From Aliamphritea spongicola (lineage in GTDB: Bacteria > Pseudomonadota > Gammaproteobacteria > Pseudomonadales > Balneatricaceae), in contig AP025283.1 of assembly GCA_024347235.1 (NCBI GenBank), forward strand, positions 1,674,001 to 1,738,000: a DNA stretch of 64,000 nucleotides. The letters are read 5' to 3'. Position numbers and translations under genes: made by a program. Each line of letters starts with the position of its first letter. Within the stretch, counting starts at the first letter, position 1. Shown in pieces: positions 1 to 64,000 of the stretch. The notes below the pieces were generated by a model that was given only the letters and a program-made list of their open reading frames with translations, was not told where the DNA came from and did no database searches.

Positions 1-98
1 TCGGTTCTGAATTGTTACCGGATGCCGGGAATGCTCAGTTAAGCCTTCCCGGTTGTCAGGTTTAATACTGGAAGAGTCTGAATTGTTTAAAGGTAACT

Positions 99-1630
99 TT
101 ATTTTTGGCGGTTCCGGATTGCGTTTTTCCAGTGTTTGGCTGCCAGCCGGATGAAAGCTTCACTTTGCAGGTTATGGACTAACACAGTACCGGAGCAAAC
201 CCAGGCTTTATTCAGGGCATCTCTGTAATATGAGCTGAATACCGGTCCGCGGCGGATCAGCCGCAGTGTGCCGGCGGGGAATCATTACCACCGTAGCCCA
301 CATCGCGCCGGTATTTGTTGTACATGTTGACGGAACTGGCAACCCAGTCGTCAATTTTCAGTTCACCATTTTCCTGGCTGACACTGCCAATCTTGGTGAG
401 GTTAAAGCTGTTATTCCACCCCGTCCGGAAGCCGTCATCTTCATCCCGTTCGCTGGATGCGTAAGGCGGTGCACCATGAACATCAAATGTCAGGTTAACT
501 TTTTACCGTTCAGGTTGTCGTTGCTGATGTTGAAGTAGCCCGGATCGATGCCGATGGCGGCCATTTCAAAGGTGGTTCCCTGATGGGGAACGCGACATGA
601 AAGTCCACCTGGGCATCAAAATCACCGTGATAGCAGTCACAGGTGACGGCCGCAGCACCTGAATATTCGCCGCCCTGTTTTATATCGATGTGTAACCCGT
701 CTTCCTGATAAATCCGGGTGTCCTGGTTGGTATGGCTGTAACCGGCCGTCCAGAGGTTACGGTCAATCCGGTCGCCGTCAAAATTATCCTGCATTACCTG
801 TGCCGGTGGCAGTAACTGCTCGCTGGTTGGCAGGGCGCCTTTGGCGATCAGTCCGGCAATATGAGGGGCGGCATATTTCAGGGCACTGATTGTTTCAGGA
901 GTCGGGGCAAAAGGCTGCTGGGTGATCAGTAACCAGTTTTCGTTTTGAACGGGGCGGTTCCCGTTTAAAAATAGCTGACGAATTCTTCTGCCCAGGCTAG
1001 CTGGTAATCGGTGTCGACGCAGCTGGCAGCATCAAGGGTAGCTGGGCTCAGCCCGTTCATCCGGGTAAGGTCTGCTGCCAGTTCTCCGTGATATCCCTGT
1101 TGGCGCATGAGCTGGCAGGTAGCAATTGGCGCAATGATGCAGGCCCGTTTTGCCAGGCCAAAGCGGTTTAGCAGCTCTGTCAGTAAAGTGGCCAGTTCGG
1201 ACTGGTGTTCATATGTCAGATCATGCAGGCGAATCAGCAGCTGGGTACGGCGGCCAAAGATTCGAAGAACGTCTTCCAGTTTACTGAGCACTACTGGCCG
1301 CTGGCTGCTGGCGTCCCAGGGAGTATCTTCACCCTGTGCGCCGGTGGGCTGATAGTTGCTATCCAGTTCACTTGATCGCCAGGTTTTGCCTGCATCCAGT
1401 TTCCGGATAGCGTCCAGGTTCATGCTGTCAACCTGAGCAGGTACGCCGCAGCTATGTTCCAGGGAGGCGTTAGGGGTGCAGATAATCTGCTTATCCCGGG
1501 TTAGCAGTACATCCAGGCAAAGGCCGTTCGCACCACCTCCCAGTCCGGCCCACAGGCTTTCCATGGTGCTGGGAGGTGTTACCCAGCAGTCTCCGTTGTG
1601 GGCAAACAGAGTAATGTTTTTAATATCCAT
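99..1630 (-). CDS. GDPD-like protein with LamG-like C-terminal half (frameshifted)
   Basis: The first ~215 residues resemble the glycerophosphodiester phosphodiesterase TIM-barrel family: an AHNGD start where AHRG is usual, then LCLDVLLTRD where ELDVQLTKD is usual. The family's catalytic arginine, glutamates and second histidine are changed (HN, CLD, CTPN), so it may not be an active phosphodiesterase. The C-terminal half (DNFDGDRIDRNLW, GTLRLIRRG, VFSSYYRD) has the look of a concanavalin/LamG-like sugar-binding fold. The pieces are rejoined by single-base shifts near 962 (T run), 590, 500 and 275; the stop is then TAA at 99-101, giving about 510 residues. ATG at 1630 is preferred to GTG at 1642 because GGGGA lies just upstream of it. 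Role unknown. It follows a LysR gene on the same strand, which may control it. Confidence 0.55.
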
Positions 1631-1669
1631 ATGGGTCCCCACGATAAGTGCTGCTGTTGAATGGTGCGG

Positions 1670-2606
1670 TTATTCTTCCTGGAATTCAGGATGCATATCC
1701 CGGAACCACTGGATGACGGTTTCCACACGCCGTGGCTGGCTGATGTCCCGTCGGGTAGTGATGTAAATAGTATTCATCATCGGTGGCAAGTCGCCTTTGT
1801 CGTATTCAACCAGTTCACCGGTTTCCAGATAGGCTTCCACACAGTGACGGGGAATACGCTGATACCTAAGCCGCCGATAACCATCTTAATTGCACCGACA
1901 ATGTCGTTGATATCGCCGGTGTGATACAGCGAGCGGGCAGTCAGTGTTTTGGCTTCTGGCATAAAGTGTCTGGCCCACAGGTCAAAGCACACGTCCATTC
2001 CCGGATAGTTAATGAAGCGGTGGTCCATGACGGTTTCCGGCTGGAGTTCGTCAAGGGTGTTACGGGAACTTGAGACCAGTACGTATTCTTCTTCACAGAA
2101 AGGAATGTAGCGCAGTGAAGGGTGCTCAATACGTTCAGTAACGAAGCCAAAATCAAAACGGTCATCGATGACTGATTGGGTTACCGCTTCCGTCGGGCAC
2201 AGTTCAACCTGAAGAGCGATACCGGGAAAGTCCAGGCGACGCTGTAACAGCATTGGGAAGTGCGGGCTTTGCAGGCATGAAGGTGGCATTGCATAGCGCA
2301 CCATACCTTCCATGGATTCCTGTCCCTGATCGAGACCGTCATGGAATTCAGCGGTGACATCCATAATGCGGCGGATATATTGCTGCAGCATTTTGCCGGC
2401 ACTGGTGAGTTTATAGGTGTCACTGACTTTATGACGACATCATGCCCCAGTGTTTCGCGGATTTTGATCATGTGATCAGAAACCACAGAAGGGCTTTGGG
2501 CAGATTTCTTTGCGGCGGTAGCATATGAGCCATATTCAGCCACAGCCATAAAAGCTTTGAAGAGTTTGGGGTCTAGCTTGAGGTACTTCTGACTGGCGAA
2601 ATTCAT
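1670..2606 (-). CDS. LysR-family transcriptional regulator (frameshifted)
   Basis: The N-terminal winged helix-turn-helix is recognisable (LDPKLFKAFMAVAEYGSYA followed by an AAKKSAQSPSVVSDHMIKIR helix and an ETLGHDV wing start). A LysR substrate-binding domain follows (DFGFVTERIEHPSLRYIPF, EEYVLVSS). The reading frame breaks near 2440 and again near 1845; restoring it gives about 312 residues, normal for the family, ending in FRDMHPEFQEE. Its start ATG is at 2606. It lies 39 bases upstream of the GDPD/LamG-like gene on the same strand, so the two may be co-transcribed. The effector is unknown. Confidence 0.8.
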
Positions 2607-3237
2607 CTGTCGGATCCGTGATAACAGTTTTCTTCGTCACATCCCTTGCTGATTGTTATATTCCGATATAACAATGAAGAGCGATCCATGCCAAGAACTC
2701 GCAATTATATGCAAAAAATTGTCTTTGCGTACTTATCTTATTGAAAGTTAAGTGTCCACGTCCATGTGGGTGGAGAGATCCGTCGAAGCTGTGGTCTATA
2801 GAACATGCGTTCCTTCGCTGGCTTTCAGGCTAAACAGGCTCCGCTGTTTGCCGTTCCGTGATGGCTTTGTTCTATAGAGGCCAAATCCGTTTTGGCGCTG
2901 TGCGTAGTATCATCCTTGTGGGCATCCGGGCCGCAATATTCGTTCCATGGTACGTCATATCCGTTTACGCACTTTGTAAAGCATTTATCCCTGATAATTC
3001 CGTTTTGTTTCAGTGCAGTCCCTGCTGTCTGAATCCTTTTAGACCTTTATAAATTTTTTCCCTGGGAGGAAGTCCACTTCCCCAACAACCCATCCACTGT
3101 GCGTATCATCCTTTCAGCGCACTTCCCATTTCCATATGGGGTTATCTGTCCCTGCCTGTCCCTGGTGTTTTAAATCCTTTTACCCGCCAGCATCCCTGTG
3201 GCGTTATCTTTCCTGAAGTCCTGACCTAGAAGAATCT
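2607..3237. other. 630-base gap without a supported gene
   Basis: No convincing coding sequence was found on either strand. The only open frame (2858-3052) lacks a good ribosome site and resembles no family. The stretch repeats short phrases such as tccatatggggttatc (about 3131) and tccctgtggcgttatc (about 3193), and twice carries aatcctttta. This could be degraded repeat sequence or the remains of a lost gene. The LysR promoter should lie at the left end. Confidence 0.4.
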
Positions 3238-3564
3238 TTAAACCGGGCTGACCAGTAACTGCCGGAGCCGTGAAATTTCCAGCAGTTCTTCGTTGTTAAT
3301 GACACGGTCGAAGACCGAGTCCAGCAAATCCACCATGCCCTGGTTGATCACTTTTGTTCCTTCAATGTTTGCTTCGAGCTTTACACCGTGTAGATAGTTA
3401 TGCCGGATATCACCAAAATTGACGTCGCTGATTTGTCCCGGTTCCAGCTCAACGCTACGGGTTCCGTAGGGAGTCTGGGTAACATCACTGTTCGATCTGC
3501 CCGATACATACAGGGTGACCTGAATAGGATGTTCTGTGTCGTTACATATCGTCTTTACGCGCAT
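3238..3564 (-). CDS. Hypothetical protein, 108 residues
   Basis: An uninterrupted frame from ATG at 3564 to a stop at 3238. The product is small, acidic, without signal peptide or membrane segment. The N-terminal half (RVKTICNDTEHPIQVTLYV, then YGTRSVELEPGQ) is beta-rich. The C-terminal half (VDLLDSVFDRVINNEELLEI) is helical. I do not recognise a family. It is divergent from the gene starting at 3737, with a 170-base shared upstream region. Composition matches its neighbours, which supports a real gene. Confidence 0.5.
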   Translation of the reverse strand: MRVKTICNDTEHPIQVTLYVSGRSNSDVTQTPYGTRSVELEPGQISDVNFGDIRHNYLHGVKLEANIEGTKVINQGMVDLLDSVFDRVINNEELLEISRLRQLLVSPV

Positions 3565-3736
3565 CTTGTCTCGGTTTACTGCGGTTGCTCATTTAACGCT
3601 TCAAACTTTAGCGGCTCCCTTTAGTAAAGGCCAACCGTAAGTTCAGGATTGCCAATCCGGGAAATCCGGCTGGCATTAGTCTTTAGTATCGGCTATAAGA
3701 AATGTTGCTTATAAATCAGCTAGATAGGAGGTGGTG

Positions 3737-4512
3737 ATGGATAAGGGTACAGCACCTGTCAGGCGGATACATCCTGCAGGGATACGTGTCTGGCAAGGAT
3801 TTCGCATTGCCTCCATGGCGGCCGACTGGCAGAGATTCAGTGAGCAGTTGGGGAAAATTTTTATACCTGCAACTGTGCAGCAAATGCAGCCGTTAGGCTT
3901 GCAGGCATACTTTCCTCTGATTTTGCCCGATTCCGGATTTACCTTACCGGATGAGTTGGCATTAGTGATTTACTCGAGTCAGGACGTTTATAAAACCGCA
4001 ACCCGTGAAACGGTTGCGGGCGGGCCTATGGTACATTGCATGGGACTGTGTTTAATTTCAACCGGGAAGGGGACATTCCCAAGAGCCGGTCTTTTTCCGG
4101 TGGCCTGGTCCGGCAATCTGGAAGATTCCAAACCTGTCTATCTGAAGGATGCAGCAATTGACTGGCATTCAGGAGTGCTGCGTTGTCTGGTAATGAAAAG
4201 CCGTGATGAACACGGGATGTCGGATCAGTATGCGCAAATTTCTGCCATTGCGAATGACTGGCTTGAAGGAAGTAATGAAACCTCTGATAACGTAATTCTG
4301 CAGGTTGAAGAGGGTTATCTGCTTTGCTGGGAGCATTATGATAATGCAGTAACAAATGGCCTGACTGATCTATTGAAAACTCAGGTTCAGGGTGTGGTTG
4401 TCATTGATACCTGTGCCGAAAAGTTATGGTCCAGCCGCTGTTTTCTGCACCGGATAACGGGGTTGAACCGGTAGCCGGTTTACTGATGGATGTACGTCTG
4501 GAAAGCGGTTGA
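3737..4512 (+). CDS. Hypothetical protein, about 258 residues (one frameshift)
   Basis: ATG at 3737 is preferred because AGGAG lies six bases upstream (3726-3730). The raw frame stops at 4474. Adding one A in the A-run near 4421 (GCCGAAAAG) extends it to a TGA at 4510-4512 with a plausible end (VMVQPLFSAPDNG ... LLMDVRLESG). No signal peptide or membrane segment. I recognise no family. It converges with a GlxA-type regulator gene ten bases downstream, which suggests a shared catabolic theme but proves nothing. Confidence 0.55.
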
Positions 4513-4522
4513 TTAAACCCTT

Positions 4523-5586
4523 TTACTGACGGTGCTGTTCCCGTGCAAAAGTAGGGGCAGTACCAAAATAGTCTTTATAACAGTTGCTGAAGTGGCTGGA
4601 GCTGACAAAGCCGCAGGCCAGTGCAATATCAGTAATGCTGTGACTGGTTTGTAACAGCAGTCGCCGCGCCTGAGTAATCCGTAATTCCAGGTAGTATTTA
4701 CTGGGTGATGTTTCCAGATGATTCTGGAAAGACGTTCTGCCTGACGCCGCGACACACCGACAAAATTACACAGTTCTTCGACACTCAGAGGCTCTTCGAT
4801 ATTAGCGGTCATCAGCTGGATCAGTTCTCTGAGACTTTCAGGTAAGTTTGCTTTGTCTGATAATTGCGTCAGACGATTCTGGCTGTTCTCTGCCAGTTGA
4901 TCGCAGCTGAGAATTTCCCGGATTGCCCGGACAATGTCTTTTCCCTGCAGGCGTTCAATGATTTTCAGCATCATCTCAAGCGCGCTGTTTGGGCCGGCAC
5001 AGCTGATACGGTTGTTGTCCGTGACAAAAATCTGATCGCTGACGTGTACCTTGGGATACTTTTCCTTAATGAAGGCGTGATTCTCAGGGTGTATTGCACA
5101 CTGAGTGTCATCCATCAGGCCTGCCTGAGCCAGCGCAATGGCACCATTCCACAGGCCGCCGTAAATAATTTGGGAGGTGTTCTGTGATTTCAGGTATTCC
5201 GTCAGTGCCGGATGAACATCAATGCTGCAGCGGTAGCCGCCACACACGATCAGCATGTCGTAATTATCTTTTGTATCTGTTTGCAGTTGCGACAGATGGG
5301 TGCCGGTGGAAATCTCAATTCCCAAATCGCTTTTTACCTGAGTGCTGTCCAGGCCGATGGTCTGATAGCTGAACAATGGTGCGGTGCGTACCAGGTTGGC
5401 GGTAACCAGCGCATCAACGGCTGCAGTAAAGGCCATCATAGAAAAATGCTCCAGCAGAACGAATGCGACGTGCAGCGGTTTTTCTGACGTGGTTTCACCC
5501 GGGAGGAAACGGCGGTTGGTTTCACGAAGCGGGGTACTGAACTGACGGGTATCTTTTGGTGCGCTCATTGGTTGCTGAGTTCTCAC
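4523..5586 (-). CDS. GlxA-type AraC-family transcriptional regulator (frameshifted)
   Basis: The N-terminal ~200 residues form a DJ-1/PfpI (class I glutamine amidotransferase-like) domain (LHVAFVLLEHFSMMAFTAA, YDMLIVCGGYR, IYGGLWNGAIALAQAGLM). The C-terminal domain is an AraC helix-turn-helix pair (LSVEELCNFVGVSRRQAERL). One T is missing near 4735; correcting it gives a normal AraC end (ITDIALACGFVSSSHFSNCY, then FGTAPTFAREQH). Family members such as GbdR, CdhR and SouR sense choline- or carnitine-derived compounds, but the ligand here cannot be told from sequence. It is divergent from the TRAP transporter operon and is the obvious candidate to regulate it. Confidence 0.85.
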
Positions 5587-6038
5587 AGGTTAAGGCGCTT
5601 TTATAACAGTTTTCTCTGAAAAGTTGTAATTTTCCAGAGTACGTTTTTGGTTTGACTGTCATTTGATCAGTAAGTTACTGGTGGGGATGTTTGTGCAGCA
5701 TGTTTATTTTGTAAACAGGCTGTAATTTTTGTAAATGTATTGGTGGAAGTAATTGTTGGGTGTAACAGGGTATTTATATCATTTAGATAAATATAAATAT
5801 AAAAACGATAAAACATGCGGTTAGCTAAGGTTTTTACAAAGTGTTAATAATTCTTTGGTTAGACGTTTTTTGAGGCTGATTTTGGCAGGTTAGAAATATT
5901 ATTTTTCTCTGTGTATAAACGTTTTAACTGTTTATTCGAAACACGCTGCAAGGTTGTAGTTGATGTAAATAGTTTTAGCTGTGCAGGTGAGTTTTTATCA
6001 GTTGCATATATATAAAAATAATATTTCCGGAGTTCCTC
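5587..6038. promoter_or_regulatory. AT-rich divergent regulatory region between the GlxA-type regulator and dctP
   Basis: About 450 bases, strongly A+T-rich, with no gene. It must carry the promoters of both the regulator (leftwards) and the TRAP operon (rightwards). A Shine-Dalgarno-like CCGGAG lies at about 6027-6032 before the dctP ATG at 6039. I could not pick a unique -35/-10 pair or operator with confidence. Confidence 0.4.
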
Positions 6039-7034
6039 ATGAGTAAAATGTCCAGCTTCAAATCCCTGATTGCCAGCAGCATGATGTTGGGTGCGGTTTT
6101 AACCACTTCTGCAGAGGCCGCGACTACATTGCGGATTGCCAGCCAGCATGCGCCTGATCAGTACGCATCTGAAGTGTTACGTCAGATTAAGGATGAGCTT
6201 GAGGGAGCAGGTGTCGATCTGAAAATTAAATTGTACCCGGCCGGTCAGCTGGGTTCAGGTGAGCAGCTTTTAGGTGAAGCTGCGCGCGGTACCATTGATA
6301 TCGTCCATTCCTTTGTTTACAGCCATAAAGATCCGGTACTGGAGATTAACTCTCTGCCGTATCTGGTTTCGAACTATGACGAAATGGAAAAAGTCTTCAG
6401 CCCGGGTTCTAACTTCTACACTCTTTGATCAGCGTATGGATAAACTGAACCTTAAACTGTTGGGAATTACCGCTGAAGGTTTCATTGGTGTAATGGCTTC
6501 AACAGAGCCTGAAAACTACCGTACCACCGGTGCAAAAGGCCAGAACATCCGTGTCTGGAGTGCACAGTCTGCGAAGCTGGCCACTCAGGATATGGGCTAT
6601 AACACGACCACAATTGACTGGGGTGACGCATTCCCAGCGATCCAGCAGGGTGTGGTTGATGGCATGATCGGTGCAACACCAGAAGCGACCTATACCACCT
6701 TTAAAGAAGCGATCAGCAACTATGTGCCGTATAACGCATTTGTTGAAAACTATGCTTACTACGCCAGTAAGAAAACCTGGGAAAAGAAGCTGAACGACGA
6801 ACAGCGTAAGGTTATCGAAGATGTTTTCGCCCGTGCTGCTGCCAAGTTTGTGGACTGGAGCCGCGAGAATGATGCGGCCAATCTGAAAAACTGGAAGAGT
6901 TCGGCGTAAAGGTTCTGCCAATTACCGATGCTGAGCGTGGTGCGATTGCTGATGAGATCCGTGCCAAGACATGGCCTAAGCTGGAAGAGCGTCTGGGTAA
7001 GGAAAACCTGGATAAAATCGTTGCAGATCTGTAA
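6039..7034 (+). CDS. dctP: TRAP transporter substrate-binding protein DctP (frameshifted)
   Basis: Periplasmic solute receptor of a tripartite ATP-independent periplasmic transporter. A Sec signal peptide ends near AEA (residue ~28). DctP-family features follow: LRIASQHAPDQYASEVL, the YPAGQLGSGEQLLGEAARG motif, ENYRTTGAKGQNIRVW and DWGDAFPAIQQGVVDGMIG. Frameshifts near 6422 and 6888 split it; rejoined it has ~331 residues, normal for the family, ending KENLDKIVADL. First gene of the dctPQM operon. The substrate is unknown; the neighbouring GlxA-type regulator and the demethylase/DddP genes further on make a methylated amine or sulfonium compound worth testing, but that is inference. Confidence 0.9.
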
Positions 7035-7056
7035 CGGTTCCTTTGTCTGAAAAGAT

Positions 7057-7096
7057 GGCTGTAGTGAAAATGTTATTAACTGCAGCCTTCTTTTGT
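7057..7096 (+). terminator. Intra-operon stem-loop between dctP and dctQ
   Basis: GGCTGTAGT (7057-7065) pairs with ACTGCAGCC (7079-7087), allowing one G-U pair, and is followed by ttcttttg. It looks like a partial terminator or RNA-stabilising hairpin. Such elements often let the binding protein be made in excess of the membrane subunits. Confidence 0.55.
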
Positions 7097-7123
7097 TTTT
7101 AATTCTGAGTAAAAAGGTGCTTT

Positions 7124-7668
7124 ATGTATTTAGATATACCGCGCCCGCTCAGAAGTCTGGTTAATTTCTTGCTGCAAATAAAACAGTATTTTTGGCGGCT
7201 GCCAGCCTGATTATGGCATTCGTGTTTTTCTTTGTGGTGATTCTGCGTTATTGGTTTCAAACAGACCTTTTGCGTATGAAGAATGGGTATTGATGCTGGC
7301 TTTCTGGGTTTATTTTCTGGGCGGTGCAATGGGAAGTTATGAAAACACCCATGTCAAAGCCGACTTTTTATTATCAGTCATGGATGACCCGCGTAAAAAT
7401 GGCTGGTGGTTAACTTTACGATTTTTCTTGAAGTGCTGATCGGGCTGGTGCTGAGTTACTGGGGCTGGCTGATGGTTGAGGAAGAAGTGGTTGCTTATCC
7501 TGACTGGCAGCGTACCACCGGGCTGGAATTGCCTTTCTTTATTCCGAAACTGGGTATTTTCCTCGGATTTGTCTTCATGACCTTTATACCGCTCTGCATC
7601 TCTATAGCGGATTGCGTTCCGGGCCGAGCGACGTCTGGGAAGATAACGAAACTCCACCACACATCTGA
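7124..7668 (+). CDS. dctQ: TRAP transporter small permease DctQ (frameshifted)
   Basis: Four-helix small membrane subunit. Rejoining the frame across shifts near 7175, 7265, 7425 and 7585 gives about 182 residues with four hydrophobic segments, including SLIMAFVFFFVVILRYWF, WVLMLAFWVYFLGGAMGSY and LGIFLGFVFMTF. The typical DctQ sequence ENTHVKADFLLSVM lies between helices two and three. ATG at 7124 follows AAGGTG. It ends PPHI just upstream of dctM. Partner of DctP and DctM. Confidence 0.82.
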
Positions 7669-7680
7669 CAGGCAGGCTTT

Positions 7681-8967
7681 ATGTTAATTCTTCTGACACT
7701 ATTAGTGATCTGTGTCGCCCTGCTGATCGGTATTCCGGTACCGTTCGCCTTTGGCCTGGCACTGATCTATATGTCGCTGACCGGTGATCATGATCCGGCT
7801 GGCTTTTTAACCTCAGGGCACTGGCGCATGAATGTGCTGGTTCTGCTGGCGATTCCTCTGTTCATTATTGCCGGTACGATTATGGAGCGGGCAAGATTGC
7901 TCAGCCTCTGGTTGAGCTGGCAGAGTTATTTGTTGGCCGCTTTAAAGGCGGTATTGCATATACAGCTGTGGGAGCAAGTGCGGTATTCGGATCGATTGCC
8001 GGCAGTGCTACTGCAACCCTGACCTGTATCGGCAGTATTATGACGCCGCAGCTGCGTAAGGCGAATTATCCTGAAGGATTGTCTGCCGCCCTGATTACCA
8101 ATGCTGCCCCACTGGGGTTGCTGATTCCCTAGTGCCATTCAGATTATCTATGCCTGGGTGACCCGTCAGTCGGTGCTGAAGTGCTTTCTGGCGACGATTG
8201 TACCGGGCCTGATTCTGGTTACGCTGCTGTGTATCGTTAACTTCTTTATGCTTCGCAAGCATAAAGGTATTAAAACCCTGCCGCCAAGTGATGATTTTGT
8301 TGGCGAAGTGACCCGCAAGAGCCGTTTTGCGTTACCGGCGCTGCTGATGCCATTCATGATTCTGGGTGGTATTTACGGCGGTATTATGACGCCGACTGAA
8401 GCGGCGGGTATTGCTGTGGTGTATGCCATTCCTGTGGGGTTCTTTATCTATAAAGGCCTGAATAAGGATAACTTCAAAGAAGCGCTGGTACAGTCTGCAA
8501 CCACCACCGGTGTGGTCATGGTGATGTTCTTCATGGTGATGATTGTCAGCCGGCTGCTGATTTTTGAAGACATCCCGGGCCTTGCTCAGGAGCTGATTTT
8601 CTCTGTCTCTGAAAATCCAATTGTTGTGCTGATTATGATTAACGTTGTGATGATTCTGATCGGCATGCTGATGGACGATGTCAGTGGCGTGTTACTGGCC
8701 TCTCCGCTGTTATTCCCGATTGTGGTTGAACTGGGGGTTGATCCTATTCAGTTTGCAGCAATTGTGGGTGTAAACCTGGGGATGGGGAATATTACACCGC
8801 CAACGGCACCACTGCTGTATCTTGGTTCCCGGGTAACGAATGTACGTGTCAGTGCCATGCTGAAACCAACGCTGATCATGATTGCATTCGCCTGGATACC
8901 GACGCTGATTATCACGACGTATGTACCGCAGGTGTCTCTGTTCTTGCCAGAGTTATTAATGGGTTAA
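7681..8967 (+). CDS. dctM: TRAP transporter large permease DctM (frameshifted)
   Basis: Large membrane subunit of the transporter, about 430 residues with roughly twelve hydrophobic segments. Recognisable parts include the N-terminal LIGIPVPFAFGLALIYMSL, the loop AVFGSIAGSATATLTCIGS, TPTEAAGIAVVYA, and the C-terminal GVNLGMGNITPPTAPLLYLG. The frame breaks near 7888 (missing G) and 8129 (missing Cs before TAG). The final part from 8158 is intact to TAA at 8965. It starts 12 bases after dctQ. A strong terminator follows. Confidence 0.9.
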
Positions 8968-8991
8968 CTGCCCGTGTAAAGATCACGGTTC

Positions 8992-9024
8992 AAAACCCCG
9001 GTTGTTTCGGCACCGGGGTTTTTA
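8992..9024 (+). terminator. Rho-independent terminator after dctM
   Basis: AAACCCCGGT (8993-9002) pairs with ACCGGGGTTT (9012-9021) around a nine-base loop, followed by Ts. It also overlaps the 3' end of the oppositely oriented DUF6151 gene, and the A-rich left side lets it work for that gene as well. Confidence 0.85.
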
Positions 9025-9641
9025 TGTATCAGCGTAGGGATGGGTATCGTGCTGAATGACTTCTGGTTTTACGATGGGGTTGCCCCGGGTATCAAAGAGT
9101 GGTGTAGGGTGGCTTAAGCCGCGAATTTTCCAGATCAGCAGCCGGAAAATGATCTTTATAGTGATGCTTAGGGGCATGCCGCTGTGTCTGGCAGCTTTGA
9201 TCCGGGTGCCGGTTGCATGTTTGGCATGAATATAGCCCTTAACATCTCCCAGAATCTGCTGGCGCTCCTTGGCATCCAGCCGGATAAAACTGTGGATCAG
9301 GCCAATAAAGGGGACACCGGCTGTTAGCGTATTGCCTATGGGTGTAAAACAGCAGCGGGTATACCAGCGGAGCGTGCCTTTGGGGAGAGTTTCAGGCATG
9401 CAATATGTTCGTGACCTTCGGTGATTTGTAAATGGGCCGGTGGCATCTGAAACACTTCAGTACCGCCGTCGGCATCCAGAACAGGCTGGTGGTCTTCGGC
9501 CTGCTGGTTTGATTTAAGGTATTGTGCAAATGCCTGACAGCTGCGGCAGTAACAAACTAGGCGGTTACCGCTGGTGGGTGAGGCATTTTTAGCGATGCCT
9601 TTCACCGCGCTGCAATGGCATTGCAGAGGTATGTCGGTCAT
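9022..9641 (-). CDS. DUF6151 family protein (frameshifted)
   Basis: The N-terminus has the family's cysteine pattern (IPLQCHCSAVKGIAKNASP, then RLVCYCRSCQAFAQYL), reminiscent of zinc-binding GFA proteins. The C-terminus carries GTLRWYTRCCFTPIGNT, also family-typical. The two halves are in different frames; a single-base change near 9385 joins LSPK to GTLRWYT and gives ~206 residues. Its start overlaps the stop of the upstream DUF2214 gene by four bases, so they are translationally coupled. Function unknown; cytoplasmic. Confidence 0.75.
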
Positions 9642-10093
9642 GGTTGTTGTTCTTTAGCCGGCCGTACTGCCGATCCTCGGGCCATTGTGACCGCCAGAAA
9701 AGGCATTAGTAGCAATAATAACAGTTCAGCCCGGATAATCCGGATAATTCGTCGGGGCACAGGAATTCTGCTGGTGTTTGCACGGCGATTTCGCAAGTAA
9801 AACCAGGTTGGAATTGTGGACAGAGTCGCAATTACCGCGAACAGCAGAAGTTTGGTGTGAAAGATAAAGTTACCGGAGTAAAAGGCTTCCGGTTTGCCGA
9901 CAATAAACCATAGCAGTAAACCGCTGACCAGCATGAGCATAGCGCCTGCACCGTAAATGCCGTCGATAACGGCAATTTTCCGCAGGGCGGCCGGGGTCAT
10001 GGTTTTACGTAGCAGCAGATGCTGACTGACCAGTGCCGCGGCCAGAATGATCAGGCCGGTGAAGTGCAGATATCTGACAAGAAGCTCTTCCAT
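9638..10093 (-). CDS. DUF2214 family membrane protein
   Basis: Intact 151-residue integral membrane protein with four predicted helices (FTGLIILAAALVSQHLLL, YGAGAMLMLVSGLLLWF, LLLFAVIATLSTIPTWFYL, AELLLLLLMPFLAVTMARG). The arrangement and the PTWFYLR region match DUF2214 proteins. Role unknown. Four-base overlap with the downstream DUF6151 gene shows an operon. Confidence 0.75.
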   Translation of the reverse strand: MEELLVRYLHFTGLIILAAALVSQHLLLRKTMTPAALRKIAVIDGIYGAGAMLMLVSGLLLWFIVGKPEAFYSGNFIFHTKLLLFAVIATLSTIPTWFYLRNRRANTSRIPVPRRIIRIIRAELLLLLLMPFLAVTMARGSAVRPAKEQQP

Positions 10094-10157
10094 TGCAGGG
10101 TCCTGTTGCCGGTATTAGCGGCTCAGTGTAGACCGAAATGGTCAGCTGGGTATAGCG

Positions 10158-12515
10158 TTAGTCCTGGTTTCTTTGCTGCTCTGGCCAGTGTGAAGCAATT
10201 TTCCGGCTTGCTTCAATGGCAGAATGTAACTGTTGAAGCAGTGTTGGTAGGTCCGGGATTTTGGCATCTGCCAGTTGTTGTTCGGTATGCCGTAAAAGTG
10301 TTCCGGCGGCACGAAAGCCCAGGGTGTCGCAGGCACCGGCCAGTTTGTGCAGAAGCTGTTCGGCGTTGCTCAGGTCGTTTTCAGTCAGGCTTTGGCGGAT
10401 AGCAGGCCAGAGTTCATCGCAGCTGTTAACAAATCCTGCCATGAGTTTTTGAACTTTCTCAGGGCCGAGCATTTCTTCATGCATGGATATCAGGCTGTTA
10501 TCCAGTACAGGAAGGGGATCAGCAAATTCCGGTGATTCAACAGGGTTAGACAGGTTGGCGCTGTCGTCTGCAGAGTGAGAGATTGCACTGAACAGTTGGT
10601 TTCTGTCGACCGGTTTGGCAATAACCGTGTCGATGCCCAGCGTCCGGTAGGTGTGCAGATCTTCCTGGCGGACGCTGGCTGTCAGAGCAATGATTTGTGT
10701 GCTCTGATGCCGGAATTCCGGGTTATTACGGATTAACTTGCTTATTTCCAGTCCGCTGCGGCCGGGAAGGTGCATATCCATCAGAATCAGGTCGAAGCTT
10801 TGTTGTTTGCAAAGTGTCAGTGCCTGCTCACCGTCACTGGCAATGCTGATCCGGTGATTAAATGGTGCGAGCAGGCCCAGAACGACGTCCTGATTAATCT
10901 GTACATCTTCTACCAGTAGTATATTGAGTTCAGGCTGACTACCAGGTGGCGCTGATATGTCACTTGTCAGCTCAGGGTTTGACGCCGTGAGGTGGCTGTC
11001 ACAAACAGGCAGCTTTACTTCCAGCCAGAAGCAGCTGCCCTGGCCGGCTTCACTTTGCAGGCCAATGTCAGCGTTAAGCTGCAAGGCCAGTTCTTTACAG
11101 ATGGCGAGCCCAAGGCCGGTACCGCCGAAACGCCGTGTAATGCTCTCGTCAGCCTGAGTAAAACGTTCAAATATTTTTTCCTGAAGGGGCTGTGGAATGC
11201 CAACGCCGGTATCACGGATACTGAAGCGAAGTGTGTGACTTTCGGCTGTAGCTGTTAGTTGCGATACTGTCAGTGTGATTTCACCTTCATGGGTAAACTT
11301 GATGGCATTCGCCAACAGGTTATTCAGTATTTGTCGCAGGCTACTGTGTGCAGCGAAATAAGCTGGTGCCAGGCTGGGAGGATAATGCAGTTCAATTTTC
11401 AGGCCTTTGTCCCTTGCGCCGGGTTCAAACAGACTGATCAGATTTTCCAGCATTGCTTGCAGGGCAAAGGGTTTTTGTTCCACCTGATGTGCACCTTCTA
11501 TCAGCCTGCCGTATTCCAGTACCTGATTAAAGGTTTCCAGAAGGGCGTCTGTTGCGTCATGGAGAACCTGTACCTGTTTATGCTGGCTGTTACTTAGCGG
11601 CGTGTTTTCAAGTAGCTGAATCATCCCCAGCATGCCGTTCATCGGGGTGCGAATTTCATGGCTGATGGTGGCCAGAAACCGGGTTTTGGCATCGTTAGCT
11701 TCTTCAGCGGCTTCTTTGGCGCGGCGCAGGCTTTCGGTTCGCTGTTCTACCATGGTTTGTAGCTGATCGCGGTTATAACGCAGCTCCTGTTGTTCCTGGT
11801 CCCGGCGCTGGCGGTCCTGCTGAATGGCCTGGCGCATGTCATTAAGGGCGCTGACCAACTGATCCAGTTCGTCCCGGTGCTGGGGCTTGTGCCGGTTCAG
11901 ACGCAGGCTGTCTTCCAGTTGTCCGGCACCGATGTCCCGGCTGTAGGTGGCCATGGCCTCCAGATGACGGGTGATCTGGCGGTGGAATATTATCAGGATG
12001 ACCAGCACGATAAGCAGTACCAGCAGTGTCTGGTTCAGCAAGATGGTGAACCCCTTAGCATAGATTCGGTTGTAGATCCCCTGAATATCAATGTGCACAT
12101 CTAACTGCCCGAGGTTTCTTTGCTGACCACTGGCGGTGGTGTGGATAAGTTCGAACCGTTGCATGTTTTTATGGGGCTCGGGCAGAGGGTCCTGTGCTGC
12201 TGTTGTCGGGAGGCGCAGCTCAAGTTCACTGATATCCGGCAGGTTTTCGATACCCTGAAGCTGGAGTTCTATTTGTGCCTGATCGATGTCCCAGAGGCTT
12301 TTTGCCAGACTGGCCAGATAACTGTCGCGGATAACTTCCAGCTGCTGGTTCAGCGCCCGGAATTCCCGCTGGTAGTCCAGTGTCAGCTGAACGGCAGTGG
12401 ACAGCAGGATAAATACAAAGCTGCAGGCGCTGACATACTGCATGATCCGGTAACCCAGAGGATGGTCCTTTGGATAACGAAGCAGTTGGCGGATCAGGTC
12501 AGGCAGGGCGTGCAT
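10158..12515 (-). CDS. TorS-like hybrid sensor histidine kinase, 785 residues
   Basis: Intact phosphorelay kinase. Domain order: TM1 (about residues 27-45), periplasmic sensor (46-155), TM2 (157-177), HAMP and coiled coil (178-275), HisKA with the phospho-accepting His286 (SHEIRTPMNGM), HATPase (N404, DTGVGI at 435-440, FGGTGLGL at 463-470), receiver (528-645, Asp580 in LILMDMHLPG) and a C-terminal Hpt domain with His723 (LHKLAGACD). This is the architecture of TorS. It lies 11 bases after a periplasmic binding protein gene and after a TorR-like regulator gene, so the three form one operon. The stimulus is presumably what the binding protein detects, and is not known. Confidence 0.9.
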   Translation of the reverse strand: MHALPDLIRQLLRYPKDHPLGYRIMQYVSACSFVFILLSTAVQLTLDYQREFRALNQQLEVIRDSYLASLAKSLWDIDQAQIELQLQGIENLPDISELELRLPTTAAQDPLPEPHKNMQRFELIHTTASGQQRNLGQLDVHIDIQGIYNRIYAKGFTILLNQTLLVLLIVLVILIIFHRQITRHLEAMATYSRDIGAGQLEDSLRLNRHKPQHRDELDQLVSALNDMRQAIQQDRQRRDQEQQELRYNRDQLQTMVEQRTESLRRAKEAAEEANDAKTRFLATISHEIRTPMNGMLGMIQLLENTPLSNSQHKQVQVLHDATDALLETFNQVLEYGRLIEGAHQVEQKPFALQAMLENLISLFEPGARDKGLKIELHYPPSLAPAYFAAHSSLRQILNNLLANAIKFTHEGEITLTVSQLTATAESHTLRFSIRDTGVGIPQPLQEKIFERFTQADESITRRFGGTGLGLAICKELALQLNADIGLQSEAGQGSCFWLEVKLPVCDSHLTASNPELTSDISAPPGSQPELNILLVEDVQINQDVVLGLLAPFNHRISIASDGEQALTLCKQQSFDLILMDMHLPGRSGLEISKLIRNNPEFRHQSTQIIALTASVRQEDLHTYRTLGIDTVIAKPVDRNQLFSAISHSADDSANLSNPVESPEFADPLPVLDNSLISMHEEMLGPEKVQKLMAGFVNSCDELWPAIRQSLTENDLSNAEQLLHKLAGACDTLGFRAAGTLLRHTEQQLADAKIPDLPTLLQQLHSAIEASRKIASHWPEQQRNQD

Positions 12516-12526
12516 GAGGCTATCTC

Positions 12527-13314
12527 TCAGAGAGGGTTGTGGAGGTATTCAAGGCTGTTACTGCGAATCATATTACGGATCCGGTTGCTTTTGTGCAGCT
12601 CCTGCAGGCGTTGATTAATATACGGCAGATGCTGGCTGAGGTTGCCTGCTTTACTCAGGGCCAGGTAATAATATTCACTGGCGATTTTTCCCGCAGGGGC
12701 ATGACGTGGTTCTCAAAGCCCAGTTTGCGTGTTTGCAGCATGTCGCTGCGCCAGCCGATAGGCATGTAATCAATACGCTGGTTAGCCAGTTTGCTGAAGT
12801 TTTGCTGATTTCTTGAAACGTATTCGATATGGCTGTTGGTTTGCAGAAAGGCATCAAAGCGGTCACCAAAACTGTCCCCAGTAAGAGGCCAACTGTTTTA
12901 CCCGGCAGGTCATCCATGCCGGTAATAGGGAGTCAGCATCACTGTTTACGAAAATCCGGACTTCATCGGCAATGATGTACTGTTCACTGAATGCCAGATA
13001 GCTTTCCCGGCTGGCGATACGGTAGGCGGCGACAACAATATCGATATTGCCCAGTCGTGCTTCTAAGAGGCAACGTTTCCAGTTGGTGTCTGCGATGAGC
13101 TGTACATCATAGCCAAGTTCCGCGAAAAGCTGCCGGGTGAGTTGCGGGGCCAGGCCTTTAACTGTCCTTCACTTACCCAGGATACCGGTGGGTAGAAGGG
13201 GTGTCCGCAGGCGGTGAGCACAGGCCGTGGGCTGTCTGCATTGGCCACTGTGGACAGTAACATGGAAGTCAGTAGACTGCAGGTCAGGAACAACCCGGTA
13301 AGAAAGCGGATCAC
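12527..13314 (-). CDS. Periplasmic solute-binding sensor protein, SBP_bac_3-like (frameshifted)
   Basis: Begins with a GTG that overlaps the regulator stop (GTGA). A signal peptide (FLTGLFLTCSLLTSMLLS, cleavage near ANA) precedes the amino-acid-binding-protein style sequence PVLTACGHPFYPPVSWVSEG. After correcting a missing G near 13160 the text reads GLAPQLTRQLFAELGYDV, RCLLEARLGNIDIVVAAYR, which is typical of family-3 binding proteins. Further shifts near 12935, 12885 and 12690 have to be mended; the end LEYLHNPL stops at 12527. About 263 residues. No transporter genes are nearby, so it probably feeds signal to the kinase, as TorT does for TorS. Confidence 0.7.
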
Positions 13315-14037
13315 GATAACTCGGCGGGTTTTGGGGTAAACAGGTAGCCGGCACCATGCACCGTAAGAATGGTTTTTGGTTGCGCGGGGTCATCTCCCAG
13401 TTTGCGTCGCAGGCGGCCGATCAGTACGTCGACAGTACGGTCACTGGGCACCCATTCCCGGTTACGGATTTGCTCCAGAATCTGTTCACGGCTCATGATC
13501 TGTCCGGCATGATTCATCAGTGTGCTAAGCAATTGGAATTCCCTTCAGTAAGCTGGGTGGTTTGTTGCTGGTCATCCACCAGTTGACGGCGGTCCAGATT
13601 CAGCTTCCAGCGCTCGAAGGTTTTAAAGCTGTTGGGCAGTGCATCAGTGGGTTTGGCTTCTGTACAGTGCCGTACCCTGCGTACCAGGTTTTTGGTTCGG
13701 GCGAGGATTTCCTTGGGTTAAAAGGTTTGGTGACGTATTCATCAGCGCCACATTCCAGACCAATTATACGGTCAACTTCGTCCTGTCGGCCTGTGACCAG
13801 AATAATACCTACTTCTGTATGAACGCGAAGTTCGCGGGTCAGGGTGAGGCCATCCTTTCCGGGCAGGCGTATATCCAGCAATACCACATCAATCGTGTGT
13901 TCGCTGAGGACTGATTCCGCCTGTTCAGCGGTTTCGGCTTCAAAGACCTGGAAGCCTTCGGTTTCAAAATAGCTTGTCAGGCATTCCCGGGTGACAGGTT
14001 CATCGTCGACCACCAGGATACGGGCGTCTGAGTTCAT
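13311..14037 (-). CDS. TorR-like OmpR-family response regulator (frameshifted)
   Basis: The receiver begins RILVVDDEPVTRECLTSYF, has the phospho-acceptor in VVLLDIRLPGKDG (Asp ~53), and TorR-like sequence VGIILVTGRQDEVDRIIGLE and GADEYVTKPF. The C-terminal winged helix reads ILEQIRNREWVPSDRTVDVL then IGRLRRKLGDDP. Two shifts (near 13718 and 13535) separate the halves; joined it is ~242 residues. First gene of a three-gene operon with the binding protein and the hybrid kinase. Divergent from speB, so speB is a candidate target. Confidence 0.85.
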
Positions 14038-14402
14038 AGGTTACTTCGTTTATGCGGCGCAATAATGGCCGGATTTGTTGTTATTTTATTTCAACAGTAG
14101 TGCCTGAAGCTTAGCTCAGGCAAGGCTTGTTTACATTTCATTTACAAGGTTTTACAAGTTTATACGAATGCTCTGCTTTGCCCGGCTGGTTGCAGGTTAA
14201 AAACGGCGTGCAGAAAAGGGCTTGAGTTTTAATTATAAACAGAATTATTATTCGGTTTGGTGCTGATTGTTCAGGTACCAAAGTCGCAAACATCACGACT
14301 CTAAACGTGGGACCGCCAACGGTGTTCTCCTGACGTCCGTAAGACAATCTATGATTCTTTTGCGAGAGCGCTTTTATATTCTTTATTAATAGGAGCTGCT
14401 CG
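14038..14402. promoter_or_regulatory. Divergent region between the TorR-like operon and speB
   Basis: About 365 bases without a gene. The left part is A+T-rich and should hold promoters for both directions. The right part (14265-14349) is a compact GC-richer element with nested complementarity, listed separately. AGGAG at 14391-14395 is the speB ribosome site. I did not find a clear set of TorR boxes. Confidence 0.5.
14265..14349 (+). ncRNA. Candidate structured 5' leader (possible riboswitch) upstream of speB
   Basis: Four mutually compatible helices are visible. P1 is GATTGT (14265-14270) with ACAATC (14344-14349). P2 is TCAGG (14271-14275) with CCTGA (14329-14333). P3 is AGTCG (14282-14286) with CGACT (14296-14300). 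P4 is ACCG (14312-14315) with CGGT (14320-14323), loop CCAA. P1 and P2 stack on the 5' side while ten bases bulge on the 3' side, giving a multibranch fold typical of ligand-binding leaders. It ends 53 bases before the speB start. It does not match a riboswitch class I can recall. Confidence 0.4.
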
Positions 14403-15319
14403 ATGACCAATTCTGAGCTTTTGGGTATTGATTCGAATACCTATGCAAATATTTTTACTTTTATGGGGTTGCCGCTGTCCAGAACGCTGGATGACGATAC
14501 TAATGTGTGCGTGATGGGAATTCCGTTCGATCTGGCAACGTCCGGACGATCGGGTACCCGTTTCGGGCCCAGTGGGTGCGTCAGGCATCTGCACAGTTAC
14601 GCTGGGAAGAGCGGCGCTGGCCCTGGCAGTTTGCCCTGAGTAAACGTTTGCAGGCGGTGGATTACGGGGATCTGGTATATGAAGACGGCAATGGCGACGA
14701 TATGCTGCAAACCGTTGAGTTGCACGCTGGCAGGGTGTTGGCAGCTGATAAGACCTTACTGAGTATTGGCGGTGATCATTTTGTTACTTTGCCGTTATTG
14801 CGGGCGCATGCTGCGAAGTATGGGAAGTTGGCGTTGCTGCATTTTGATGCTCATACGGATACCGAAGAGAGCGATGCGGCCTATAACCACGGCTCTATGT
14901 TTTACCATGCGCCGCTGGAAGGACTGATTGATCCGGTCGCCAGTGTTCAGGTAGGGATCCGAACGGATTTCAATCAGAAAAATCATGGCTTTACTGTACT
15001 GGATGCCAGCTGGGTCAATAACCACAGTGTTGAAGACTGTATTGCCAGGATCAGGCAGGTACTGGGTGACCGGCCGGTGTATCTGAGTTTTGATATTGAC
15101 TGCCTTGATCCAGCTTTTGCACCGGGTACAGGAACGCCGGTGAGTGGTGGCCTGACCTCAGACCGTGCCTTGCAGATTATCCGTGGTTTATCCGGGGTAA
15201 ATATTGTCGGTATGGATGTGGTAGAGGTGGCGCCGGCTTATGATCATGCTGAGATAACTTCATTAGCGGCAGCGACCCTGGCCCTTGAAATGCTTTATCT
15301 GAAAGCAAGCCAGATGTGA
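14403..15319 (+). CDS. speB: Agmatinase SpeB (one frameshift)
   Basis: Ureohydrolase that converts agmatine to putrescine and urea in the cytoplasm; two Mn ions. All metal-site motifs are present: [20 protein letters not shown], and [19 protein letters not shown]. Strong similarity to E. coli SpeB continues through [15 protein letters not shown] and [16 protein letters not shown] missing base near 14574 breaks the frame at [21 protein letters not shown]; corrected length ~305 residues, normal. AGGAG at 14391 supports the ATG at 14403. Transcribed alone, preceded by a structured leader and followed by a hairpin terminator; divergent from a TorR-like regulator. Confidence 0.93.
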
Positions 15320-15328
15320 ATTAGTATC

Positions 15329-15364
15329 GCGTGACGGGGTTTCCGTCACGCATTTCATATTTTA
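15329..15364 (+). terminator. Terminator-like hairpin after speB
   Basis: GCGTGACGG (15329-15337) pairs with CCGTCACGC (15343-15351) around a five-base loop, followed by atttcatatttt. The stem is perfect; the T tract is broken, so termination may be moderate. Confidence 0.65.
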
Positions 15365-15386
15365 GCTGAATGTATATAACAGACTG

Positions 15387-16160
15387 TTATGCAGCAGCCT
15401 GTTGAAGTTCAGTCAATTTTTCTTTACGCCTTCCAGCCCATTTCTGTTGTAAGCATTCAAAAGGCGGAACCAATGATGGCGATATCGGCGTGACCGCGCA
15501 GTGCCTGAATATCTGCCGCAGCAGAAATGCCAAAGCCGACACCCAGCGGTAAGTCTGTATGCTGGCTGATCCGGCGGAGATATTCCCCAATGCCTGATTT
15601 TTATCCGCAGACTCACCGGTAACGCCGGCGCGGCTAACACAGTAAAGCATACCGCTGGCTTGACTACAGATTGTCTGCAGACGGGATTCCTGGGTGTCCG
15701 GGGTAATTATCCATACGGGATCAATGCCGGTTTGTGTCAGCGGGGCAATCAGTTGCTGCTTTTCAATGGCGATATCCGGTACGATGATGCCGCTGATGCT
15801 TTGCTCCATCAGTGTGGCCAGTTGTGATGGGCCTGACTGCATCACAGGGTTCAGATAGCTCATCAGTAATACCCGGCTTTGTGGGAATTCACTGGCAAGC
15901 AGGCTGATATCCCGGATGCATTGCGTCAGTTGTGGCTTTTCTCCAAGTGCCTGATGGCAGGCATGGGTAATTGCCGGGCCGTCTGCTACCGGGTCTGAAA
16001 ACGGAAACTGTACTTCGAGAATTTCAACGCCGTTTTCAAGTAACAGACGCATCATTGCCAGGCTGTCAGGAATGGTTGGGTAACCATATATAACGTGGGT
16101 CATCAGTAGCAGCTGTTTGTCCGTCCGTTGCTGACGAATGTATTGGGTCAGGTCGCTCAT
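15387..16160 (-). CDS. trpA: Tryptophan synthase alpha chain (frameshifted)
   Basis: Splits indole-3-glycerol phosphate to indole and glyceraldehyde-3-phosphate. The catalytic glutamate and aspartate are in EILEVQFPFSDPVADGPAI, the flexible-loop region in CVSRAGVTGE, and the phosphate-binding end in GVGFGISAAADIQALRG and ADIAIIGSAFLNAYNR after correcting shifts near 15590, 15462 and 15422. About 258 residues, near the usual length. The strand before the active site (LLMTHVIYGYPTIPDSLAMM) departs from the usual PFVTLGDP pattern, so this is a divergent TrpA. Its ATG overlaps the trpB stop by one base (TGATG). Confidence 0.85.
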   Translation of the reverse strand: MSDLTQYIRQQRTDKQLLLMTHVIYGYPTIPDSLAMMRLLLENGVEILEVQFPFSDPVADGPAITHACHQALGEKPQLTQCIRDISLLASEFPQSRVLLMSYLNPVMQSGPSQLATLMEQSISGIIVPDIAIEKQQLIAPLTQTGIDPVWIITPDTQESRLQTICSQASGMLYCVSRAGVTGESADKNQALGNISAGSASIQTYRWVSALAFLLRQIFRHCAVTPISPSLVPPFECLQQKWAGRRKEKLTELQQAAA

Positions 16161-17386
16161 CAGCTGTTCTCCTGCGTCAGATAAGACTGGATAAAATCAT
16201 TGAAAGGTTCGTCCTGCAGGGCTTTGGCGATGTTAAAAATGTCTTTGTCACCCCGGCCGGAAACGTTGATAACGATTTTTGTGACGGATCCATCTCAGCC
16301 GCTTCCCGCAAACCAGCTGCGATAGCGTGAGATGATTCCAGCGCGGCGATGATGCCTTCATTACTGGCCAGTTGCTGGAAGGCCTGCATTACTTCAGTGT
16401 CTCTTGCCTGAGTCATACGGACTTTTCCCTGTTCTTCCAGATCGGCGAGAATCGGTGATACGCCAACGTAATCGAGCCCGGCAGAAATAGAGTGCGTTGG
16501 TTGTAGCTGTCCCTGTTCATCCTGCAGGAACTTGGTTGCGAATCCCTGGGCGATGCCAAAACGGGCCTGATCGGTATTAAACCGCATGGCGTGATCTCCC
16601 GGCGCATCGCTTCGCCCGCCGGCTTCAACACCGACCAGCTCAACGTCTTCATTCAGGAAGGGTAGGAAAATACCACAGGCATTGCTGCCACCGCCGACAC
16701 AGGCATAGATTTTATCCGGCAGTGTGCCGAACTGGTTTATGGCCTGTTCTTTACTTCCTCACCGATGACTGACTGAAAGCCGCTGACCATTTCCGGGTAA
16801 GGGGTGCAGCCACAGCTGGTGCCGATCAGGTAGTAGGTATCAGCGTAATTTGAAGACCAGTCTCGCAGGGCTTCGTCGAGTGCATCCTTCAGAGTGGCAG
16901 AGCCTTCTTTAACAGGTACGACGGTGGCGCCCAGCTGCTTCATCCAGAATACATTCGGATACTGACGTTCGATGTCATGGGCACCCATATAGATTGTGCA
17001 GTCCAGCCCCAGGCGTGCGGAAACTAATGCACTGGCGATGCCGTGTTGTCCGGCACCGGTTTCTGCGATAACCCTGCGCTTGCCCATGCGTTTGGCCAAT
17101 AGACCCTGGCCAATAACATTATTCATCTTGTGAGCGCCACTGTGGTTCAGATCTTCCCGCTTAAGGTATATCTGGGCGCCGCCGATGGCTGCCGATAAGC
17201 GGCTGCAGTGTGTCAGCGGTGTTGGCCTGCCTGAATAGTGCTGGAGCTGATCTTTGACTTCTGCAATGAAGGCCGGATCAGCCATTGCATCCTGGTAGGC
17301 TTTCAGCAGTTCCTGCTGGCTGTTAAAAAGAATCTCGGGAATATAACTTCCCCGTATTGACCGAATTGCCCGTCCTGATTCATCAT
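16160..17386 (-). CDS. trpB: Tryptophan synthase beta chain (frameshifted)
   Basis: PLP enzyme that condenses indole with serine. The PLP lysine is in [17 protein letters not shown], followed by [14 protein letters not shown], the phosphate-binding [15 protein letters not shown], and [18 protein letters not shown]. Shifts near 17343 (G run), 16747 and 16280 break it; mended length ~409 residues, standard. The N-terminus reads [19 protein letters not shown] once the G is restored. Start taken at 17386, the first of two adjacent ATGs. First gene of a trpBA pair with no other trp genes beside it; divergent from a TetR regulator. Confidence 0.92.
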
Positions 17387-17466
17387 TTTGTCGCTCTTTG
17401 TGGCTGGTGTGCCGGAGGGTGATAAGCTACGGCATACAGAAATTAATTATTTAACTAAACGGTATG

Positions 17467-17489
17467 GTAAAAATAATAAATATTTTTAC
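17467..17489. promoter_or_regulatory. Candidate TetR operator between trpB and the TetR gene
   Basis: GTAAAAATA (17467-17475) and TATTTTTAC (17481-17489) are perfect nine-base inverted repeats around five bases. It sits between the divergent trpB and TetR genes, where an autoregulating TetR dimer would bind. The sequence is very A+T-rich, so chance symmetry is possible. Confidence 0.4.
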
Positions 17490-17541
17490 ACCCGTCAATA
17501 GCCTGTGGACGTTTGTTGACCGGCTGATATGTGGAGTGTTT

Positions 17542-18091
17542 ATGGCCCGAGGTCGTCCGTCCAAAAACAGCAATTGCTGGATACCGCCCGCAGGGTGTTT
17601 GCTGAAAACGGTTATCAGGGGACATCGATTGACCTGATTGTTCAGGAGGCAGGGGTTTCAAGCCAACTGTGTATAACAACTTTCCGACTAAACAGGCGTT
17701 GTTAATCGCTTTGCTGGAACAGTTAACTGCCGAGCTGGAAATGACCGGCTCAGAGCTATTGACCAGTGATCTTGATACATCTGAAGCGGTTATCAGGGTT
17801 TATCTGAACATCGCAACGCAGCCGGAATATCTGATGATCTACCGGATTTTATGTGGTGAGCACTATAAGTTGGATGAGCTTACCCGCAATCAGGTTCTGT
17901 CATTTGATCAGGGGCTTCATCAGCGTTGTCTGGAAGCACTGCAGTCCGGTGGTATTACCCGCCCGGAATGGATTCTGATGTTTTGTCGGGATCAGATAAT
18001 CAGCCAGGCGCTTAAAGCACTTCCTGATGCTGAATTGCCGGGTGCCGGTGAGCTTTTAGTTCGTCTGGAAGGCCTGTTAAGCGAAGGGTAA
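17542..18091 (+). CDS. TetR-family transcriptional regulator (frameshifted)
   Basis: Restoring one A near 17565 and one near 17663 gives MARGRPSKKQQLLDTARRV, FAENGYQGTSIDLIVQEAG and VSKPTVYNNFPTKQALLIAL, a standard TetR helix-turn-helix. The rest (about residues 60-184) is the helical ligand-binding domain, with an AefR-like look in the C-terminus. Divergent from trpBA with a candidate palindromic operator between them. Ligand unknown. Confidence 0.85.
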
Positions 18092-18136
18092 ATGCTGACA
18101 GCTGTTATAAGTCAGCTTTATATAGCAGACATGTGA

Positions 18137-18346
18137 ATGATGCATCGGGCGATAATTGCTTTCCATACAGATGAAGAGCTGCACTGGGTGGCTGAGCTGG
18201 CGTGTGGGCATAATCAGCATGTACGCCACAATCCTCCATGGGTTAACCGTCCGTGGGTGCTGACCGTTGCCGGGCGGGACCAGTTTATCGGGCATTTACT
18301 GGCCTGTAAATGTGACCGGGGTGAGCCCCGGGATAATCCATACTGA
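18137..18346 (+). CDS. DUF3565 family small protein
   Basis: Intact 69-residue protein from ATG at 18137. The sequence WVAELACGHNQHVRHNPPW followed by VNRPWVLT is the DUF3565 signature, with conserved Cys and His residues that suggest metal binding. Small cytoplasmic protein of unknown function. It begins 45 bases after the TetR gene on the same strand. Confidence 0.8.
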   Translation: MMHRAIIAFHTDEELHWVAELACGHNQHVRHNPPWVNRPWVLTVAGRDQFIGHLLACKCDRGEPRDNPY

Positions 18347-18524
18347 TTGGGAGATAAGAAAGGGTATAAAATTAATTTATGCAGTTTTGAAAAATATCAT
18401 TGGCTGGAATCTTTGTTCTGCTGCCACAATGAACGGGCGACTTACGAGCAAATATAACAACAATAAGTAATGCCGGTTATTGAGGTGATGTCTGACCGGG
18501 GTTACATATACCAGGCATGATGAT

Positions 18525-20563
18525 ATGAGTCATAAAGATCCATTGCTCCAACCGTTTCAGCTGAAACACCTCACATTACGTAACCGTATTATTACTACCG
18601 CTCATGAACCTGCTTACCCGGAAGCAGGCATGCCGAAAGACCGTTACCGGGCTTATCATGTTGAACGTGCAAAGGCAGGTGTAGCGCTGACCATGACCGC
18701 CGGTTCTGCGACGGTATCTAAAGACAGTCCGCCAGTGTTTAACAACATTCTTGCCTATAAAGATGAGGTGGTTCCTTATCTGAAAGATCTGGTAGATGAG
18801 TGTCATGAGCATGGCACTGCAGTCATGATTCAGCTCACACACCTAGGGCGACGGACCGGCTGGTCGAAAGGTGACTGGCTACCGGTGGTGTCACCATCCC
18901 ATGAACGAGAGGCATCCCACCGTGCATTTCCTAAACAGATGGAAGATTGGGATATCGAGCGCATCATCAAAGACTTTGCCGATGCTGCAGAAAGAATGCA
19001 GGCCGCGGGGATGGATGGCATTGAGATCGAAGCTTATGGCCATTTACATGATCAGTTCTGGTCGCCTCTGACGAATACGCTGGAAGGCCCTTATGGCGGC
19101 AGTTTACAGAATCGCGTGCGCTTCACGCTGGATGTGCTTGAAGCCATCCGTGCCAGGGTAGGTACTGAGTTTATTGTCGGCGTGCGTTTCACTGCAGATC
19201 AGGCTCAGAAAGGTGGCTTTGGTTTTGAAGAAGGTGTTGAAATAGCCAAGTTACTGAAGGCATCCGGCCATATTGATTTTCTGAATGTTATCAGAGGGCA
19301 TATCGATACTGATCCCGGGCTGACGGATGTGATTCCGGTGATGGGTATGCGTAATTCTCCGCATTTGGATTTTGCCGGCGAATTCCGTTCATCAGTGGAT
19401 ATGCCGGTATTCCATGCTGCGAAGATTCCTGATGTAGCGACGGCTCGTCATGCGATAGCGGAAGGCAAGCTGGACATGGTGGGAATGACCCGTGCACATC
19501 TCGCTGATCCGCACATTGTCAGAAAGATCATTGAAGGAAGAGAAGAGCAGATCCGGCCCTGTGTTGGAGCGACTTATTGCCTTGACCGTATCTATCAGGC
19601 CGGGGATGCCTTCTGTATTCATAATGCGGCGACAGGCCGTGAACTGACAATGCCTCACGATATTCCTAAGGCAGATGTTAAGAAAAAGTGGTGATTGTAG
19701 GTGCGGGGCCTGCTGGCATGGAGGCTGCCCGGGTGGCAGGTGAGCGTGGCCATGAAGTTATTGTATTAGAAGCGGCAGCACAGGCCGGAGGGCAGCTGCT
19801 ACTGACGTCACAAAGCCCCCGTCGGCAGGAAATGATATCGATCATTGACTGGCGAATGGCTGAATGTGAAAGGCTTGGGGTTGAGTTTCGTTTCAATACC
19901 TGGGCTGAAGCCGCTGATGTGACCACTTTAAAACCGGATGCTGTGATTATTGCCACCGGAGGCTACCCACATACAGAAATTCTTGAGGCAGGAAATGAGC
20001 TGGTAGTATCTGCCTGGGATATTTTATCTGGCGATGTGAAGCCAAAAGGAAAGGTGCTGTTATTTGATGATGCAGGTGATCACGCCGCTATGCAGGCGGC
20101 GGAAGTGATCGCTGACAGCGGTGCAGAACTTGAAGTGATGACACCTGACCGGGCCTTTGCGCCGGAAGTGATGGCCATGAATCTGGTGCCGTATATGCGG
20201 GCAATGCAGCAGAAGGATGTGACATTTACGGTGACTTTCCGGTTGGAGAGTGTGCAGAAAGAAGGCGATGGGCTGGTGGCGCGCGTAGGCAGTGATTATG
20301 GCGGTGTTGAAAAGTACCGGCATGTGGATCAGGTGGTCATTAACCATGGTACCCGACCGCTGGATGACATCTACTTTGATCTGAAAGGTACTTCCAGTAA
20401 CGCCGGTGAAGTGGTTTATGAAGATCTGATCGTCGGAACACCGCAAACCAAAGTTAATAATCCTGACGGAGCATTCCAGTTGTTCAGAATTGGTGATGCT
20501 GTGTCATCCAGAAATACTCACGCGGCGATCTACGATGCGCTGCGTCTGGTGAAAGATATCTAG
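18525..20563 (+). CDS. DgcA-like NADH:flavin oxidoreductase / demethylase (one frameshift)
   Basis: Two-part flavoprotein of the trimethylamine dehydrogenase / dienoyl-CoA reductase family, ~679 residues. Residues 1-375 form an Old Yellow Enzyme FMN barrel (PFQLKHLTLRNRIITTAHEP, MIQLTHLGRR, EIEAYGHLHDQFWSPLTN). Next come [4Fe-4S] cysteines (RPCVGATYCLDRIYQAGD, then FCIHNAA). A C-terminal FAD/NAD domain (VVIVGAGPAGMEAARVAGE) follows a one-base shift near 19690. Closest remembered relatives are dimethylglycine demethylase component DgcA and N-methylproline or stachydrine demethylases, so demethylation of a methylated amine is likely; substrate not determined. It lies 74 bases upstream of dddP on the same strand, probably as an operon. 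Confidence 0.8.
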
Positions 20564-20582
20564 TCTTAATAACAATAAAATC

Positions 20583-20617
20583 GATTACCCGCGCAGACCC
20601 TGTTTGCGTGGGTAATT
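20583..20617 (+). promoter_or_regulatory. Strong RNA hairpin between the demethylase gene and dddP
   Basis: ATTACCCGCGCA (20584-20595) pairs with TGCGTGGGTAAT (20605-20616), one G-U pair included, loop of nine. No T tract follows, so it is unlikely to be a simple terminator. It sits ten bases upstream of the dddP ribosome site and may protect or process the message. Confidence 0.5.
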
Positions 20618-20637
20618 GCACAGGTGAGGAAAGCCTA

Positions 20638-21975
20638 ATGACAGATTTTGTATTCAGTTCATCTAACCGGAAGATAGACCCGACACGGCGCAGAGTCGGG
20701 CAATTTAAACCGGATGGATCGCCAAATGAGAATGATCGTGTAGAAATTGGCCCAACAGACCTGGCATTTAATGAATGGGATGAGCTGGGGCTGACAACAC
20801 CTAATCTGACCCGCATGCGTGAATTTCGTTTACAGCGGATTGTTGATGCGCTGAATAAACAGGATCTGGCCGGTGTTCTGCTATTTGACCCGCTCAACAT
20901 CCGTTACGCCACCGATACTACTAATATGCAGTTGTGGATTACGCATAACCATGCACGGGCATGCTTTGTGGCGGCCAGTGGGCATATGATTTTGTGGGAT
21001 TTCCATAATTGCGAACATTTGTCTTCGTACTTGCCGTTGGTGAAAGAAGTCCGTGGCGGCGCCTCGTTCTTTTATTTTGAAACCGGCGACCGGACTCGGG
21101 AGCACGCGGCTCACTTCGCAAAGGAAATTGACTCCATCTTACGTGAGCATGGTGGCGAAAATCGCCGGCTGGCCGTTGATAAAATTGAAATTGCCGGGCT
21201 GCGTGAGCTGGATAAGTGCGGGATTGAAATCAGTGATGGTCAGGCATTGATGGAGCATGCCCGTGTTATTAAGGGCGAAGATGAAATCAATGCAATGCGC
21301 TGCTCGATTGCATCCACTGAAATTTCAATGCAGTTAATGAAGGAAGCGACGGTTCCGGGTGTAACTGAAAATGATATCTGGTCGGTGTTACATGCGGAGA
21401 ATATTCGCCGTGGTGGTGAGTGGATCGAATGCAGGTTGCTTGCTTCCGGGCCACGCACCAACCCATGGTTTCAGGAGTGTGGTCCCCGGGTAGTGCAAAA
21501 TGGCGAGCTGCTGGCTTTTGATACTGATCTTATCGGGCCCTATGGCATCTGTGCGGACCTGTCACGGACCTGGATGATTGGTGATGCAAAACCTACCGAT
21601 CAGCAGAAACATCTTTATCAGGTTGCTTACGAACATATTCAGTACAACATGCAGTTACTGAAACCGGGAATGAGTTTCCGCGAAGTCACCGAAGCGGGTT
21701 TACGTTTGCCGCCTGAGTACCGGGATCTGCGTTATGGCGTGATGATGCATGGCGTGGGCTTGTGTGATGAGTATCCATCGATTCGCTATCCGGAAGATAT
21801 AGAAGGGCACGGCTACGACGGTGTTCTTGAACCGGGTATGGCTTTGTGTGTAGAAGCTTATGTTGGAGCTGTTGGTGGTGGCGAAGGCGTTAAGCTGGAA
21901 GATCAGGTGATCATCACTGAAGATGGCTATGAAAACCTGACTAACTTTCCTTTCGAAGCTGACTTCCTCAGTTAA
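20638..21975 (+). CDS. dddP: DMSP lyase DddP
   Basis: Intact 445-residue M24-fold protein that cleaves dimethylsulfoniopropionate to dimethyl sulfide and acrylate. It follows DddP closely: PNENDRVEIGPTDLAFNEW, FDPLNIRYATDTTNMQLW, EWIECRLLASGPRTNPWFQE, EDQVIITEDGYENLT. The six metal ligands known in the Roseobacter enzymes are at the same numbers here: Asp295, Asp297, Asp307, His371, Glu406, Glu421. The proposed catalytic Asp377 (HGVGLCDEYP) is also present. A creatinase or prolidase is therefore unlikely. GTGAGGA upstream supports ATG at 20638. It follows a DgcA-like demethylase gene. Confidence 0.92.
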   Translation: MTDFVFSSSNRKIDPTRRRVGQFKPDGSPNENDRVEIGPTDLAFNEWDELGLTTPNLTRMREFRLQRIVDALNKQDLAGVLLFDPLNIRYATDTTNMQLWITHNHARACFVAASGHMILWDFHNCEHLSSYLPLVKEVRGGASFFYFETGDRTREHAAHFAKEIDSILREHGGENRRLAVDKIEIAGLRELDKCGIEISDGQALMEHARVIKGEDEINAMRCSIASTEISMQLMKEATVPGVTENDIWSVLHAENIRRGGEWIECRLLASGPRTNPWFQECGPRVVQNGELLAFDTDLIGPYGICADLSRTWMIGDAKPTDQQKHLYQVAYEHIQYNMQLLKPGMSFREVTEAGLRLPPEYRDLRYGVMMHGVGLCDEYPSIRYPEDIEGHGYDGVLEPGMALCVEAYVGAVGGGEGVKLEDQVIITEDGYENLTNFPFEADFLS

Positions 21976-21985
21976 ATCATGACGT

Positions 21986-22020
21986 GTATACCGGCTCCGG
22001 GATGTTGGTGGCCGGTATAC
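21986..22020 (+). terminator. Hairpin after dddP
   Basis: GTATACCGGC (21986-21995) pairs perfectly with GCCGGTATAC (22011-22020); loop of 15. The following ttccttcccggttt is not a clean T tract. Probable weak terminator or 3'-end stabiliser for the demethylase-dddP message. Confidence 0.5.
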
Positions 22021-22724
22021 TTCCTTCCCGGTTTGCGTATCTCTGCAAACTGTCTTTTCTCTGCTTGTTGTATCTCATCAATAAAAAACGTAATAATTTC
22101 AGTGTATAAGCTGTTAAATACTTTTCTGGTTCTGCCGATAGTAAGCAAAGTATGAGGGACTTAATTGGCCTTTTTATCTGCAAAATGGGTAGCTGATTAT
22201 TATCTGCGACTAATTGATTAGGTAGGCTTTCAGTTAAGCTTGAAATCATCTTTCTGGCATTAGAATGTCATCTTTTGTTAGAAATTTGTTTGAAAACTGC
22301 AGTTCGAGCTGAATCCAGAATTAATGGGCGGGCTTTTACCGTAGTTTTGACATGTTCATGCGTTGGGCCACTGTGAATGATTGGTACTGCGGTGTGTGCA
22401 GGTGTTTTTTAAACGGCTTACTTTGTTAATATCGCATAATAAAACAAGAGCTTATTAGATTTATTCAAGCAAATTTGCTCTTTGGAATGAACAGTATGAT
22501 CAAGTAATTGTTTGATTTTAAACGCGGCGGCGCATTCTCTTGCAGCCGAAAGTAAGAAAGATGTTTGTTGTAGCCTGCTATATGCGGGTTAGATTTGTTT
22601 AAACGGTAATGACTGAAAAATAATTTTTTGTGCTTCAGGGTAGTGAAGCCAATGGACTTGGTTTGCGTTTAAGGATGAATGGCAAAAACCTAGTTATGAT
22701 TGCTCTGATTGGCCCGGGGGGCTT
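22021..22724. promoter_or_regulatory. Long A+T-rich upstream region of the giant adhesin gene
   Basis: About 700 bases with no supported gene; the 21977-22249 open frame on the minus strand has no recognisable product. Adhesin genes of this type often have long regulated upstream regions. I see AAGAGC...GCTCTT symmetry (about 22447-22482) and A+T-rich blocks, but no clear c-di-GMP riboswitch or unambiguous promoter. The ribosome site before ATG at 22725 is probably ggggggc, which is unusual. Confidence 0.4.
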
Positions 22725-25700
22725 ATGGATAAGACCAATAACGCAGTTGTAAATGTTGTTAGTGTTGAAGGTGATGTAGTTGTATTGGATACGGCAGGTA
22801 GTATGCGGGCCGTTCAGATTAATGATCAGCTACAGCCAGGTGAAAAGCTTATTACTTCAGGGGACAGTGAAGCTGTCGTTAGCCTTGGTGGTGAGACTGT
22901 AGAGCAATTACCATCGGACAGCGTTGCGCTGGTTGTGATTGATCCGGAAACCGGTGAAGTCTATCTGAATATCCAAACCCTGTTAGAGCAGAGCCAGGAT
23001 GAAGAATCTGAACTGTCGGAGATTGAACAGTTAATTCTGGCGGGTGCCGACCCTACTGAGTTGTTGGAAGAAACCGCTGCCGGTGGTGAGGGGGCGGTAC
23101 TGCCCCTGCGAATGATGGTTTTACCGGCCTCGGAGAAGTATTGCGTACAGGCGAGTCAGTAATTGCTGAAGCTGGTTACGATACAGGTACCGACGATGAT
23201 GGCCGGGATGGCGGCGATGACCAGCAGCCAGCGCCTGCCGAACTGGTTGTTCCATTAGTTACTCCAGTTGTAAATATTGTTGCTACAGATCCTTCTGCTA
23301 TAGAAGGTGAAGTCGGTGATAGTGTTATTTTCACTGTTAGTCGTGATTTTGATAACGGTGCAAACAGCACTGTTATTTTTACTGTGAGTGGTGGAGATGC
23401 TTTTACTTCTCAAGATATAAGTCAGATCGTATTTGCTGATGCAACCGGCACGACTGTAATAAGTACACAGCAGGAAATTTCCAGCTTTTTGAGTGCTGGA
23501 CAGACTCTCACGTTAGGAGGAAACGCCGCAGCTACGGTCACTTTTATTCCGGCTGACGATAGTTTATTCGAGGGAGCTGAAGTATTTAATGCCGGTTTGG
23601 TTGCCGGTAATAATGTTACTTTGGGTAGCGCTTCAGCATCCGGTGAGTTTCAGGATGAGGATGGTAATAATCCTGATAATCCCAAGGATGAGGTCATCGT
23701 CTCCCTGACCGGGCCGAGCGATGTGGTCGAAGGTGAAACCACCACTGACTACACCGTCAGCCTGAGCGAAGCGGTGCCGGCGGGTAAATCGGTTACCGTG
23801 GCGCTGACGTACAGCTACACCACGGCCTCCGGTACGGACATCACTGAAGTGGCCGATGTGACCATCACCGGTCCGGCGAGCAGTGCGACCTTCAACATTG
23901 CCACCATCGATGATGCGCTGGCCGAAGGGGCGGAAGACTTCACCGTCAGCCTGGGAACCATCACAGACACTAATGACGCGTTCGAAGCGATCGTGGCGGG
24001 CACCAACAACAGTGTCGAAACCACCATCACGGACCAGACCGGCAGTGACAACCCACCGGGTACAGAAGACACCGTCATCGTCTCCTGACCGGGCCGAGCG
24101 ATGTGGTCGAAGGTGAAACCACCACTGACTACACCGTCAGCCTGAGCGAAGCGGTGCCGGCGGGTAAATCGGTTACCGTGGCGCTGACGTACAGCTACAC
24201 CACGGCCTCCGGTACGGACATCACTGAAGTGGCCGATGTGACCATCACCGGTCCGGCGAGCAGTGCGACCTTCAACATTGCCACCATCGATGATGCGCTG
24301 GCCGAAGGGGCGGAAGACTTCACCGTCAGCCTGGGAACCATCACAGACACCAATGACGCGTTCGAAGCGATCGTGGCGGGCACCAACAACAGTGTCGAAA
24401 CCACCATCACGGACCAGACCGGCAGTGACAACCCACCGGGTACAGAAGACACCGTCATCGTCTCCTGACTGGCCCGAGCGATGTGGTTGAAGGTGAAACC
24501 ACCACCGACTACACCGTCAGCCTGAGCGAAGCGGTGCCGGCGGGTAAATCGGTCACCGTGGCGCTGACGTACAGCTACACCACGGCCTCCGGTACGGACA
24601 TCACTGAAGTGGCCGATGTGACCATCACCGGTCCGGCGAGCAGTGCGACCTTCAACATTGCCACCATCGATGATGCGCTGGCTGAAGGGGCGGAAGACTT
24701 CACCGTCAGCCTGGGAACCATCACAGACACCAATGACGCGTTCGAAGCGATCGTGGCGGGCACCAACAACAGTGTTGAAACCACCATCACGGACCAGACC
24801 GGCAGTGACAACCCACCGGGTACAGAAGACACCGTCATCGTCTCCCTGACTGGCCCGAGCGATGTGGTCGAAGGTGAAACCACCACCGACTACACCGTCA
24901 GCCTGAGCGAAGCGGTGCCGGCGGGTAAATCGGTCACTGTGGCGCTGACGTACAGCTACACCACGGCCTCCGGCGCGGACATCACTGAAGTGGCCGATGT
25001 GACCATCACCGGTCCGGCGAGCAGTGCGACCTTCAACATTGCCACCATCGATGATGCGCTGGCTGAAGGGGCGGAAGACTTCACCGTCAGCCTGGGAACC
25101 ATCACAGACACCAATGACGCGTTCGAAGCGATCGTGGCGGGCACCAACAACAGTGTCGAAACCACCATCACGGACCAGACCGGCAGCGACAACCCACCGG
25201 GTACAGAAGACACCGTCATCGTCTCCTGACTGGCCCGAGTGATGTGGTCGAAGGTGAAACCACCACCGACTACACCGTCAGCCTGAGCGAAGCGGTGCCG
25301 GCGGGTAAATCGGTCACTGTGGCGCTGACGTACAGCTACACCACGGCCTCCGGTACGGACATCACTGAAGTGGCCGATGTGACCATCACCGGTCCGGCGA
25401 GCAGTGCGACCTTCAACATTGCCACCATCGATGATGCGCTGGCCGAAGGGGCGGAAGACTTCACCGTCAGCCTGGGAACCATCACAGACACTAATGACGC
25501 GTTCGAAGCGATCGTGGCGGGCACCAACAACAGTGTCGAAACCACCATCACGGACCAGACCGGCAGTGACAACCCACCGGGTACAGAAGACACCGTCATC
25601 GTCTCCTGACCGGGCCGAGCGATGTGGTCGAAGGTGAAACCACCACTGACTACACCGTCAGCCTGAGCGAAGCGGTGCCGGCGGGTAAATCGGTTACCGT

Positions 25701-28700
25701 GGCGCTGACGTACAGCTACACCACGGCCTCCGGTACGGACATCACTGAAGTGGCCGATGTGACCATCACCGGTCCGGCGAGCAGTGCGACCTTCAACATT
25801 GCCACCATCGATGATGCGCTGGCCGAAGGGGCGGAAGACTTCACCGTCAGCCTGGGAACCATCACAGACACCAATGACGCGTTCGAAGCGATCGTGGCGG
25901 GCACCAACAACAGTGTCGAAACCACCATCACGGACCAGACCGGCAGTGACAACCCACCGGGTACAGAAGACACCGTCATCGTCTCCTGACTGGCCCGAGC
26001 GATGTGGTTGAAGGTGAAACCACCACCGACTACACCGTCAGCCTGAGCGACGCGGTGCCGGCGGGTAAATCGGTCACCGTGGCGCTGACGTACAGCTACA
26101 CCACGGCCTCCGGTACGGACATCACTGAAGTGGCCGATGTGACCATCACCGGTCCGGCGAGCAGTGCGACCTTCAACATTGCCACCATCGATGATGCGCT
26201 GGCCGAAGGGGCGGAAGACTTCACCGTCAGCCTGGGAACCATCACAGACACCAATGACGCGTTCGAAGCGATTGTGGCGGGCACCAACAACAGTGTCGAA
26301 ACCACCATCACGGACCAGACCGGCAGCGACAACCCACCGGGCACAGAAGACACGGTATATGTGCGGTTAACGCAGAACGTCGACAGCATTGGTGAAGACG
26401 GTGGTCAGGTAACCTATACAGTTACCCTGGTTGATGAAAATGATCAGCCTATTACAGTACCGGCCGGCGAAACAGTTACAGTTGGTCTGGGTTATACAGG
26501 TAGCGCGGATAGCAGTGAATACACAGGTGAGCAGGCCAGCGTGACGTTTACTGCAGGACAAAGTCAGCAGCAATTTGTAGTTACCAGTGTTGATGATGCT
26601 GTATCAGAGCCGAATGAAAATATCATTGTAGATATTACCTCTATCACAGACAGCGGCGCGTTTGAGAACGTGGAAGAGCATGCTGATAATCAGGTAACAA
26701 CACTGGTCATTGATGATGACGGGACTCCTCAGTTAAGTATTAATGACGTCAGCGTGAATGAAGACGATGGTGTTGCCCGCTTTACGGTAACCCTGTCCCC
26801 AGTATCAGCTTCAACTGTAACGGTTGATTTTGCTACCGCCAGCGGTACAGCGACTCAGTCTGCTGACTTCACTGGTGTGTCTGGTACCTTAACTTTTAAC
26901 GCAGGAGATAATACTGCGTTTATTGATGTGCCTATTACGGATGATGTATTAGCTGAAGGCATTGAAAACTTTGTTGTAAACCTGACCAATGCTGTTAACG
27001 CTGACATTGCTGATAATCAGGGGCAAGGTAGCATTGTTGATGAAACAACGCCGTCTGGTGATGACACCGTCATCGTCTCCCTGACTGGCCCGAGCGATGT
27101 GGTCGAAGGTGAAACCACCACCGACTACACCGTCAGCCTGAGCGAAGCGGTGCCGGCGGGTAAATCGGTCACCGTGGCGCTGACGTACAGCTACACCACG
27201 GCCTCCGGTACGGACATCACTGAAGTGGCCGATGTGACCATCACCGGTCCGGCGAGCAGTGCGACCTTCAACATTGCCACCATCGATGATGCGCTGGCCG
27301 AAGGGGCGGAAGACTTCACCGTCAGCCTGGGAACCATCACAGACACCAATGACGCGTTCGAAGCGATCGTGGCGGGCACCAACAACAGTGTCGAAACCAC
27401 CATCACGGACCAGACCGGCAGTGACAACCCACCGGGTACAGAAGACACCGTCATCGTCTCCCTGACTGGCCCGAGCGATGTGGTCGAAGGTGAAACCACC
27501 ACCGACTACACCGTCAGCCTGAGCGAAGCGGTGCCGGCGGGTAAATCGGTCACTGTGGCGCTGACGTACAGCTACACCACGGCCTCCGGCACGGACATCA
27601 CTGAAGTGGCCGATGTGACCATCACCGGTCCGGCGAGCAGTGCGACCTTCAACATTGCCACCATCGATGATGCGCTGGCCGAAGGGGCGGAAGACTTCAC
27701 CGTCAGCCTGGGAACCATCACAGACACCAATGACGCGTTCGAAGCGATTGTGGCGGGCACCAACAACAGTGTCGAAACCACCATCACGGACCAGACCGGC
27801 AGTGACAACCCACCGGGTACAGAAGACACCGTCATCGTCTCCCTGACTGGCCCGAGCGATGTGGTCGAAGGTGAAACCACCACCGACTACACCGTCAGCC
27901 TGAGCGAAGCGGTGCCGGCGGGTAAATCGGTCACTGTGGCGCTGACGTACAGCTACACCACGGCCTCCGGCGCGGACATCACTGAAGTGGCCGATGTGAC
28001 CATCACCGGTCCGGCGAGCAGTGCGACCTTCAACATTGCCACCATCGATGATGCGCTGGCTGAAGGGGCGGAAGACTTCACCGTCAGCCTGGGAACCATC
28101 ACAGACACCAATGACGCGTTCGAAGCGATCGTGGCGGGCACCAACAACAGTGTCGAAACCACCATCACGGACCAGACCGGCAGCGACAACCCACCGGGTA
28201 CAGAAGACACCGTCATCGTCTCCTGACTGGCCCGAGTGATGTGGTCGAAGGTGAAACCACCACCGACTACACCGTCAGCCTGAGCGAAGCGGTGCCGGCG
28301 GGTAAATCGGTCACTGTGGCGCTGACGTACAGCTACACCACGGCCTCCGGTACGGACATCACTGAAGTGGCCGATGTGACCATCACCGGTCCGGCGAGCA
28401 GTGCGACCTTCAACATTGCCACCATCGATGATGCGCTGGCCGAAGGGGCGGAAGACTTCACCGTCAGCCTGGGAACCATCACAGACACTAATGACGCGTT
28501 CGAAGCGATCGTGGCGGGCACCAACAACAGTGTCGAAACCACCATCACGGACCAGACCGGCAGTGACAACCCACCGGGTACAGAAGACACCGTCATCGTC
28601 TCCTGACTGGCCCGAGTGATGTGGTCGAAGGTGAAACCACCACCGACTACACCGTCAGCCTGAGCGAAGCGGTGCCGGCGGGTAAATCGGTCACTGTGGC

Positions 28701-31700
28701 GCTGACGTACAGCTACACCACGGCCTCCGGTACGGACATCACTGAAGTGGCCGATGTGACCATCACCGGTCCGGCGAGCAGTGCGACCTTCAACATTGCC
28801 ACCATCGATGATGCGCTGGCCGAAGGGGCGGAAGACTTCACCGTCAGCCTGGGAACCATCACAGACACCAATGACGCGTTCGAAGCGATCGTGGCGGGCA
28901 CCAACAACAGTGTCGAAACCACCATCACGGACCAGACCGGCAGTGACAACCCACCGGGTACAGAAGACACCGTCATCGTCTCCTGACTGGCCCGAGCGAT
29001 GTGGTCGAAGGTGAAACCACCACCGACTACACCGTCAGCCTGAGCGAAGCGGTGCCGGCGGGTAAATCGGTCACCGTGGCGCTGACGTACAGCTACACCA
29101 CGGCCTCCGGCACGGACATCACTGAAGTGGCCGATGTGACCATCACCGGTCCGGCGAGCAGTGCGACCTTCAACATTGCCACCATCGATGATGCGCTGGC
29201 CGAAGGGGCGGAAGACTTCACCGTCAGCCTGGGAACCATCACAGACACCAATGACGCGTTCGAAGCGATTGTGGCGGGCACCAACAACAGTGTCGAAACC
29301 ACCATCACGGACCAGACCGGCAGCGACAACCCACCGGGCACAGAAGACACGGTATATGTGCGGTTAACGCAGAACGTCGACAGCATTGGTGAAGACGGTG
29401 GTCAGGTAACCTATACAGTTACCCTGGTTGATGAAAATGATCAGCCTATTACAGTACCGGCCGGCGAAACAGTTACAGTTGGTCTGGGTTATACAGGTAG
29501 CGCGGATAGCAGTGAATACACAGGTGAGCAGGCCAGCGTGACGTTTACTGCAGGACAAAGTCAGCAGCAATTTGTAGTTACCAGTGTTGATGATGCTGTA
29601 TCAGAGCCGAATGAAAATATCATTGTAGATATTACCTCTATCACAGACAGCGGCGCGTTTGAGAACGTGGAAGAGCATGCTGATAATCAGGTAACAACAC
29701 TGGTCATTGATGATGACGGGACTCCTCAGTTAAGTATTAATGACGTCAGCGTGAATGAAGACGATGGTGTTGCCCGCTTTACGGTAACCCTGTCCCCAGT
29801 ATCAGCTTCAACTGTAACGGTTGATTTTGCTACCGCCAGCGGTACAGCGACTCAGTCTGCTGACTTCACTGGTGTGTCTGGTACCTTAACTTTTAACGCA
29901 GGAGATAATACTGCGTTTATTGATGTGCCTATTACGGATGATGTATTAGCTGAAGGCATTGAAAACTTTGTTGTAAACCTGACCAATGCTGTTAACGCTG
30001 ACATTGCTGATAATCAGGGGCAAGGTAGCATTGTTGATGAAACAACGCCGTCTGGTGATGACACCGTCATCGTCTCCCTGACTGGCCCGAGCGATGTGGT
30101 CGAAGGTGAAACCACCACCGACTACACCGTCAGCCTGAGCGAAGCGGTGCCGGCGGGTAAATCGGTCACCGTGGCGCTGACGTACAGCTACACCACGGCC
30201 TCCGGTACGGACATCACTGAAGTGGCCGATGTGACCATCACCGGTCCGGCGAGCAGTGCGACCTTCAACATTGCCACCATCGATGATGCGCTGGCCGAAG
30301 GGGCGGAAGACTTCACCGTCAGCCTGGGAACCATCACAGACACCAATGACGCGTTCGAAGCGATCGTGGCGGGCACCAACAACAGTGTCGAAACCACCAT
30401 CACGGACCAGACCGGCAGTGACAACCCACCGGGTACAGAAGACACCGTCATCGTCTCCTGACCGGGCCGAGCGATGTGGTCGAAGGTGAAACCACCACCG
30501 ACTACACCGTCAGCCTGAGCGACGCGGTGCCGGCGGGTAAATCGGTCACTGTGGCGCTGACGTACAGCTACACCACGGCCTCCGGCACGGACATCACTGA
30601 AGTGGCCGATGTGACCATCACCGGTCCGGCGAGCAGTGCGACCTTCAACATTGCCACCATCGATGATGCGCTGGCTGAAGGGGCGGAAGACTTCACCGTC
30701 AGCCTGGGAACCATCACAGACACCAATGACGCGTTCGAAGCGATCGTGGCGGGCACCAACAACAGTGTCGAAACCACCATCACGGACCAGACCGGCAGCG
30801 ACAACCCACCGGGTACAGAAGACACCGTCATCGTCTCCCTGACTGGCCCGAGTGATGTGGTCGAAGGTGAAACCACCACCGACTACACCGTCAGCCTGAG
30901 CGAAGCGGTGCCGGCGGGTAAATCGGTCACTGTGGCGCTGACGTACAGCTACACCACGGCCTCCGGTACGGACATCACTGAAGTGGCCGATGTGACCATC
31001 ACCGGTCCGGCGAGCAGTGCGACCTTCAACATTGCCACCATCGATGATGCGCTGGCCGAAGGGGCGGAAGACTTCACCGTCAGCCTGGGAACCATCACAG
31101 ACACTAATGACGCGTTCGAAGCGATCGTGGCGGGCACCAACAACAGTGTCGAAACCACCATCACGGACCAGACCGGCAGTGACAACCCACCGGGTACAGA
31201 AGACACCGTCATCGTCTCCCTGACCGGGCCGAGCGATGTGGTCGAAGGTGAAACCACCACTGACTACACCGTCAGCCTGAGCGAAGCGGTGCCGGCGGGT
31301 AAATCGGTTACCGTGGCGCTGACGTACAGCTACACCACGGCCTCCGGTACGGACATCACTGAAGTGGCCGATGTGACCATCACCGGTCCGGCGAGCAGTG
31401 CGACCTTCAACATTGCCACCATCGATGATGCGCTGGCCGAAGGGGCGGAAGACTTCACCGTCAGCCTGGGAACCATCACAGACACCAATGACGCGTTCGA
31501 AGCGATCGTGGCGGGCACCAACAACAGTGTCGAAACCACCATCACGGACCAGACCGGCAGTGACAACCCACCGGGTACAGAAGACACCGTCATCGTCTCC
31601 CTGACTGGCCCGAGCGATGTGGTTGAAGGTGAAACCACCACCGACTACACCGTCAGCCTGAGCGAAGCGGTGCCGGCGGGTAAATCGGTCACCGTGGCGC

Positions 31701-34700
31701 TGACGTACAGCTACACCACGGCCTCCGGTACGGACATCACTGAAGTGGCCGATGTGACCATCACCGGTCCGGCGAGCAGTGCGACCTTCAACATTGCCAC
31801 CATCGATGATGCGCTGGCCGAAGGGGCGGAAGACTTCACCGTCAGCCTGGGAACCATCACAGACACCAATGACGCGTTCGAAGCGATCGTGGCGGGCACC
31901 AACAACAGTGTCGAAACCACCATCACGGACCAGACCGGCAGTGACAACCCACCGGGTACAGAAGACACCGTCATCGTCTCCCTGACTGGCCCGAGCGATG
32001 TGGTCGAAGGTGAAACCACCACCGACTACACCGTCAGCCTGAGCGACGCGGTGCCGGCGGGTAAATCGGTCACTGTGGCGCTGACGTACAGCTACACCAC
32101 GGCCTCCGGCGCGGACATCACTGAAGTGGCCGATGTGACCATCACCGGTCCGGCGAGCAGTGCGACCTTCAACATTGCCACCATCGATGATGCGCTGGCC
32201 GAAGGGGCGGAAGACTTCACCGTCAGCCTGGGAACCATCACAGACACCAATGACGCGTTCGAAGCGATTGTGGCGGGCACCAACAACAGTGTCGAAACCA
32301 CCATCACGGACCAGACCGGCAGCGACAACCCACCGGGTACAGAAGACACCGTCATCGTCTCCTGACTGGCCCGAGTGATGTGGTCGAAGGTGAAACCACC
32401 ACCGACTACACCGTCAGCCTGAGCGAAGCGGTGCCGGCGGGTAAATCGGTCACTGTGGCGCTGACGTACAGCTACACCACGGCCTCCGGTACGGACATCA
32501 CTGAAGTGGCCGATGTGACCATCACCGGTCCGGCGAGCAGTGCGACCTTCAACATTGCCACCATCGATGATGCGCTGGCCGAAGGGGCGGAAGACTTCAC
32601 CGTCAGCCTGGGAACCATCACAGACACTAATGACGCGTTCGAAGCGATCGTGGCGGGCACCAACAACAGTGTCGAAACCACCATCACGGACCAGACCGGC
32701 AGTGACAACCCACCGGGTACAGAAGACACCGTCATCGTCTCCTGACCGGGCCGAGCGATGTGGTCGAAGGTGAAACCACCACTGACTACACCGTCAGCCT
32801 GAGCGAAGCGGTGCCGGCGGGTAAATCGGTTACCGTGGCGCTGACGTACAGCTACACCACGGCCTCCGGTACGGACATCACTGAAGTGGCCGATGTGACC
32901 ATCACCGGTCCGGCGAGCAGTGCGACCTTCAACATTGCCACCATCGATGATGCGCTGGCCGAAGGGGCGGAAGACTTCACCGTCAGCCTGGGAACCATCA
33001 CAGACACCAATGACGCGTTCGAAGCGATCGTGGCGGGCACCAACAACAGTGTCGAAACCACCATCACGGACCAGACCGGCAGTGACAACCCACCGGGTAC
33101 AGAAGACACCGTCATCGTCTCCCTGACTGGCCCGAGCGATGTGGTTGAAGGTGAAACCACCACCGACTACACCGTCAGCCTGAGCGACGCGGTGCCGGCG
33201 GGTAAATCGGTCACCGTGGCGCTGACGTACAGCTACACCACGGCCTCCGGTACGGACATCACTGAAGTGGCCGATGTGACCATCACCGGTCCGGCGAGCA
33301 GTGCGACCTTCAACATTGCCACCATCGATGATGCGCTGGCCGAAGGGGCGGAAGACTTCACCGTCAGCCTGGGAACCATCACAGACACCAATGACGCGTT
33401 CGAAGCGATCGTGGCGGGCACCAACAACAGTGTCGAAACCACCATCACGGACCAGACCGGCAGTGACAACCCACCGGGTACAGAAGACACGGTATATGTG
33501 CGGTTAACGCAGAACGTCGACAGCATTGGTGAAGACGGTGGTCAGGTAACCTATACAGTTACCCTGGTTGATGAAAATGATCAGCCTATTACAGTACCGG
33601 CCGGCGAAACAGTTACAGTTGGTCTGGGTTATACAGGTAGCGCGGATAGCAGTGAATACACAGGTGAGCAGGCCAGCGTGACGTTTACTGCAGGACAAAG
33701 TCAGCAGCAATTTGTAGTTACCAGTGTTGATGATGCTGTATCAGAGCCGAATGAAAATATCATTGTAGATATTACCTCTATCACAGACAGCGGCGCGTTT
33801 GAGAACGTGGAAGAGCATGCTGATAATCAGGTAACAACACTGGTCATTGATGATGACGGGACTCCTCAGTTAAGTATTAATGACGTCAGCGTGAATGAAG
33901 ACGATGGTGTTGCCCGCTTTACGGTAACCCTGTCCCCAGTATCAGCTTCAACTGTAACGGTTGATTTTGCTACCGCCAGCGGTACAGCGACTCAGTCTGC
34001 TGACTTCACTGGTGTGTCTGGTACCTTAACTTTTAACGCAGGAGATAATACTGCGTTTATTGATGTGCCTATTACGGATGATGTATTAGCTGAAGGCATT
34101 GAAAACTTTGTTGTAAACCTGACCAATGCTGTTAACGCTGACATTGCTGATAATCAGGGGCAAGGTAGCATTGTTGATGAAACAACGCCGTCTGGTGATG
34201 ACACCGTCATCGTCTCCCTGACTGGCCCGAGCGATGTGGTCGAAGGTGAAACCACCACCGACTACACCGTCAGCCTGAGCGAAGCGGTGCCGGCGGGTAA
34301 ATCGGTCACCGTGGCGCTGACGTACAGCTACACCACGGCCTCCGGTACGGACATCACTGAAGTGGCCGATGTGACCATCACCGGTCCGGCGAGCAGTGCG
34401 ACCTTCAACATTGCCACCATCGATGATGCGCTGGCCGAAGGGGCGGAAGACTTCACCGTCAGCCTGGGAACCATCACAGACACCAATGACGCGTTCGAAG
34501 CGATCGTGGCGGGCACCAACAACAGTGTCGAAACCACCATCACGGACCAGACCGGCAGTGACAACCCACCGGGTACAGAAGACACCGTCATCGTCTCCTG
34601 ACTGGCCCGAGCGATGTGGTCGAAGGTGAAACCACCACCGACTACACCGTCAGCCTGAGCGAAGCGGTGCCGGCGGGTAAATCGGTCACTGTGGCGCTGA

Positions 34701-37700
34701 CGTACAGCTACACCACGGCCTCCGGCGCGGACATCACTGAAGTGGCCGATGTGACCATCACCGGTCCGGCGAGCAGTGCGACCTTCAACATTGCCACCAT
34801 CGATGATGCGCTGGCTGAAGGGGCGGAAGACTTCACCGTCAGCCTGGGAACCATCACAGACACCAATGACGCGTTCGAAGCGATCGTGGCGGGCACCAAC
34901 AACAGTGTCGAAACCACCATCACGGACCAGACCGGCAGCGACAACCCACCGGGTACAGAAGACACCGTCATCGTCTCCCTGACTGGCCCGAGTGATGTGG
35001 TCGAAGGTGAAACCACCACCGACTACACCGTCAGCCTGAGCGAAGCGGTGCCGGCGGGTAAATCGGTCACTGTGGCGCTGACGTACAGCTACACCACGGC
35101 CTCCGGTACGGACATCACTGAAGTGGCCGATGTGACCATCACCGGTCCGGCGAGCAGTGCGACCTTCAACATTGCCACCATCGATGATGCGCTGGCCGAA
35201 GGGGCGGAAGACTTCACCGTCAGCCTGGGAACCATCACAGACACTAATGACGCGTTCGAAGCGATCGTGGCGGGCACCAACAACAGTGTCGAAACCACCA
35301 TCACGGACCAGACCGGCAGTGACAACCCACCGGGTACAGAAGACACCGTCATCGTCTCCCTGACCGGGCCGAGCGATGTGGTCGAAGGTGAAACCACCAC
35401 TGACTACACCGTCAGCCTGAGCGAAGCGGTGCCGGCGGGTAAATCGGTTACCGTGGCGCTGACGTACAGCTACACCACGGCCTCCGGTACGGACATCACT
35501 GAAGTGGCCGATGTGACCATCACCGGTCCGGCGAGCAGTGCGACCTTCAACATTGCCACCATCGATGATGCGCTGGCCGAAGGGGCGGAAGACTTCACCG
35601 TCAGCCTGGGAACCATCACAGACACCAATGACGCGTTCGAAGCGATCGTGGCGGGCACCAACAACAGTGTCGAAACCACCATCACGGACCAGACCGGCAG
35701 TGACAACCCACCGGGTACAGAAGACACCGTCATCGTCTCCTGACTGGCCCGAGCGATGTGGTCGAAGGTGAAACCACCACCGACTACACCGTCAGCCTGA
35801 GCGAAGCGGTGCCGGCGGGTAAATCGGTCACCGTGGCGCTGACGTACAGCTACACCACGGCCTCCGGCACGGACATCACTGAAGTGGCCGATGTGACCAT
35901 CACCGGTCCGGCGAGCAGTGCGACCTTCAACATTGCCACCATCGATGATGCGCTGGCCGAAGGGGCGGAAGACTTCACCGTCAGCCTGGGAACCATCACA
36001 GACACCAATGACGCGTTCGAAGCGATTGTGGCGGGCACCAACAACAGTGTCGAAACCACCATCACGGACCAGACCGGCAGCGACAACCCACCGGGCACAG
36101 AAGACACGGTATATGTGCGGTTAACGCAGAACGTCGACAGCATTGGTGAAGACGGTGGTCAGGTAACCTATACAGTTACCCTGGTTGATGAAAATGATCA
36201 GCCTATTACAGTACCGGCCGGCGAAACAGTTACAGTTGGTCTGGGTTATACAGGTAGCGCGGATAGCAGTGAATACACAGGTGAGCAGGCCAGCGTGACG
36301 TTTACTGCAGGACAAAGTCAGCAGCAATTTGTAGTTACCAGTGTTGATGATGCTGTATCAGAGCCGAATGAAAATATCATTGTAGATATTACCTCTATCA
36401 CAGACAGCGGCGCGTTTGAGAACGTGGAAGAGCATGCTGATAATCAGGTAACAACACTGGTCATTGATGATGACGGGACTCCTCAGTTAAGTATTAATGA
36501 CGTCAGCGTGAATGAAGACGATGGTGTTGCCCGCTTTACGGTAACCCTGTCCCCAGTATCAGCTTCAACTGTAACGGTTGATTTTGCTACCGCCAGCGGT
36601 ACAGCGACTCAGTCTGCTGACTTCACTGGTGTGTCTGGTACCTTAACTTTTAACGCAGGAGATAATACTGCGTTTATTGATGTGCCTATTACGGATGATG
36701 TATTAGCTGAAGGCATTGAAAACTTTGTTGTAAACCTGACCAATGCTGTTAACGCTGACATTGCTGATAATCAGGGGCAAGGTAGCATTGTTGATGAAAC
36801 AACGCCGTCTGGTGATGACACCGTCATCGTCTCCTGACTGGCCCGAGCGATGTGGTCGAAGGTGAAACCACCACCGACTACACCGTCAGCCTGAGCGAAG
36901 CGGTGCCGGCGGGTAAATCGGTCACCGTGGCGCTGACGTACAGCTACACCACGGCCTCCGGTACGGACATCACTGAAGTGGCCGATGTGACCATCACCGG
37001 TCCGGCGAGCAGTGCGACCTTCAACATTGCCACCATCGATGATGCGCTGGCCGAAGGGGCGGAAGACTTCACCGTCAGCCTGGGAACCATCACAGACACC
37101 AATGACGCGTTCGAAGCGATCGTGGCGGGCACCAACAACAGTGTCGAAACCACCATCACGGACCAGACCGGCAGTGACAACCCACCGGGTACAGAAGACA
37201 CCGTCATCGTCTCCTGACCGGGCCGAGCGATGTGGTCGAAGGTGAAACCACCACCGACTACACCGTCAGCCTGAGCGAAGCGGTGCCGGCGGGTAAATCG
37301 GTCACTGTGGCGCTGACGTACAGCTACACCACGGCCTCCGGCACGGACATCACTGAAGTGGCCGATGTGACCATCACCGGTCCGGCGAGCAGTGCGACCT
37401 TCAACATTGCCACCATCGATGATGCGCTGGCCGAAGGGGCGGAAGACTTCACCGTCAGCCTGGGAACCATCACAGACACCAATGACGCGTTCGAAGCGAT
37501 TGTGGCGGGCACCAACAACAGTGTCGAAACCACCATCACGGACCAGACCGGCAGCGACAGCCCACCGGGTACAGAAGACACCGTCATCGTCTCCTGACTG
37601 GCCCGAGTGATGTGGTCGAAGGTGAAACCACCACCGACTACACCGTCAGCCTGAGCGAAGCGGTGCCGGCGGGTAAATCGGTCACTGTGGCGCTGACGTA

Positions 37701-40700
37701 CAGCTACACCACGGCCTCCGGTACGGACATCACTGAAGTGGCCGATGTGACCATCACCGGTCCGGCGAGCAGTGCGACCTTCAACATTGCCACCATCGAT
37801 GATGCGCTGGCCGAAGGGGCGGAAGACTTCACCGTCAGCCTGGGAACCATCACAGACACTAATGACGCGTTCGAAGCGATCGTGGCGGGCACCAACAACA
37901 GTGTCGAAACCACCATCACGGACCAGACCGGCAGTGACAACCCACCGGGTACAGAAGACACCGTCATCGTCTCCCTGACCGGGCCGAGCGATGTGGTCGA
38001 AGGTGAAACCACCACTGACTACACCGTCAGCCTGAGCGAAGCGGTGCCGGCGGGTAAATCGGTTACCGTGGCGCTGACGTACAGCTACACCACGGCCTCC
38101 GGTACGGACATCACTGAAGTGGCCGATGTGACCATCACCGGTCCGGCGAGCAGTGCGACCTTCAACATTGCCACCATCGATGATGCGCTGGCCGAAGGGG
38201 CGGAAGACTTCACCGTCAGCCTGGGAACCATCACAGACACCAATGACGCGTTCGAAGCGATCGTGGCGGGCACCAACAACAGTGTCGAAACCACCATCAC
38301 GGACCAGACCGGCAGTGACAACCCACCGGGTACAGAAGACACCGTCATCGTCTCCTGACTGGCCCGAGCGATGTGGTCGAAGGTGAAACCACCACCGACT
38401 ACACCGTCAGCCTGAGCGAAGCGGTGCCGGCGGGTAAATCGGTCACCGTGGCGCTGACGTACAGCTACACCACGGCCTCCGGCACGGACATCACTGAAGT
38501 GGCCGATGTGACCATCACCGGTCCGGCGAGCAGTGCGACCTTCAACATTGCCACCATCGATGATGCGCTGGCCGAAGGGGCGGAAGACTTCACCGTCAGC
38601 CTGGGAACCATCACAGACACCAATGACGCGTTCGAAGCGATTGTGGCGGGCACCAACAACAGTGTCGAAACCACCATCACGGACCAGACCGGCAGCGACA
38701 ACCCACCGGGCACAGAAGACACGGTATATGTGCGGTTAACGCAGAACGTCGACAGCATTGGTGAAGACGGTGGTCAGGTTACCTATACAGTTACCCTGGT
38801 TGATGAAAATGATCAGCCTATTACAGTACCGGCCGGCGAAACAGTTACAGTTGGTCTGGGTTATACAGGTAGCGCGGATAGCAGTGAATACACAGGTGAG
38901 CAGGCCAGCGTGACGTTTACTGCAGGACAAAGTCAGCAGCAATTTGTAGTTACCAGTGTTGATGATGCTGTATCAGAGCCGAATGAAAATATCATTGTAG
39001 ATATTACCTCTATCACAGACAGCGGCGCGTTTGAGAACGTGGAAGAGCATGCTGATAATCAGGTAACAACACTGGTCATTGATGATGACGTTACTACTGT
39101 TAGTTTAGTAAGTAGTCCGACTGCACAGGAAGGTGATGCTCTAGACTTCAGTGTTACATTAAGTAATGAGAGCACGACAGCCACTGCAGTAACCATCAAC
39201 CTGTCTGGTGTAACAGCCACATTAGGTACGGATACTGATACTCCGGTACTTATCAGCTTCAACGGTACTGATTTTACGCCTGTAACCCTTGATGGTTCAG
39301 GCAATGCAGTGATCAATGTGCCGGCTGGCGATACCGACTTTACTATACGGGTTCCGACGGTTGATGATGCGGATGATGCTGAAGGGCAGGAAACGTTAAC
39401 TCTGTCAGCAGAAACTGCCCAGAACGCTTCACCTGTTCAGGGAATCGGTACGATAACCGAACCTGATGCTATAGATGACTATGGTCCGGGTGATCTGGTT
39501 GGTTTGCAGAGTGAGTACTACGGTTACGCGCAGGGTCCTGACGGCCCTAACCTGACCCGTATCGCTCAGATTCAAACGTTTATTGATGCCAATAATCCGG
39601 ATGCAACCTTCCTTGCGAAGCAGGTTTATTACTCAGCGGGTAACGGTAATCTGGGCAACGGGACTAACCTGCAGAATTTCCTCGGTTCTGATGCGGCCAC
39701 TTTGTCTGCTGATCCGGCTACAACGTCCGATGCCATCATTAAGATGCAGGGTAATATTCAGCTGGCTGCTGGTACCTATAACTTCAGAGTGAACGCGGAT
39801 GATGGTTACCAGATAAAGATTGACGGTGAAATTGTAGCGATTGTTGATCAGATTCAGGCGCCAAGTAGCGATGTACATCCATCGTTTACCATTACGGAGA
39901 GCGGTTCGCATACCATTGAGATCATTTACTGGGATCAGGGCGGGCAGTATGTCTTTGAACCTGAGTTAAGCAGTGATGGCGGTTCTACATACCAGCAACT
40001 GAATACGTTCCAGTTGAGTAATGGATTTGGCACACCAGAAGATCAGCCGATAGATTTTACGGCTGCAACATTGCTGGCGAATGATACTGATCCTGAAAAC
40101 GATACTCTGGTGATAACCGGTGTATCCAATCCTCAGAACGGTACGCTTCAGACGACAACGGATGGCAACGGTAATATCACCGGTATCACGTTTACACCTG
40201 ATGCTGATTACTTCGGACCTGCGCAGTTTGATTACACTATTTCCGATGGTAATGGTGGTACAGACACTGCGACTGTATTCCTGACAGTTTATCCTGTCAG
40301 TGATCTGGCTGATGCGGCTGAGGTTGTTACTGTAGAGTCTAATCAAGCTGCAACCGGTAACCTGCTGGACAATGTAACAACGGATGATGGTCAGCAGTCT
40401 TCTGCCAGTGTTGTCAGTTTCACCGTGGCTGGTAGTTCAACTACACATGTTGCTAATGGCAACGTTGTGAATCTGGGGAACAGTATCGGTACAATTTCTG
40501 TTGAGTCTGATGGTGAGTATACGTTTACGCCTGTCAGTGGTTACAACGGTACCTTACCGACGATTACTTATGCTGTCACTGACGGTACAGGTACTGTTAA
40601 TTCAACTCTGCAAATAACCGTTAATCCTAATCAGGCATCTACAAATCTGACGGGTACTACTGCAACCGTCTCTGAAGAAGGTCTGGCAGGCGGTATCAGT

Positions 40701-42769
40701 GATACCGTTGTCAACGGTGATACTTCACAGGCGCCGGGCGCAACTGATACAACCAACGATGTCTCAGCGACAGGCCAGCTTACTTTCACTGATGTGAATG
40801 CAACTGCTCAGCCAGGTAATCAGCCGTTTACATTTACTTTATCCGGACCTTCCGGCATCGAGTCTGACGGTAAGCCTGTTGTATGGACCTGGGATGCAGC
40901 CAGCAAAACTCTGACGGGATCTGTTGCTGCTTCCGGCGGCGATCCGGCATTCGATGTAGCAACTCTTGTAGTTGGTGATGTCAGCAGTACTGGTAATAAT
41001 CATCAGGCGGACTATACAGTTACTTTGTTGGCGCCGATTGATCATGACTCCCAGAGCGTTGAAGATGTTCAGAGTCTGGACTTTGGTTTCACTGTAACAG
41101 AAGGCGGTGTGACATCCTCTGCCGGAACATTCTCTGTAGCAGTAGAAGATGATATGCCGGTTGCCGGTGACTTCACTCAGAATCTGGTGATTGATCAGCA
41201 GAATACTAACCTGATGTTTATCATTGATAAGTCAGGCAGTATGGGGTGGGGAGCTAATAATCCTAACCAGGCCATTTCAGCATCGAACCCTGAACGTATG
41301 GAAGTGTTGCTGAAATCCATCAAAGCAGTAATTGAAGCCCAGCAGGCAGCGGGTGATGTGATGGTTAAGTTTGTCACCTTCTCCAGCTCTGCGACTACAC
41401 AGACCTGGATGACCGCTTCGGAAGCACTGGCGTTGATTGGTGATGGCAGTAGCGGCAGCCGTAGTAATATCTTCACACCAGGCGGCGGTACAGACTATCA
41501 GGATGCATATAATGCTGCCCGTGGTGCGAACGGCTTTACTCAGTCCGGTACACCGGGTGTTGATGGTGCACTGGTTGATGAGCCGGGTGTAGAGGTTAAG
41601 AACGTTTCTTACTTCTTATCAGATGGTGAGCCTAACGGTGGTAATGATAACCGTATTAACGGTAATGAGATCAGTACCTGGCGGAATTTCCTGAAGGATA
41701 ACGAAATTGATTCTCATGCAGTTGGTTTTGCATCGAATATTGACCCTCAGTTCCTGGATCCACTGGCTTATGACGGTGAGTATGCAGCGGAGAACAACTC
41801 CCTGTAAACAATACACTCAACGAAGTTCAGCCAGACCGTGGCGGTATTGTTGTTACCGATCCTGATCAGTTGGCAAATGAGCTGATCAGTACCTTGAGCG
41901 AACCGGTAACAGGTAATCTTCCGGGTAGCCTGAATAATGATAAGTTCGGTGCTGATGGTGGTTATCTGCAAAGCATAACCGTTGACGGACAGACATATTC
42001 GTATGATCCGGACGGCAATGGTGGCAGCGGTTCACTGACTTTCCCGCCGGGAATGGCGACGACAACCTCCAATCCGGCTGAGCTGATTATCACGACTGAT
42101 CTTAACGGTTCGTTCCTGGTGAATTTTGCGACAGGTGAATATGTTTATACACCAAGTAGCAACCTTGCCCTGAATACAGAGGTTACAGAGAAGTTTGGGT
42201 ATACCTTATCTGATGATGATGGTGATCAGACAACGGGTAACTTTGACCTGCAGATTGGCCGGGGTAAAGATAATAACAATGACGGTATTATCGACCATGT
42301 TACACCAGGCAATGAAACTGCATTCAGTGACCGTATTGTAGGCACTTCAGGAGCAGATACTATTAATGGTCAGGCAGGTAATGATGTCATTATTGGTGGA
42401 GCTGGCAATGATATTCTGACCGGCGGTGCTGATGATGATATCTTCGACTGGAATGCCGGTGATCAGGGTACAACAGCAGCGCCTGCGTTTGACCGTATTA
42501 CTGACTTCGATGTTGCCAACGATAAGATTGATTTGTCTGACATGCTGGACGATATGGGCATTACTGACGGTACTGACTTATCAACCTATCTGGATTTCCA
42601 GGATTCGGTTGACGGTGTGGTACTGAATGTTTCCAATTCGTCCAATGAAGTTCAGCAACAAATCCGTTTTGATGGTCAGAGTCTGAGTGATTTGCAAAGC
42701 GCAACAGGCACTGCAAATGAGACAGAATTGCTCAATAAACTTGTGAACGATACTACTTTAATAGTTTAA
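22725..42769 (+). CDS. Giant LapA-like RTX adhesin (about 6,690 residues, many frameshifts)
   Basis: Large repetitive adhesin exported by type I secretion and held at the surface. Residues 1-110 form a LapA-type retention module (VVNVVSVEGDVVVLDT), with the LapG-type cleavage motif TAAG at residues 117-120. A G-run shift near 23092 follows. From about 23,690 come ~32 Ig-like units of 127 residues, 381 bases each, interrupted by five two-domain or one-domain inserts. The C-terminal part has a Calx-beta-like domain, a PA14-like domain (about 39,500-40,010), a cadherin-like repeat (40,040-40,300) and a VCBS-like domain (40,630-41,170). A von Willebrand A domain with MIDAS DKSGS follows (41,210-41,800), then RTX nonapeptides (GGAGNDILTGGADDDIF, about 42,390-42,450) and a secretion signal. 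Further shifts occur at 17 repeat junctions and near 41,804. The exporter genes follow directly. Exact repeat number is uncertain because the assembly must cross near-identical copies. Confidence 0.88.
23073..23084 (+). other. LapG-type protease site (TAAG) in the adhesin retention module
   Basis: Codons 117-120 encode Thr-Ala-Ala-Gly in LLEETAAGGEG, placed just after the predicted retention module, as in Pseudomonas LapA, where the periplasmic protease LapG cuts between the two alanines to release the adhesin. Neither lapG nor lapD lies in this window. Confidence 0.7.
26352..27065 (+). repeat. Interspersed two-domain insert, copy 1
   Basis: 714 bases encoding a domain beginning VYVRLTQNVDSIGEDGG and a Calx-beta-like domain (LSINDVSVNEDDGVARFTV). 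Base composition is more A+T-rich than the surrounding units and like the rest of the gene. Copies 2-4 appear identical or nearly so. Confidence 0.9.
29349..30062 (+). repeat. Interspersed two-domain insert, copy 2
   Basis: Second copy of the 714-base insert, exactly 2,997 bases after copy 1 and in the same reading frame relative to its flanking units. No difference from copy 1 was noticed. Confidence 0.9.
33489..34202 (+). repeat. Interspersed two-domain insert, copy 3
   Basis: Third copy, 4,140 bases after copy 2. It is preceded by a unit of the SLSDAVP type and by ccgggtacagaagacacgg where copies 1 and 2 have ccgggcacagaag, so the junction differs slightly. Confidence 0.9.
36106..36819 (+). 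repeat. Interspersed two-domain insert, copy 4
   Basis: Fourth copy. The junction to the next unit lacks one C (36835), which breaks the reading frame as at many unit-unit junctions. Confidence 0.9.
38721..39090 (+). repeat. Interspersed insert, copy 5 (first domain only)
   Basis: Contains only the VYVRLTQNVDS domain; after GATGATGACG it diverges into the unique C-terminal part (VTTVSLVSSPTAQEGD). It has one base change against the others (ggtcaggttacc for ggtcaggtaacc). This marks the end of the repeat array. Confidence 0.9.
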
Positions 42770-42786
42770 TACACGAAGGAGATAAG

Positions 42787-42825
42787 CCCCGCTGTTTTGT
42801 TTGAATGAAGCAGCGGGGATTTTAC
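42787..42825 (+). terminator. Hairpin between the adhesin gene and its exporter genes
   Basis: CCCCGCTGTTT (42787-42797) pairs with GAAGCAGCGGGG (the 42808-42818 part, one G-U pair), then attttac. It probably attenuates transcription so that the exporter is made in smaller amounts than the adhesin. Confidence 0.6.
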
Positions 42826-42857
42826 ATGGATCAAAGTTTCGATGGAGTCTTTATAAA

Positions 42858-45038
42858 GTGACGCAGTTAGACGCTGACTGGGCAGTTGGTTCACAGCAGG
42901 AGCATTTTGTCGACCCTTTGCTTGATGCGCTAGTATCTTTATCCAGATATTACGGTATGCCGGCTTCCGCCGATTCTCTGACCAGTGGTTTGCCTCTTGT
43001 TGACGGCCAGTTAGATGTGGAACTCTTTCCTAGAGCTGCAGAACGTGCCGGTCTTGCTGCACGTCTTGCCCGACAAAATCTTTCTCAGATACATAACCTG
43101 TTATTACCCTGTGTCCTACTGCTCAAGGGAAGGCGCTGTTGTATTCTTCTTAAAGTGGATCACGAGAAAGGCGAAGCGCATATCCTTCAGCCTGAAGTGG
43201 GTGATGGTGAGATGATCCTGCCAATAGATGAGTTGGCAGACAGTTTTACCGGCAATGTATTTTACGTTAAGAAGAAATATCAGTTCGATCAGCGCAGCCC
43301 GGAAGTACTGGGTGATAAAAACAACACTGGTTCTGGGGAACGGTCATGCAGGTCATGCCGATTTACCGGGATGTATTGGTTGCTTCATTGCTGATTAACT
43401 GTTTCGCTGTAGCATCACCTCTGTTTGTAATGAACGTTTATGACCGGATTGTTCCCAATCTGGCTTTTGATTCATTATGGGTGCTGGCAGTCGGGGTTTC
43501 ACTGGTATTTCTGTTTGATTTTCTGTTACGAAAACTCCGCTATTACTTTATCGATGTTGCCAGTAAAAACTGGATCTGCAGCTATCGGCGAAAATCTTTT
43601 CCCGGGTTATGGGTATTCGCCTGGAAGCCAGGCCGCTGTCTGTCGGGGCGTTTGCGAATAACCTGCAGTCTTTGAAGCGATCAGGGAATTCATTACATCG
43701 GCGACGATCAGTGCGCTTGTGGATTTACCCTTTACGATTATTTTCTTACTGGTTATCTGGGCGGTAGGCGGACCTCTGGTTGTTATTCCTATCGTTGTGA
43801 TTGTCATTCTGTTGGGCTATAGCATGTACTTGCAGAAGCCTCTGGCGCAGCAGATTGAGTTGACATCCAAGCTGTCTTCGCAAAAGCAGGCCACCCTGAT
43901 TGAGGGCTTATATGGTATTGAAGCCATTAAGATTACTGATTCCCAAAGTAAGTATCAGGTGCTTTGGGAGCAGTCGATCAGTGAAATGGGTAAGCATGAT
44001 ATTAAAACCCGCCGGTTAACAAACAGTGCCTCAAGTCTGTCCAGTTTCTTACAGCAAATGATGACAGTGGCAGTGATTATTCTGGGTGTCTATCTGGTGG
44101 CAGCCGGTGAATTAACGATGGGTGGTATTATTGCCGCGGTGATGCTTGGTGGCCGGGCCGTTGGACCAATGGCACAGGTTTCATTACTGGCTACCCGATA
44201 TAATCAGGCAAAGTCTTCTATGACCCTGATTAATCAGGTAATGGAAATGCCGCTTGAACAGGAGGAAGGACGTAAGTACGTCAGTCATTCCAAGCTGGAC
44301 GGCAAGATTGAATTTGATAACGTGAGCTTTTCCTATCCGGGCTTTGAATCCACTGCACTTAACAATATCAGCTTTACAATTAATCCCGGTGAACGGGTTG
44401 CGCTGATCGGCAGTATTGGCGCAGGTAAAAGTACTCTGGAAAAACTGATTCTGGGACTGTATGTGCCGACGGAAGGGGATATCCGGATTGATGGTGTTAA
44501 TATCCAGCAACTGCATCCTGCAGAATTACGCCGTAATATCGGCTGCATCACTCAGGATACTCAGCTTTTCTTTGGCAGTATCCGGGATAATATCGTGCTG
44601 GGTACGCCGTTTGCGACTGACCAGGCGTTGTTACGGGCTGCTGAGTGGGGCGGTGTAACTGAATTTACCAATCATGATCCTGACGGACTCGAGCGGCAGG
44701 TTGGTGAAGGCGGCCGTCAGTTGTCAGGTGGCCAGCGTCAGGCTGTTGCAGCGGCAAGGGCGATGATCATGGATCCGCCGATTTTTGTCCTCGATGAACC
44801 GACCAGCCAGCTGGACAGACGTTCGGAACAGCGGCTACTGGAACAGCTGAAGAAACTGGATGAGAGTAAAACAATTTTCCTCAGTACGCATAAATCAAGC
44901 ATGCTGGATGTTGTAGACCGTATTATCGTGCTGGAAAAAGGCCGTCTGATTGCCGACGGACCGAAGCTGGAAGTGATCAACTGGCTGCGTGAAGGCGGCC
45001 CCGAAGCGGCCAGGCGCAGCAGAGAGGATAAGGGTTGA
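42858..45038 (+). CDS. Type I secretion ABC transporter, LapB-like (frameshifted)
   Basis: Inner-membrane exporter ATPase for the RTX adhesin, ~727 residues. An N-terminal C39-like peptidase domain (DPLLDALVSLSRYYGMPAS, GLPLVDGQLDVELFPRAAE) apparently lacks the catalytic Cys, as usual for adhesin exporters. Then membrane segments (LPFTIIFLLVIWAVGG) and an ATPase with Walker A (GSIGAGKST), signature LSGGQRQAVAAARA and Walker B (IFVLDEPTS). Shifts near 43335, 43567 and 43675 need mending. GTG at 42858, preceded by GGAG, fits the family start; the longer open frame from 42801 begins inside the hairpin. Its stop overlaps the next start (TGATG). Confidence 0.88.
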
Positions 45039-46572
45039 TGACAAAGCAACAGGACTATTCAGCAAACGTACAGTCGTCACTTGATAAAGATGTGGCCGGT
45101 ATTCGTGATGCAGATGCTGAAGTTAATAAAAATGAAGCAGTTAACAGCATGAATGAAAAGCCGGAAGGCTCCGAAAGCAAAGCACCGGCAAGTGCGAAGC
45201 AGGTGTTGTCTGAAATGTCTCAGGCATCGAAGATAGCCAAAAAGATAATGTCAGCGTAGATCCGGAACTGCATGAGTTTATCGATAGTGCAGCTGAAGCT
45301 GTGCTGTTGGATACGCCACGCAGTTCCCGTGTGTTACTGTGGGCGGTTTTTGCGTTTCTGATGGTGATTGTTGTCTGGGCGTATTATGCGGAACTGGATG
45401 AAATTACCCGTGGCGAAGGCAGTGTTATACCTTCGCAGCAACTTCAGGTTGTGCAGTATCTTGAAGGCGGAATAGTTGAAGAGATTTTTGTAAAAGAAGG
45501 TCAGGAAGTATCGCCGGGACAGCCTTTGGTTAGGGTGGATGATACCCGTTTTCTGTCAGACTTCAGGGAACGTGAACAGGAAGCTGCATTCCTGAAAGTA
45601 TCGGTCTCCCGGTTACGTGCAGAACTGAAAAGTGTTGATATTAACGATGATGCTGCACCGGATGACTGGCAGGACAATGTAAAGGTCATAGCGTCTCCGC
45701 TTGAAATAGAAGACGAGATTCAGGAACAGTTTCCGTTGATGGTAGGCCGTGAGCAGGCACAGCTGGCTGAATATCAGCGTAATTTACGTAACCAGTTAAG
45801 TATTATCGGACGGCAGATAGATCAGAAGGTACAGGAGCAGCGGGAATTACAATCGCGCATCAGTCACCTTGAAAGGTCTTACAGTCTGAGTCTTGAAGAG
45901 CTGAAAATTACCAAGCCGCTGGCTGAACAGGGAGTAATCCCCAGAATCGAAGTTTTAAAGCTTGAGCGGGAACTGAATGGATTTAAGCAGGAACTGGAAG
46001 GTGCCAGGCTTGAAGCGCCAAAGATTAAATCAGGCATTCAGGAAGCTGTTGATAAGCGACGTGAAGTAGCATATGCCGCCCGCTCCGAAAGCTTGGGTAA
46101 GCTGAATGAAATGCTGGCCAAACTGAATCAGACCAAAGAAGCGCAGGTTGGCCTGAAGGACAGAGTTGAGCGAACCACAGTCGTTTCACCTGTTCAGGGA
46201 ACGATTAAAACGTTGTTGGTCAATACGCTTGGTGGGGTTATTCAGCCGGGTATGGATCTCGTCGAAATTGTACCGACAGAAGACCAGCTGTTGATCGAAG
46301 CGAAAATTGCACCGAAGGATATTGCATTCCTTCGGCCAGGACTGAAAGCCATTGTCAGGCTGACAGCCTATGATTTTGCCATTTATGGCGGGCTTGAAGG
46401 TAAGCTGGAACACATCAGTGCTGACAGTATTGAGGATGAAAAAGGTAACATTTACTATCTCATCAGAATTCGTACTGATAACAGCAGCTTAGCTAAGGGT
46501 AAAGATGACTTGCCAATCATTCCCGGAATGATGGCAACAGTCGATATAATGACGGGAAAAAGAGCGTTTTAG
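45038..46572 (+). CDS. Type I secretion membrane-fusion protein, LapC/HlyD-like (one frameshift)
   Basis: HlyD-family adaptor joining the ABC exporter to the outer-membrane channel. The N-terminal ~85 residues are polar and acidic, then a membrane anchor (LLWAVFAFLMVIVVWAYYAE). A biotinyl-lipoyl-like region follows (QLQVVQYLEGGIVEEIFVKE), long coiled coils (about 160-300), and a family-typical C-terminus (TVVSPVQGTIKTLLVNTLGG). One A is missing near 45245 (KIAKK/DNVSVDPELHEFID). About 511 residues. Translationally coupled to the exporter gene. Confidence 0.88.
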
Positions 46573-46624
46573 ATTATTTACTAAAACCGATTTTTAAAGC
46601 TCAACAACGAGCGCTGACGGAACG

Positions 46625-48007
46625 ATGAAACTAACAGGGACCACAGTTCGGGGAAAAGGGAATATGTTAAAACTATCTAGGTATGGCCTGGCAGTGATGT
46701 TAGCCTGCGGAGGTGCTGCTCAGGCACAGACTCTGATGGAAGCCGCTGCTTATACGATTGAGAGTTCACCGGATGTTGGCATTATCAAGAGCCAGTATCT
46801 GAGCAGGACTAAACAAATCGGTATATCAAAGGCAGGCTATCTGCCGACGGTTGATCTGGCGTTAGGCTACGGCCAGGAATGGACCGACAGTCCAAGCACA
46901 CGTACGCCGGCAAATGGCCATGAAGATGTTGAACTGACCCGTAAAGAAGCCTCATTAACGCTTTCTCAGCTGTTATATGATGGTAGCCGTACCAACAATG
47001 AAGTAGACCGGGTAACCTCTGAAGCGACCGCTCACCGTTATCAGTTATGGTCTGCAGCGGAAAATATCACGCTTGATGTGGCTGATGCTTATCTGAATGT
47101 TGTTTTTGCTCAGAATGAACTGGGTCTGGCTGAGCAAAATCTAAATGACCACATTGAAATTCTGGAAGGCATTCGTGAGCGTTCCGAATCCGGTCTGAGC
47201 TCCGCATCAGATCTTTCGCAGGTTAAAGGCCGTCTGAGCCGGGCGCATGCTAATTACCTGTCTACAGAAAATAATTTGCTGGACGCCAAAGCGCGGTATT
47301 TCAAAATTGTCGGTCTGGAAGCTGAGGATTTACAGGCAGTAAACTCAGTTGATGACAACATGCCGGTTTCATATGAAGAAGCGCTTCAGCATGCTGGTAA
47401 GGTTCACCCGACGCTGCAGGCAGCCCGTTTCGATGTCGATGCTGCGGAAGCTCAGTTACGGGTTCAGGATGCAGCATTCCGTCCAGATGTCCGATTAGAA
47501 CTGGGCGGTACCTGGAATGACGATCTGGATGGTACCGAAGGTCATAATAATGACCGTACCGCCATGATCCGTATGCGTTATAACCTGTTCAATGGTAATG
47601 CGGATACATACCGTGAGAAGCAGGCTTACTATCAGTTGATGGAAGCGACCGGAATCGAAGAACGGGCACAGCGTCAGGTTGCTGAAGGCCTCAGCCTTGC
47701 GTGGAACGCCTATCAGCTACTCGATAAGCAGATGAGCTTTCTGGCCCAGTATGTCGAAGAAAGCGATAAAACCCTGGTGGCCTATGAACAGCAGTTTGAG
47801 CTGAGCCGCCGTACGCTGGTTGACTTGCTGGATGCGGAAAACGAATTATTCGAATCCCGCCGTCAGCTGTTAGCCGCAGAACGTGATCTGACATTGGCAA
47901 AGTATCGTGTACTGAATGCGATGGGTGAGCTGTTAGCAGTGCTGAACATTGATCGTTCAAGTGTACTGTCTGCTGAAGAAGTTGAAGAAATCCAGTCACT
48001 GAACTGA
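46625..48007 (+). CDS. TolC-family outer-membrane channel of the adhesin exporter, LapE-like
   Basis: Intact 460-residue protein. Internal ATG at 46664 (MLKLSRYGLAVMLACGG) begins a clear signal peptide ending AQAQ, so the true start may be there and not 46625. The mature part is a TolC/AggA-type helical barrel subunit (QLLYDGSRTNNEVDRV, LNVVFAQNELGLAEQNL, FELSRRTLVDLLDAENELF). Lies 52 bases after the membrane-fusion gene; third exporter gene, followed by a terminator. Confidence 0.9.
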   Translation: MKLTGTTVRGKGNMLKLSRYGLAVMLACGGAAQAQTLMEAAAYTIESSPDVGIIKSQYLSRTKQIGISKAGYLPTVDLALGYGQEWTDSPSTRTPANGHEDVELTRKEASLTLSQLLYDGSRTNNEVDRVTSEATAHRYQLWSAAENITLDVADAYLNVVFAQNELGLAEQNLNDHIEILEGIRERSESGLSSASDLSQVKGRLSRAHANYLSTENNLLDAKARYFKIVGLEAEDLQAVNSVDDNMPVSYEEALQHAGKVHPTLQAARFDVDAAEAQLRVQDAAFRPDVRLELGGTWNDDLDGTEGHNNDRTAMIRMRYNLFNGNADTYREKQAYYQLMEATGIEERAQRQVAEGLSLAWNAYQLLDKQMSFLAQYVEESDKTLVAYEQQFELSRRTLVDLLDAENELFESRRQLLAAERDLTLAKYRVLNAMGELLAVLNIDRSSVLSAEEVEEIQSLN

Positions 48008-48025
48008 TTTCTGATATATCATATC

Positions 48026-48060
48026 AAGCACCTTTTCCTAGCGGATCAGGTGCTTTTTAT
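48026..48060 (+). terminator. Rho-independent terminator of the adhesin exporter operon
   Basis: AAGCACCT (48026-48033) pairs with AGGTGCTT (48048-48055), followed by tttatt. Confidence 0.8.
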
Positions 48061-48181
48061 TGTCTTAAAAATAACTGATCTGTGTCTGCCCAGTTGCAAA
48101 CTCTGTCTGGCAGAAGTACTGCTAACCACAGGGAATTGGGCTATAATCGCCGCTTTTTAAAATCAACGTGAAAGTAACACC

Positions 48182-49070
48182 ATGAGCGAAGCGCTGGAAA
48201 AGGCAAATAAAACCCGTTTGAATAAGCTGCAGAAACGCCTGCGGCGGGAAATGGGGCGTGCCATTGAAGATTTCAATATGATTGAAGATGGCGATAAGGT
48301 CATGGTGTGTTTGTCTGGTGGTAAAGACTCATTTGCCATGCTGGACATCTTAATGAATCTGCAAAAAGTGCGCCGATTCAGTTTGAAATTCTGGCGGTTA
48401 ACCTTGATCAGAAACAGCCTGGTTTCCCTGAACATGTATTGCCTGAATACCTGTCTGAGGTGGGCGTACCATTTCATATTATCGAGCGTGACACCTATTC
48501 CGTAGTGAAAGAAGTAGTTCCTGAAGGGAAAACTACCTGTTCACTGTGTTCGCGGTTACGCCGCGGTACGCTGTATGGTTTTGCAGAAGAAGTGGGTGCT
48601 AACAAGATCGCACTGGGCCATCACCGTGATGATATTCTGGAAACCTTTTTCCTGAATATGTTCTACGGCGGTAAGCTTAAATCTATGCCACCGAAACTGG
48701 TCAGCGATGACGGAAAAATATGGTTATTCGGCCATTGGCTTATGCCCGTGAGAAGGATATCGAAGCATATGCACAGTTGCGTGAGTTCCCGATTATTCCA
48801 TGTAATCTCTGTGGTTCGCAGGATGGCTTACAACGCCAGGTTGTAAAAGACATGCTGCAAACCTGGGATAAAGAACATCCCGGGCGTATAGAAACCATGT
48901 TCCGTTCACTGCAAAATGTCGTGCCTTCTCATCTGGCAGATATTGAATTGTTTGACTTTAAAGGTCTGCAGCATGGTTACGCCCACGGTATTGCGTATCC
49001 GGAAGGTAAAGGTCTGAAACAGGCAACGCCTGCAGCTATGCCGGAAATGATCGATATCCTGGCGCTCTGA
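48182..49070 (+). CDS. ttcA: tRNA 2-thiocytidine biosynthesis protein TtcA (frameshifted)
   Basis: Adenylates and thiolates cytidine 32 of tRNA using an Fe-S cluster. The PP-loop is [15 protein letters not shown]; the two Cys pairs that bind the cluster are in [12 protein letters not shown] and [34 protein letters not shown] is family-typical. Shifts near 48368 and 48718 split it into three. Mended length ~297 residues, normal. The stop overlaps the next gene's ATG (TGATG). Confidence 0.92.
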
Positions 49071-49548
49071 TGACTGAACAGCCAATAGCACCTTTGACTG
49101 TCTGGGTTGATGCAGATGCATGCCCAAACGTGATTAAAGAAATATTATTCCGTGCGGCGGACCGTAAGCAGATACCCACGGTGCTTGTGGCTAATCAGTT
49201 TCTGCGTGTGCCGCAATCTGCCTATATCCGTTCAGTACAGGTAGCGTCTGGTTTTGATGTGGCAGATAACTATATTGCTGCACATTGTCAGGGGATGATC
49301 TGGTCATCACTGCAGACATTCCGCTGGCTGCTGAAGTTGTCGAAAAAGGTGTGCTTGCGATTAATCCCCGTGGGGAGCTTTATACTGCTGAAAACATCCG
49401 CCAGCGTCTTAATATGCGGGACTTCATGGCTGAACTGCGAGACGCAGGTATGGTCAGTGGTGGCCCGCCAAAACTTGGCCAGCAGGAGCGGCAGCAATTC
49501 GCCAATCAACTGGACCGTTTGCTCACAAAACTGCTTCGTAAGCGTTAA
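49070..49548 (+). CDS. YaiI/YqxD family protein, DUF188 (one frameshift)
   Basis: Conserved small protein of the UPF0178 family with the N-terminal [20 protein letters not shown] motif, suggesting a PIN-like nuclease fold. A base is missing near 49292; the second part ([32 protein letters not shown]) completes the family pattern. About 160 residues. Coupled to ttcA by a one-base overlap. Biological role not established. Confidence 0.85.
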
Positions 49549-49649
49549 ATTCCCATATACATCTTTAGGTGTATTCCTTCGATTTTTACTGCCCGACCGG
49601 TATTGATTTGCTAGTTTCATAGCTTCTATTACAGATACGTGAGGAAGCT

Positions 49650-50428
49650 ATGGAACAGTCACTGGTTACTCTTGAGCGTCAGGATGCTTTGGCGGTGTTA
49701 CGTCTTAACCGCCCGCAGGCGTATAACTCCCTTTCATTAGAATTGCTGGAAGCAATGCAACAAGCGCTGACGACAGTTGCTGACGATGATGAAATTGGCG
49801 TTCTCATCATTGCCGGAAATGGCCGGGGTTTCTGTTCAGGCCATGATCTTAAAGAAATGAGCAGTGCTGACGACAGACATTTACACCAGCGAATCTTTGC
49901 GACCTGTTCAGCGGTAATGCAACAGATAGTTGCTTTACCCATACCAGTGATTGCACAGGTACACGGTATTGCGACCGCAGCCGGTTGTCAGCTTGTTGCC
50001 AGTTGTGATCTTGCTGTTGCAGCGAAAACTGCAAGGTTTGCTACGCCGGGGGTAAACATTGGTTTATTCTGCTCAACGCCCATGGTCGCGCTTAGCCGGG
50101 CAGTCCAGCCTAAACATGCAATGGAAATGCTATTGCTGGGGAGATGATCAGTGCACAGCGGGCAGCAGAGATTGGCCTGATTAACTGGCATGTTGAAGAA
50201 TCTGAGCTGGAAAACTTTACGTTTGAAGTTGCCGGCAAAATAGCAGCACATTCCAGAGCCGCAGTCAGGTTAGGAAAGAAAGGTTTTTATCATCAGATTA
50301 ACCAGGCCTTACCCGACGCATATAACCATTGCAGCCAGTTAATGACTGACAATATGCAACTGGATGACTGTGCGGAAGGCATTGATGCTTTTATCCATAA
50401 ACGTCATCCAAACTGGTCACACCGCTAA
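49650..50428 (+). CDS. Enoyl-CoA hydratase/isomerase family protein (one frameshift)
   Basis: Crotonase fold, ~260 residues. Oxyanion-hole region FCSGHDLKEMSS and the second motif HGIATAAGCQLVASCDLAVA are present; GVNIGLFCSTPMVALSRAV resembles the ECHDC3-like subgroup. A G is missing near 50143 (LLLGR/EMISAQRAAEIGLINWHV). GTGAGGA upstream supports ATG at 49650. The acyl-CoA substrate is not evident; the catalytic glutamates of classic hydratases are not clearly in place, so the reaction is uncertain. Confidence 0.85.
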
Positions 50429-50695
50429 ATCAGCACAAAAATTACGGTCTACATGCTTGTTAGCCGGTCAACGGGTCTGGTACATTTAGCCTTATGAAAT
50501 TTTATAGCTAAAAATTGTTTATATATTCTTTTTGGTTATATTTTATTCTTATCAGCTATAAGTTTTCAGATCACGACCGCTAAAAGCCTCATCTTTTGCC
50601 CTGTTTCGTGAATGTAAAACAATAAAAACAGTATGCAGGTCTGGCGGATCAGAGTACCCCGTCGGGCTATTAATATGCACGACGGAGGGATTTCG

Positions 50696-51055
50696 ATGCA
50701 TAAGCAATACATCTCAATGTTTGTGGCAGGTGCCGTGTTATCCCTGGCTGGAAGTGTGCAGGCAGCAGCTTCAGATGCGCTGATAGAGCAGGGGCGGGAT
50801 GTTTTCCTGAACAAATCCAAGGGTAACTGCATTTCCTGCCACCAGATCAATGATCCGGATGCCAAACTAGCCGGTAATCAGGGGCCACCTATGATTGCAA
50901 TGGCACAGCGCTTTCCGGATAAGCGCAAGCTGCGTGCCCAGATCTGGGACGCGACGGTTAACAATCCTTTAACTATCATGCCACCGCTGGGCAAGCACTG
51001 GATTCTCTCAGAGGATCAGATTGATGCCGTGGTTGAGTATATTTATCAGTTTTAA
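50696..51055 (+). CDS. soxX: Sulfur oxidation c-type cytochrome SoxX
   Basis: Monohaem periplasmic cytochrome that pairs with SoxA to attach thiosulfate to SoxY. Signal peptide to about AAAS, haem motif CISCH in GNCISCHQINDPDAKLAGNQ, and distal methionine in LTIMPPLGKHWIL. 119 residues. ATG at 50696 is chosen because GGAGGG precedes it and the signal peptide starts there; an upstream ATG at 50674 lacks this. First gene of soxXYZAKB. Confidence 0.93.
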   Translation: MHKQYISMFVAGAVLSLAGSVQAAASDALIEQGRDVFLNKSKGNCISCHQINDPDAKLAGNQGPPMIAMAQRFPDKRKLRAQIWDATVNNPLTIMPPLGKHWILSEDQIDAVVEYIYQF

Positions 51056-51088
51056 GTGACGTTTTAAGACGTATTTGAGGACAGAATT

Positions 51089-51547
51089 ATGACAATGCAT
51101 CGTCGTACTGTGGTTAAAGCTATGCTTGCCTGCAGTGCTTTAGTGGGTTTAGGTGCGGTAATTCCCGGCGCAGCTTTTGCTGCCCGAAATAAGGACGCTT
51201 TCAGTTCAGATGATCAGGCAAAGGCAATGCAGGCATTGTTTGATGCTGAACCGGCTAACAGCACCGATATCGTGCTTAAAGCCCCGAGTATTGCGGAGAA
51301 TGGCGCGGTTGTGCCGGTGACCGTCAGCACGGAAATGGCCAATGTAGAAAGCATCAGCATTTTTGTTGCGGATAATCCGACCCCTCTGGTCGCAGAATTC
51401 ATGATTCCTGCCGGCACTCAGGCCAGTGTTGCGACACGTATCCGGATGGGCAAAACCTCAACCATAACAGCCGTTGTTAAAGCCGACGGCAAGTTATTCA
51501 GCACTGCCCGTGAAACCAAAGTCACCATCGGTGGCTGCGGCGGTTAA
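51089..51547 (+). CDS. soxY: Sulfur carrier protein SoxY
   Basis: Intact 152-residue protein. A Tat-type signal (MHRRTVVKAMLA ... AAFA) is followed by the SoxY beta-sandwich and the C-terminal swinging arm TIGGCGG, whose Cys carries the sulfur intermediate. Starts 33 bases after soxX. Works in complex with SoxZ. Confidence 0.95.
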   Translation: MTMHRRTVVKAMLACSALVGLGAVIPGAAFAARNKDAFSSDDQAKAMQALFDAEPANSTDIVLKAPSIAENGAVVPVTVSTEMANVESISIFVADNPTPLVAEFMIPAGTQASVATRIRMGKTSTITAVVKADGKLFSTARETKVTIGGCGG

Positions 51548-51571
51548 ACGAATATAACGGAGAGTTTTCCC

Positions 51572-51884
51572 ATGGCGGGTATTTTTAAAGTTAAAGCAAA
51601 AGCTAAAGACGGTATGACCAAGGTAAAGATGCTGGCAAAGCATGTAATGGAAACCGGTCAGCGTAAAGATAAGAAAACCGGAGAAGTGATTCCGGCCAAG
51701 TTTATTCAGGAAATTACCGTGCAGCACGGGGCAACACAGTTTTTCCGGACAGTTAGGGACTGCTGTGTCTAAAAACCCGTATTTTTCTTTTACCTTCGCC
51801 GGCGGTGCCAAAGGTGAAGAGCTGTCTATCAGCTGGATAGAGAATACCGGTACATCTGCAACTGAGACAGCCAAAATTAAGTAG
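51572..51884 (+). CDS. soxZ: Thiosulfate oxidation carrier complex protein SoxZ (one frameshift)
   Basis: Partner of SoxY. The N-terminus (FKVKAKAKDGMTKVKMLAKH, METGQRKDK) and C-terminus (GTAVSKNPYFSFTFAGGAKG) are typical. A one-base shift near 51735 breaks the frame at the HG/SGQLG region. Mended length ~103 residues, with TAG at 51882. Cytoplasmic start without signal peptide; exported with SoxY. Confidence 0.92.
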
Positions 51885-51924
51885 GTCTGGTGTTGCGGAT
51901 AAGCGCATATTGCGGAGAAGGATT

Positions 51925-52787
51925 ATGAGAATAATAACAGGCTTAGTTACCGCCGGAATGCTGTCACTGGGATTGCCGCTGCAGGCTGCCGATAGCGGGT
52001 TTAACCTTGAAACTGTTAATCCCGAAGCAGATCGGCTGGCATTACAGGCGTTTTATCAGAAACGCTATCCCGGGGTAGCAATCGACGATTACGTTAACGG
52101 CATTTATGCACTGGATGCTGAATCCAGAGAGCAGTGGGAGGAAATTGAAGAATTTCCACCTTATGAGTTTTCCATTGAGGAAGGCGAGGAATTATTTAAT
52201 ACCCCATTCGCCAATGGTAAAAGCTATGCCGACTGCTTTGAAAACGGAGGTGTTGGTATCCGCCAGAATTTCCCTTACTGGGATAAAGAAGACGGAACCG
52301 TTAAAACGCTGGAATTTGCCATTAATGAATGCCGTGAGGATAACGGTGAAAAGCCGCTGAAATGGGGCAAGGGTGACATCGCCCGTATCTCCGCATATAT
52401 GGCCTGGACCTCCAGAGATAACGTTTTCGACATTCAGATTCCTGAAGATGACAGCCGGGCTTTACAGGCGTATCTGGATGGTAAAAGTTCTTTTATACCA
52501 AGCGTGGTCAGCTGAATCTTTCCTGTGCGAACTGCCATTTGCAGGGCTCAAATATCCGTATCCGTGCGGATCTGCCGGGGCCGATGCTTGGGCAGGTCAC
52601 TCACTGGCCAGTGTTCCGTTCCAAGTGGGGTAACCTGGGTACTCTGCATCGCCGATATGCCGGTTGTCACCGTGATTCCCGTTCCAAGCCATTAAAGCCG
52701 CAGGCTGAAGGGTTCCGTAATCTGGAATACTTCCAAACCTATATGAGTAACGGTTTAGTGGTCAATGGCCCCGGTGCCCGTAAGTAA
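51925..52787 (+). CDS. soxA: Sulfur oxidation c-type cytochrome SoxA, monohaem type (one frameshift)
   Basis: Catalytic subunit of SoxAX, about 287 residues. Signal peptide to QAADS. The N-terminal haem site of dihaem SoxA is absent; the cysteines in KSYADCFENGG and INECRED remain. The C-terminal domain has CANCH and the cysteine ligand in RRYAGCHRDSRSKPLKPQAE, then YMSNGLVVNGPGARK. An A/T-run shift near 52496 splits it. GGAGAAGG upstream supports ATG at 51925. Confidence 0.93.
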
Positions 52788-52805
52788 AGGCTGCAGGAGA
52801 TAAAC

Positions 52806-53225
52806 ATGAAAAAAGTAATGATCTTATGCGCCGCAGTCTTATTCAGTCAGGCGGTAGCTGCTGAAACATACCAGGAGGCTTTCAATAAAGCCCGTGCGAT
52901 GTACGGTAAAGGGCATGAGTTTCAGTGGCAGGGTAAAACCTATAAAACACTGCACGAAGAAGAAATTGAAGCCGATGTTGATGCGACTGAAGCTAATGCC
53001 AAAGCCTTGCTGGATAAAGCGATCGCCGCCAACAAGAAAGTTGCTGATGTAGGGTTTGAGTGGAAACTGACCGGTGGCTTGCTGAAAAAGTCAGCCCAGG
53101 CGATTGAGGCCGGGGACTACCGTAAAGCGCTGGATCTGGCTGCTCAGGCGAAATACCACGCCCGTATCGGGCTGGCACAGTATGAATATGCCGAAGCGAA
53201 CTGGTATAAGGCTGTGCCGCAGTAA
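52806..53225 (+). CDS. soxK: SoxAX-binding protein SoxK
   Basis: Intact 139-residue periplasmic protein. Signal peptide to AVAAE; the mature part is helical (YQEAFNKARAMYGKGHEFQW, DYRKALDLAAQAKYHARIGL) and matches the SoxXA-binding protein found directly after soxA in many gammaproteobacteria. It raises SoxAX activity. GGAGA lies eight bases upstream of the start. A terminator separates it from soxB. Confidence 0.85.
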   Translation: MKKVMILCAAVLFSQAVAAETYQEAFNKARAMYGKGHEFQWQGKTYKTLHEEEIEADVDATEANAKALLDKAIAANKKVADVGFEWKLTGGLLKKSAQAIEAGDYRKALDLAAQAKYHARIGLAQYEYAEANWYKAVPQ

Positions 53226-53246
53226 CAGCATTTAAATACACTTTAT

Positions 53247-53275
53247 AAACGCCCAAATCAGTTGGGCGTTTTTAT
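53247..53275 (+). terminator. Terminator between soxK and soxB
   Basis: AAACGCCCAA (53247-53256) pairs perfectly with TTGGGCGTTT (53262-53271), five-base loop, then tt. Strong for an intra-cluster site; soxB may need read-through or its own promoter. Confidence 0.85.
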
Positions 53276-53292
53276 TTCAGAGAGATACAAGC

Positions 53293-55059
53293 ATGTCGAT
53301 GACGCGACGGGAATTCGCGCAGTTACTGGGGCTGGCCGGCGCCGCAGGATTACTGCCGTTACAGGGATTTGCAGCAAAGAAGCAGCCTGCAGATATGTAT
53401 GAACTGGCTAACTTTGGTAATGTCCGGCTGCTGCATATGACGGATTGCCATGCCCAGTTACAGCCGGTGTATTTCCGCGAGCCGAATGTAAATTTGGGCG
53501 TCGGGAACGCCTGGGGTAAAGCACCGCATCTGGTGGGGAATCATTTACTGGAGCATTTCTCAGTACGTCCGGGCACCATGGAAGCCCATGCATTCAGCTG
53601 TCTGAACTTCCAGAAGGATGCCGGCCGTTACGGGAAGGTCGGTGGATTTGCGCATATCCGTACTCTGGTGGAACGTTTACGGCAAAGCTATGGCAGTGAG
53701 CATACGCTGCTGCTGGATGGCGGTGATACCTGGCAAGGATCGGGTACGGCATATAAAACCCGCGGCATGGATATGGTGAAAGCCGCGAATTTGCTTGGGG
53801 TGGATGTGATGACCGGTCACTGGGAATTCACCTACCATCAGCAGGAAATACTGCAAAATATAGCTGCTTTCAACGGTGAGTTTCTGGCGCAGAATGTCTT
53901 TATTACAGAAGATGCGCTGTTTGAAGGGGCTGACGAATATGTCTTTGATGAAGACAGTGGCCGTGTATTCAAGCCCTATACGATCCGTGAAATGGGCGGT
54001 GCCCGTATAGCGGTGATCGGTCAGTGTTTTCCGCGCACTAAGATAGCCAATCCGGCCCGGTTTATTCCTGACTGGACCTTTGATATCTACGATGAAAATC
54101 TGCAGGCGCTGGTCGAAGAGGTTCGTCAGACAGAATCTGTAGACGCTGTCATTCTGCTCTCCCATAACGGCATGGATGTTGATCTGGAACTGGCCCGGCG
54201 GGTCAGTGGCATTGATGTCATTCTGGGCGGTCATACCCATGACGGTATGCCGGCTCCCTCACTGGTGAAGAACAGTGGCGGTACAACGCTGGTCTGTAAT
54301 GTCGGTTCTAACGGAAAATTCATCGGTGTGATGGATCTGGATATCCGTAACGGTAAAGTTCAGGATTACCGCTACCGTCTGTTACCGGTGTTTTCTGAGC
54401 TGCTACCCGCTGATGCTGAAATGCAGCAACTGATTACAGATATCCGGGCACCGCATATTGACTGGTTGCAGGAAGAACTGGCGGTCGCTGACGAACTGAT
54501 GTTCCGGCGCGGTAACTTTAATGGCACCTTTGATCAGTTGATCTGTGATGCGCTACGGGAGCGGCAGGATGCCCAGATATCCCTTTCTCCCGGATTCCGC
54601 TGGGGAACGACTGTCCTGCAGGGACAGATGGTGACGATGGAGCACGTACTCGATCAGACCTGTCTGACCTATCCGGAAACCTATGTTCGGGACATGACCG
54701 GTGAAGAACTGAAGCTGATTCTGGAAGATGTGGCAGATAACCTGTTTAACCCGGATCCGTATCTGCAATCCGGCGGAGACATGGTCAGAGTAGGCGGGTT
54801 TGATTACGTTTGTGATCCGTTGGCATCAATTGGTAACCGTGTATCACAGATGACATTGGATGACGGTACTCTGATCGAAGCCGGTAAAACGTATAAAGTG
54901 GCCGGCTGGGCAACGGTGGGAGCGCGTTCTGAAGGGGCTGATATCTGGGATGTGGTCGCTGATTATTTGCGGGACCATCAGACTGCCCGTGTCACGAAGC
55001 TGAATACGCCTAAGTTGCTCAATGTTAAAGGTAATCCGGGTATTACAGATTACGGCTAG
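53293..55059 (+). CDS. soxB: Thiosulfohydrolase SoxB
   Basis: Intact 588-residue periplasmic di-manganese enzyme that hydrolyses the sulfone sulfur from SoxY as sulfate. A twin-arginine-type signal (MTRREFAQLLGLAGAAGLLP) is followed by the metallophosphatase motifs LLHMTDCHAQLQP, LLDGGDTWQGSGT, MTGHWEFTY, LLSHNGMDVDLE and LGGHTHDGMP. The SoxB-specific RRGNFNGTFDQLICDA is present. Last gene of the sox cluster; terminator follows. Confidence 0.96.
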   Translation: MSMTRREFAQLLGLAGAAGLLPLQGFAAKKQPADMYELANFGNVRLLHMTDCHAQLQPVYFREPNVNLGVGNAWGKAPHLVGNHLLEHFSVRPGTMEAHAFSCLNFQKDAGRYGKVGGFAHIRTLVERLRQSYGSEHTLLLDGGDTWQGSGTAYKTRGMDMVKAANLLGVDVMTGHWEFTYHQQEILQNIAAFNGEFLAQNVFITEDALFEGADEYVFDEDSGRVFKPYTIREMGGARIAVIGQCFPRTKIANPARFIPDWTFDIYDENLQALVEEVRQTESVDAVILLSHNGMDVDLELARRVSGIDVILGGHTHDGMPAPSLVKNSGGTTLVCNVGSNGKFIGVMDLDIRNGKVQDYRYRLLPVFSELLPADAEMQQLITDIRAPHIDWLQEELAVADELMFRRGNFNGTFDQLICDALRERQDAQISLSPGFRWGTTVLQGQMVTMEHVLDQTCLTYPETYVRDMTGEELKLILEDVADNLFNPDPYLQSGGDMVRVGGFDYVCDPLASIGNRVSQMTLDDGTLIEAGKTYKVAGWATVGARSEGADIWDVVADYLRDHQTARVTKLNTPKLLNVKGNPGITDYG

Positions 55060-55079
55060 TCACGGCTGAAGCTGATATA

Positions 55080-55112
55080 AATCAGGCCGGCTTATTGCCG
55101 GCCTGTTTGTTC
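55080..55112 (+). terminator. Rho-independent terminator after soxB
   Basis: CAGGCCGGC (55083-55091) pairs with GCCGGCCTG (55097-55105), loop TTATT, then tttgtt. Confidence 0.88.
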
Positions 55113-55198
55113 CCGGACAGCGGTTGGCGGCGGCAGTCGAGTTGTTTAGAATGATCCGGCGTTACAGCATTTTTTATTTTCCGGAGGCTTTATCTTTT

Positions 55199-55915
55199 AT
55201 GAAGTATCAGCGTCTTTTAAGCGGTCTGGCTTTTGCCATGATACTGACTGGCTGTAACGGTGCGAATGTCCAGCCGGGTGCAACCGGGCAGGAGGGCGCC
55301 TGCTGGTACTGAATCCCTGGCCGGAACAGCGCAGGCTCCGCAGCCTGTTTCTCCTGCGAGAGTTTCACCTGTCCAGATGGAAGCGCTGGAAAATATTAAC
55401 AGCCGCATAACTCTGCTACAGGAACAGGTGTTGCAGCTTAAAGTTCAGAACGGTGCGCTGGCTGAACGCAGTCAGTTGCTGCTGACACAGTTTCAGGTGC
55501 TGGCGCAGGACGTGAAGATGAATAACCGTGGTCAGAGCGGAATTTCAGCGGAACAACAGGCACAGCCTGCTCCCGGAACTGATCAGCTGATTCGTCGTCT
55601 GGACCAGCAGCTGATGGAGCTGGAGCAGTTGTCACCGGCTCTGGGGGCGGAAATGCGTTTCGTCTGGCCACCACGTACACGGCCAAGCGGCAATGGATTC
55701 TGGTGCGTTATAACCGTTTAACCGGTGAAAGCTGGATTTCCGAAGGTGGCAGTTGGGTGCCTTTGGGGGATGATTATGAATTACCTATTTCCGAATATGA
55801 GATTCAGATCTCCAGTGCCGCTGCAGATGCAAAAGGCTATGTGGCCGCACGGATTGATAATAACACCGGTGATACCTGGTGGCTGAATGACCAGCAGTGG
55901 GTGTCGTACGAATAA
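55199..55915 (+). CDS. Lipoprotein of unknown function (two frameshifts)
   Basis: Signal peptide with lipobox LTGC at about residues 16-19 (FAMILTGCNGANVQP), then a linker rich in Ala, Pro and Gln, a helical coiled-coil region (MEALENINSRITLLQEQVLQ), and a C-terminal ~70-residue beta domain (YNRLTGESWISEGGSWVPLG, ARIDNNTGDTWWLNDQQWV) that looks like a WxW-type recognition module. Shifts near 55298 and 55642. GGAGG upstream of ATG at 55199. The stop overlaps the epmC start (TAATG). Confidence 0.65.
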
Positions 55916-56518
55916 TGTCAGATATGAATGTACAAATGCCCGCTGCGACAGATCTTTCAGTGTTGCAGCAACTGCATGCACCGTCAGTTCCTCTGGATGA
56001 TGACGTAGAGCGCCTGGTAGATGTTTTCAATCGCTGCTTTGCCGTCAGTCATAATACGATACTGGTGAGCGGCGACGACGAACCGGTCTATCTCCCGGCA
56101 GATGAAACATGTGAATATCACCGGATTATTTTTGCCCATGGTTTTTGCCAGTGCATTACATGAAATCAGTCACTGGTGTGTTGCAGGCCCTCAGCGCTGG
56201 TTGCTGGAAGATTTTGGTTACTGGTATAAACCGGATGGCCGCAGTGCAGAAGAGCAGGCGGAGTTCGAACGGGTTGAAGTGAAACCGCAGGCATACGAAT
56301 GGTTGTTCAGCCATGCGGCCGGTCGTAAGTTTCATTTCAGTGCAGATAATCTGGCCAGTGATATCGGCGCCAGTGAAACCTTTAAAAACAATGTGGTTGC
56401 ACAGATTCAAACGTTTTTGCAGCAAGGCCTGCCGTCACGGCCTGCAATGTTGATGGATACATTGCGCAAAGAGTTTGGCAGTGAATTGCCTCAGCCAGCA
56501 GATTTCTCACTGGCCTAA
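55915..56518 (+). CDS. epmC: Elongation factor P hydroxylase EpmC (one frameshift)
   Basis: Hydroxylates the beta-lysylated lysine of EF-P. Family sequence is clear: VFNRCFAVSHNTILVSGDDE, PVYLPADE, YHRIIFAHGF, then ALHEISHWCVAGPQRWLLED, FGYWYKPDGRS and VEVKPQAYEWLFSHAAG. The HExxH metal motif is HEISHW. A T-run error near 56143 breaks the frame. About 200 residues. Translationally coupled to the lipoprotein; its end overlaps the oppositely oriented PCuAC gene by 12 bases. Confidence 0.9.
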
Positions 56519-57044
56519 AAGGCCGATCCGGATTAACTGATCAGCCTTCAGCGGTTCTTTTAAATCAGTGGGTGTGTTTTTACCCATCGCAGACATCACC
56601 GTTTTAACCGGTACCGTCAGTTCCTGTTTGCTGCCATCATCAAATTCCAGTGTCAGGTCAATGGTGTCACCCTCGGCCAGTGCTTTTTCAGGCCAATCAG
56701 CATGATGTGATGGCCACCAGGCTTCAGTACGACCCGTTCTTTAGCAAACATTGTGATTTGCGGGATCTGGCGCATCTGCATTTCACCGTTTTCCCCGTGC
56801 TTATGGGTATGCATTTCCACTGTTTCAGCAACAGAGCTGTCCGCTCTGATCAGCGCTACCTGTTTTTACCAGTATTGTTCAGCTCCATGAATGCAGCACT
56901 GTTCATCTGCCCCGGTGGGACTGCACGGGCATACGGATGGTCAACTTCAATTTCGGCAAGTACTGAACCGCTGACGGTCAGCCCGCCTAACAGTAATCCG
57001 GTAGTTAACAGACGCTTTAATGACTGTGGAAATAGCTGGCGCAT
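56507..57044 (-). CDS. Periplasmic copper chaperone PCuAC (frameshifted)
   Basis: Delivers Cu(I) to SCO and cytochrome oxidase. Signal peptide to VLAE; HPYARAVPPGQMNSAAFM is the family start. The copper site is formed by ETVEMHTHKHGENGEMQMRQ and LKPGGHHIMLIGLKKALA. A stretch His-Thr-His-Lys-His adds possible ligands. Shifts near 56863 and 56686; mended length ~180 residues. Follows the SCO gene in a copper-delivery cluster. Confidence 0.85.
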
Positions 57045-57103
57045 ACGGGTTCCTTTTATGCAGTGTGTACTGATGCGGTTTATGTGCGGTAAATAATTAA
57101 ATG

Positions 57104-57705
57104 TCAGCCGTTAGCCAGTAACTCGCGAATGGCGGCTACGACCCCGTCCGGCGGTGTGCCGTGGGGCAGGGCTTTACTGAACTGGCCCTGCTGGTCAATC
57201 AAATAGGTACGGGATGAATGATCCACGGCGTAGCCCATGGCAGAATCTCCCATATCGACAATCTTATAGAAGGCACCATAGCGTTTTACGATGTCGTCGA
57301 TGGCGCTGCGTTCGCCAGTCAGGCCGACCATGGTCGGAAAGAAAAAGTTACTGTACTGGGCCAGTTTCTCCGGGGTATCCCGTTCAGGATCGACACTGAT
57401 AAATACTGGCTGTACACCGGCAGCTTCTTCCGGATTCAGATTTTTAAGGGCCTGGGACATAATGGCTAAAGAGGTAGGGCATACATCCGGGCAGGATGCG
57501 TAACCAATGTACATGGCCACCACTTTGCCGCGGTAATCAGACAGCGACACAGGACCGGCTGCAGACTGCAAGGTAAAGTCGCCACCCAACTGATTCAGGC
57601 CGTTATTGCCGGACTTTTGGGTGACATATATAGCGCGACAGCCAGTCCGGTCAGCAGACACAGCGTCAGAATTAGCAGGTTTCGCAGGGTAGAAAATGAC
57701 GTCAT
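57104..57705 (-). CDS. SCO1/SenC-family copper protein (one frameshift)
   Basis: Assembly factor for the Cu-A site of cytochrome c oxidase. An N-terminal anchor (LLILTLCLLTGLAVALYM) precedes a thioredoxin fold with the copper-binding CPDVCP in GYASCPDVCPTSLAIM and the distal histidine in GYAVDHSSRTYLID. Restoring an A near 57620 (SPKKSGNNGL) brings the anchor in frame; about 200 residues. The start overlaps the previous stop (TAATG). Confidence 0.9.
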
Positions 57706-58192
57706 TATTTTGCCTTAAATCCGAACCGTGTCGTTACTTTACCTTTAGGCGTATCCATCAGAACGGTCGCCTCCCATAACATCTCTCCGGTGGTACAGGC
57801 ACCGAGTATTGCCTGGCCACGGAACAGGCCTGACTGGTTTTCAGCCGGTGAAAACAATGTCTGGTTCGGCCCCATAAACATATCAACACCCTGTAAATCC
57901 AGCAGGACATTACTGGATTCTATACCTTCTACCTTAACCTGCCAGTCGGTGGGTTGCAGGAAGAGACTTGGCCGGATACCGGTTCCAGTGTAATGCTGAA
58001 GCCGTCGCCCTGTGCGGTACAGGCGGTCTGAGCAACATCACAATTGGCTGCGCTAAGTTCAATTTCTGCCGGTTCCAGCAGGTTAAACCGTTCGGCAAAC
58101 AGCCATAAAACAGTCAGCGCTGCGATCAGCAGTAATATGCTGAGTAAAGACAACAGGGATTTCTTGCCGTGAGACAGGGTATTACTGGTCAT
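57705..58192 (-). CDS. Membrane-anchored protein of unknown function (one frameshift)
   Basis: One N-terminal membrane segment (LLSLLSILLLIAALTVLWLF), then a ~115-residue periplasmic domain with cysteines in ANCDVAQTACTAQG. A one-base shift near 57960 interrupts it; the mended end reads PTDWQVKVEGIESSNVLLDL through GFKAK. Coupled to the SCO gene by a TAATG overlap, which suggests a part in copper delivery or oxidase assembly. Family not recognised. Confidence 0.65.
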
Positions 58193-58351
58193 GGGATTAC
58201 ATCTAATATTCAGAATATGCCTGTATTATCCTTATAAATCTGTCAGATAGCTATGTGGCAGATTGTCGCAAGGTTGCCACAGTTGCATTTGGCAGGTGAC
58301 TTGGCTACCGTCAGAAAGACATCAGCACACCTGTACACAAGGAAATCATAC

Positions 58352-59685
58352 ATGGTTATGCAATGGGATCGGTTACTGACAACGAAACGGTACGGCCACG
58401 AACAGGTTACCCCGGAAGAGATAGGCAGAAGTCACTTTCATAAGGACCATGACCGTATCATTTTCTCCAGTGCATTCCGCCGGCTGGGGCGAAAAACCCA
58501 GGTGCATCCTCTGGCCCTGAATGATCATATCCATACCCGCCTTACTCACAGCATAGAAGTGGGCAGTGTTGGCCGCAGCCTGGGAATCCGTGTCGGTGAG
58601 CTGTTACAGGATCAGTTGCCGCACTGGGTTTCTGCATATGACCTGGGGACCATCGTACAGTCAGCCTGTCTGGCCCATGATATCGGTAATCCGCCGTTTG
58701 GCCATGCCGGTGAATATGCGATTCGGGACTGGTTCAAACATAAAGCCGGTGCTCAGTTGTTGGAGGGCGTAACTGAGTTACAGCGCAAAGATCTGGAAAC
58801 CTTTGAAGGTAACGCGCAGGGTTTTCGGGTGGTAACCCGTATTGAGAACCATCTCTTTAACGGTGGCCTGCGTCTGACATTTCCTACGCTTGGCACCTTG
58901 CTCAAATATCCATGGACCGTTGAAAACGCCAGCCCTAAGGGTAAATTCAGCTGTTTTCTGACCGAGCTGGAAATTATGACCAGTCTGAGCAAAGAGCTCG
59001 GTCTGGTGCAGTTAGGTGATAATCATTGGTGCCGGCACCCCTGACGTATCTGATGGAAGCAGCGGATGATATCTGTTACGCCATACTCGATCTGGAAGAT
59101 GCCATAGAGCTGAATATACTGGGCTTCGACGATATCAAACCGATCCTGCTCCAGCTGTGTGGCGACCTTGAATATGATGATGCAATTTTTGCGACCCAGG
59201 CATCTGCCCGCCGTAAAATCTCTGCACTGCGGGGTAAAGCCATGGAGAACATGGTGGAATCAACCGTTAAGGCGTATATGGAAAATCTGCCGCTGATTAT
59301 GAACGGTGAGTACCGGGGTGAATTACTCAGTGACGGCAGTACCGATGTTCGTGACGGATTGCAGAAAGCAAAAGCTATGGCCCGTAACCGGGTATTTCCG
59401 GATAACCGTAAAGCTGAGCTGGAAGTCGGTGCTTACAGTACACTGGGTACTTTGCTGGATGCATTTTGTGCGGCGGCCTATGAATTGCACTGCGGAGGAC
59501 ACGAAAACCTCAGCTATCGCAGTCAGAAAATCATCAGTCTGATGGGCATTCACAGTCCTCAGCCGGAATGGGATTTGTACCCATCCTATATGCGGGTACT
59601 CGATTTCATCGGCGGGATGACTGATAATTACGCCGCCTATCTGGCCCGGCAAATTGGTGGAATGGTCAATTCCCGTCCGGGCTGA
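58352..59685 (+). CDS. dgt: Deoxyguanosinetriphosphate triphosphohydrolase family protein (one frameshift)
   Basis: HD-domain dNTPase that removes triphosphate from deoxynucleotides. [16 protein letters not shown], the first metal histidine in [12 protein letters not shown] and HD in [19 protein letters not shown] are diagnostic; [20 protein letters not shown] carries the later metal residues. One C is missing near 59041. About 444 residues. ATG at 58352 or the second in-frame ATG at 58358 may be used. The symbol is by family. Confidence 0.9.
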
Positions 59686-59711
59686 GTTTTATAATTCTGG
59701 AGTATTGAACA

Positions 59712-60082
59712 GTGTCCATGCGTGATCAGTTAAGTGGCTTGGTATTTTCAACTGAGAAAGGGCAGATGTGTCCGGGCTGTCAGCAGGCGCTGGATGAGTG
59801 TGCCTGTGATGCCCTGGCTGAAGAACAGCGCCTTGAACAGCTGGACGGCATTGTGCGAATTCGCCGTGAAACAGCCGGCCGTAAAGGTAAGGGCGTTACC
59901 ACGGTGACCGGCGTACCGCTGGCGGAAAAACCGCTGAAGCAACTGGCGAAAAAGTTAAAGCAGCAATGCGGTACCGGTGGTTCGGTAAAAGAAGGTGTTA
60001 TTGAAATTCAGGAGATCACCGGGGCACCTTAAAGCTGGCGCTGGAAAAACAGGGCTATACCGTCAAGCTGGCAGGCGGCTGA
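59712..60082 (+). CDS. yciH: SUI1-family translation factor YciH (one frameshift)
   Basis: Small eIF1-like protein. The core reads VRIRRETAGRKGKGVTTVTG, LAKKLKQQCGTGGSVKEG, IEIQGDHRGTLKLALEKQG after correcting a G near 60013. The N-terminus has four cysteines in MCPGCQQALDECACDA, more than usual and possibly metal-binding. GGAG at 59699 fits GTG at 59712; ATG at 59718 is the alternative. About 123 residues. It follows dgt by 26 bases. Confidence 0.88.
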
Positions 60083-60107
60083 GCTTTTAACCGGGGAAGG
60101 ATAGAGC

Positions 60108-60221
60108 ATGAAGAAATCTAAACGTATTTGTACAACCTGCCTGATGTTGCGCTTCATGCTGGTGTTTCTGGCGTGTGTGGGTGTTTTTCTGCTGAACGGC
60201 GTTTATCAGTTTTGGGGATGA
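60108..60221 (+). CDS. Small membrane protein, 37 residues
   Basis: ATG at 60108 follows GGAAGG. The peptide starts with a basic stretch and a Cys pair (KKSKRICTTCLML) and continues as one hydrophobic helix (FMLVFLACVGVFLLNGVY). It ends just before a terminator and is 26 bases after yciH, so it is probably the last gene of that operon. No family recognised. Confidence 0.5.
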   Translation: MKKSKRICTTCLMLRFMLVFLACVGVFLLNGVYQFWG

Positions 60222-60244
60222 TCTTCCGGTTTTCATGTTGTTAT

Positions 60245-60280
60245 AAAAAAACGCCCTGCAATTGCAGGGCGTTTTGTTTT
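60245..60280. terminator. Bidirectional terminator
   Basis: AAAACGCCCTGCAA (60247-60260) is followed directly by its complement TTGCAGGGCGTTTT (60261-60274), with A's before and T's after. It serves the yciH operon on the plus strand and the MTHFR-like gene on the minus strand. Confidence 0.92.
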
Positions 60281-60301
60281 CAGGCTGTATTTCATGATGC
60301 C

Positions 60302-61290
60302 TCAGGCAATGTTAGCCAGTGGTGGTGCATCAAAATCCTGCAAGTGCTGTTCAGCCAGGTTCAGTTCCAGAGTTGCCTTTAGTAACTTGAATAAACGGAT
60401 GGTACCGTCGATTTCTTCTTTACGGTTTGTCAGGCTTTCAATGTTCAGCCCTAAGGGAATCTCCAGTTCTGCACAGGCATCAATAATCTGTTGCAGGTTA
60501 TTCCGGCATACCCGGATGGATTCGGCCAGCGGGTTAGTTGCCCCGAGAATCCTGTTGCGGGTTGCCTCAGGCACGGAAATGCCCAGCCACTGCATAAAGT
60601 CCAGGGTCTTTTCACTGCCGCAGGGGCTGAAGGTCAGAATCAGGCGCTTAGGCTGTAAATTCTGGCGGCGGCATTCCGCGGCATAATCCTTACACAGCTG
60701 AATTGTCGCTTCAGGGTTGTACACCGCTTGAGTGATGAAATAGTCACAGCCCTGGCGGGTCTTTTCAATCAGCCGTAAATGTTCATTGGCTTTGTTGGCG
60801 TGCCGTTCCGCGATCGCCACGCCACCAAGGTGAAAATCCAGTGGGTGTTGTTTTAAAGCATCATAGGCTGCCGGCAGGAAGTTACTGCTCTGACTGGTTG
60901 CCGGGCTACCGACGAGTACTAAATCCCGCACGCCGTTCGGGCTCCATGCCTTATCCAGCCACTGATCAAACTCCAGGCGATTTTCTTCAGCAGCGCTTTT
61001 ATACGTGATGACCGGCAGGCCTGACGTCGTACGCAGCAGAGCTGAATATTCCCGGGAATCATGGGTGCGGCAGAAAGGAAATGGTCGGGGCTCAGGATTA
61101 CGGGATGTCTCATCCTGAATGTCATAGACCACCAGACCGTCATACTCGATGTTTTCCAGGCGCTTAACCAGCTTAGCGGCAATGGTCTGCATCTCTGACA
61201 TCGCAACCGTACGCTTGGTGGCGTGGTGCCGATGAAGTAAACTCCACGGCCTGGATCGCTGAATTTTGTCTTAAGAGATGATTCGAACAT
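60302..61290 (-). CDS. Methylenetetrahydrofolate reductase-like protein (one frameshift)
   Basis: About 329 residues. The N-terminus reads RGVYFIGTTPPSVRL, then SEMQTIAAKLVKRLENIEYD after a shift near 61204. Parts that recall the MTHFR barrel are YDGLVVYDIQDETSR, DLVLVGSPATS, GGVAIAERHANKANEHLRLI, and GCDYFITQAVYNPEATIQL; the family lysine/glutamine contacts of the flavin site are in FITQAVY. It is more divergent than a housekeeping MetF and its substrate may differ. Single gene facing yciH, with a shared terminator. Confidence 0.65.
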
Positions 61291-61457
61291 GATAGTTTCC
61301 GCTATGCTTTATTTAACTGCGGACAAGTTTAACAATGAACTCAATTCATGTAATCGGAAAAACGCTTGAAATTATTTTGATTAAAAGTGAATGGCGTTAA
61401 TGTAACTTGAAAACTTAATATGCCTGCCTGAGCGCAGGGTTGTTTCAGGAAATACCC

Positions 61458-62022
61458 GTGGCTAAGAAGAAGTTAGATCTGGCAGAAGTCGCCGGTCAGT
61501 TAGAAGCACATAAAAAACACGCTCTCCCGCCGGTATCTGTGGAAGCCGGATTTCAGTGGCGATATTGATATGCAGATCCGTGCAGACGGTACCTGGTGGC
61601 ACGAAGGCGGACAGATTAAACGTCCGGCGATGGTCACCATGTTTGCCAGTATTCTCTGGCACGAGAATGACGAATACTTTCTGGTTACCCCGGTGGAAAA
61701 AGTACGCATTCAGGTTGAAGACGCTCCCCTGTTTGTGACTGAACTGCAGGTGGAAGAAGAGAACGGCTTGCAGGTATTACAGTTTATAAGCAGCACAGAA
61801 GATGTAATTACCGCCGGTGTTGATCACCTTCTCAGGGTGGAAACCGATCCGGAAACCGAAGAACCGTCCCCTTACATCATGGTGCGTTACGGAATGGAAG
61901 CCCGTATAAACCGAAATGTTTTCTATCAATTGGCTGAGCTGGCTTATGAAGTTGAGATTAACGGCCAGCAACACCTGATGGTGGACAGTGCCGGCATGCA
62001 GTTCAGCTTAGGGACTTTTTGA
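61458..62022 (+). CDS. DUF1285 family protein (one frameshift)
   Basis: Conserved gammaproteobacterial protein of unknown function, ~187 residues. GTG at 61458 preceded by AGGA starts MAKKKLDLAEVAGQLEAHKK; after a shift near 61541 the family core follows (FSGDIDMQIRADGTWWHEGG, WHENDEYFLVTPVEKVRI, VEDAPLFVTELQ). The C-terminal half includes RINRNVFYQLAELA and SAGMQFSLGTF. Cytoplasmic, two-domain beta protein. Divergent from the MTHFR-like gene. Confidence 0.8.
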
Positions 62023-62130
62023 AAGCAGGTTAGCTATATTTGTGAGCTTGCAAACTACTGACTGTTTGATGGGAGTTGTCAGTGAGGGAGAGATCTCTTG
62101 CTGCTAAATTAGATCAAAGGAATGTTATCG

Positions 62131-62621
62131 ATGTTATCAAACATGATGTTCTCTTCTGCTGCTGTGAAAGTAAATCTGGCTTTTGCCGTTGCCTTTGTGT
62201 TTCCTGTATTTATGTATCTTCCGTATGGGAATTACATAGAAATTACGGGTTTAACACATATAGTAATCTCTTTTTTTCTGTGTTAGCGACAACAGGAGCT
62301 TGCTGGTTCTCTTTGCATTGCCTGTCGAAGCGTGTTGACTACAGATTCTCAAATTTCTTTTTATTATTTTTAATAGGAAATATTTTGGCGTCAATACATT
62401 TGCTAAAACAAACCTATGATGTGATTTTTCCAAAAGAGACGGAGTTTAGCTCTATGGAAAATATCATGGGAAGTATTGGTACAGAGACGCATACTATTGA
62501 AATTCTGATGAGTTCAGTATTACAGCATAGTAAGTCAATGCTGTTGCTGGGTTTGCTTTTCACTTTAATTCAAAACTGTTGGTACCTGGGTAAGAAATTG
62601 CGTGCTAGTTTTGTTAACTAA
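62131..62621 (+). CDS. Membrane protein of unknown function (one frameshift)
   Basis: The real start is probably ATG at 62131 (AAGG ten bases upstream), giving SSAAVKVNLAFAVAFVFPVF, a good membrane helix, and LTHIVISFF; a shift in the T run near 62275 leads into SVLATTGACWFSLHCLSKRV, SNFFLLFLIGNILASIHLLK and LLLGLLFTLIQNCWYLG. Four helices, about 164 residues. The longer open frame from 62076 is a shadow in its first part, as it lacks a membrane character and a ribosome site. Base composition is more A+T-rich than the neighbours, so it may be acquired. Confidence 0.6.
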
Positions 62622-62743
62622 GTTCTTAAGGCATTTTTATTCTGCTTAATCGGATTTAGATTCATTTTTAAGGCACTCAGTTTTGAGTGCCTTTCTTGTT
62701 TTTGGTCAAGGCAACGTTTTATCCGCGCGTGAATAATAGGCGT

Positions 62744-63087
62744 ATGAAAAGATTACTCCTACCTCTGTGTGTGTTGGCGCTGAACCTGCAGCTGGTGATG
62801 GCTGAAACCGTTCAGGTTGATATCGTAAAATTTAAGTTTTCTCCGCAGCAGTTAACAATCAACGCTGGTGATACCGTTGTCTGGACTAACAGGGAGAAGC
62901 GTCAGTATCACAATGTCTGGTTTCAGGATTTAGTCAGTGAAGAGCCGGATATCTTTTTCCTGATGAAACCTACCAACGTACCTTTCCTGATGCAGGTACC
63001 TTCAATTATATCTGCGGGCCGCACCCTAAGATGACAGGCAGCATCATTGTTCAGAGTAATTCTAAGGAAGTTAGCAGTCATGAATAA
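62744..63087 (+). CDS. Cupredoxin (plastocyanin-like) periplasmic protein (one frameshift)
   Basis: Type 1 copper protein. Signal peptide to MAE; FKFSPQQLTINAGDTVVWTN is the cupredoxin start. The copper ligands are His in RQYHNVWF and the C-x2-H-x4-type cluster in FNYICGPHPKMTGSIIVQ (Cys, His, Met). One T is missing near 62960. About 115 residues, likely an electron carrier. Its stop overlaps the next gene's start region by eight bases. Confidence 0.85.
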
Positions 63088-63457
63088 ATGTATCCGCGTG
63101 TTAGCAGCATCGTCTGCTGTAGCTGTCAGTCTGTTGCTCAGCGGTTGTGGACCTCACCCCAGCTCCGGTAGCTGGGTAAGTGGCGCATCCGTAAACGAAT
63201 CTGTTTTCAGTTCGGCTAAATTAGAGTTCGACGGGACGGGGAGTTTATTTCCGAACACAGCTGTTGCCGGGCAGGAAAACAGCACGGGATTGCGTTGTGT
63301 GTGGCAGGCAAAATCAGCAAATGCTGCGGACCTGGAGTGCCGCGGTGATACCGATGCCAGGATTCGATTTGAGCTTGTGGTTGCTGAAGATGGTGATCAG
63401 AACCAGGCCGATTTATTAAAGGACGGTAAGCGGATTGCACGTTTCGTTCGGGGCTAA
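63080..63457 (+). CDS. Small lipoprotein of unknown function
   Basis: Intact 125-residue protein. Signal peptide with lipobox LLLSGCG (Cys ~23); the mature domain (SGSWVSGASVNESVFSSAKL, TGLRCVWQAKSANAADLECR) is beta-rich with two further cysteines. It overlaps the cupredoxin gene by eight bases, so the two are co-translated. No family recognised. Confidence 0.7.
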   Translation: MNKCIRVLAASSAVAVSLLLSGCGPHPSSGSWVSGASVNESVFSSAKLEFDGTGSLFPNTAVAGQENSTGLRCVWQAKSANAADLECRGDTDARIRFELVVAEDGDQNQADLLKDGKRIARFVRG

Positions 63458-63524
63458 GCTTTTAGGGCTAATCTTTAAAGATTAATTTTCAGGAATAAGT
63501 TTTCAGGGAAATGAATTCAGACTG

Positions 63525-63553
63525 ACCTGCCAGCTGGCCGCTGGCAGTTTTTA
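63525..63553 (+). terminator. Rho-independent terminator after the lipoprotein
   Basis: CTGCCAGC (63527-63534) pairs with GCTGGCAG (63540-63547), loop of five, then five Ts. Confidence 0.85.
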
Positions 63554-64000
63554 TCTTGGCAGCACCAGTATCATTGCTGCACAAAAATGACGAGTCCTAT
63601 AAAGAAAGCCGGAAAGCTGATGCCTTTCCATTTTCTTTCGCTGGGCGGATAGGGATGTGCATTTAGGGCACATTTTTACGTCACTCTTACCCGGGTCTGG
63701 CAATTTCCACAGATTTTTCGTCGCTGTTTGCTTCAGTGTTCATCGTATTCAGGTTTTGTCACTGTTGTTCAGAATTACCTGAGCAGTCTGCCACAAATTA
63801 TGTGTGAGAGGTGTGATAACCGCTGAAAAGCTGATGCGCATCAAGGGCATTTGTAATCGTAAAAAGTATTGGTGAGCCGATTATATTCCTGATGGGTCGG
63901 GTAAAGGAGAGGACCTGTCATCCTCCCTCTGAACGGGATAGATCAGTTTTCCGATTGATCTTGCAGGCTGACCAAAAGGTCGTGTATTTCAGCTTTCAAC
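63554..64000. other. Tail of the window without a supported gene
   Basis: About 450 bases with no convincing coding frame. Small hairpins are visible near the end: GATCA...TGATC (about 63941-63960) and GACC-AAAA-GGTC (about 63971-63982). It is probably the upstream region or leader of a gene starting beyond the window. Confidence 0.4.

Follow-up and report, generated by a model that had tools for sequence, protein, structure and literature searches.

A candidate hairpin-rich 5' leader of the agmatinase gene speB in Aliamphritea spongicola

Results

The window (the whole stretch of A. spongicola DNA that we analysed, 64,000 nucleotides) carries a response regulator gene (13600-14037), speB, and further downstream trpA and trpB (15387-16160 and 16177-17285). 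An earlier note on this DNA had placed a proposed structured RNA directly before an agmatinase gene, and the downstream gene is indeed an agmatinase, scoring 383.9 bits against PRK02190 (cut-off 302). The response regulator gene and speB look split by frame breaks, as do trpA and trpB, and the genes that are split here have intact copies in G005, G006 or G016, three other genomes of the genus; speB of G006 is intact and encodes 305 residues. The data suggest many single-base sequencing errors in the window's own genome (G000), and such errors are also suspected because its listed completeness is 78%. A long repetitive protein region, which we take to be of a Calx-beta-like repeat type, occupies about 23190-42373 of the window in several frames and gives no DNA-level alignment to G006, which has one reading frame of about 25 kb there.

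Two promoter-like sites were returned by a consensus scan of 14030-14450, against a shuffle mean of 0.9, and one of them (Table 1) lies in a stretch, 14215-14255, of which 40 of the 41 bases are identical in G006. Transcription would start from it near 14257-14259, upstream of the RNA element that the earlier note had drawn at 14265-14349. No terminator-like site was found from 14256 to 14402, so that control, if there is any, is more likely to be translational than transcriptional.

Table 1. Features of the speB leader region and the speA leaders (window positions unless a genome or locus is given)
Feature	Position	Strand	Basis	Remarks
Promoter-like site	14222..14251	+	consensus scan, 9/12	TTGAGT-18-TATTAT
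H1, predicted 5' hairpin	14256..14282	+	folding, window and G006	10 pairs in each genome's best fold
H2, predicted hairpin	14283..14299	+		GUCG/CGAC, 9-nt loop CAAACAUCA; core of drawn P3
H3, predicted hairpin	14305..14336	+		ACGU/ACGU stem, GGGA/UCUC(C) continuation, variable top
H4, predicted hairpin	14338..14364	+		7+4 pairs; encloses possible upstream start codon
H5, predicted hairpin	14366..14401	+		12 pairs; 3' arm carries speB Shine-Dalgarno AGGAG (14391-14395)
Possible upstream reading frame MILLRERFYILY*	14351..14389	+	read from sequence, candidate only	12 codons
speB, agmatinase	14403..15319	+	NCBIfam PRK02190, TIGR01230	frame broken by one missing base in window
speA leader, G000	G000:C1:1652456-1652541	-		outside window
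speA leader locus	L157:3450-3535	-		
speA leader locus	L158:3085-3169	-		
speA leader locus	L159:3451-3536	-		
speA leader locus	L160:257-342	-		

The element drawn in the earlier note consisted of four nested helices, P1 to P4, with two outer helices around two inner hairpins and junctions described as possible ligand pockets. All strands lie where they were drawn and the 20 pairs can form, but the stability is at chance level: the 85-nt segment has a folding energy of -18.1 kcal/mol, and dinucleotide-preserving shuffles average -17.7 (z -0.13; 88 of 200 shuffles were equally good), and a second set of 500 shuffles gave z -0.02. G006 keeps 2 of the 6 pairs of P1, 4 of 5 in P2, 5 of 5 in P3 and 2 of 4 in P4; for P1 and P2 the 5' strands are altered and the 3' strands are not. 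The pair probability of P1 and P2 in the whole-leader ensemble is 0.00 in both genomes, and that of P4 drops from 0.19-0.32 in the window to 0.00 in G006. P3 survives as a 5-bp hairpin that is invariant between the two. Both outer helices and one of the inner hairpins fail in the relative and in the ensemble alike, which leaves the drawn architecture and its pocket-like junctions unsupported. A hand-drawn fold with plausible junctions can thus be refuted by one diverged relative.

A different fold, a row of five local hairpins (H1 to H5, Table 1), appears to fit the window and G006 better. The predicted row is common to both genomes, which differ inside H3 and towards the top of H5. H2 (z -3.10; pair probability 0.67-0.78) is invariant in the two leaders and its helix is intact also in a decayed copy in G016; lacking covariation, it is neither proved nor refuted. 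The outer 4 pairs of H3 have probabilities of 0.70-0.83 in both genomes, the inner register is unlike between them, and positions 14305-14338 on their own fold at shuffle level (z 0.17). H4 (z -3.01; probability 0.67-0.87 in both genomes) shows no covariation, and its sole change in G006 sits in the 3-nt loop. H5 folds with z -3.38 in the window and z -2.10 in G006, where one additional G in the 3' arm goes along with a rearranged upper part of the best fold. In the predicted ensembles of the two genomes tested the speB Shine-Dalgarno sequence is paired (mean unpaired 0.01 in the window, 0.16 in G006), and the AUG is largely free (unpaired 0.79 and 0.71). Between the window and G006 there are 0 substitutions at paired positions of H2-H5, the one inserted G apart, and so these four hairpins carry no covariation evidence. 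Judged by these predictions, the hairpin over the speB ribosome site, which is absent from the earlier note, appears better supported than the helices drawn there.

H1, at the 5' end, uses the 5' strands of the drawn P1 and P2. It folds at -10.9 in the window and at -15.7 in G006 although 11 of its 27 bases differ. In a fixed register of 11 pairs, 5 are invariant, 4 have one-sided changes and still pair, and 2 are broken in the window; the broken ones are the top pairs, which come out as broken because the window pairs them via a bulge. Neither here nor elsewhere in the two intact leaders did we find a pair with a two-sided change in fixed register. When the 11 differing sites of H1 were changed at random, the G006 energy was reached in a fraction of 0.0004 of 5000 trials and the window energy in a fraction of 0.0106. 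The decayed copy in G016 also has a hairpin at this site (-7.8). We scanned the aligned DNA for gap-free 27-base stretches that carry at least 9 changes and reach a folding energy of -9 or lower on the same strand of each genome. From 244 intergenic windows diverged to this degree 2 places came through, H1 being one, and 298 coding windows (one start in three) also gave 2. The second intergenic place (joined G006 stretch, 64494) has 10 changes in 27 bases and folds strongly in both genomes; it is perhaps a terminator. Computation shows the predicted H1 pairing to be maintained while its sequence diverges. Covariation, as far as two intact leaders and one decayed copy can display it, speaks against the drawn helices but favours this different 5' hairpin.

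The conservation of the leader has to be read against that of its surroundings, for which we used 80 kb of G006 around the locus; 55% of it could be aligned to the window. Within the alignment, intergenic DNA has an identity of 85.5% between the two, against 68.6% at third codon positions. As controls we took 147-nt regions upstream of automatically called gene starts, dropping those that were more than 25% coding or incompletely aligned. Among the resulting 21 upstream regions the speB leader ranks 13th in identity (0.878, or 87.8%), and its longest identical run, 41, is ordinary. At the fourfold sites of speB 66 of 141 differ between the window and G006, but the contrast with the leader is not special because nearby intergenic DNA is similarly conserved. 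By sequence comparison the conservation of the leader alone is thus unremarkable, and strong constraint as proof of RNA function was ruled out by the 21-region control. Raw leader conservation is a poor guide between these two genomes, whose ordinary intergenic DNA is about as conserved. Folding gave a different ranking: with z -3.01 in G006 and -2.56 in the window, the leader ranks 2nd of the 21 upstream regions by the sum. Among 30 background windows of 150 nt (10000-19000; mean z -0.45), one scores z -3.98 and surpasses the leader, which stands at -2.73 in this comparison. Counting the speB leader, 3 of the 21 regions end in 38 nt with a folding energy of -10 or lower in each genome.

These controls bear on the reading that the locus holds an ordinary promoter and untranslated leader, whose hairpins stabilise the mRNA or are incidental and form no dedicated switch. 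Its conservation would then mirror how slowly intergenic DNA changes in general from one genome to the other, as the 13th rank in identity and the mean intergenic identity of 0.855 would lead one to expect; H3 at chance level and equally strong pre-start hairpins in 2 of the 20 other regions fit as well. It accounts less readily for the 2nd rank in fold z and for an H1 pairing that survives 11 changes. We consider this reading plausible, if short of an even chance.

A single base separates the stop of the possible upstream frame MILLRERFYILY from the speB Shine-Dalgarno sequence, and the frame is identical in G006. A ribosome finishing it at 14389 would open H5 and permit reading of speB, and the enclosure of its start codon by H4 would be in keeping with such coupling. 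No good Shine-Dalgarno sequence was seen before 14351, however, and runs of identity this long are also seen elsewhere in the intergenic DNA of the two genomes. The frame is moreover absent from G016, which itself has no working gene. Coupling of this kind is, in our estimate, unlikely.

Among 17 genomes of the genus, a DNA match to 14180-14480 was found in three: the window's own, G006 (89% identity) and, as a short piece, G016. G006 is the only intact relative among the genomes compared, and its intact agmatinase gene sits behind the same leader. G016 holds a decayed agmatinase locus (L003 1521-1844) in which a promoter part, a leader part and the 3' end of the gene are joined by a deletion; it lies between the response regulator gene and trpA, as in the window. 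What survives is the promoter's -10 part, a hairpin and the part with GTCGCGAACATCACGAC; the leader is otherwise lost, as is most of the gene. In G005 the response regulator gene and trpA are neighbours, with 295 bp and no speB between them. Leader and gene occur together, both being present in G000 and G006, both as remnants in G016, and neither at this locus in G005.

A covariance model of H1-H4, built from the two intact leaders, was run on samples of family, order and class that overlap, with stricter filters in searches over more than 40 genomes. Its 2 matches in the 116 family genomes were G000 and G006, and the remnant in G016 went unreported there; beyond G000 it found one coding-frame match each in 369 class genomes (G651, 23.6 bits) and 293 order genomes (G170, 24.7 bits). 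The former is antisense within a frame and the latter lies within a frame, which we take from their translations to be scpA-like and gpsA-like, respectively; both were put down to chance. For 90 of the 134 locus sources, mostly SpeB-like loci of other genera, the window, L002 and L003 (the G016 remnant, 16.6 bits, accepted by position) count as matches. Four other weak locus matches, at or below 16.2 bits, were treated as chance; that in L051 (16.2 bits) is located some 1.8 kb beyond where the SpeB match ends. The model gave no match at the remaining SpeB-like genes of the genus, of which G006 has two. A DNA search with L002:1555-1705 against the 293 order genomes had as its best match beyond G000 one of 25 bases (E 0.0025); 284 of the 293 gave some match because E was set at 10. 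Plasmids and phages gave no leader match at E 1e-5.

That no known riboswitch class is matched, as the earlier note held, was borne out: there were zero Rfam matches at the gathering score across the window. A search of 14150-14430 with E up to 10 returned four sub-threshold matches only, the best being SAM_alpha at 14164-14235 (E 0.76, 14 of 36 bits), outside the leader, and a search of L002 and L157-L160 with E up to 1 returned nothing usable. These searches weigh against the idea of a metabolite riboswitch for agmatine, putrescine, arginine or another ligand, with H2-H4 as aptamer and H5 as translational platform. In its favour, a polyamine gene lies downstream, the 9-nt loop and a UCUAA linker between predicted helices are invariant, and H5 would bury the Shine-Dalgarno sequence. 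Yet two sequences cannot separate invariant bases from general conservation, Rfam has no match, the two other SpeB-like genes of G006 have none either, and the family, order and class samples hold none at another gene, the two coding-frame matches apart. A clear two-state alternative is also lacking: when H5 was barred, the best alternative paired the Shine-Dalgarno bases with TTCTCC at 14325-14330, and with the site hidden in that fold too, the predictions offer no simple switch between an on and an off structure. We judge such a riboswitch rather improbable.

The biosynthetic arginine decarboxylase gene speA passes its family cut-off in 3 of the 17 genus genomes (G005, G006 and G016), and G000 has it in two pieces, which makes this type of SpeA a trait of a subgroup. 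It lies tens of kilobases from speB, or from the speB remnant in the case of G016, in G000, G006 and G016. A leader precedes speA (Table 1) and is, by raw comparison, strongly conserved across G000, G005, G006 and G016. Searched with a model of this leader, the 116 family genomes gave matches in these 4, and the 369 class genomes in G000 only. In the helices proposed for it, changes are one-sided, two cells are unpaired and no two-sided change occurs, and a possible three-codon frame, ATG CCA/CCT GCT TGA, stands just after GGAG. The speA and speB leader sequences are unrelated. A motif common to both was considered and rejected, the longest shared word, TTCAGGTA, not being retained in the speB leader of G006. 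Were there a narrowly distributed translational riboswitch or polyamine-responsive agmatinase leader in part of one genus, together with an unrelated conserved speA leader in the same clade, then RNA elements of separate evolutionary origin would control the route from arginine to putrescine in both of its steps; we think this quite improbable.

Discussion

That speB has a structured leader, as the earlier note proposed, is probable, but the fold drawn for it is wrong. Our preferred reading, to which we give an even chance, is of a structured 5' leader, restricted to a lineage, whose concealment of the ribosome site limits the translation of speB. On this account positions 14256-14402 would be the 5' leader of the speB mRNA, transcribed from near 14258 and folded into a row of local hairpins. 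H1 would cap and stabilise the 5' end, and H5 would reduce speB translation in the resting state. H5 might be opened by translation of the short frame (14351-14389), by a protein, or by a small molecule acting on H2-H4. In its favour count the H1 pairing that outlasts sequence divergence, the 2nd rank in fold score, the Shine-Dalgarno sequence paired in both genomes, the unsubstituted paired bases of H2-H5, the lack of a terminator-like site and the joint occurrence of leader and gene; the ordinary level of conservation, the similar pre-start hairpins of two other regions and the one better-folding background window count against it. The fit of this account is partly circular because the structure was chosen to suit both sequences. 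Against it also stand the extra G in H5 of G006 and a start codon that is mostly unpaired, and also the small basis of two intact sequences without a two-sided pair change in fixed register. If the leader is real, a lineage-restricted member would be added to the RNA elements of polyamine synthesis, with the concrete prediction that H5 hides the ribosome site.

In the literature searched on agmatinase, speB or speA with riboswitches, leader peptides or structured RNAs, no title or opening of an abstract describes the element. Several known RNAs invite comparison. The spermidine riboswitch is a rare SAM-I variant with the four-stem SAM-I architecture, which precedes polyamine genes including speB; 13 examples come from Gram-positive genera and metagenomes, and the ldcC example acts by terminator control (PMC10853860). 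The speB leader differs from it in having neither a SAM-I match (E up to 10) nor a terminator-like site. The ykkC, mini-ykkC and ykkC-III RNAs are guanidine riboswitches. ykkC and ykkC-III RNAs are located before genes annotated as speB (PMC2864571). Unlike these, the leader studied here has no Rfam match, and its SpeB is filed as agmatinase PRK02190. The speF leader of Salmonella is a polyamine-gene leader reported to be controlled at several levels (PMC6386406); it belongs to a different gene, and the candidate upstream frame of the speB leader has 12 codons. A further likeness is to the general kind of translational 5' leaders that hide a ribosome site in a hairpin. The speB leader departs from these in that it rests on two intact sequences and its trigger is only proposed, and it resembles them in having a predicted hairpin that pairs the Shine-Dalgarno sequence before the start codon, with no terminator-like site.
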